Positions 1 through 30,914 of a stretch of DNA of 30,914 nucleotides are shown here, piece after piece. The DNA comes from a virus. The DNA lies in the IMG/VR virus record IMGVR_UViG_3300021601_000049, positions 1 through 30,914 of that record. One strand, 5' to 3'. The notes beneath the pieces are model-generated. The model searched no databases and was not told the origin of the DNA. It was given only the letters and a program-made list of their open reading frames with translations. Numbering within the stretch: position 1 is the first letter of the stretch; every line of letters begins with the position of its first letter. Both the position numbers and the translations under genes were made by a program.

Positions 1-404
1 CTATTATTCTTCTGCTTAGATAATATCTGGTATTGATCATGTGTAGTAAGTTTGAATATAGTACTACCATCTAATGAGGTTATTGACCTTATCATTGGGC
101 CATACTTCCCTTCAGTAAATACTGGTATACTATCACATGTCTTTCTGAATGTTGCATAACTCTTGATTCCCATACAACCAGCTTCTACCTTATCACATTC
201 ATCTAATGCAACGTAGTCTAATGTCTCATATACACTGTTCATAGCCATCATAGACTTCTTCTCATCTAGTCTCTTAATGGCTAGAGATACATGCTTCTTA
301 AAGATTGAGTAAATGAACTTATCAGTTAACCAAGAATCTTGTCTATCTTGCTTAATAAGCCCACGTATTCTAGAGATCACATCACCTATTACTAGTGCAG
401 ACAT
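1..404 (-). CDS. Conserved phage structural protein, C-terminus outside window
   Basis: The frame opens at ATG 404 and stays open for 134 codons to the window edge, so the C-terminus is missing. The start lies 6 bases after the stop of the 207-residue gene. The protein begins MSALVIGDVISRIRGLIKQ and continues with WLTDKFIYSIFKKH, then a segment (about 61-80) with YETLDYVALDECDKVEAGC, then KYGPMIRSITSLDGS at about 102-116. The pattern of a helical N-terminus, ETLDYV-x-L-x-E-x-DKVEA-x-C and 'PMIRSITSLDGS' recalls a virion protein widespread in crAss-like and other Bacteroidota phages. That is recollection of the family, not a search. A connector or tail-tube role is possible but unproven. It probably shares the transcript started by the promoter at 1042. 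Confidence 0.7.
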   Translation of the reverse strand, partial: MSALVIGDVISRIRGLIKQDRQDSWLTDKFIYSIFKKHVSLAIKRLDEKKSMMAMNSVYETLDYVALDECDKVEAGCMGIKSYATFRKTCDSIPVFTEGKYGPMIRSITSLDGSTIFKLTTHDQYQILSKQKNN

Positions 405-410
405 ATACTA

Positions 411-1034
411 TTAATCTTTTCCAAAATACATAGGGCGAGCTTTTTTCCACTCTGCCCTGGTATCCCGGATAAATGAACTTATAAAGTTATTCTTACGTAC
501 ATGAAAATACATTCTCCAATTCTCAGTATATGCCTTACATGCTATACTACGCATTTCTTGACCAGGTTTAAACATCCACATTCCAGCACCTTCAAACCTG
601 AACTTTGCCTCATAGTTAGTATAATATATCCTGGCTATATTACCTTCTGTATGTGGATTAGCGAATATCCTGACCTCTTCAAGGGTCATAGACACCTTCT
701 TATTAACAATACTATCCTTGGTCTTTACACTAGGGTTAGCAATCTGAGGGCCAGTACCCATGAATATATGTCCTAGATTAGCCGGTAACTCTGCCCCTTC
801 TCTAGTGAATAAACACTGTGTTCTGATTACTTCTTTATTACACCGGTTAATCATCTTCTTGATCTCCTTATTAGTGTACTTCTCTACATTAGGATATACA
901 AGTTTCAGCCTGGTATAAAAGTCAAGTATTTTGCCAGTAGAGTTATCTAATCTCTTATTCTTTAGTACATCAAAGTTGAGTAACCTTAGTCTAGGTGCAG
1001 TAACATCTGGTTTTTTAAATGGTATCTTCTCCAT
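411..1034 (-). CDS. Conserved hypothetical phage protein, 207 aa
   Basis: A basic, mostly soluble protein with no membrane segment. The N-terminus (KKPDVTAPRLRLL) leads to a helical part with KEIKKMINRCNKEV at about 56-69, then REGAELPANLGHIFMGTG at about 78-95. The second half has IYYTNYEAKFRFEGAGMWMF. This 'CN..V....EG.ELP..LG.IF.G' then 'IFYTNY..KYRF....W.FKP' layout is one I associate with a small conserved protein of crAss-like phages; its function is unknown to me. ATG 1034 is only 7 bases downstream of the TAACTTAGTA promoter element, so the mRNA may be nearly leaderless. It is the first gene of the last transcription unit in the window. No catalytic motif is visible. Confidence 0.8.
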   Translation of the reverse strand: MEKIPFKKPDVTAPRLRLLNFDVLKNKRLDNSTGKILDFYTRLKLVYPNVEKYTNKEIKKMINRCNKEVIRTQCLFTREGAELPANLGHIFMGTGPQIANPSVKTKDSIVNKKVSMTLEEVRIFANPHTEGNIARIYYTNYEAKFRFEGAGMWMFKPGQEMRSIACKAYTENWRMYFHVRKNNFISSFIRDTRAEWKKARPMYFGKD

Positions 1035-1041
1035 AATACAG

Positions 1042-1074
1042 TACTAAGTTACACCTTTCAGGTTATACAAACAA
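1042..1074 (-). promoter_or_regulatory. Putative Bacteroidota-type promoter for the 207-aa gene
   Basis: On the minus strand TTGTTTG begins at 1074 and TAACTTAGTA spans 1051-1042, giving 23 bases from start to start. TAACTTAG matches 7 of 8 positions of the known Bacteroidota -7 box TAnnTTTG, and TTG is in the place of the -33 box. The same arrangement recurs at 7859-7891 and 15759-15791. It follows a terminator-like hairpin (1112-1147). Transcription would start about 5 bases before ATG 1034. Confidence 0.6.
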
Positions 1075-1111
1075 CCAATTCACTGAATAAACTTACCAGA
1101 TGGTATAATAT

Positions 1112-1147
1112 GAAAAAGCCCCTCTGTATATACAAAGAGAACCTTTT
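1112..1147 (-). terminator. Probable intrinsic terminator after the 314-aa gene
   Basis: In the minus-strand RNA, AAAAG at 1147-1143 pairs with CUUUU at 1118-1114. After one mismatch the stem continues through UUCUCU/AGAGGG with two G-U pairs, around a loop rich in UAUA. A run of five U ends the structure. It lies between the stop at 1174 and the promoter at 1042-1074, where a unit boundary would be expected. Confidence 0.55.
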
Positions 1148-1173
1148 CACCTCTAGGGAACCAACACCTAAAG

Positions 1174-2118
1174 TTAAAACAGTGGTAGATAAAAATCTTT
1201 AGTATCTACTAGTATACCATCTTCCCAATAAAAAAGCATCTGATATAGTAGAGAAGAAGATAGATATGTTGATCCCTGTGTAAGTTCTATAGTAGCATTA
1301 AGTAACCCATTTGTACTAGGAGTGAATGTTAGAGTACCTACTGTTGTATGTGTAGCCTGCTCTCTTACTAGTATAGTAAATGTTGTGTATATACCAGTAC
1401 CTGCTGCATATACATAATCCTGAATCCAGGATACTAGTAAATTACCGGCAATAGGATTACCACTGAGGTTTGTCTCTGTTACATTAAAAGCGTTGAGAGT
1501 AAATGATGGTAATCTCAAAGGGTCTCCATTCCATGTAGTTGTACCAGAAGTAGATCCTGATGTAGAATAAAACTCAAAGTATGCAGGTGTTCTTACAGGG
1601 TCTAGTTGTTGTAATGATCCCCCATTACTGAATGATGGAGATATAGTATCTATTCTAACATTAGTAATAACCTCTGCTGCACTATTAGGATCTGGTGCCA
1701 ATACTACTATAGCACTTGTACTATTAGCTGGATAAGATGCTGTAAAGTTGACAATACCTGCTGATGAACTAGTAAAATGCCCTGTTATAACATTAATATA
1801 AGGGTTAGCATATGTACTAGTTATAGTAGCCAGATAATGTAATGGATTAGCCTGTACAGATACTGCTACAGCCACTGTGCCATAGCCATTAACACCAAAT
1901 GGGTCACCTGCAGACACATTATCAGAACAGCAATTACCCTGTATATATCCCTCATAAGATGCTGGTGCAGATACAGCAATCTGTACAGTAGTACCACTGG
2001 AAGTTGATCCGGAAGTATCTAGTTCTGTATATGTACTAGCACTCATTCTCCTATATAGTGCCTTATACCCACAAGATGGATGTTGTACAGGATTAGTCCA
2101 ATGCAATGTTAAATTCAT
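1174..2118 (-). CDS. Fn3-like beta-rich virion/adhesion protein, 314 aa
   Basis: The protein is low in charge and rich in Thr, Ser, Gly and Ala, typical of a secreted or virion surface beta protein. The N-terminal ~70 residues (LTLHWTNP, YKALYRRM, SSGTTVQIAV, YIQGNCC) read as a fibronectin type III-like unit. A similar unit (YIKIKYR, SSGTTATISG, YDIQVVNV) begins the neighbouring 181-residue protein, so the two may be partners or a split pair. The middle and C-terminal parts look like further beta domains (FTILVREQATHTTVGTLTF). The start ATG 2118 overlaps the upstream stop as ATGA, so translation is coupled. A role in tail, appendage or host binding is an inference. Confidence 0.75.
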   Translation of the reverse strand: MNLTLHWTNPVQHPSCGYKALYRRMSASTYTELDTSGSTSSGTTVQIAVSAPASYEGYIQGNCCSDNVSAGDPFGVNGYGTVAVAVSVQANPLHYLATITSTYANPYINVITGHFTSSSAGIVNFTASYPANSTSAIVVLAPDPNSAAEVITNVRIDTISPSFSNGGSLQQLDPVRTPAYFEFYSTSGSTSGTTTWNGDPLRLPSFTLNAFNVTETNLSGNPIAGNLLVSWIQDYVYAAGTGIYTTFTILVREQATHTTVGTLTFTPSTNGLLNATIELTQGSTYLSSSLLYQMLFYWEDGILVDTKDFYLPLF

Positions 2119-2660
2119 GATAATGTTGCTGTTGTTCCAGAAGGATTAGCACACAATGCCAGTTCTTCAGTAGTGAATATATATGTAAAAGTTCTTGTAA
2201 ACTGATTAGCTGCCGGTGTTATAGTCAAATAGTACTTAGTAAGTGGTGTAAGACCAGTAAAGGTATCAGTTATAGTACTGGTAGGCGTTAATATATGAGT
2301 AGCTATAATACTACCTGGTGTACTAAACTCTGCTACAGTACATGTGTATGTATCTATATCCGGAGATAGGTTAAGGAATGAGTATGCCATTGTTGTATTA
2401 GTAGGACTCACTAATGGGCCAGGGTCAGTGATCCATATAGACTGATTAATAGCAGATGCCGGATTATCAGAGCCATTCACATTAACTACCTGTATATCAT
2501 ACAAATAATCATTAGTACAACCACTAATAGTAGCAGTAGTACCAGAAGAAGCTATATTAAATGATGTCCATACAGAAGCTCCTGTTAACCGGTACTTAAT
2601 CTTAATATACTGGGTACCTGCAGTATTGGCTATTGTAAATGGTACTGTAAATGTTGCCAT
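2115..2660 (-). CDS. Fn3-like domain protein, probable virion component, 181 aa
   Basis: Residues 1-65 form a fibronectin III-like pattern: TVPFTIAN, then YIKIKYRLTGASVWTSF, then SGTTATISG and YLYDIQVVNVNG. A second beta unit covers about 85-170, with a strand-turn signature LTPLTKYYLTITP and a last strand FTYIFTTEE. These motifs are common in phage virion decoration and host-adhesion proteins. It is Thr-rich, with only two Cys. Its stop TGA overlaps the ATG of the 314-residue gene. The exact virion position cannot be told from sequence. Confidence 0.75.
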   Translation of the reverse strand: MATFTVPFTIANTAGTQYIKIKYRLTGASVWTSFNIASSGTTATISGCTNDYLYDIQVVNVNGSDNPASAINQSIWITDPGPLVSPTNTTMAYSFLNLSPDIDTYTCTVAEFSTPGSIIATHILTPTSTITDTFTGLTPLTKYYLTITPAANQFTRTFTYIFTTEELALCANPSGTTATLS

Positions 2661-2675
2661 GATATATTATTAATA

Positions 2676-3155
2676 TTAAGGAGCAGATGGTGTTATGGGA
2701 CCTATGATAGGAGTAGTTCCCCCAGGTATACTAGGGCAAGCTGCTACCAGATTACAAAAAGTTGTAGAGGCTAGTGTATCTAATCCAATGATATTCAATC
2801 CATTAATCCAGAATGCTGGTGTACATAAAGCAGATAAAAACTGAGTAAGTGTAGTACCTTCTACTATACCCAAGCAAGGAATAGATGGTAATTGCACACA
2901 GTCTGTAGGTGTACTGTCCACACAAGGATTACATGGTATAGGTGCTACTTGTTTACCTCCTGCTCCTGTACATACTCCATTAGGCCAGTTAGGTGTATTA
3001 GATGCATTATCTATAGCTACTGACCATGAATAACCTGGAGGACAACACCCACAAGATACCGGTAAAGGTAATACAGTGTAGTCTGGTGGACATGAACAAG
3101 AGAGCCCTGAAGAGCATCTTGAACATAATGAGTTATTATTATTGCAGTTACACAT
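2676..3155 (-). CDS. Cysteine-rich protein with CPxG module, 159 aa
   Basis: The protein has 17 cysteines in 159 residues, nine of them in the first 38 (MCNCNNNNSL then CSRC, SCSCPP, SCGCCPPGYSW). Residues 37-62 form a CCPPGYSW...NGVC module that recurs in the 166- and 284-residue proteins nearby. Residues 85-97, DCVQLPSIPCLGI, match DCIQSQVPAVPCLSI in the 166-residue protein, so the two are probably diverged paralogues. The C-terminus is Pro/Thr/Ile-rich (TTPIIGPITPSAP). There is no signal peptide. I do not recognise a named family. The setting suggests a small virion protein whose cysteines bind metal or form disulfides in mature particles. Confidence 0.7.
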   Translation of the reverse strand: MCNCNNNNSLCSRCSSGLSCSCPPDYTVLPLPVSCGCCPPGYSWSVAIDNASNTPNWPNGVCTGAGGKQVAPIPCNPCVDSTPTDCVQLPSIPCLGIVEGTTLTQFLSALCTPAFWINGLNIIGLDTLASTTFCNLVAACPSIPGGTTPIIGPITPSAP

Positions 3156-3156
3156 A

Positions 3157-4326
3157 TTATCTATAAGTTATTATATCAATATCAAATGCCCCTGATGCTG
3201 ATGTAGGTGTTACCATATTCATTGTTACCTTACCCGGATCATATACCAAGTAAGGTTGTACCCCTCCTGTAGCTACCTGTGCAGAGGAGAACCCATTCTT
3301 ATATGTTATTGTAGCAGCCCTTGGAGTATATGATAGATTATTCACCAAGACTACTGCAGTAGTTCCAGAGGATACTATATGAGAAAAGTTACTCACGTCT
3401 GCTGTTCCTGTTATACTGCCAGCACTATTAGCTATATTATCAATAGTCTTTATAACCATCTTCTCACATGTAGTTCCTAGTGATGCACTAGTAACCTTAC
3501 TATTAATAGTAACCTGATACGTAATAGATGTTGCTGATAGTGTAGACCCGGAAGTGTTTAAAGTCAAAGGATTGACATCCGTAGATTGTGTAAGTATATT
3601 AAAACCTGTAGTATATATGTTACCCGATGTATCTGTTATTGTAACAGTACTGCCATTATCCGCATATGCAGTAGGAATATAACTGTAACCACTAAAGAAT
3701 ATAGAGAATACAAGGGATGATGTATTAACAGCCTGATAGTCTATAATAACCTGTGCACATGTAGGTGTAACTGCTGCAAGAACCTTAGTGATACCAGCCC
3801 TGGCATCTAAGTAGGCAAGTGCAAGATCATTAGTAAGTCCTGCTGTATTAGTAATAGCATTATTCCAACCTGGTAAAGCGGCCATTGCACTATTCTGAGA
3901 GAAGGCTGGTGCCACATTAAGAGCACTGATATTAAGTGCAGCTACTGCAGTTGATAGTGCTGTAGTAGATCCTAGTGCAGTAATATAAGCACACTCACTA
4001 GCTGTCAGTGAAGCTACCTGAGTATCTATCTGTGTAGTTACATTACCATTAAGACACCCTCCATTGACATACAACATGAAAGTAGTGCCGGATGATTGTA
4101 TAGCAGCTACCTCAGATTCCAATGTCGTTATCCTGGTATTGTAAGAAGCTAGTGTAGCATCTATCAGATTAACGTGTGTAATCAAGGTACTAAGATTAGC
4201 CCCTATAAGCTCTGTATAATCATTAGGATATAGTCTATCCACAAGATCCCCATTAGCATCTGTATACCTGAGATTAACAGCTACTGTAAGTGGTGTGTTT
4301 AATACATATGGTTGTACTGGTGGCAT
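3157..4326 (-). CDS. Probable virion protein with short coiled coil, 389 aa
   Basis: The N-terminus is a short beta segment (VAVNLRYTDANGDLVDRLYP). It is followed by a coiled coil at about 42-78, where leucines and isoleucines fall in heptads (LSTLITHVNLIDATLASYNTR...LESEVAAIQS), suggesting oligomerisation. The rest is Ala/Ser/Thr-rich, helical at about 105-195 and then beta-rich (VTITDTSGNIYTTGF; ATITYKNGFSS). The C-terminus, ASGAFDIDIITYR, resembles a phage structural domain end. It sits between two cysteine-rich genes with small gaps on both sides (1 and 9 bases). No enzyme motif is visible; an appendage or baseplate role is a guess. Confidence 0.7.
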   Translation of the reverse strand: MPPVQPYVLNTPLTVAVNLRYTDANGDLVDRLYPNDYTELIGANLSTLITHVNLIDATLASYNTRITTLESEVAAIQSSGTTFMLYVNGGCLNGNVTTQIDTQVASLTASECAYITALGSTTALSTAVAALNISALNVAPAFSQNSAMAALPGWNNAITNTAGLTNDLALAYLDARAGITKVLAAVTPTCAQVIIDYQAVNTSSLVFSIFFSGYSYIPTAYADNGSTVTITDTSGNIYTTGFNILTQSTDVNPLTLNTSGSTLSATSITYQVTINSKVTSASLGTTCEKMVIKTIDNIANSAGSITGTADVSNFSHIVSSGTTAVVLVNNLSYTPRAATITYKNGFSSAQVATGGVQPYLVYDPGKVTMNMVTPTSASGAFDIDIITYR

Positions 4327-4335
4327 ATTATAATA

Positions 4336-4836
4336 TTATGGTCCTGGTGGAATATTAACCCCTTTGCATGGATCACAGCAGGGTGTCTTTGATATTATTA
4401 AATTCAGTATACCAGCTAATGTAGTTGGTTTAGGAGTAGGATTAGGTGTAGTAGTCATTACAGGTACATTAGTAGTTAGCATATGTGGTGTAGCTACAGT
4501 CTGGCAATAACCGGGTGTACCATTAACAACAAATGCTCCACTGTCTGCTATAAACTCCTGACCAATAGGACATACCCATTCTACTAATGTAGCCTGATAT
4601 AAGCATCCCAGGTCAACAGCAGAAAAGTCTAGTATAGGTGTTGGTGTAGGTGTAGGACTACTAAGATCCTTAATAATACCACATATAGCGTTACTCTGTG
4701 CATAGTCTACATCAGTCTGACTAGCTCCTGCACATATACTCAAACAGGGTACAGCAGGTACCTGTGACTGTATACAGTCACTACTGATTGGCTTATCACA
4801 ACTTTTACTCTGTATATTGCTGTTTACTGGTATCAT
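4336..4836 (-). CDS. Cysteine-rich Pro/Thr-linker protein, 166 aa
   Basis: Residues 20-34 (DCIQSQVPAVPCLSI) match a segment of the 159-residue protein. A PTPTPTP linker lies at 61-67. A CPIGQEF...GYCQT module spans 89-113. A second Pro/Thr-rich linker (TTTPNPTPKPTT) is followed by a terminal Cys cluster, CCDPCKG. Linkers of this kind are common in modular surface proteins and are potential O-glycan sites. Start ATG 4836 is 5 bases from the TAACTTAGTA element, so a transcript from that promoter would be close to leaderless. Function unknown; virion surface is inferred. Confidence 0.65.
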   Translation of the reverse strand: MIPVNSNIQSKSCDKPISSDCIQSQVPAVPCLSICAGASQTDVDYAQSNAICGIIKDLSSPTPTPTPILDFSAVDLGCLYQATLVEWVCPIGQEFIADSGAFVVNGTPGYCQTVATPHMLTTNVPVMTTTPNPTPKPTTLAGILNLIISKTPCCDPCKGVNIPPGP

Positions 4837-4841
4837 ATCAC

Positions 4842-4866
4842 TACTAAGTTAAGAAAAAATGTTTGT
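4842..4866 (-). promoter_or_regulatory. Promoter-like TAACTTAGTA overlapping a stop codon
   Basis: TAACTTAGTA occupies 4851-4842 on the minus strand. Its first three bases are the TAA stop of the 284-residue gene (4849-4851). A TTG lies about 22-25 bases upstream, though the spacing is not exactly the 23 seen at the best copies. The ATG of the 166-residue gene is 5 bases beyond the element. Confidence 0.45.
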
Positions 4867-5703
4867 ATCACAACAATTCTTTTGTGTAAAAGGAGAATCT
4901 CCAGTAGTTGGATATTGTAATATAATAGAATCAGGTACCTTATCAGTACATGGTATTAGAGGAGAATATACTCCAGAAGCATCTATACACCGGGGTACAC
5001 ATTCTATAGGATCTACTATATCAGTAGCAGATACTCCCTGACAATAACCCAATAATGATATATATATGTATCCATTAGGACAACAAGGACATGGTATTGT
5101 AGGACTAGTACTAGTAACTATAGTAGTAGGAGTACATGTATATGTAGAACCACTAGAACTATAGCAGTTCCCATTAGGTAATCTACTCTCTGATCCTGAT
5201 GTAGAAGGACCACGACCTAATACTACAGGTACTGCAGTAGCACATATATTCTGAGGAGCACCTGGAAATACTCTTAATGTACCAGTAATCCCATTACAAT
5301 AAGAAATAGAATAGTCATACCATGTGGTATTAGTAGTAATAGTATAACAAGTGCATCCTGGTGCCGGTGGAGTAGTAATAGTACCCTCACATAAACCAGT
5401 AGTACTGTTGTATGTAGATCCTTTAGGACAGCAGTTAAGCTGATTACTAGTAGTTACTCTGGTTGTATTAGGACCACAGCAGTCTACTATAGAATGTCCC
5501 TGAGATGCTATGAATAACTCATTGTTACAATCTCCGGATGCAAGTTCCTGAAAATCACATAGTCTCTTACGCATATTAGTAAGATAAGCTGGATATGTTT
5601 TATAACCTACCTCAATACCCCATTCACCCTGCATGTACAATGCAAAGTATAAAGAAGAGAAGTTCTTATCAATCTCTTCTGAATGTAATCTGAGGTTTTC
5701 CAT
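4849..5703 (-). CDS. Cysteine-rich protein with two CCPxG modules, 284 aa
   Basis: The N-terminal ~60 residues are charged and helical (LRLHSEEIDKNFSSLYF...NMRKRLCDFQELASG). Two copies of the cysteine module follow: CCPKGSTYNSTTGLCEG at 91-107 and CCPNGYIYISLLGYCQG at 207-223. A Thr/Ser-rich stretch with CTCY and NGNC lies between them. The C-terminus has more paired cysteines (IECVPRC, NCC). The module loosely resembles eukaryotic GCC2/GCC3 or EGF-like 'CPxG' repeats, but I make no homology claim. ATG 5703 lies inside the end of the 79-residue gene with a 35-base overlap in another frame, suggesting coupled translation. Probably a virion protein. Confidence 0.7.
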   Translation of the reverse strand: MENLRLHSEEIDKNFSSLYFALYMQGEWGIEVGYKTYPAYLTNMRKRLCDFQELASGDCNNELFIASQGHSIVDCCGPNTTRVTTSNQLNCCPKGSTYNSTTGLCEGTITTPPAPGCTCYTITTNTTWYDYSISYCNGITGTLRVFPGAPQNICATAVPVVLGRGPSTSGSESRLPNGNCYSSSGSTYTCTPTTIVTSTSPTIPCPCCPNGYIYISLLGYCQGVSATDIVDPIECVPRCIDASGVYSPLIPCTDKVPDSIILQYPTTGDSPFTQKNCCDTNIFS

Positions 5704-5908
5704 ACTGTGTATGTGTAAAGAGGTTTCTTGGTCTGTTAATATTCTGTACCTGTATAGCCGGTGTAACTGTTACATGTGCAGTAAGTCCTTGCTCATATCC
5801 AGGGTTACACCTGGTACATCCTTGTGTACCATCAATAGCAGTAGCAGCATGGCACCCCTGGCAGGTACAGCAATATCCTTGGCATCGAGGGCAAGTAAAA
5901 GCTCCCAT
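5669..5908 (-). CDS. Small cysteine-rich zinc-ribbon-like protein, 79 aa
   Basis: The first 34 residues hold eight cysteines: CPRC at 6-9, CCTC at 13-16, C19, and CTRC at 31-34. The spacing would suit one or two zinc knuckles or disulfides. NPGYEQG follows the last pair, like the start of the CPxG modules in neighbouring proteins. The rest is Thr/Val-rich and then basic (PQITFRRD). It fits between the 184-residue gene (19-base gap) and the 284-residue gene (35-base overlap). The long overlap makes the C-terminus less certain. The cysteine pattern and placement are the grounds for calling it real. Confidence 0.55.
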   Translation of the reverse strand: MGAFTCPRCQGYCCTCQGCHAATAIDGTQGCTRCNPGYEQGLTAHVTVTPAIQVQNINRPRNLFTHTQYGKPQITFRRD

Positions 5909-5927
5909 AAGTTGGTTCTTTATGAGG

Positions 5928-6482
5928 TTAACAAAATGGTTTCCTTGTAGACATCTTATCCATTAACATATTAGCATAACGAAGTTGATTAATACCATCA
6001 TCTAGTGTGTGGCAATTCTCAACAGTAACCTTGGCTGATAGTATAAAGTTGTATATAATGTCTAACTCTCTTAATAAATACTCAGTCTCTTTATCCGGTA
6101 AACAACATGGTAGGTTAACAGCACACAATAGCTTATAGTATCTGTTCATTGCCTTAACAGTCCTAAGATGATCATACTCTACATATACCTTGTCATTAGG
6201 TGCTACACTGTACCTGAGATGATATATACCATCTGGTATACAAGGAAGACTATTAGTGCAGTTTCCTATACTAGTAAGTCCTAGTGTACAGGCATTGAGT
6301 ATTAATCTGAATCCTGATGCCAAAGGATCAATAGATGTAGGCGTCTTGTAATCTGGTGCCAGTATCTGTATATTAAGACAGGTTACTGGTAAAGCAGGGT
6401 CATATATAGAAATATCATCAAGACGAAATATTCCCTCATTGACTGTGTCCATTATCTGTAATCCTAATATATGCTTCCCCAT
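5928..6482 (-). CDS. Conserved Bacteroidota-phage structural protein, 184 aa
   Basis: The N-terminal half is beta-rich (IMDTVNEGIFRLDDISIYDP; SGFRLILNACTLG; DGIYHLRYSVAPNDKVYVEYDHLRTV, about 84-109). The C-terminal half is helical, with ETEYLLRELDIIYNFILSAK. 'DGIYH.RYS..PN..VYVEYDHLR...MNRY' is a pattern I associate with a conserved protein of Bacteroidota phages, usually annotated only as structural or hypothetical. Several cysteines are present (CLPC, CC). The two-part build, a beta head and a helical bundle, would suit a tail or appendage component. Start ATG 6482 follows a stable hairpin at 6507-6534. Confidence 0.75.
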   Translation of the reverse strand: MGKHILGLQIMDTVNEGIFRLDDISIYDPALPVTCLNIQILAPDYKTPTSIDPLASGFRLILNACTLGLTSIGNCTNSLPCIPDGIYHLRYSVAPNDKVYVEYDHLRTVKAMNRYYKLLCAVNLPCCLPDKETEYLLRELDIIYNFILSAKVTVENCHTLDDGINQLRYANMLMDKMSTRKPFC

Positions 6483-6506
6483 ATTATTGTGTTTCTTTAA
6501 CCAATA

Positions 6507-6534
6507 AGAGGAGTGAGCATATGCCCACCCCTCT
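6507..6534 (-). terminator. Strong hairpin between virion genes, terminator or processing site
   Basis: In the minus-strand RNA, AGAGGGGUGGGC (6534-6523) pairs with GCUCACUCCUCU (6518-6507) around an AUAU loop. All 12 pairs form, two of them G-U. On the plus strand those two become A-C mismatches, so the fold favours minus-strand RNA. Only a weak U-rich run (UAUUGGUU) follows, so it may act as a partial terminator, stabiliser or processing site. Confidence 0.5.
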
Positions 6535-6557
6535 ATCTATGGTTAGTTATGAGCAAA

Positions 6558-7817
6558 CTAGATTGACTCCAGTGTTACATTAGACCCTACTGCTGTTAAG
6601 CAAGCTGCTATGATAGTTGTATATGTACTAGTAGAAGTACCAGTAGGCACAGCTACTATCAGCAGATATGCTTCATGACTAGACAAACTAGTTACATTAC
6701 CCTGCCTACCTTCTACATTATTCCACAACAGTCCTACATAATCATAGTAAGCTGTAGGAGTAACATTAGGTACTACAACATCATCCTCAATATAACGCAT
6801 CCTGATAGAATCAGTGTACTTGCTATCTGAGAACATCTCCTGACGATATCTCTGAGATAATACAAGGTCATTTCTTAACTGATAACCAAGACCCCTAGGC
6901 TGTACACCATTGGTAATCTGAGTATACAGATTAGGTACAGAACTATTGATTGTAGTATTCACAGCACATGGAGTGAAATCCGGAGTCTGCAGTGATGCAA
7001 ACATCTGTACTGGCTGTAGGTTAAAGTAATCAGTAGGTGTGTATGTACAAACATTGAATGTAGTATCTGTATATGCACCAGTAAGTTGGAATGTAGCTAT
7101 TACAGATGATGGATTAGCAGTATTAGGAACATATGTACCAGAACCTCTACCTGCTGCTGTATCTTGTGCAGAGAATACTTCTAACCTGGAAGAACCACTC
7201 TGTATATATACATTAGGTGTAACAAAGTTAGCCAGATAAGGCATCTGTGTACCAGTAATATAATCCTTCCATTGCAATATAATAGATGCAGCATCTACTA
7301 CTGTAGAAGTACAACCAGAAGAACAATCTGTACCACAGCATCCAGCATAAGCCGGTAGATTAACATATGCCTGATGGTTAAGAAGTCTTAATGGTGGTGC
7401 TCCCAATATATCAACACGCAGGAAGTAAGGTGTACCACAATAGAATAAAGGACCTGTAGATGATGCACTAGACTGATTCCAGCCCCATGTATCCACCTCT
7501 TGTGTTGCAGTAGCTGCAGTGGCCTTAATAAACCTTGTGACATTCCTCCATGCTATGAGAGTTGTCTTAAGAGACTGTTTGAGTCCTCCCCAAAATTGGG
7601 CGATGGAATCAACAGTGTGCCAGGAACCGCAGACAATTTTACAGTCTGTAGCTGTACCAGCAGTTGTAATAGCATTCCCCTCTATACTGTTAGGAGAGGA
7701 ATAAATACCAATCTGACCTGCAGTTAAGAGGTCAGTGGTTCCAGATGTTGCCATAGATAATACACCGCCTGATGCTTTACCTAGGAAGATCTGTTTGTAC
7801 GCTGAATCAAAATACAT
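6558..7817 (-). CDS. Probable virion structural protein, 419 aa
   Basis: A long, uncharged, beta-rich protein. It begins MYFDSAYKQIFLGK, a segment found at the start of some capsid or tail-assembled proteins. A Cys cluster CCGTDCSSGC lies near the middle. The C-terminal third is more ordered, with LRNDLVLSQRYRQEMFSDSKYTDSIRM. The family is conserved in feel but I cannot name it; a tail-tube or auxiliary virion role is possible. It is the first gene after the promoter at 7859, with a 41-base leader region. Its stop is TAG, rare in this window, with a TAA five codons later in frame. No membrane segment. Confidence 0.7.
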   Translation of the reverse strand: MYFDSAYKQIFLGKASGGVLSMATSGTTDLLTAGQIGIYSSPNSIEGNAITTAGTATDCKIVCGSWHTVDSIAQFWGGLKQSLKTTLIAWRNVTRFIKATAATATQEVDTWGWNQSSASSTGPLFYCGTPYFLRVDILGAPPLRLLNHQAYVNLPAYAGCCGTDCSSGCTSTVVDAASIILQWKDYITGTQMPYLANFVTPNVYIQSGSSRLEVFSAQDTAAGRGSGTYVPNTANPSSVIATFQLTGAYTDTTFNVCTYTPTDYFNLQPVQMFASLQTPDFTPCAVNTTINSSVPNLYTQITNGVQPRGLGYQLRNDLVLSQRYRQEMFSDSKYTDSIRMRYIEDDVVVPNVTPTAYYDYVGLLWNNVEGRQGNVTSLSSHEAYLLIVAVPTGTSTSTYTTIIAACLTAVGSNVTLESI

Positions 7818-7858
7818 AAAAAGAATTGAATAAGTGAAACAATATGGTCTTGTATCTC

Positions 7859-7891
7859 TACTAAGTTACATCTTTTTGAAATACCAAACAA
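7859..7891 (-). promoter_or_regulatory. Putative Bacteroidota-type promoter for the 419-aa gene
   Basis: TTGTTTGG begins at 7891 and TAACTTAGTA spans 7868-7859 on the minus strand, again 23 bases start to start. It lies in a 103-base gap between the 115- and 419-residue genes. The -33-like TTGTTTG sits in the loop of the inverted repeat 7873-7903. Confidence 0.6.
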
Positions 7892-7903
7892 CTATTTCAA
7901 AAA
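7873..7903. repeat. Perfect 11-bp inverted repeat over the promoter
   Basis: TTTTTGAAATA (7873-7883) and TATTTCAAAAA (7893-7903) are perfect inverted copies with a 9-base spacer. The minus-strand RNA has no U-run after the stem, so a terminator is doubtful. The spacer carries the -33-like element, so an operator for a dimeric repressor or activator is an alternative. Confidence 0.5.
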
Positions 7904-7920
7904 AGTTTTTCATTATTATA

Positions 7921-8268
7921 TTAGCTATTCTCTGATGTTACTGCAGATGTTTGTTCTACTGTAGTAATCTGTGCTACAGTCTGTGTGTTTACAACAGTAC
8001 CGGGATCATGCACTTCCATTGGAATAGCCTCTGTTTTACCATTAATAATCTTTTTACCGGTAAAGGCTGCTAATCCTGCTGTAATAACGGTTACAGACCA
8101 CATGGTAAGATTGCTATCTTTCACGAATATGGACTTGATAAATCCAATGCAACCAGATAGTATCACAAGGAAATAGGCTACCGATGTAATAGAACTCTTA
8201 CCTGATTGATCAGAGAATGCCTGAGCCCATGAGAACTTGAATACTTGTTTGAGTGTTTCTAGTGTCAT
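7921..8268 (-). CDS. Small membrane protein, holin-like, 115 aa
   Basis: Two hydrophobic segments are visible, at about 31-49 (AYFLVILSGCIGFIKSIFV) and 57-72 (WSVTVITAGLAAFTG), with a short loop between them. An amphipathic N-terminal helix (MTLETLKQVFKFSWAQAF) precedes them. A polar Thr/Glu-rich tail follows (QITTVEQTSAVTSENS). Size and layout fit a two-helix holin, which would make pores in the host inner membrane for lysis. No endolysin gene is next to it, so another membrane role cannot be excluded. A weaker TAACTTTA sequence just upstream lacks a matching -33 box. Confidence 0.6.
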   Translation of the reverse strand: MTLETLKQVFKFSWAQAFSDQSGKSSITSVAYFLVILSGCIGFIKSIFVKDSNLTMWSVTVITAGLAAFTGKKIINGKTEAIPMEVHDPGTVVNTQTVAQITTVEQTSAVTSENS

Positions 8269-8283
8269 AATACGTAAAGTTAG

Positions 8284-8958
8284 TTAAAAGAATACAAAGA
8301 ATTTGCCATTTGCTGTAACAGCTACGGCAGGAGGGAAGAATGATGCTACATCTGTAGCAAAGATTGATCCTGCATTACCTGGTACCCAACTAGGATTGGT
8401 AGCCGTAGCCGTTGTTTGTATTTTATAAGCAGCACCTCCAAGAAAAGCTGTTCCTGTTGCCCATGTACCTATAGATGTATATCCAGAAGGAATAGTAGGA
8501 GCACTGCCCGCAGCAGCTTGATAAAAACCTGTTAATACAAGACAGTTATCTACTGAAGGTGTAATACTACCAGTAGATTGAGGATTTGCTGATGCTCCAC
8601 CTGTTGTACCATTTTGTTGATCTGTTGCACTAGTAGCAGTTCTTGCACCGCTAACAGCAATTAAACAAATAGCCCCAAAGTGGGAAGTAGTTGTAAATGT
8701 ATGACTGGTTCCTACAGTAAACGACCCTGTAAAAGCTGAGGCATAATAAATTACTATTGCCGAGTTTGAACTTGCCTCTTCATACTTTGTTAACTGCACC
8801 CAGGTGTTACCTTTACTATCACTAAGATTAGCTCCAGCACTTTTATAATAAGGTAGTACTACAAAAAGGGCATCTGCTCCTGTAGTGGTATTACCTGCTG
8901 TAGTGCCGCCAGTAACAGAAAATTGAGTAGCCTGTGTTGTGATAACTGAATAAGCCAT
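8284..8958 (-). CDS. Beta-sandwich appendage protein, 224 aa
   Basis: Low-charge, Thr/Ser/Ala/Gly-rich protein with alternating strands. The segment LSDSKGNTWVQLTKYEEASSNSAIVIYYASAF at about 45-76 resembles a lectin- or adhesin-like beta sandwich often found in phage and bacterial surface proteins. IPSGYTSIGTWATG follows at about 155-168. No transmembrane segment is visible. Its ATG shares one base with the TAA of the preceding 41-residue gene (TAATG). A tail-fibre accessory or receptor-binding role is inferred from composition and from the neighbouring large fibre. Confidence 0.7.
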   Translation of the reverse strand: MAYSVITTQATQFSVTGGTTAGNTTTGADALFVVLPYYKSAGANLSDSKGNTWVQLTKYEEASSNSAIVIYYASAFTGSFTVGTSHTFTTTSHFGAICLIAVSGARTATSATDQQNGTTGGASANPQSTGSITPSVDNCLVLTGFYQAAAGSAPTIPSGYTSIGTWATGTAFLGGAAYKIQTTATATNPSWVPGNAGSIFATDVASFFPPAVAVTANGKFFVFF

Positions 8959-9083
8959 TAATGAGGTAGATTAAAACCGTACTCAATACCAGCTATAAAA
9001 ACAGCTTGTTGGTCTGATGGTACATGGAGTTCTATATATTGATTAATTTGTTCTAAGTAGTCAGCTAATGTTTTCTGTTCCAT
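8958..9083 (-). CDS. Small acidic helical protein, 41 aa
   Basis: This short frame runs from ATG 9083 to TAA 8958. It encodes MEQKTLADYLEQINQYIEL followed by HVPSDQQAVFIAGIEYGFNLPH. The gap between the 932- and 224-residue genes would otherwise be empty. Its stop overlaps the next ATG as TAATG, the style used elsewhere here. The sequence is amphipathic and mostly helical. Function unknown; a small fibre chaperone or assembly factor is only a guess. Confidence 0.6.
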   Translation of the reverse strand: MEQKTLADYLEQINQYIELHVPSDQQAVFIAGIEYGFNLPH

Positions 9084-9096
9084 AATTAAAAGTTAT

Positions 9097-11895
9097 TTAA
9101 GTTGAAGCAATACACCTCCATTTAGATGTTCCACTATTATACTGAAATCCAACAGTTAATGGTAAAGTTGTTGATCCATTTGATGTCACTGGTGCAGTTG
9201 TATTACTATTTTCGGTATTTACCCAAGTAATTGTTTGTGCAACCGCCGAAAAATCTAATATTCTTACCATAGTTAACTGACCATCAACCGCACTTGTAGT
9301 TGTCATAGTAATCGTTAAAGTGGCAGCAGAGTTATTTGTAACTGTACTGAGTCTATATGTAACTGGCACTGTTGCGGCATTACCAGATGCTGTAATGGCA
9401 TTATTTACATCAACGATATTATTAAATTTATTTTGCGCAGTCCATGTTTGTGCAGTAGGCAACATACCTACCGTAGATCCTTCTACAGAAATTACACCGG
9501 CAGATACTCTTGCTATTGTTGTATCAGATGCCGCACCTAGTTCAATAGACCCTACTCCTATTGCTGTTGATGTAGATGCCACTAATCCTGCTATAGGAAG
9601 CCCTGTACAGTTGGTCAATGTGCCACTGGTAGGTGTTCCTAGTACAGGAGTTACCAATGTTGGTGAGGTGGCGAATACTGCAGCACCAGTTCCTGTCTCA
9701 TCACTCAATGATGCTAGTAACTGAGCAGATGTGATACTACCAGTAGCTGTTCCATACAAAGTACCAGAAGTAGGTAATGTTACTCCTGTAGATGCACTGG
9801 CTGTTAGTGTAATAGGGAAAGCTCCTGCTGTTATTAATGATCCACCATCAACTATAGTTAAAGTAGCTGAAGTAACAGGAGCAGTTATAGTAACTTTATT
9901 AACACTAGTAGCTGTTGCAACTCCTATATTGGGTGTGGTAAGAGTTGGAGATGTTTGTACTACAAAGGTTGTGCCTGTACCTGTTTGTGCAGCTATTGAA
10001 GTAGCATTACCTACAGAGGTTATGGGGCCAGTAAGATTAGCATTAGTGGTAACATTACCAGCAGTTAATCCAGCAGCAGTACCAGTTATATTAGTACCTA
10101 CAAGTGCTGATGGAGTACCTAGAGCCGGTGTAACAAGAGTAGGTGATGTAGCAAAAACAAGTGCTCCACTTCCTGTCTCATCTGATATAACACCAGCTAA
10201 CTGAGCTGATGTGGTAGCTGCAAATTGGTTAAGACCTGTTGCAACTTTACCTAATAAAGCTTCAAATGTTGCTGAAATGTCTATTACAGGTGTTGCGCCT
10301 CCAGTAGAAGTAATCCTACTTGCAGTACCACTTACTGAGGTTACTGTACCTGTTGTTGGAGTTTGCCAAGTAGCATGTGTACTATCTGTAGCAGTTAATA
10401 CTTGTCCTGTACTTGGGGCAGTTGCTGATGCAACATTAACTACAGTAGTTGCTGAATTGAGGGCATCTGTTTTAGCAGATTTACCTGTAGTATCTTGATT
10501 TAGGATTGGAAATGTACAGTTGGTTAATGTACCACTTGAGGGTGTACCGAGAGCAGGAGTAACTAATGTTGGACTTGTTGCAAATACTAATGCACCTGAT
10601 CCAGTTTCATCAGATATAACTGTTGCAAGTTGTGCAGATGTTGTTGAAGCAAATTGTCCTAATCCTGTTGCAACCTTACCAAGTAATGCTTCAAAAGTTG
10701 CACTTATATCAATAACTGGTGTCGCACCTCCTGTAGAGGTTATCCTATTGGCTGTTCCTGATACACTAGCAACAGTACCTGTAGTAGGTGTAGCCCATGA
10801 TGGTATTCCTGCTGCTATTGTAAGAACCTGTCCCGATGATCCTATACCTAACTTTGATAATACATTAGCTGCAGATGCATATAATATATCACCTGTTATA
10901 TAAGTAGTTTGATTAGTACCTCCGTATATCTCTCCAACTTTGGTGGCGTTCCAGATACCTGTAGTTATTACACCGGTATTCGCTGTAATTATTAACCCAT
11001 TAAGCGAGGTAATGCCAGTCATTGCTATACCCGAGTAATCAGCAGCAGCAGCACTAACAGTTCCTGTTCTCCCAAACACGGAAGATACACCTGTAACTAG
11101 TGCTCCAATATTACCATTCAACTTCTGAATAGCTGTTAAAATGGAATCAGAGGCTGTTATAATACCAGCACCTGAAACATATGCAGTTAAGACAGCAGCT
11201 ATAGCACGGGCATTTGTAAAGTATAGATTAGTAACTTCAGTCACTAATGCTGTAGTATAATCTCCTGATACAGCTATTACTACTCCTGTCCTTCCATATA
11301 CTGAAGATACACCAGTGGTAAGCGCACCTATATTGCCATTAAGTTTTTGTATAGCTTGTAGAATGGAATCTGTAGCAGAAACTGTTCCTGCACCAGACAC
11401 ATACCCTGTAATAACCTTTGCAATTACTGCAGAGTTAGTTAGTGTAATAGCTACTGATCCTGGACCACTTGCTGTAGCTTCTCCTGTAAGTGCTGTTATG
11501 TAGTTACCTGCTGGTTGTTTGGCATTAAAAATTACCCAATCTGTTGCTGCTAAATACCCATCTGCAATAGATGTAGCTAATGGTATACCTATAGTACCTG
11601 TAGATGTTATAACGCCTCCTGTCAATGGAGAGGACACTGTTATTGCTGTAACTCCAGAGCCTCCCCCACCACCTGTAGATAATAACTCTCCAGTATATGA
11701 TATAGGCATTTGTATCCAGGCACCTGACATATATACTACAGACTGACCTGGTAGATACATAACTGACCCTGCTCCTAGATTAAGAGTACCTGAGGTATTT
11801 ACTATATAAGTATCATAGGTTGTACCTACTCCACCAACTAATGTAGGGGTGTTAGTAGCAGCATTCCAATATCCTTTAAAGGTAAATAATGACAT
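9097..11895 (-). CDS. Large repeat-rich tail fibre protein, 932 aa
   Basis: An elongated, Thr/Ser/Gly/Ala-rich protein built from internal repeats. Repeat A (about 42 residues, GNIGAL...GVSSV[YF]GRTG) covers 165-206 and 239-280. Repeat B (about 84 residues) covers 369-453 and 513-596, with SDETGSGALVFATSPTLVTP; a partial third copy is at 731-767. The 'FATSPTLVTPxLGTPxSGTLTNCT' motif is common in phage tail-fibre shafts. The N-terminus (SLFTFKGYWNAATNTP) may attach to the virion. The C-terminus (GFQYNSGTSKWRCIAST) resembles ends of trimeric fibre tips. DNA copies differ at synonymous sites, so the repeats are old. Long plus-strand frames over this gene are shadows. Confidence 0.88.
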   Translation of the reverse strand: MSLFTFKGYWNAATNTPTLVGGVGTTYDTYIVNTSGTLNLGAGSVMYLPGQSVVYMSGAWIQMPISYTGELLSTGGGGGSGVTAITVSSPLTGGVITSTGTIGIPLATSIADGYLAATDWVIFNAKQPAGNYITALTGEATASGPGSVAITLTNSAVIAKVITGYVSGAGTVSATDSILQAIQKLNGNIGALTTGVSSVYGRTGVVIAVSGDYTTALVTEVTNLYFTNARAIAAVLTAYVSGAGIITASDSILTAIQKLNGNIGALVTGVSSVFGRTGTVSAAAADYSGIAMTGITSLNGLIITANTGVITTGIWNATKVGEIYGGTNQTTYITGDILYASAANVLSKLGIGSSGQVLTIAAGIPSWATPTTGTVASVSGTANRITSTGGATPVIDISATFEALLGKVATGLGQFASTTSAQLATVISDETGSGALVFATSPTLVTPALGTPSSGTLTNCTFPILNQDTTGKSAKTDALNSATTVVNVASATAPSTGQVLTATDSTHATWQTPTTGTVTSVSGTASRITSTGGATPVIDISATFEALLGKVATGLNQFAATTSAQLAGVISDETGSGALVFATSPTLVTPALGTPSALVGTNITGTAAGLTAGNVTTNANLTGPITSVGNATSIAAQTGTGTTFVVQTSPTLTTPNIGVATATSVNKVTITAPVTSATLTIVDGGSLITAGAFPITLTASASTGVTLPTSGTLYGTATGSITSAQLLASLSDETGTGAAVFATSPTLVTPVLGTPTSGTLTNCTGLPIAGLVASTSTAIGVGSIELGAASDTTIARVSAGVISVEGSTVGMLPTAQTWTAQNKFNNIVDVNNAITASGNAATVPVTYRLSTVTNNSAATLTITMTTTSAVDGQLTMVRILDFSAVAQTITWVNTENSNTTAPVTSNGSTTLPLTVGFQYNSGTSKWRCIAST
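10108..10359 (-). repeat. Fibre repeat B, copy 2
   Basis: Encodes residues 513-596 of the 932-residue fibre. It matches copy 1 (10537-10791) almost residue for residue, with N/S, G/N, S/A and T/G changes, while the DNA differs at many third positions. Confidence 0.85.
10537..10791 (-). repeat. Fibre repeat B, copy 1
   Basis: Encodes residues 369-453 of the fibre. Contains the markers RITSTGGATPVIDISATFEA and SDETGSGALVFATSPTLVTP. Confidence 0.85.
11056..11181 (-). repeat. Fibre repeat A, copy 2
   Basis: Encodes residues 239-280 of the fibre, marked by IQKLNGNIGALVTGVSSVFG. Tandem to copy 1 with about 32 residues between them. Confidence 0.8.
11278..11403 (-). repeat. Fibre repeat A, copy 1
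   Basis: Encodes residues 165-206, marked by IQKLNGNIGALTTGVSSVYG. The 'GRTG.V....GDY' portion is a common phage tail-fibre motif. Confidence 0.8.
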
Positions 11896-11897
11896 TA

Positions 11898-12290
11898 CTA
11901 TGAAGGTTTATTACCCATTACTCTGGTAATCATGTTCTCAATCTTCTCTTCAAGCTTCTCAAAACCCTTATCCATAGAAGCTGATAGGTTATAAACATCA
12001 GACCTAAGAGTATCTACTAGTTCTTTAGATGCCTTACGCTCTTCTAATCTATCAATAGCTATGTGTAAATTCTTTCTGTTCTCATCACACCTTGTGCCAT
12101 CTGACTCTATAGTACGTACTCTAGTTAGTAAATCTTGCCCGGTATTAGTTGCTACATCATTCACTTTGACTAATTTTTGTTCAAGTTCTTCTACTCGTTG
12201 TTTTGTTGTTGATATCGTGTTAAGCCATCCTAGTATACAGATAAGCAGAGTAATACCTGTTGATATTAACACTGGTAATAAAGAGTTCAT
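11898..12290 (-). CDS. Membrane-anchored coiled-coil protein, spanin- or holin-like, 130 aa
   Basis: One hydrophobic segment lies near the N-terminus (about 4-23, LLPVLISTGITLLICILGWL). From about 30 to 124 the protein is a charged coiled coil (TKQRVEELEQKLVKVNDVA; ERKASKELVDTLRSDVYNL; GFEKLEEKIENMITRVMG). One TM helix plus a long periplasmic or cytoplasmic coil is the layout of inner-membrane spanins and of XhlA-like lysis accessory proteins, but such short proteins are hard to place. It ends TAG, directly followed by TAA. The position between fibre genes fits a phage late operon. Lysis is inferred, not shown. Confidence 0.6.
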   Translation of the reverse strand: MNSLLPVLISTGITLLICILGWLNTISTTKQRVEELEQKLVKVNDVATNTGQDLLTRVRTIESDGTRCDENRKNLHIAIDRLEERKASKELVDTLRSDVYNLSASMDKGFEKLEEKIENMITRVMGNKPS

Positions 12291-12346
12291 TGTTGATGTG
12301 TGTTGTTTAGTGAATAAAAGTAGACACTGAGTATTGCCCAGTACCT

Positions 12347-12364
12347 ACACTATCCAGATAGTGT
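12347..12364. repeat. Perfect 8-bp palindrome with 2-base centre
   Basis: ACACTATC-CA-GATAGTGT. It lies 5 bases beyond the stop of the 57-residue gene in the transcribed direction. There is no U-run on the minus strand, so an operator or RNA-processing hairpin is as likely as a terminator. Confidence 0.4.
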
Positions 12365-12368
12365 TAAG

Positions 12369-12542
12369 TTATACCCAAGCACTTGCTGTACTATCCCATG
12401 TCCATAGACGTTGAGTAGTACCTGTTGCCATTGAATCAATACATACTACATGAACAGAGCCACATGTTCTTGCAGGACTAACTGTAGGTGCTCCTGCATT
12501 GATTAATAATCCGTTTGTTGTACTTTGATAAACTACTTCCAT
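12369..12542 (-). CDS. Small fibre-associated protein, 57 aa
   Basis: This short gene opens at ATG 12542 and ends with TAA at 12369. It encodes MEVVYQSTTNGLLINAGAP followed by TVSPARTCGSVHVVCIDSM and ATGTTQRLWTWDSTASAWV. The C-terminal 'W.WDST..AWV' resembles the short Trp-rich ends of tail-fibre tips and the C-terminus of the 932-residue fibre. It fills the 290-base gap between the 130- and 137-residue genes. A small tail-tip or decoration protein is plausible, without firm evidence. Confidence 0.6.
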   Translation of the reverse strand: MEVVYQSTTNGLLINAGAPTVSPARTCGSVHVVCIDSMATGTTQRLWTWDSTASAWV

Positions 12543-12580
12543 AACTGTGTGTTTTATTAGTGATCAATAATTGAAAAGTA

Positions 12581-12994
12581 TTATGGTGTTACAACTACAT
12601 AAGTAACTATTATCTTCATAGTTCCATCTCCTAGTGTAACTGCCGTACCAGAATATAGTTGTAATGCCTGATTAGTTTGTATAGATGTTGCTGTTCCTAG
12701 CACTATACTGGGTATAAAATTACCATTATAACTACCGGCAATAAGATTTATACCAGTTGCATTAGTCATAATAGCAGCCCCAATTGCTGGTGTACTATTC
12801 TCTATTAATCTTAATGTTCCTGCTGCATAAGCAATTGTTCCAAAAGTATATATCATAATTGCTGATACAGGAATAATAATAGTTCCTGCTCCTTGTTCTG
12901 GTACCAGCGTAAATGGAGTGGTATTCAAAGCAAGTATGTTTGCTGATGATAAACTCTTGATAACTGTTATAGGACTTCCTGGATTGTATGACAT
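12581..12994 (-). CDS. Small beta-rich virion protein, 137 aa
   Basis: The protein is hydrophobic/Thr-rich with regular strands: ITVIKSLSSANILALNTTPF, then GAGTIIIPVSAIMIYTF, then TLRLIENSTPAIGAAI, and a final KIIVTYVVVT. This has the look of a small jelly-roll found in phage decoration or fibre-tip proteins. There is no charged enzyme motif and no clear transmembrane helix. It follows the 295-residue fibre-like gene by 3 bases, so both are probably made together. Specific role unknown. Confidence 0.65.
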   Translation of the reverse strand: MSYNPGSPITVIKSLSSANILALNTTPFTLVPEQGAGTIIIPVSAIMIYTFGTIAYAAGTLRLIENSTPAIGAAIMTNATGINLIAGSYNGNFIPSIVLGTATSIQTNQALQLYSGTAVTLGDGTMKIIVTYVVVTP

Positions 12995-12997
12995 GAT

Positions 12998-13885
12998 TTA
13001 CAATATATAGTAGTTGGTTCCGTTAGATTGAACTTGTGTATTCTGATTATTAGTAGTTACAGTTAATGAAGCTGCTCCATCTATAAGTCCTGATGCGGGT
13101 GTAAGAGTAAGTGTATTTGCTGCTACTATCTTTTTTATGTTAAATATCTGGTTAGCATTGGTAGCAGGATTTGGTAAAGTAGCAACTAGATTACCTGATG
13201 TTGTATCAAATAATATAGTAAAATCAGTAAGTGCTACTGTATAGTTGGTTGTTTTAGTTACAATGTTTAATTGTAATCCTCCTGCTGGTGCTACTATACT
13301 CCCTGCATTAACAACAAGATCACCCACTGAAATAGTAAGTGTTGCCGTTGTTTTAACAGCGGCCTTACCTATAGAAAGTACTCCTGTAGTATATGAACCC
13401 GCATCATTAAAATCAAAACTATAGGCCCCCCGATTGCTACTAACATCGCTAGGTATAAATCCTACTCGCATTCCTGTTATAACAGAAGCCGAACTAAGAA
13501 AAGAAGTTCCTTTAAATTCAACAAAAGGGGAATTCTGCACTGTTACACCTCCTGTAGCTGCTGTTGTATTCTGTATAGTAAGACCATTTGTTGCAGTTGT
13601 AGTTAGTGCATTCTTAGTAATAGTCTCAACCCCTGTTAATGCTAATGTAGATAGGTCAAAGGTAAGATTGGCGGATTCTGCTACTAGATTAGTAGATCCT
13701 TCAAATAATACTCTATTAGCGGAGCCACTGACTACTACTCCACCTACTGTAAGAGATGTACTTCCTCCTCCACCAGAAGCTTGTAAAGCTGCTATTCTCT
13801 TCTGTTGTTGTTGAATACCTTGTATACACCACTGAGTAGCTGCAGGTATAGTAGTAGGTGGTTGATTAATATTGAAGTTACCCAT
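12998..13885 (-). CDS. Trimeric fibre-like virion protein, 295 aa
   Basis: A short helical N-terminus with QGIQQQQKRIAALQAS (about 22-37) could form a trimeric coil, followed by a Gly linker (GGGGS). The middle is a Thr/Ser-rich beta region (LTVGGVVVSGSANRVLF; TATNGLTIQNTTAATGG). The C-terminus, NYTVALTDFTILFDTTSG then LVATLPNPATNANQIFNIKK, resembles a domain seen at ends of phage tail fibres. It lies between the connector-like gene and the small fibre genes. Head-fibre or tail-fibre identity cannot be settled by sequence alone. Confidence 0.75.
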   Translation of the reverse strand: MGNFNINQPPTTIPAATQWCIQGIQQQQKRIAALQASGGGGSTSLTVGGVVVSGSANRVLFEGSTNLVAESANLTFDLSTLALTGVETITKNALTTTATNGLTIQNTTAATGGVTVQNSPFVEFKGTSFLSSASVITGMRVGFIPSDVSSNRGAYSFDFNDAGSYTTGVLSIGKAAVKTTATLTISVGDLVVNAGSIVAPAGGLQLNIVTKTTNYTVALTDFTILFDTTSGNLVATLPNPATNANQIFNIKKIVAANTLTLTPASGLIDGAASLTVTTNNQNTQVQSNGTNYYIL

Positions 13886-13890
13886 AGGTA

Positions 13891-14598
13891 TTATGTATTA
13901 CGTTCTTCTGTTTGTAATAATGATTGAGCCTTATTGTAACTATCTAAATCAACAGCCAGTATAGCAGCAGCTTCATCACATAGTAGTTCTGTTACAGTAT
14001 CCGGATATTCACATTCTACATCAGTAGTAATGAAAACACCGGTATCAGGATCTGTGCTGTTAGCTATCTGAATATGCCTAGGGGTTCTATAGTAGGTTAA
14101 TATAGGATTGACTACAGTAAACTGCTCATTAGTCCATATACGAAAGTGGTTATTAAATACTGTACTGAATGTTGTAGCCCATTCATATGTAGGTTGTCTA
14201 TTGACATCTACCAGGTATATATCCACATCAGCCTCATTACCTTCGAATATAGTCAACCTTCTTGGTGGACAATCCTTACATTCATCTTGTGCATATGCTG
14301 ATATTCTACACCATTCTAAGTAGTTATCCGGGAATAGATTACTCTCCACATACAGACCTTTGTCATTCCATGTATCTATCCAGTCTGTTAACAAGACCTG
14401 AAGATCGTCTATTCTCCTAGTACTACCTTCAGGCCCTGTCTTAGTCTGGTTAATTCCTTGTAGTTGTCTCCTAGTCCAGGCATCCATTGCTTTATTGAAG
14501 GCTTCCGCTATCATCCATGTATCTATGTTACCATAGTCGTTTGATGACAACTTATTCACCCTCTGTTCAATCTTTACCCTAACTAAGACGTTATTCAT
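13891..14598 (-). CDS. Connector-like structural protein, 235 aa
   Basis: N-terminal half: VRVKIEQRVNKLSSNDYGN, then AFNKAMDAWTRRQLQGINQT and RRIDDLQVLLTD. C-terminal half: beta segments with FRIWTNEQFTVVNPILTYYR then PRHIQIANSTDPDTG, ending in a helical, acidic tail (VTELLCDEAAAILAVDLDSY). The acidic 'ELL.DEAA.IL..D' end and the 'R..DLQ.LL' helix match a protein I recall as conserved in many Bacteroidota phages beside capsid genes, with a neck or head-tail connector role suggested. The two-gene distance from the capsid gene supports that. No experimental assignment is known to me. Confidence 0.7.
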   Translation of the reverse strand: MNNVLVRVKIEQRVNKLSSNDYGNIDTWMIAEAFNKAMDAWTRRQLQGINQTKTGPEGSTRRIDDLQVLLTDWIDTWNDKGLYVESNLFPDNYLEWCRISAYAQDECKDCPPRRLTIFEGNEADVDIYLVDVNRQPTYEWATTFSTVFNNHFRIWTNEQFTVVNPILTYYRTPRHIQIANSTDPDTGVFITTDVECEYPDTVTELLCDEAAAILAVDLDSYNKAQSLLQTEERNT

Positions 14599-14617
14599 AT
14601 GATGTATCTATTATAGA

Positions 14618-15736
14618 TTACTTACCATCCCAAAACTTCTGTACATGCTCAGTAACATCTAGTAGTACATCACTGTTGGCCGGATTATTAAGATACATTA
14701 CCACATCTTCAAAGTTCTTACCCATTGGGTTACCCTTCTTAATATGGTATATTACATTGTCTCCTTTAGGTGCTACGATATTCATAGCTACTGCATCTTT
14801 AGCAATAGCTCTTACACGTAATGTACCTGCAGGATACTTCTTAGCATCACAAAGTTCTAAGAACTCTTCTATAGCTAACCTCTTATTAGACTGTGCCCCC
14901 AGACCATTAAGATGCTTATTAATATCTGCATATATAATATCTGTAGGTGTACGCTTAATATACCCCAGACTATATTGTGATAAGTTCTTAACAATGTAGA
15001 ATAACTGTTCTGGTTTATTCTTAGACAGATCCTGAAGAATACTACCAGCTTCATTACGCAGTTTATCAAGTTCTACCTCTATTGCTGCAGTATGTTCTAA
15101 CCTATCAAGATACCACTTATATGGGGTATTACCGGGGAACTCATTAGCTGCTTCCAATGATGGTGCCAATAGATTACCAAACCCACCAGCTTCTATTGCA
15201 TGGATCAACATTACATCATATGCATTATTGGTATCTAGTATTTTAGGAGTATTATTACATACTAACTGCACTGTATCCCAGAATGTTTGTTTCCTTGTCT
15301 TACCATCTGTCTCATATTCATCTGGTATAACTGACTTGAACTTTGTTACTTTAGTCCAAAATAAAGGATTAAATGCTTGACCATCTACCTCTTCCCAGTT
15401 CCTTGACCCTGGTATACGCACTTTCTTCTTTCCACTAACACTATAGATGTCTGCTTCAGAGATATTGTAATTACCGGCTATATTCCTCTCCAGCATTACT
15501 ACTGTCTTCCTGATATCAAGGATCTTAGCCTCTCTCTTCTCATTGTCCTCTATATCCTGAATAGCCGGTACATCTTCATTGAGTCCTGTGATATAGGTCT
15601 TTACTCCATTGCCATTATCTAAACAACGAAGCCATTGCCCTTGTTCACAGTTGTCTGCAATTACTAATCCTGCCTTTTCTAATCCATGATTGAGGATGTC
15701 TGCCCTGAGATAGGGCTTGATTGATACTGTACTCAT
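14618..15736 (-). CDS. Unknown phage protein of the head region, 372 aa
   Basis: A soluble, mixed-charge protein. Landmarks are IKPYLRADILNHGLEKAGLV at the N-terminus and GQWLRCLDNGNG. A central part has TKVTKFKSVIPDEYETDGK and a helical segment AAIEVELDKLRNEAGSILQD at about 215-234. The C-terminal third (PAGTLRVRAIAKDAVAMNIV; NVIYHIKKGNPMGKNFEDVV) looks like an alpha/beta domain. I do not recognise the family. It is the first gene after the capsid terminator and has its own promoter-like element, so its amount may be set separately from the capsid protein. Minor capsid, ejection or assembly roles are all possible. Confidence 0.75.
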   Translation of the reverse strand: MSTVSIKPYLRADILNHGLEKAGLVIADNCEQGQWLRCLDNGNGVKTYITGLNEDVPAIQDIEDNEKREAKILDIRKTVVMLERNIAGNYNISEADIYSVSGKKKVRIPGSRNWEEVDGQAFNPLFWTKVTKFKSVIPDEYETDGKTRKQTFWDTVQLVCNNTPKILDTNNAYDVMLIHAIEAGGFGNLLAPSLEAANEFPGNTPYKWYLDRLEHTAAIEVELDKLRNEAGSILQDLSKNKPEQLFYIVKNLSQYSLGYIKRTPTDIIYADINKHLNGLGAQSNKRLAIEEFLELCDAKKYPAGTLRVRAIAKDAVAMNIVAPKGDNVIYHIKKGNPMGKNFEDVVMYLNNPANSDVLLDVTEHVQKFWDGK

Positions 15737-15758
15737 AAAATTGTTTTTGTTGGTTTGG

Positions 15759-15791
15759 TACTAAGTTACATGTTATTCTTTTACTAGACAA
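15759..15791 (-). promoter_or_regulatory. Putative Bacteroidota-type promoter for the 372-aa gene
   Basis: On the minus strand TTGTC begins at 15791 and TAACTTAGTA spans 15768-15759, 23 bases start to start. CCAAACCAACA follows, nearly the same as the bases after the copy at 18811. It lies immediately after the capsid-gene terminator. Confidence 0.65.
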
Positions 15792-15800
15792 GTTTTTTAT

Positions 15801-15833
15801 AAAAATATGGTGTAGTTATTAAGCTACACCATA
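15801..15833 (-). terminator. Rho-independent terminator after major capsid gene
   Basis: The minus-strand RNA forms a perfect 10-bp stem, UAUGGUGUAG (15833-15824) with CUACACCAUA (15815-15806), around an 8-base loop. UUUUU follows (15805-15801). It begins 27 bases after the capsid stop. Confidence 0.8.
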
Positions 15834-15859
15834 CTCTATAAAACATATTAAAATAATCA

Positions 15860-17494
15860 TTAAAGCGAACCTCCTGTGATTGGGTTTGTCGCTACTATCT
15901 TCAATAACCTACTAGGATCCAGTACTGTAAGAGCCTTGTGCTTCTGCATCATCTTAACCCTGTATCCTGAGAAGTCACCAGTAGAAGCAAACACCTTCTT
16001 ACCCATATAGTCTGCAGTGCCATTCTGGTGCAACCAAGTTAACTCATGATTGTACTTATCACGCAGAAGACGGATATTAGTGTCACTCCTATCTGTAATA
16101 TCAAATATGATATAAGAGTAAGAAGAGAGACGGAATCCATTGATAATAGGGTTCTCAATATTATTAGCCTCTACATTATCAAATGCTGGATTGATTACAA
16201 ACTTCAGGTTAGCAAGGAATGGAATAGTATAGCTAGTGTATGCATAACCAAAGTCCAGATCCAGTGCTTTACCAGAAATAGCTCCTATCTCAGATGCATT
16301 GGTTACTAAGCCACTATTAACAGCCATACTCAGGATACCTTCATTAACCTGTTTCATACCCGCCATACCTGTTTGTACAATCAGTTTACGGCCAGGATCA
16401 GGACCATCAAAGTTAATCTTACCAAGATAATAGTTGTATATCTCTCCACGGAACATATCCATAGTGAAAGTACCAATATTATAGGTCTTCTTATAACCAT
16501 TGTTAGCTTGCTGCCATAGACCGGTATTCAACCTGATCTGATCAGGACCATCATCACCTACTATACCACCTTGTCCCCACATCATATTAGTCTCAATATC
16601 TATTGATATCTTAGTAAGAGCCTTACGATCTAGTTCTGTTAAGAAGGATACATCAATAGCACCAGCTTCTATTCTTTTCATCAATTCTACCTCTCCCAGT
16701 GCTTTCTCCAGTGTCTTGAAATCTCTTACTGAAGGATCTGCACGAAGATCAGGATCATTGATCTTATATATCTCTGTTACTGGTACACCTTTAGTACGTT
16801 GACCATTCCTGATCATAGCATCAGCCATTTTAGATACTGAGTATGAAGCATTTGCCTCTGCATTACCCATGATATTGTAGAACTCACGATATCCGGCCAT
16901 AGTACTAACCTGAGACCATTTTTCACCATAGTCCTGAGATCTTGCTGATGTTATACGGAATATCTTAGTACCATTAGTAAGATAGCTATTAGACAGGTAC
17001 GATGCACTGTTGTTTTTAACAAGTTCACATGTATATACAAACTCATTATTACCCATGTCTATAATACGATCTTCTGTAACACGGAATTGCAATCCATTGT
17101 ACTTATCATATGTGAGTACATCTGTATGAGAGAAACCGCCATTATTAGGACCTTTATTAAGACATATACGGAATCTACGGCCATCAAGACCTTTCTTATA
17201 ATCTGTAGAGTCAATATCCCTGGTTACATAGGGGAGTTCATTAGCAATTGGAGATTGCCATGTCCACCTGCCCATAGGATCATCTACATCAATAACCCCA
17301 CTCTTACCAAAGTCTGATAGAGAGTAAAGAGGCATCTGTACAGCCTGTGTTTGAGCCCAAAATTCTATAGGCCCAATGTCTGTGGGCTTACTGTCTTTCA
17401 TCATGTTCCAGAGATGGTAGGAGTCCATATTAGCTCCTATGCTATACTCTGTGTCTCGGAGTAATATTCCCGAACCTATTACTGGTGTTGCCAT
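15860..17494 (-). CDS. Major capsid protein (probable)
   Basis: The assignment rests mainly on position: terminase, portal, an acidic scaffold-like protein and this gene occur in the standard order. At 544 residues it is within the range for HK97-fold capsid proteins of large phages. The sequence is evenly mixed and globular, with no membrane segment. Features include WQSPIANELPYVTRDIDS near 74-91, a helical segment VELMKRIEAGAIDVSFLTEL, and a glycine/aromatic-rich C-terminal half (SYTIPFLANLKFVINPAFDN). The strong terminator directly after it and a single-gene gap before it fit a protein made in large amounts. The HK97 fold itself is inferred. A weak promoter-like CAACATAGTA lies at 17520-17529. 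Confidence 0.8.
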   Translation of the reverse strand: MATPVIGSGILLRDTEYSIGANMDSYHLWNMMKDSKPTDIGPIEFWAQTQAVQMPLYSLSDFGKSGVIDVDDPMGRWTWQSPIANELPYVTRDIDSTDYKKGLDGRRFRICLNKGPNNGGFSHTDVLTYDKYNGLQFRVTEDRIIDMGNNEFVYTCELVKNNSASYLSNSYLTNGTKIFRITSARSQDYGEKWSQVSTMAGYREFYNIMGNAEANASYSVSKMADAMIRNGQRTKGVPVTEIYKINDPDLRADPSVRDFKTLEKALGEVELMKRIEAGAIDVSFLTELDRKALTKISIDIETNMMWGQGGIVGDDGPDQIRLNTGLWQQANNGYKKTYNIGTFTMDMFRGEIYNYYLGKINFDGPDPGRKLIVQTGMAGMKQVNEGILSMAVNSGLVTNASEIGAISGKALDLDFGYAYTSYTIPFLANLKFVINPAFDNVEANNIENPIINGFRLSSYSYIIFDITDRSDTNIRLLRDKYNHELTWLHQNGTADYMGKKVFASTGDFSGYRVKMMQKHKALTVLDPSRLLKIVATNPITGGSL

Positions 17495-17541
17495 TGCTTA
17501 TGTGATTTTAATTGTTAATTACTATGTTGACTTATGATTGT

Positions 17542-18792
17542 TTACTTACTAAATACATTTCTTGGTTTAAACTGCTTCTGTATCTTCTTTTCTGCAGGAT
17601 CTTCTACTGGTGTAACCTGTGTTCTGATATACTGAGCATCCTTAAGTTCCCTTGCTATCTCTTGTGCTTTTTCACTCTTAGCTTTAGTAGCCTGGGCATT
17701 ATTATATCCTTCCCTATCTCTTAGATGCCATGCTATCTCTGCAAGGAAATCAAAGTCAGGTTTTACATATTGAATCTCTTCCAATTTGTGTCCTATGATA
17801 TTAGTAGGTTTACCGGATATAGATGGATAGTTAGCCTCTGTAAGATCATAATATAACTCACTGGCATTCTTCTTACTCAGTTTCAGTCCACCTACTTCAT
17901 ACTTCTGAAGTACTGCTCCTACATTCTGTACATATGCCTGTGCTGCTTCCTGCCTTTGTCTATTATATTCTGCCTCTTGTTGTATCTGTAGTTGAACCTG
18001 TTGTTCATGCATAGCATCCAACTTAGGTTTAAACTCCTTTACCTTACTTTCCAATTTACCATTCTCTGCCCATTCATCTACTTGTGAGTTAATGGATTCC
18101 TGAGAACCAAAGTTTATAAGTTGTAGATAGTTTTTTGCTATCTCCGGCATATGTGCATCATTAGTAGGATCCAGTTTTTCTATCTGAGTAGCCCTGGCTA
18201 GTGATGAGAACAATGTTTCAAGGTCTGTACCTCCTTGTGCAATATAGTCAATAACATATTGTGCTTTAGGTGGAAGAGCTTCTCTTAGTTCTTGAGGAGC
18301 TTCTTCATATCCTTTATTAGCTTGTTTTTCTATATTTTTGTCTAGTAGGTCATATACATCTTTCTCTGGTAGCTTATTGAGATACTCATCCAGAGACTCC
18401 TTCTTTTCATCATAGTCATTCCATGTAAAGAAGTCACCGGATTCAATCTTAGTCTTTAGGTACTCATTGATAGCATTCTTATCAGTTCTTGGTCTACCTG
18501 GTGTACCAGGAGTTGTTTCTGTTTCTGCTTCTAGTTTATTTACAATTTTTTCTAATGTAATACCACCTTCTACTACTGGTGCAGCAGATTCTGCTTGTGG
18601 AGTAACCTTTGGTTTTTCAGCTTCTACCTTGGCTTTTATTTCCGGAATCCTCTCTAATGACCCAAAAGTTCCCTTTTTATCTACTAGTATATTACTAGGC
18701 ACCTGTTCTTCTGCCGGTGCAACAACAACATTATCTGCTGTTGGTGTAAATTCCAGATCACTGGATGCTATTGTTGATAAATCAAATGACAT
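17542..18792 (-). CDS. Probable capsid scaffolding protein, 416 aa
   Basis: Highly charged, low-complexity protein located between portal and capsid genes, where scaffolds usually lie. The N-terminal ~100 residues are disordered, rich in Glu, Pro, Val and Thr (VEAEKPKVTPQAESAAP; AETETTPGTPGRPRTD). The middle is helical, with a Gln/Glu coiled coil MHEQQVQLQIQQEAEYNRQR at about 264-283. The end is basic (EKKIQKQFKPRNVFSK), as in scaffolds that bind capsid through a basic C-terminal helix. No protease motif is seen in it or nearby. Scaffold function is inferred from place and composition. It starts 18 bases after a TAACTTAGTA element. Confidence 0.65.
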   Translation of the reverse strand: MSFDLSTIASSDLEFTPTADNVVVAPAEEQVPSNILVDKKGTFGSLERIPEIKAKVEAEKPKVTPQAESAAPVVEGGITLEKIVNKLEAETETTPGTPGRPRTDKNAINEYLKTKIESGDFFTWNDYDEKKESLDEYLNKLPEKDVYDLLDKNIEKQANKGYEEAPQELREALPPKAQYVIDYIAQGGTDLETLFSSLARATQIEKLDPTNDAHMPEIAKNYLQLINFGSQESINSQVDEWAENGKLESKVKEFKPKLDAMHEQQVQLQIQQEAEYNRQRQEAAQAYVQNVGAVLQKYEVGGLKLSKKNASELYYDLTEANYPSISGKPTNIIGHKLEEIQYVKPDFDFLAEIAWHLRDREGYNNAQATKAKSEKAQEIARELKDAQYIRTQVTPVEDPAEKKIQKQFKPRNVFSK

Positions 18793-18810
18793 AATACTGT
18801 GTTGGTTTGA

Positions 18811-18844
18811 TACTAAGTTATAACTAATTTTTCTTTTTAAAACA
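18811..18844 (-). promoter_or_regulatory. Putative promoter for the scaffold-like gene
   Basis: TAACTTAGTA spans 18820-18811 on the minus strand, followed by TCAAACCAACA, almost the sequence after the copy at 15759. The upstream -33 region is only TGTTTT at about 24 bases, so the -33 match is weaker. Confidence 0.55.
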
Positions 18845-18849
18845 TTCTA

Positions 18850-18866
18850 TACATCTGGTAGATGTA
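18850..18866 (-). terminator. Small hairpin after portal gene
   Basis: TACATCT and AGATGTA pair around a 3-base loop; TAGAATGTTTT follows on the minus strand. With the hairpin at 18890-18915 it may form a weak terminator ahead of the scaffold-gene promoter. Confidence 0.4.
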
Positions 18867-18889
18867 ATCTATATTGTAAATCCCGTATT

Positions 18890-18915
18890 CTATTAGTAAA
18901 CTATATTACTAATAG
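18890..18915 (-). terminator. Perfect 10-bp hairpin just after portal stop
   Basis: CTATTAGTAA and TTACTAATAG pair perfectly around a 6-base loop, starting 3 bases after the portal stop. No U-run follows directly, so termination efficiency is uncertain. Confidence 0.45.
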
Positions 18916-18918
18916 GGG

Positions 18919-21684
18919 TCATTTTTTACTGGCACTTTTCTCTTTTACTTTAGCCTGAATCTTTGCTGTTTGGAGTTCTTGCCTGGTGCGAGCTTGCTCA
19001 GCTTGAACCTTTTTATCCTGTATATTGATCTTCTCCTGGTCTAGTTTAGTCTTTGTAATATGTTTTTCCCTATCTAGATTCATCTTCTCCCTGAAGTTAC
19101 CTTGTGCCTCTACTCTATCTAACCCCTTCTGATAAGCTTCCTCTCCTGCATCTGGTGTAGTTGCTTGTGCTGCTCTAGATGCTGCCATTATCTCAGTCTC
19201 ATATATTCTAGCCTGTCTGTCCTTCTCATTCTCCTGTGCCTCAAACTGTTGTTTCTCCTGCAGTAGTTGAGTTTGTATCTTTATATTATCATCATGTTGT
19301 TGCTGCTCAGACTGCATTCTCTGTTGCTCTTCCTGCTCCCTTCTCTTATCAATACTCTTCATTAATTCATCCATCTCAGTTAGGTTATCTACTTTGATAG
19401 CCTTTATCTGATCCGGCATATGATCAGCTAATGTATTATTAGTCAGTAGGAACTGCTTAATCTGCTGTAGAACTGCCCTAGTATTGGTCTTTGTAGTGCA
19501 TCTTACCCCAAAATCCCTACCCATTAGTTTGGTACCATTGATCTCCATCCATGCTTTTGCATTACTATCTGTAGTATATTGGATACGTATACTAGGGTTA
19601 GTACTATTGTAGTGTTGTGCAAGGTCTGTTCTCATCTGGTGTACCCTAGGCATGAGGTAGTCACTATGCTGAGAGAAGTAGTGTTCTGTCTGTGAATGTC
19701 CTGAAGCCACTGCTTCTTTAATCTCTGTAGCTGTTCTCTCTTGTGATATAGGAGCATCTACTCTATTAGGAGATGCCAGTCCTAGTGCGGCTAATCCTTC
19801 ATTCTTAAAGTATTGAGCCCTGGATATAAGAGATACAAACCTGTTACCCTGTGTAAGGTCTATCCTTTCTATAGGTCGTTGATCTATAGCACCTTCTGTA
19901 TTCTGGATACTCCTGTTAGTTGGAAGGAATCCATTACGCATAGAGTCATATATCTTACCAAAGTTACCTGTTTGCCAATCATCCCCCATAGAGTACTTAG
20001 GGAATATATCCGGATTAAAGGCTGCAATAACACCTAGTTCATCTACTGATATATCCATGATCATATTATTAATCATGTTATACCCTATCTGCCATGGCTT
20101 CATCTTATCCACTAATGACCTGCTTTTAGCATTTCCACTAAGATCAGTATACACACAACCTTCTACTGGTAGCTTGCTGTCATATAGACTCTTATCCCCC
20201 TTAAACTGAAAGGGTAATCTTCCTGGTTTACCATTGTCATATCCTATATACATAGGTCTTAGGCCAGTAGTAGTTTGCATACCAGCCCATGATGGTATAT
20301 TAGGCCCTATCTTGATTCCACCCCACTTTTCATTAACCCATATAGGTTCCAGATGTTCTCCATATACTAGATTGTTAGCCCCTTTCTCCTTGTATAGAAC
20401 AGTATTATATTCCGGTTTGCATGTTACCTTATAGTTCTCTCCTACTATATCTTGTATCAATTCACCTGTTTCCTCATCCACTTTAGTGAGATGGTACATC
20501 TTTCTTTGAGTAGTCCAGTATATAGTAGACACACGTACTAGGTTAATATCACCATAGTCAGTAAGATCCTCACCCTCATACAGAATATCCCGGATAACAT
20601 TACTCCCCATCCCATTAGCTGTATTGTATCCTTTAGCCTCTAAGAACTGCCTCATTGCTATACCAGGACCTTCAGTGTTCCATTCCTTACTCCTTGAAGA
20701 ATCATAGAACTGTCCATCATTAGGTATACCGGTCATAGTGTATAATGATCCTCCTAGTGGATATACTCTATTCATATTGAGTATCTGCTCCTCACTCATC
20801 TGCCACCCATACATATCAATAACATCAGGCACAGTCATCTCTGTAGAGTGCACTATCCATGATGCACCTGACATGTACTTGCAGTGTGGGCTTTTCTGAT
20901 ATGCTACTAACATTGGATTCCATATCTCAATATTGTAGTCATTATCCATCATTCTAAAGTGCCAGAACTCCCTATCAGTAATAAGAGAATGCCGGAAGTT
21001 GATAACCTCTAGTTCCTGCATAGAGAATCTACTAATATCCTCCTGCATAGTGTGCCATGCCCAATCCTGATATACACTCTTAAAATCCTCATTATAGAAC
21101 TTCTGTATCTGTGGTAGACTCTTGATAGTATTAGGATCCAACATCTGCTTGCCTTCTTCACTGTCTGCAGATAACCCAAGCTCCATCATCTTAATCTGTT
21201 GCTTAATAGTAGCTTGCTGTAGAAGAACCTGTTCCATTTCTTCCTTCTTAGCTTCCATAAGCTCATTGAATGAGATAGGATCTCTAAGATCGAAGGTTAA
21301 TAAGGACACACGTTCAGCAAATTCATTACATAATATATCAACTACTTTATCAGTGAGACTATAGTACTTTAGTTCTAGTGCAGCTACTTCCTGGTATTGA
21401 ACCTTATCTGCCAGTTCAATATACTCCCTATCCATATTCTCCCGCATGTAGTCCCTCTTATCTATCTCAGCATTGGCAATCTTATAGTTGGCTATGAACT
21501 TTTGCTTATTACGAAGGATCATCCTCATGCCCTGCCACTCTAAAAAGTCAAGGTTCTGCATCCTCCATTGCTCATCCTTCTCTTTCTCTGGTAGCATTTG
21601 CAGTGGCTGGAAAAATACAGAGGTGTAGTTACTACTCTTTGTAGTAGCACCCTTCTTCATTTGTAATGCATTAATTATTCCCAT
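18919..21684 (-). CDS. Portal protein (probable), 921 aa with long C-terminal coiled coil
   Basis: Follows the terminase gene and precedes the scaffold and capsid genes, the standard place of a portal. The N-terminal half has WRMQNLDFLEWQGMRMILRN, a long helical section, and a mixed alpha/beta core with YRSNV-free but Trp-rich segments (WNPMLVAYQKSPHCKYMSGA; WGGIKIGPNIPSWAGMQTTT). A helical stem-like segment QIGYNMINNMIMDISVDELG lies near the middle. The last ~170 residues (from about 750) are a Gln/Lys/Glu-rich coiled coil (RREQEEQQRMQSEQQQHDD). The length exceeds classical portals of 500-600 residues but suits large Bacteroidota phages. The portal would form the ring for DNA passage. It may be transcribed from the element inside terL. 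Confidence 0.78.
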   Translation of the reverse strand: MGIINALQMKKGATTKSSNYTSVFFQPLQMLPEKEKDEQWRMQNLDFLEWQGMRMILRNKQKFIANYKIANAEIDKRDYMRENMDREYIELADKVQYQEVAALELKYYSLTDKVVDILCNEFAERVSLLTFDLRDPISFNELMEAKKEEMEQVLLQQATIKQQIKMMELGLSADSEEGKQMLDPNTIKSLPQIQKFYNEDFKSVYQDWAWHTMQEDISRFSMQELEVINFRHSLITDREFWHFRMMDNDYNIEIWNPMLVAYQKSPHCKYMSGASWIVHSTEMTVPDVIDMYGWQMSEEQILNMNRVYPLGGSLYTMTGIPNDGQFYDSSRSKEWNTEGPGIAMRQFLEAKGYNTANGMGSNVIRDILYEGEDLTDYGDINLVRVSTIYWTTQRKMYHLTKVDEETGELIQDIVGENYKVTCKPEYNTVLYKEKGANNLVYGEHLEPIWVNEKWGGIKIGPNIPSWAGMQTTTGLRPMYIGYDNGKPGRLPFQFKGDKSLYDSKLPVEGCVYTDLSGNAKSRSLVDKMKPWQIGYNMINNMIMDISVDELGVIAAFNPDIFPKYSMGDDWQTGNFGKIYDSMRNGFLPTNRSIQNTEGAIDQRPIERIDLTQGNRFVSLISRAQYFKNEGLAALGLASPNRVDAPISQERTATEIKEAVASGHSQTEHYFSQHSDYLMPRVHQMRTDLAQHYNSTNPSIRIQYTTDSNAKAWMEINGTKLMGRDFGVRCTTKTNTRAVLQQIKQFLLTNNTLADHMPDQIKAIKVDNLTEMDELMKSIDKRREQEEQQRMQSEQQQHDDNIKIQTQLLQEKQQFEAQENEKDRQARIYETEIMAASRAAQATTPDAGEEAYQKGLDRVEAQGNFREKMNLDREKHITKTKLDQEKINIQDKKVQAEQARTRQELQTAKIQAKVKEKSASKK

Positions 21685-21694
21685 GATGTGTGTA

Positions 21695-23932
21695 TTACCT
21701 TATGTTCTTGAATACTGATCTGCTCCTACCCCCAGTGTTTCTATTAGTAGGATTACCTATATTATGAAACATCTGTTTCCCTACTAAGTTACGGTTTATT
21801 TTTTGCTTATCTGTCAACTCACTGTCCTTTCTCTCTGTTCTTTTCCTTATACCCATTATGATCTCCTGTCTTTTAGCAAAGGCCATAAGAGCGCAATATG
21901 CTATAATCCGGTCAGCATTCTTACCTTCCTCATACTGTTGCATCTCCTTAAGGAGCCATATATCTGGTATACGTTCTACGCCATATACTATTCTGTCTAC
22001 TGTACCATCACTTTTGAATATAGGGTGTTTTTCTTCTGATAGAGAATCTATACCATACTCCAGTATCTTCTTCCATAGTTGAGGGGTATTGTACCACCCA
22101 TATGCCTGGTACATGTTATCCCTTACCTCATACTCTTTATCGAATATCATATCATCTATATGAGCAAGATACTTTTGCCTTTTCTTCAACTGCATATAGG
22201 ATATGAATCCCGGCTTATTCTTCTCACATGTTACTTTAGCATTATAGTATTCCACCAGTTTGGACATGTTCTCATTAGTTTCATTAGGGTCAGAGTACCT
22301 TCCTGTCCACCAGGCTACTATAATATCCCCTTCTACGAAACTCTGTGATTCTGTACCTGATATCCTTGTTACTTCTATTGGTCTTTTATATATGTATATA
22401 GATGCCAGTGATTCTGATGTCTTTGTATCTCCTGTTTCTACTGGGTCAATAGATCCCAGGTATGTTCCCCAAGGTGCATTAGGTACCGGCTTTTCTACTA
22501 TGACTATACAGCCTCTTTTATCCTCCATACTCTTTTCTGTAGGATATACCATTGGTTCTCGTTCACTCTTTTTTTCTACTATCTCATTAGTATCTGTTCT
22601 TTCCAGATCTACATAAGACATATTGTATTGTTTGTCCTCTATTCTTTTTACCTGCTTTACAGTGTACTTAGCCGGGAATATAGAGACTGTTCTTATAGAG
22701 AATCCCTCTTCTATATTCCTAGGGTGCTGGCTGACCTCTAGTTGATAGTCTCCGGCATCCATAGTCTTTTTCATGAGCTCAAACTTCTCATCCAATCTCT
22801 GTAGTGCTCTACTAGGAATAGAGTTTCCATATTGATCTATACAGTCATTCTCTAGTGTAGCCATTGCCCATTGTTCTGGTATAACTAATCCTGTCTCTCC
22901 TACCTTCTTATTCTTGTCTAGTAGGTTAGTAGTCACGGGAAAGAACCCATTGACTACAGGATTCATGAGGTACTTATACAGATCCTGAGCTGATGTTAGC
23001 TCACCTACTGATCCTCCTGCTATGAATAGACCGGTAGTGATCATACCATACTCCATAGCTGGTTTCATATAACCATATGTCTTTGCTAGTGTGGGTGCTA
23101 TACCCGCTTCCTCATAGTAGAATATGGATGTTCTACCACCTACACCTGCTGTAGGACTCTTATCAAAGGTGTGCCCAGTTAGTTTGCTCTTAGTACCCTT
23201 GAATAGTTTCTTACCATCTGATGTCCTAATCTCCTGTTGCTGCATCCAGTTCATTGGTTTCTCAGGGAAGTTAGGTCTATACCAGCCAGTATGTTCTAGT
23301 GTAAAATCCCTATATTCTGCCAGAAACTTCCATGTGCCAGTATCATCAATCTTATCCTTGATACTGGCACCCATCTTACCTATGAATCCTTTATCATGAA
23401 TATACCGGTTATATAATACTGCAGCATGATAGTAAGAGAATGCAAACTGCCTCTTTTTGAATATAATAGCATGTTTATAATGGAGCTCTGCCATAAGCTC
23501 ATATAGAGACATATGATACTGAGCATCTAATATATCAGGGAATGTTTGCTGATCTCCTTTTGCCTTGTTGCCTATCTTCAGGAAGTTTAGCCAATGATAA
23601 TATGCTCTGGGAAGATACCATGTATTACCCTTATCATTATGGAATATTACACCTTTTCTGCATCTCTCTTTCATTGTTCTCCAGTAAGTTCTATAGTCTT
23701 TAGAACCTCTTGGTGCATCTATATAGAATCCATGAGCATTAAACTTTCTGGACTCTGAGTTAAATATATGAGTAGCCTCATCAAACTTGTACCAATCATC
23801 ATTGTCATCTGGGCCCCAGCCTATGAATAGAGATACTATAAATAGCCGGAAGTCCTCCCTAGTAGCAAACTCTGTGTAATGCCACTGTTTAGAAGGACTC
23901 CAGGTAGGTACTGATGCAGGAAAGTCTATCAT
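21695..23932 (-). CDS. Terminase large subunit (packaging ATPase and nuclease), 745 aa
   Basis: Two-domain packaging motor. ATPase domain: a P-loop-like KKRQFAFSYY at 159-168, in the place of the usual RQxGK[ST]; a Walker B plus catalytic Glu in IFYYEEAG (270-277); and a likely coupling motif GLFIAGGSVGE at 301-311. Nuclease domain (RNase H fold): candidate acidic residues are D496 in GSIDPVE, E570, and D674 in NADRIIAYCALMAF. The N-terminal ~150 residues form an extra region rich in Trp/Tyr. The start overlaps the upstream glycosyltransferase-like gene by ATGA. The P-loop lacks the standard Gly and Lys, which is divergent, but the order of motifs and the portal gene next door support the call. 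No small terminase is seen. Confidence 0.88.
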   Translation of the reverse strand: MIDFPASVPTWSPSKQWHYTEFATREDFRLFIVSLFIGWGPDDNDDWYKFDEATHIFNSESRKFNAHGFYIDAPRGSKDYRTYWRTMKERCRKGVIFHNDKGNTWYLPRAYYHWLNFLKIGNKAKGDQQTFPDILDAQYHMSLYELMAELHYKHAIIFKKRQFAFSYYHAAVLYNRYIHDKGFIGKMGASIKDKIDDTGTWKFLAEYRDFTLEHTGWYRPNFPEKPMNWMQQQEIRTSDGKKLFKGTKSKLTGHTFDKSPTAGVGGRTSIFYYEEAGIAPTLAKTYGYMKPAMEYGMITTGLFIAGGSVGELTSAQDLYKYLMNPVVNGFFPVTTNLLDKNKKVGETGLVIPEQWAMATLENDCIDQYGNSIPSRALQRLDEKFELMKKTMDAGDYQLEVSQHPRNIEEGFSIRTVSIFPAKYTVKQVKRIEDKQYNMSYVDLERTDTNEIVEKKSEREPMVYPTEKSMEDKRGCIVIVEKPVPNAPWGTYLGSIDPVETGDTKTSESLASIYIYKRPIEVTRISGTESQSFVEGDIIVAWWTGRYSDPNETNENMSKLVEYYNAKVTCEKNKPGFISYMQLKKRQKYLAHIDDMIFDKEYEVRDNMYQAYGWYNTPQLWKKILEYGIDSLSEEKHPIFKSDGTVDRIVYGVERIPDIWLLKEMQQYEEGKNADRIIAYCALMAFAKRQEIIMGIRKRTERKDSELTDKQKINRNLVGKQMFHNIGNPTNRNTGGRSRSVFKNIR
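21782..21817 (-). promoter_or_regulatory. Promoter-like element inside terL
   Basis: TAACTTAGTA spans 21791-21782, within codons for NRNLVGK of the terminase. TTGACAG begins about 26 bases upstream. It lies about 97 bases before the portal ATG. Confidence 0.4.
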
Positions 23933-24519
23933 AATATATACCAGTTATCTAATGGGTACAGGGTATCTTCTGCCCCTATTACCTTACAACCTTCTCTGCA
24001 GTTTAGAAAGGCTCCCCACCAGGAGAAAGCATCATCTGCTATTATAAGATTATCTGCTCCTATCATTAATGTTAGTAACAACATTGGGTTAGTAAAAGGA
24101 CAAAGTTCTACCTTATCTAGTAGTATATCTCCTATACACACTGTAGTACCACCTAGATCATGCATAGCCTCTTTACAAAATTCTGGATCAGTCAATGGTG
24201 TAGTATATAATACTGTAATAGGCTCTTCAGGTAATGTTATAGCATAGGCTACAACCTTTTCAATATCATCACCAGATAATGAGAACAGTCCTTTTATCCT
24301 ATCCTGATACTCTATATAGTCAGCTAGTACAGGTTCTATATATGGTAGTTCTTCATGTGCAGGATCAGGTTCACTGAATGTTAATCCCCGGAATAGTGAA
24401 TCATTATAAGGAGTATCTCCTACAAACACCATCTCCATATCTTGTTTCCATGCCCAGATACTAGCTGATGCTATAGTAAACATGTCTTGTCCTAGATCTC
24501 CTGTTAGTCTTGCTATCAT
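23929..24519 (-). CDS. Degenerate GT11 (fucosyltransferase-like) protein, 196 aa
   Basis: The N-terminus MIARLTGDLGQDMFTIASAS matches the GT11 opening (RLxGGLGNQMFQ) but reads DLGQDMF. Near the C-terminus AFSWWGAFLN (164-173) matches the GT11 motif [ST]FSWWGAWLN. Between them ITVLYTTPLTDPEFCKEA resembles the 'FSDD..WC' region. The defining HxRRGD donor-binding motif is absent, and the protein is about 60 residues shorter than the intact GT11 in the same cassette. It is therefore either a relic kept in frame, a binding subunit, or an enzyme of changed specificity. ATGA overlaps tie it to both the upstream epimerase gene and terL. Confidence 0.7.
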   Translation of the reverse strand: MIARLTGDLGQDMFTIASASIWAWKQDMEMVFVGDTPYNDSLFRGLTFSEPDPAHEELPYIEPVLADYIEYQDRIKGLFSLSGDDIEKVVAYAITLPEEPITVLYTTPLTDPEFCKEAMHDLGGTTVCIGDILLDKVELCPFTNPMLLLTLMIGADNLIIADDAFSWWGAFLNCREGCKVIGAEDTLYPLDNWYIL

Positions 24520-25484
24520 ATATGTTGGTTATTTACTTGTTCAGATACCCATTGATAAAGGTCTTTGATACCGGTATAAAGAGGTTGTGTTGGTTCCCAT
24601 CCTAGTACACTCTGTATCAATGTGTTATCACTGTTTCTACCACGTACTCCCTGTGGCCCAGGTATATTCACTATACTCAATGTCTTTCCTGATATATCTA
24701 TGATCATTCTTGCCAAATCATTAATAGATGTAAGCTCACTGGAACCTATATTAATAGGTTGGTTATACTCACTCTCCATTAATCGTTGTACTCCTTCCAG
24801 ACACTCTGATATATGAGTGAATGATCTTGTCTGTAGACCATCTCCAAATACTTCTATACTGGTACCATCTACTGCTTGTGCAACCTTTCTACATAGTGCT
24901 GCAGGAGCTTTGGCTTTTTCACCTTCCCATTCTGTCCATGGACCAAAGATATTATGAAACCTTGCTATCCTTACCTGTATATCTGTACAGCGTTCTCCAG
25001 CCATATATAATCTTTCAGTAATAAGTTTCTGATAGCCATATTCAAGATCTGGTTGAGCAGGATAAGCATCTTCTTCTTTAAGTGCTGTAACATCAGTAAC
25101 TAGCTGCAATCTCTCAGGATAAACACATGCACTACTAGAGAAGAATATCTTCTTTACACCGGTATCAATAGCACTTTGTAATACATTATGGCATAATATA
25201 GAAGAATGTGCCAGTACTTCATAGTCATGTACTCCATTAGCCAAGTACTCCATACCACCCATTACTGCAGCCAGACAGTATACCTCATCAAACTGGAAGT
25301 TCTTGAATATATGGTATGTAGCTAATTGATTGCAGAGATCCTGTTCAATAAAGAAGTCAGCATCAGAATCATGAAACTCATTCTTCTTAATGTCTACTCC
25401 TATAACAATATGACCCTGTTCTTTAAGTCTCTTAACCAGATTACTGCCAATGAACCCACCGGCACCCATTACTCCTATCTTCAT
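24516..25484 (-). CDS. GDP-mannose 3,5-epimerase-like NAD-dependent enzyme
   Basis: Extended short-chain dehydrogenase/reductase, 322 residues, cytosolic. NAD-binding loop GAGGFIGSNL at 7-16; C120 in SSACVYPE; YxxxK at Y149/K153; RFHNIFGPW at 175-183; a lysine just before APAALCRK (193-200); and GPQGVRGRNSDN at 276-287. The same landmarks, including the catalytic Cys, Tyr and Lys, occur in plant GDP-mannose 3,5-epimerase, which makes GDP-L-galactose (and GDP-L-gulose) from GDP-mannose. Other GDP- or UDP-sugar epimerases cannot be excluded. I chose ATG 25484, not one 14 codons upstream, because the longer start overlaps the previous gene and adds residues before the Rossmann strand. It is the only sugar-nucleotide enzyme in the cassette. 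Confidence 0.85.
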   Translation of the reverse strand: MKIGVMGAGGFIGSNLVKRLKEQGHIVIGVDIKKNEFHDSDADFFIEQDLCNQLATYHIFKNFQFDEVYCLAAVMGGMEYLANGVHDYEVLAHSSILCHNVLQSAIDTGVKKIFFSSSACVYPERLQLVTDVTALKEEDAYPAQPDLEYGYQKLITERLYMAGERCTDIQVRIARFHNIFGPWTEWEGEKAKAPAALCRKVAQAVDGTSIEVFGDGLQTRSFTHISECLEGVQRLMESEYNQPINIGSSELTSINDLARMIIDISGKTLSIVNIPGPQGVRGRNSDNTLIQSVLGWEPTQPLYTGIKDLYQWVSEQVNNQHI

Positions 25485-25495
25485 TCTATAATGTA

Positions 25496-26128
25496 TTAGT
25501 ATTTTGAAAAATAACAATCCCCCCAACCATGATTACCTGACATTACCTTTTCCTGCATCTTGAATCCATATGTATGTAAATACTGTTCTATCTCCGGATA
25601 TAATGCACAGCCTGTATATAACTCATTATCATTAACCTCTATGTAAAGATACTTCACTTTATGTAATAACTCACCAAAACTTTTTAAGGCCAGTAGTTCA
25701 GCCCCTTGAATATCTATATTGACAAAGGGATAATCCTCTATATTAATCTCATTAGTGGCTAGTAGTGTATCTATTCTGGTACTTTCTACTACCCTGGCAG
25801 ATGTATAATATACCTCCGGATGAGCAATACTATGTGTACCTAATCCTAGTATAGAACTACTCTGCCCACCATTATTAGCAATGTGTAGAGTCACATCTTC
25901 TCCATCTATATCCGTAATACAGTCGTTGAACACTAGATGATTAGGATATGAGGCCAGGTTATGGATTAATGGAGATATTAATGAAGCATCAGCTTCTACC
26001 CATATAGTTCTCTCTACTCCATTACTATAATAGTCTGGAGCCTCTTGTCCAGTATTAGCCCCTATATGTAGTACTCCTGTAGGTCTAATGTTGTACTTCT
26101 GTAGTAATTGTTGGTAAGGAATTAGCAT
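25496..26128 (-). CDS. FkbM-family methyltransferase, 210 aa
   Basis: SAM-binding Rossmann fold of the FkbM type. HIGANTGQE at 21-29 is the SAM-binding motif, VEAD at 44-47 the acidic end of strand 2, and NIDIQGAELLALKS at 137-150 corresponds to the family's DxxGxE segment. YIEV at 162-165 and HGWGDCYF at 200-207 are also typical of this group. FkbM enzymes methylate hydroxyl groups of sugars or polyketides, so O-methylation of a glycan is the likely job here. It lies 9 bases after the other methyltransferase gene and 11 before the epimerase gene. Substrate unknown. Confidence 0.85.
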   Translation of the reverse strand: MLIPYQQLLQKYNIRPTGVLHIGANTGQEAPDYYSNGVERTIWVEADASLISPLIHNLASYPNHLVFNDCITDIDGEDVTLHIANNGGQSSSILGLGTHSIAHPEVYYTSARVVESTRIDTLLATNEINIEDYPFVNIDIQGAELLALKSFGELLHKVKYLYIEVNDNELYTGCALYPEIEQYLHTYGFKMQEKVMSGNHGWGDCYFSKY

Positions 26129-26137
26129 ACGTGTAGT

Positions 26138-26692
26138 TTAGTATTTGATGAAATAAGCTCCGGCATCATCTGGATGGCCTTCAGGTATTAAGTGAATTGT
26201 ATACCCCTTTTCTGTACAGAACTCAGTTACAGCTTTCTTAACTCCATATGCAGGATTTTCATAGTCATGGAAGGCCATTATACCACCCATTACTAATTTA
26301 GGAAACCATGCTTGTATGTCAGAAGATACTCCTTCGTAACTATGATCACAGTCCACATTAACAAGTCCGAGAGTTTCATCAGGAACTTCCTTAGCCATTT
26401 CTACAGATAATCCTTTTAGTATCTTGTACTTCTGTTCACGATTATCAAATACCGCCATCCTATCTACTACTTGTCTGTAGTTATCTAAATGCCAGTCAAA
26501 GGCTGACCCTCCATCCCCTAATTGTCCGGGAATATAATCCCAATTATCTACAAGGTAGAGTAACATTATTCCCCTATTCATCAAATCTGCAGCAAAGAGT
26601 CCTTCGGCAACTCCTAATTCTACAGCAGTCATAGGTAAATTTAATGACCTCATTAGTTCAGGGAGGTGACACCTATATCGTATTTCCATCAT
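26138..26692 (-). CDS. Class I SAM methyltransferase (Methyltransf_24-like), 184 aa
   Basis: Class I fold with VELGVAEG at 24-31 for SAM, VDNW at 48-51, and DCDHSYEGVSSDIQAW at 114-129 followed by GGIMAFHDY at 136-144. The 'D.DH.Y.....D...W...L..GG....HDY' signature belongs to the Methyltransf_24/macrocin-O-methyltransferase group, where the Asp and His residues commonly bind a metal. Members often O-methylate sugars in glycans or antibiotics. Its ATG overlaps the stop of the preceding GT34-like gene (ATGATG). Together with two FkbM domains it gives the cassette three methyltransferase domains. Confidence 0.82.
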   Translation of the reverse strand: MMEIRYRCHLPELMRSLNLPMTAVELGVAEGLFAADLMNRGIMLLYLVDNWDYIPGQLGDGGSAFDWHLDNYRQVVDRMAVFDNREQKYKILKGLSVEMAKEVPDETLGLVNVDCDHSYEGVSSDIQAWFPKLVMGGIMAFHDYENPAYGVKKAVTEFCTEKGYTIHLIPEGHPDDAGAYFIKY

Positions 26693-27312
26693 CGTATTAT
26701 TTCATTTGAGTAAAGTGTTATGAAATGTAATTTATCTTCTTCAGTACTTCCTGGAACATGCATAATAAAATCCCCTTTCTCAAAGTGTACATGCTTTACA
26801 AGAAACTGCTTATTGTTAACATACTTTATATGAGACTCACTTGAACTCTCTATATCAATAAGATTATGCATACAATTATTGTCATTCAGTATATGATTAG
26901 TATTGATATTTTCTCTTATCCAATATTCATGATTGGCATCTCCTATATCCCACCACTTTCTAAGAAAATCTCTAGTCCACTCACTATTTCTAAAAAGTAT
27001 ACAACCTGTCTGCATGACATCTTCTTTCGTTACTATGATATCGTAATTTTCATCAATCACATCAGTTAGTGAAATAGTCATATTAGTAACTATTGTATCA
27101 GCATCTGTCCACATTAACCAGTCCGTGGCTCCTATATACTTCATCACAAGATACTGTTTTATCCAATATGGAAATCTATTTATCTCTGGAATATTTCCAA
27201 AATGTTTTATAAACTTATACCCATATCTACTACAGTACTCTTCATAATTTTTACTAACTGTTTCTTCATATACGCAAACCCCTTTATATCCTGTCAATAC
27301 TGTAATGTTCAT
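26689..27312 (-). CDS. GT34-like (GMA12/MNN10) glycosyltransferase, 207 aa
   Basis: Single-domain GT-A fold enzyme. WTDADT at 68-73 holds the DxD metal/nucleotide-sugar motif. QTGCILFRNSEWTRDFLRKW at 101-120 matches the GT34 'N.G.f.ir.s.w...fl..w' segment, and FIMHVPG at 182-188 resembles its 'H..G' acceptor-side motif. GT34 enzymes are mostly alpha-galactosyl or xylosyl transferases of eukaryotes, with bacterial relatives. No membrane anchor. I start at ATG 27312, which overlaps the upstream stop as ATGA, not at one six codons earlier inside the preceding gene. Sugar specificity cannot be read from sequence. Confidence 0.78.
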   Translation of the reverse strand: MNITVLTGYKGVCVYEETVSKNYEEYCSRYGYKFIKHFGNIPEINRFPYWIKQYLVMKYIGATDWLMWTDADTIVTNMTISLTDVIDENYDIIVTKEDVMQTGCILFRNSEWTRDFLRKWWDIGDANHEYWIRENINTNHILNDNNCMHNLIDIESSSESHIKYVNNKQFLVKHVHFEKGDFIMHVPGSTEEDKLHFITLYSNEIIR

Positions 27313-28718
27313 AGAGTATCTTTGAACCAATGAGGACCAAGTGTTTGGAACCCATCGAAGTTAGTAATACCTGTTCCTATATTGCTCTGATTATTGTATT
27401 GCCTGCAACATCCTGGATTGAATGCATATGTATGCAAATTGGGCTGCAAGAGTATCATAAGCCAATCAATACCCATAGATCTATACACATTCTGATCTAA
27501 CAAATCCAGTATGTGTTTTATCCGTTTCTTGTTGACTATATAACTATAAGTACTCCATGCTCCATATGTTCTAACTATCTGTGGATCATCAGTAGGTTCC
27601 CAATCTCTGTTAAGTTCACACTTACACATCTGCAGATCAGGATGAGTATGCTGACCATTAACTGAATGATGCCATGTAGGTTCCTTATGATACGTGCCTC
27701 CTAACCAGAAGATGTCCCACTCATGAGTATCGAGAAACTCACCTATATGAACTAATCGTTCCTGCAAATCACTACAGTAGATTAAATCATCTTCTTGTAC
27801 CCATGCATGTTTACCAAGTCTAAGAGCCTCCTCCATAGTTGCAACCTGGCTGTAATGACAGCCTATAGCACCAGGTGTACGATTCTGCATAGCCCACAAC
27901 TTATCTGCAGGTTGATTAACCTGTTCAGGAAGAAGACCAATTCTCCTGATAGCTTTTATTCCTACTCTATCAAGTTCCTTGATCATTTTGTCATTCCGAT
28001 CACTTCTTGATGGTAAGTTGATGTACTCTACATATACATCTCTCTCCCAGTTAATTGGCTGATTATCCATCAATCTGTTATCTCCCGGCCAGAAATCCTT
28101 CTTGAAGTATATCATACCCCATCTCTCCATCCTGGAAGGATTAATGTCAGCAAAAAATTTCTCAGGATCCCAATCAGCCCAAAGTAGTACATCATTCACT
28201 AACGGTATATCTCCATCTGTAGATACAAATTTAGTATATCCCAATGACTGTAAATAAGTAATAGCATCAGATATCCATATGTCTTCTTCAGCCCACTCGA
28301 AAGAAATGATGGTATCAGGTAAACACTGAGTAAGACCTTTGAGGACCTCATACTCGTACCCCTCTACATCTATCTTGATAAAATCCGGAATACCGTAATC
28401 AATAATAGCCTGATCAATAGTAGTTGTCATAACCTCTATGGGTATCTCCCAACAGTTACCTTGTGAGAACCTGCCTGAGTTCTTCCACTCCTGAGAGAAG
28501 GTGGATAGAGTGGCTGCATCAGAGATCATGAACTGTTTAGTCCCAATCTCTGATGACAGAGCCCTCCTATCTACTATCACATTGGTTCCCGAAAAGCGTT
28601 TATGCAAATTAGGTAACAAGTTAGGGTTAGGCTCAAATGCTACTACAGTATCTGCCCAGTTAGTAAAGTCACCGGTGTAGTCTCCGGCATTTGCACCTAT
28701 GTCAAAGATTAATTTCAT
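27309..28718 (-). CDS. FkbM methyltransferase fused to GT25 glycosyltransferase, 469 aa
   Basis: Two enzymes in one chain. N-terminal FkbM-type methyltransferase, about 1-185: DIGANAGDYT at 6-15, FEPNP at 28-32, and KIDVEGYEYEVLKG at 115-128. C-terminal GT25-type (LPS glycosyltransferase) domain, about 228-469: INLPSRSDRN at 233-242, GCHYSQVATMEEA at 286-298, WVQEDDL at 306-312 (the 'LEDD' region), then YGAWSTYSYIVNKK. GT25 enzymes add galactose and related sugars to LPS or proteins. The fusion suggests that transfer and O-methylation happen in sequence on one substrate. Its ATG shares a base with the upstream stop (TAATG). No frameshift is visible between the domains. Confidence 0.85.
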   Translation of the reverse strand: MKLIFDIGANAGDYTGDFTNWADTVVAFEPNPNLLPNLHKRFSGTNVIVDRRALSSEIGTKQFMISDAATLSTFSQEWKNSGRFSQGNCWEIPIEVMTTTIDQAIIDYGIPDFIKIDVEGYEYEVLKGLTQCLPDTIISFEWAEEDIWISDAITYLQSLGYTKFVSTDGDIPLVNDVLLWADWDPEKFFADINPSRMERWGMIYFKKDFWPGDNRLMDNQPINWERDVYVEYINLPSRSDRNDKMIKELDRVGIKAIRRIGLLPEQVNQPADKLWAMQNRTPGAIGCHYSQVATMEEALRLGKHAWVQEDDLIYCSDLQERLVHIGEFLDTHEWDIFWLGGTYHKEPTWHHSVNGQHTHPDLQMCKCELNRDWEPTDDPQIVRTYGAWSTYSYIVNKKRIKHILDLLDQNVYRSMGIDWLMILLQPNLHTYAFNPGCCRQYNNQSNIGTGITNFDGFQTLGPHWFKDTL

Positions 28719-29488
28719 TATTCGAATTCTAGTTGGATGAAAGTGTTAGGAATCATATCTGCATTTGCTCCACCAAAGATATAACGAGATGGTGGAATAA
28801 TTACCTGTTTATCAGAATTTCTGTTGAGCCATGCTGCTATAAATGAGAATGATGAGTAGCATACAATGTTGTGAACACATGAAGACATCATCCATAGATC
28901 GGTATACTCACTCTGTCCTTCCTGGAACATCAGATTAGCTGAAGGGGATATCAGGTTATTTTTGCACCACTCAATATCATCAGAGAATACTAAGAAATCA
29001 TTATATCCCATTCTTTGAAAATGCTCAATAGCATTGTAGTAATAAGCCAAAGGAAGTGGTGGATGCTTATCAGTTAGTTGCAGGAAGTCACCTCTTCTGA
29101 TATGAATAGATACCATTGTAGTTGGTATATATGGTATCTGAAACTTCTCTAGTATGTAATTTCTGCACCAATCAAAGTACTTGAATGACTGCCAGTATCC
29201 TACAAACTTCACATTATCCATAGCTGGTATATCCTGGTAGCCAGGTGTATTATAATGATAAGTTCCATCAGGTTTTGGTACTGCATGTACAGCCTGTTCA
29301 TGATACTCCTGCAGTCCTTGTAGTTCTGGGCCCATTGCAAGTTGAGGAAAGTACATCTTCCGGCCATCACAATGATATGCTGTATCAGGTATATAATACT
29401 GTAGGTTGTGTTTTTTACAATAAGCTAGTAACATAGCTATCTGGTAAAATTGGTTACCTAACCTCCCTTGTAATGTTGTTGTGATCAT
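28718..29488 (-). CDS. GT11 alpha-1,2-fucosyltransferase-like enzyme
   Basis: Carries the full GT11 motif set in order: GRLGNQFYQIA at 8-18, GYWQSFKYF at 97-105, HIRRGDF at 129-135 (the GDP-sugar-binding HxRRG motif), FSDDIEWCKNNL at 168-179, and SSFSFIAAWLN at 212-222. At 256 residues it is near the usual 270-300. GT11 enzymes move L-fucose from GDP-L-fucose to galactose, cytosolic side. With a GDP-mannose 3,5-epimerase in the cassette, GDP-L-galactose is a possible alternative donor, since it differs from GDP-L-fucose only at C6. ATGA overlap with the preceding GT2 gene. Confidence 0.9.
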   Translation of the reverse strand: MITTTLQGRLGNQFYQIAMLLAYCKKHNLQYYIPDTAYHCDGRKMYFPQLAMGPELQGLQEYHEQAVHAVPKPDGTYHYNTPGYQDIPAMDNVKFVGYWQSFKYFDWCRNYILEKFQIPYIPTTMVSIHIRRGDFLQLTDKHPPLPLAYYYNAIEHFQRMGYNDFLVFSDDIEWCKNNLISPSANLMFQEGQSEYTDLWMMSSCVHNIVCYSSFSFIAAWLNRNSDKQVIIPPSRYIFGGANADMIPNTFIQLEFE

Positions 29489-30189
29489 AAGCTGTATAGT
29501 CTTTGTAGTACCTCTTGATGGAAGTTTCCTGTCTTGTGGTTATTAATAGTGTAATGTGATGGGTGACCTACTCTGTGTTCATATTCTAGTCCTGGTACAA
29601 AAAAGTACTTGTTATCCTGTACTAGTAGTCTATATGCCATATAGATAGAATCTGATGTATGTGGGTCAATACAAGGGTCAAAAGCATTCAAGTAGGTCTG
29701 CTTGTTAATAAAAAAGTTCATTGCGTTAAATGCCACTTGCAATTTCTCCCCATATATAAAGTCCTTGAGATTGCTCCTGGAAATAACTGCTCCGGATATG
29801 TGCCTAAAGTCAAAATGCGGTTTAGCAAATACTGGTTGATATACAGTATCATTATTCCATAATGGTATAGAGTATAATACATTAATGTAGTTCACATCAA
29901 TAATATTATCAGAATCCAGTAGTATACACCAGTCATTAGATGCGTATGATATAGCTATCTGTTTGTTTCTGTAGCAATCCATGTTCTCCACATTCTCGTA
30001 TATTATAATCTTGTTGTTACCAGAAAAATAGTTACGTAGTTGCTCTACTGACCCATCAGTACTGCAGTCATCTACTATAACTACCTGGCTAACCCTATCA
30101 TCATCCAGTACCTGCGCAAATGATTCTATAGTCATCTGATATCGGTTATATGTTGGTATGCATATTGATATCTTCCTGGTATCTTCCAT
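29485..30189 (-). CDS. GT2-family glycosyltransferase, 234 aa
   Basis: GT-A fold with the classic GT2 motifs: SICIPTYNR at 8-16, VVIVDDCSTDGS at 36-47 (nucleotide-binding Asp pair), and the metal-binding LDSDN at 91-95. The C-terminal half (HFDFRHISGAVISRSNLKDF and a further acidic DSIYMAYRLL segment) is the likely acceptor side. A single domain without membrane anchor, so it probably acts on a soluble or cytosolic acceptor. Substrate not predictable. It begins one base after the stop of the GT7-like gene and overlaps the GT11 gene. Confidence 0.88.
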   Translation of the reverse strand: MEDTRKISICIPTYNRYQMTIESFAQVLDDDRVSQVVIVDDCSTDGSVEQLRNYFSGNNKIIIYENVENMDCYRNKQIAISYASNDWCILLDSDNIIDVNYINVLYSIPLWNNDTVYQPVFAKPHFDFRHISGAVISRSNLKDFIYGEKLQVAFNAMNFFINKQTYLNAFDPCIDPHTSDSIYMAYRLLVQDNKYFFVPGLEYEHRVGHPSHYTINNHKTGNFHQEVLQRLYSL

Positions 30190-30190
30190 A

Positions 30191-30823
30191 TTAGATTGCT
30201 GTATTAACTCTTAGATGTATACACTCTTTTGTCTCTTGTCTACTGAACACCTTGTACCTGGCTGTTGATAATCCTTCACTGTAATCTCTTCCTGCTCCCA
30301 GTACCTGTAGGTTATGTTGGTACTGTTGTGGATCTTTTGGTCTAGGATGTTCAAAACATTCAAACCTTCCCATTCTAATACCTGGTACTATTCCTCTGCC
30401 TATGAATGACCTATACTGTAGATCATCCTCTCCACCATAACCAGTAAACTGATTACTGTGCCCATTAGTTAGTTCATAGTGCTCTTTACTCATTACTACT
30501 ACTCCACCAAAGAACTGAGGATAGCATAGTATATAATGAAACTGTGAAGCCTCTCCTGCTATCATAGTAGGTACTGGTGCCAGTGAATAGTCTACCTTAC
30601 CTAGTACAGGAATGAAATCAATATCATGCTGAATAATATAATCATAGTCATTAGCCAGTTCCTTATACCCGGCATTGAATAGCAGCCCTTTATTCCATGG
30701 TAGTGTATCCATCTGTTCAATGACTGCTATTCTCATATCAGAAAAGTGCTTGTTCATATAAAGCAAGAAGCATGATAAATGAGTAGGTCTTCCTCTGTAT
30801 GTTGCTATTATTAATGGTTTCAT
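30191..30823 (-). CDS. GT7 (beta-1,4-galactosyltransferase-like) enzyme, 210 aa
   Basis: The signature segments of GT7 are visible: NKGLLFNAGYKEL at 44-56 (as in FNRGKLLNxGF), the metal site QHDIDFIP at 65-72 (DxD), and FFGGVVVMSKEHYELTNGH at 104-122 followed by GYGGEDDL at 128-135, matching the animal WGWGGEDDD motif. GT7 enzymes transfer galactose or N-acetylgalactosamine from UDP-sugars. It lacks the membrane anchor of the animal enzymes and is a minimal catalytic domain. I start at ATG 30823: it has GGAG six to nine bases upstream, unusual in this window, and overlaps the upstream stop as ATGA; a TTG six codons earlier is less likely. Confidence 0.88.
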   Translation of the reverse strand: MKPLIIATYRGRPTHLSCFLLYMNKHFSDMRIAVIEQMDTLPWNKGLLFNAGYKELANDYDYIIQHDIDFIPVLGKVDYSLAPVPTMIAGEASQFHYILCYPQFFGGVVVMSKEHYELTNGHSNQFTGYGGEDDLQYRSFIGRGIVPGIRMGRFECFEHPRPKDPQQYQHNLQVLGAGRDYSEGLSTARYKVFSRQETKECIHLRVNTAI

Positions 30824-30914
30824 GCATTCTCCTTTTTCCAATTATTATAACGCTGTTTATGTTCTGATATCTTTATATCCGCATGTTCAATATAATATTG
30901 TTCTTCTTCTGAAA
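30820..30914 (-). CDS. C-terminal end of an upstream gene, truncated by window
   Basis: The last 30 codons of a frame entering from the window edge, ending in TGA at 30820-30822 that overlaps the ATG of the GT7-like gene. The peptide SEEEQYYIEHADIKISEH then KQRYNNWKKENA is charged and helical. Too little remains for a family; another cassette enzyme is likely from the coupling. Confidence 0.6.
   Translation of the reverse strand, partial: SEEEQYYIEHADIKISEHKQRYNNWKKENA

Follow-up and report, generated by a model that had tools for sequence, protein, structure and literature searches.

In the papers found, glycosylation of phage virions is documented for a few mycobacteriophages only. Capsid glycosylation in Che8 and Rita is cited in PMC11256854, and in the sections of PMC4351075 that describe mycobacteriophage Corndog (cluster O), an O-methyltransferase (gp35), two glycosyltransferases (gp36 and gp37) and a GlcNAc-transferase (gp38) lie between the portal and protease genes, for which the authors propose a role in capsid modification. 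Sets of sugar genes are also carried by cyanophages. The Synechococcus phage S-SRM01 (MW015081) has a FkbM–GT11–GT2–GT11–GT25 row together with genes for NDP-sugar synthesis, and the Synechococcus phages S-8S55, S-SM2 and S-SCSM1 combine a GDP-mannose 3,5-epimerase (GME) with GT11 (PMC9602691); in S-8S55 GT11 adjoins GME, and S-SM2 has GT25 as well. Gut phages of the Gratiaviridae place a single glycosyltransferase, with a HipA kinase, in the late module (the portal–MCP region), where it is read as modifying the host wall (PMC8008677). We found no paper on a glycan cassette of this kind in crAss-like phages, and a Crassvirales review leaves glycosyltransferases unmentioned, its lone 'glycosyl' match being a glycosyl-hydrolase.

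The window analysed here is a whole IMG/VR record of 30,914 bp, with its main genes all on the minus strand. Membership of Crassvirales or its near relatives was judged by a crAss-type TerL, portal and MCP and by a gene X adjoining TerL. The terL, portal and MCP genes match the crAss-type PHROGs 6681, 6547 and 11589; the window stops short of X, for which HMM matches were obtained in FpV4 and cr130_1. TerL of named Crassvirales is only about 27% identical to that of the window. By these matches the window comes from a distant relative of Crassvirales, a virus of bacteria. Nine consecutive minus-strand ORFs (30841–23929) precede terL, and Pfam and phmmer confirmed what the earlier note had read in them: a GME-like enzyme and the domains of six glycosyltransferases and three methyltransferases. 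In order of transcription, and with the two genes that follow, they are:

30191..30841, minus strand: GT7, beta-1,4-galactosyltransferase-like (Pfam 6.8e-14, with both the N and the C part matched; ATG start probably at 30823)
29485..30189, minus strand: GT2 glycosyltransferase (Pfam PF00535, 7e-21)
28718..29488, minus strand: GT11, alpha-1,2-fucosyltransferase family (Pfam 2e-23; PHROG 2644, 1e-37; HIRRGD intact)
27309..28718, minus strand: FkbM–GT25 fusion (Pfam FkbM 3e-19, aa 1 to ~200; GT25 3.6e-5, barely above cut-off, aa ~228–469)
26689..27330, minus strand: GT34-like glycosyltransferase (Pfam 1e-11; DAD motif; probable ATG start at 27312; homolog in contig L211)
26138..26692, minus strand: Methyltransf_24 (MT24)/TylF-type O-methyltransferase (Pfam 2.5e-13)
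25496..26128, minus strand: FkbM O-methyltransferase (Pfam 1.5e-13)
24516..25526, minus strand: GME (Pfam epimerase 3.6e-36; probable ATG start at 25484)
23929..24519, minus strand: degenerate GT11-like protein (Pfam 0.0028, below cut-off; HxRRGD lost)
21695..23932, minus strand: terL, crAss type (PHROG 6681, 3e-59)
18919..21684, minus strand: portal (PHROG 6547, 9e-59)

The GT7, GT34-like and GME genes probably start at the ATG codons given rather than at TTG. The cassette had been placed at 23929–30914; this stands for the row of genes, but 30914 is simply the end of the record, which truncates the cassette 73 bases beyond the GT7 ORF (end at 30841), and in relatives more glycosyltransferase-like genes lie upstream of GT7. 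Six of the nine junctions, that with terL included, overlap (five by a 4-nt ATGA and one by a 1-nt TAATG), in agreement with the earlier description; the last cassette gene shares its ATGA, 23929–23932, with terL. The remaining three junctions have gaps of 1, 9 and 11 nt, terL and portal are 10 nt apart and a gap of 126 nt follows the portal, the widest gap from GT7 through portal being 11 nt. A search of the coding strand between 15000 and 30914 revealed nothing resembling a terminator. Given these tight or overlapping junctions and the absence of a terminator-like site in that interval, the cassette through the portal gene likely forms a single transcript, and this operon arrangement would time the production of the enzymes with that of the packaging genes, as had been proposed. 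A scan for sigma-70-like promoters returned fewer sites than in shuffled sequence and was uninformative. Shine–Dalgarno sequences are absent from the start regions, as is usual in Bacteroidota, and the cassette has no tandem repeats of note that would indicate phase variation.

Catalytic or family motifs are intact in eight of the nine cassette genes, the exception being the degenerate GT11, which weakly resembles L001:48-662 in a relative and whose AlphaFold model (pLDDT 56) was of too low a quality to search for similar folds. GT7 matches beta4GalT7 and beta4GalT1 in the PDB (E 1.5e-24) with its HDIDFIP, FFGGV and GYGGEDD motifs all intact, and the only PDB relatives found with the GT25 profile are procollagen galactosyltransferases; GT7 and the GT25 profile thus both match enzymes of animals whose substrates are proteins or glycans linked to proteins. 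When GTDB genomes were searched for a bacterial origin of GT7, by a method relying on short peptide patterns, a single 35% local match was obtained. None of the cassette proteins has a membrane-like segment (maximum KD19 1.45). The nearest characterised relatives of the epimerase are GMEs (8sg0 and 2c59; phmmer E 7e-88, against 1e-23 for the next family), and the catalytic segments SSSAC(x)Y, YxxxK and KAPAAxCRK are present as SSSACVY, YGYQK and KAPAALCRK, together with GVRGRNS. On sequence criteria, the enzyme is a true GDP-mannose 3,5-epimerase.

Scanning with TerL returned about 85 relatives. In those that lack the cassette and have upstream sequence, the small gene X adjoins terL or lies at most about 1.1 kb away, which is the arrangement in most relatives. 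The Crassvirales phage cr130_1 and the Flavobacterium phage FpV4 share the window's TerL type and X–terL neighbours, but X stands directly before terL and the interval holds no cassette. In the window's clade, the same interval measures 1.3–12.4 kb and is occupied by glycan genes. A search of relatives for the same cassette beside terL, suggested in the earlier note, was successful: L012, L019 and L101 keep the order GT7–GT2–GT11–GT25–(MT24)–FkbM–GME (L012 and L011 are identical across the stretch compared), with orthologs 48–63% identical for GT2 and 57–69% for the stand-alone FkbM in all three, and 50–54% for Methyltransf_24 in L012 and L019. Because most genes recur at 45–70% identity and in largely unchanged order in contigs independent of the window, the cassette is judged not to be a product of chance. 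In L001 and L015 the set is rearranged and includes a UDP-sugar dehydrogenase and an NAD synthase, and other glycosyltransferases fill the X–terL slot in L010, L013, L029, L087 and L095. The cassette touches terL directly in the window, L001, L019, L029 and L095; in L012 and L101 the two are separated by a small ORF or a PhoH-like gene. Matches to FkbM and GT11 in 18 records fall at the X–terL locus, and eight outgroup records of up to 124 kb contain none; GT2 matches follow the same pattern, with some additional ones between X and GT7. Constraining the cassette carriers, together with five contigs cut off at terL, to one clade was not rejected (p-AU 0.586). The position of the cassette in these relatives is non-random, at a fixed site between X and terL.

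Within this fixed site the content is modular. The GT25 domain is 55–71% conserved in the clade, and relatives in which it has another N-terminal partner share 58–71% identity with the GT25 half of the window's fusion. The partner is FkbM in the window, whereas L012, L019 and L101 have a DUF5672 domain there and L015 has GT2. L015 also encodes a 677-aa fusion that joins, by homology, MT24-, GT11- and FkbM-like parts. In the slot before terL, the GME of the window and L001 belongs to a different subgroup from that of L012, L019 and L101 (support 100/98). One GME gene thus seems to have been replaced by another in the same slot with its activity kept, which suggests that the GME product is needed.

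We also scanned with GME, GT25 and FkbM for stretches in which four or more of the core families co-occur, merging duplicates by hand. Much the same GT2/GT11/GT25/FkbM/MT24/GME set was present in 23 further viral contigs outside the window's clade, and in 19 of these, representing several phage types, a head or packaging gene (portal, head protease or terL) lay in the same stretch, a raw count rather than an enrichment test. The neighbours were a portal of PHROG 11226 or its partner protease (L210–L213, L215, L218, L224, L227, L234, L240 and L252), a portal of PHROG 146 or protease of PHROG 760 (L209, L221 and L222), a portal of PHROG 7376 (L136, and weakly L225) or a divergent crAss-type TerL (L214, L219 and L279); no head gene was identified near the set in L198, L235, L241 and L156. 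The neighbouring head genes in L136 and L225 are on the strand opposite to the cassette, so co-transcription with head genes is not universal. GT7 of the window's type has close identity only within the crAss clade, with distant matches (31–32%) in L225 and L226, and 50,697 annotated phage records hold no close relative of GT25 (best match 24% identical).

These findings support the proposal that genes for making, transferring and methylating sugars form a cassette coupled to terL, both by enzyme family and by comparison with relatives. The outcome that the earlier note had named as refuting it, homologues lying elsewhere in relatives and unconnected with virion genes, did not occur: the relatives have the cassette beside terL, and in other phages it is close to portal, head-protease or terL genes. 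The note's remark that this combination was not known from phages has to be narrowed: S-SRM01, S-8S55 and S-SM2 carry similar sets in metabolic regions, and Corndog sets a precedent within a virion operon. Corndog resembles the window in having glycosyltransferases and an O-methyltransferase inside that operon; it belongs to another lineage and has a smaller set, and the sections describing it, which allow comparison by description only, name no GME, GT11, GT25 or FkbM. The window and the other lineages have the genetic mark of the Che8/Corndog type, glycosyltransferases encoded within or close to the virion operon. The cyanophage islands share enzyme families with the cassette, including a GME 44–49% identical in S-8S55, S-SM2 and S-SCSM1, but differ in location: the S-SRM01 island adjoins photosynthesis rather than virion genes, and those of S-8S55 and S-SM2 lie in nrd/tRNA/metabolic regions without a link to terL, which the window's cassette overlaps. 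The FkbM of S-SRM01 is, moreover, only about 30% identical, and its stretch has GDP-fucose enzymes and no annotated GME. Gratiaviridae are alike in the late position of their glycosyltransferase and unlike in having a single enzyme. Neither the flippase GtrA and membrane-bound transferases of GtrABC serotype conversion nor the hydroxymethyl-base synthesis of T-even-type DNA glucosylation was recognized; among 11 relative records, possibly incomplete, none matched GtrA above cut-off or the thymidylate-synthase family PF00303. The lack of membrane segments in the cassette, and of GtrA and this family in those records, argues against lipid-linked conversion of O-antigen and against glucosylation of DNA as in T4. 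The kind of system is therefore already known; within the searchable material, the enzyme combination at this site, the fixed X–terL slot and the recurrence near the head genes of other phages appear to be new.

The explanation that we favour, with about even confidence, is that the cassette is mobile, modular and late, and that the O-methylated glycan which it makes, probably with L-galactose among its sugars, is built on proteins of the virion. We infer the identity of the sugar, the order of reactions, the late timing, the acceptor and the benefit as follows. GME would convert host GDP-mannose into GDP-L-galactose and/or GDP-L-gulose, and the soluble GT7, GT2, GT11, GT25 and GT34 enzymes, with others encoded upstream in relatives, would assemble an oligosaccharide. 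From what is known of the families, GT11 is the likely user of the GDP-L-sugar, and the two FkbM domains and the TylF-type enzyme would O-methylate the glycan. As GME and GT11 are seldom adjacent elsewhere (2 of 80 GME loci, with 17 having both within the stretch), their pairing as a general rule was dropped as evidence, and the link from L-galactose to GT11 is weak. The glycan would be made during particle assembly, because the cassette probably shares a transcript with terL and portal, and its most likely carriers would be virion proteins of the head, portal or appendages, which it would shield or whose part in adsorption it would tune. A virion protein is favoured as acceptor by the animal-like relatives of GT7 and GT25 and by the location of the genes, and the recurrence of the set inside the particle-assembly genes of unrelated phages suggests that particles are decorated with sugar. 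Against this reading, the MCP contains no obvious mucin-like acceptor stretch, and cyanophages have similar sets at a distance from virion genes.

A serious rival acceptor is host glycan. Late in infection the enzymes might extend or methylate a glycan of the capsule or LPS, so that progeny could not re-adsorb or other phages could not superinfect, as is usually proposed for cyanophage sugar genes (PMC9602691) and for the Gratiaviridae enzyme; capsule phase variation matters for infection by crAss001 (PMC8375218), and cr130_1 has a GtrB-like gene immediately upstream of X. Against this, the cassette proteins are devoid of membrane segments, GtrA is lacking in the relatives at the cut-off used, the annotated cassette genes include no lipid-carrier initiator, and recurrence near head genes, though compatible with host-surface remodelling, is not predicted by it. 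We consider this alternative possible, if on balance unlikely. Decoration of the tail spike or fibre alone, for receptor specificity rather than as a general coat, is more doubtful still: several genes downstream are rich in Ser/Thr (23–29%; for example, 9097–11895), but two cassette-free relatives also have such proteins, which for the same reason were dropped as evidence on the acceptor, and nothing links the cassette specifically to a fibre gene.

The position beside terL could also fit hypermodification of phage DNA bases against restriction, coupled to packaging, and viral glycosyltransferases that hypermodify DNA have been reported (Pyle 2024, as cited in PMC12619734). The thymidylate synthase/dCMP hydroxymethylase family was, however, not found in the 11 relative records, which may be incomplete. 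Nor are GT7, GT11 and GT25 enzymes known as DNA glycosyltransferases, and O-methylation of the sugar is not known in DNA hypermodification. We consider this reading very improbable. That these are passenger genes moving between phages without a function at the locus, as the high turnover, the shuffling and one degenerate glycosyltransferase might suggest, is hardly credible given intact motifs in eight of nine genes, orthologs 45–70% identical and the exchange of one GME for another.

Returning to a glycan on virion proteins, we suggest, somewhat more tentatively than for the single cassette, that the set has been inserted independently into the head and packaging genes of several unrelated uncultured lineages, coating their virions with an O-methylated, L-galactose-containing glycan. 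If this is true, it would be a widespread and unrecognised way for phages to disguise or tune their particles, and crAss-like phages would have their first example of such a system. The enzymes themselves, an animal-like GT7, relatives of collagen-type GT25 and a viral GME, would be new, and the cassette offers direct targets for probing the role of such a coat in adsorption, stability and recognition by antibodies or grazers. Were one conserved set of enzymes to recur in the assembly modules of unrelated phages, virion glycosylation would be a general strategy.

The Ser/Thr-rich protein encoded in the virion region is a possible acceptor for the glycan, with serine and threonine together making up 29% of its residues overall and reaching a maximum of 43% across 60 residues.

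Window 9097-11895: 932-aa virion protein, PHROG 6002

Another virion-region protein (window 12998-13885) matches a 980-aa protein (L252:15982-18924) over a 90-aa stretch with 41% identity; L252 is a different phage that bears a cassette.

Related cassettes close to terL were also found in three divergent phages with a crAss-type TerL.

L214:12781-14805: TerL (PHROG 6681), related cassette nearby
L219:12282-14321: TerL (PHROG 6681), related cassette nearby
L279, near 2255-4294: TerL (PHROG 6681), related cassette nearby

Gene X (about 180 aa) is a conserved neighbour of terL across crAss-like phages and FpV4, and had no Pfam family above the cut-off.

L005:17094-17633: gene X in a relative
L012:1162-1713: gene X in a contig of the window's clade

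Directly upstream of X lies a gene of 350-370 aa (L012:63-1160; similar genes in L010, L013 and L029), which by eye looks like a GT-B glycosyltransferase; a Pfam search of these genes returned no match. A stretch of 22,124 bases is identical between L012 and L011, two different metagenome records.

L001 and L015, two contigs of the clade, carry the following genes.

L001:4661-8035: single phage gene whose 1,124-aa product joins sugar epimerase, C-methyltransferase and FkbM domains, with a middle part that looks cupin-like by eye
L001:2028-4006: UDP-sugar dehydrogenase, then NAD synthase
L015:349-2379: UDP-sugar dehydrogenase, then NAD synthase

In this pair, common to both cassettes, the NAD synthase perhaps supplies NAD for sugar oxidation.

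Within the glycan cassettes of two relatives, homing-endonuclease-like ORFs, assigned by eye to the GIY-YIG or HNH type, may contribute to the mobility of cassette genes.

L012:7662-8441: homing-endonuclease-like ORF
L019:2096-2860: homing-endonuclease-like ORF
L019:8351-8905: homing-endonuclease-like ORF
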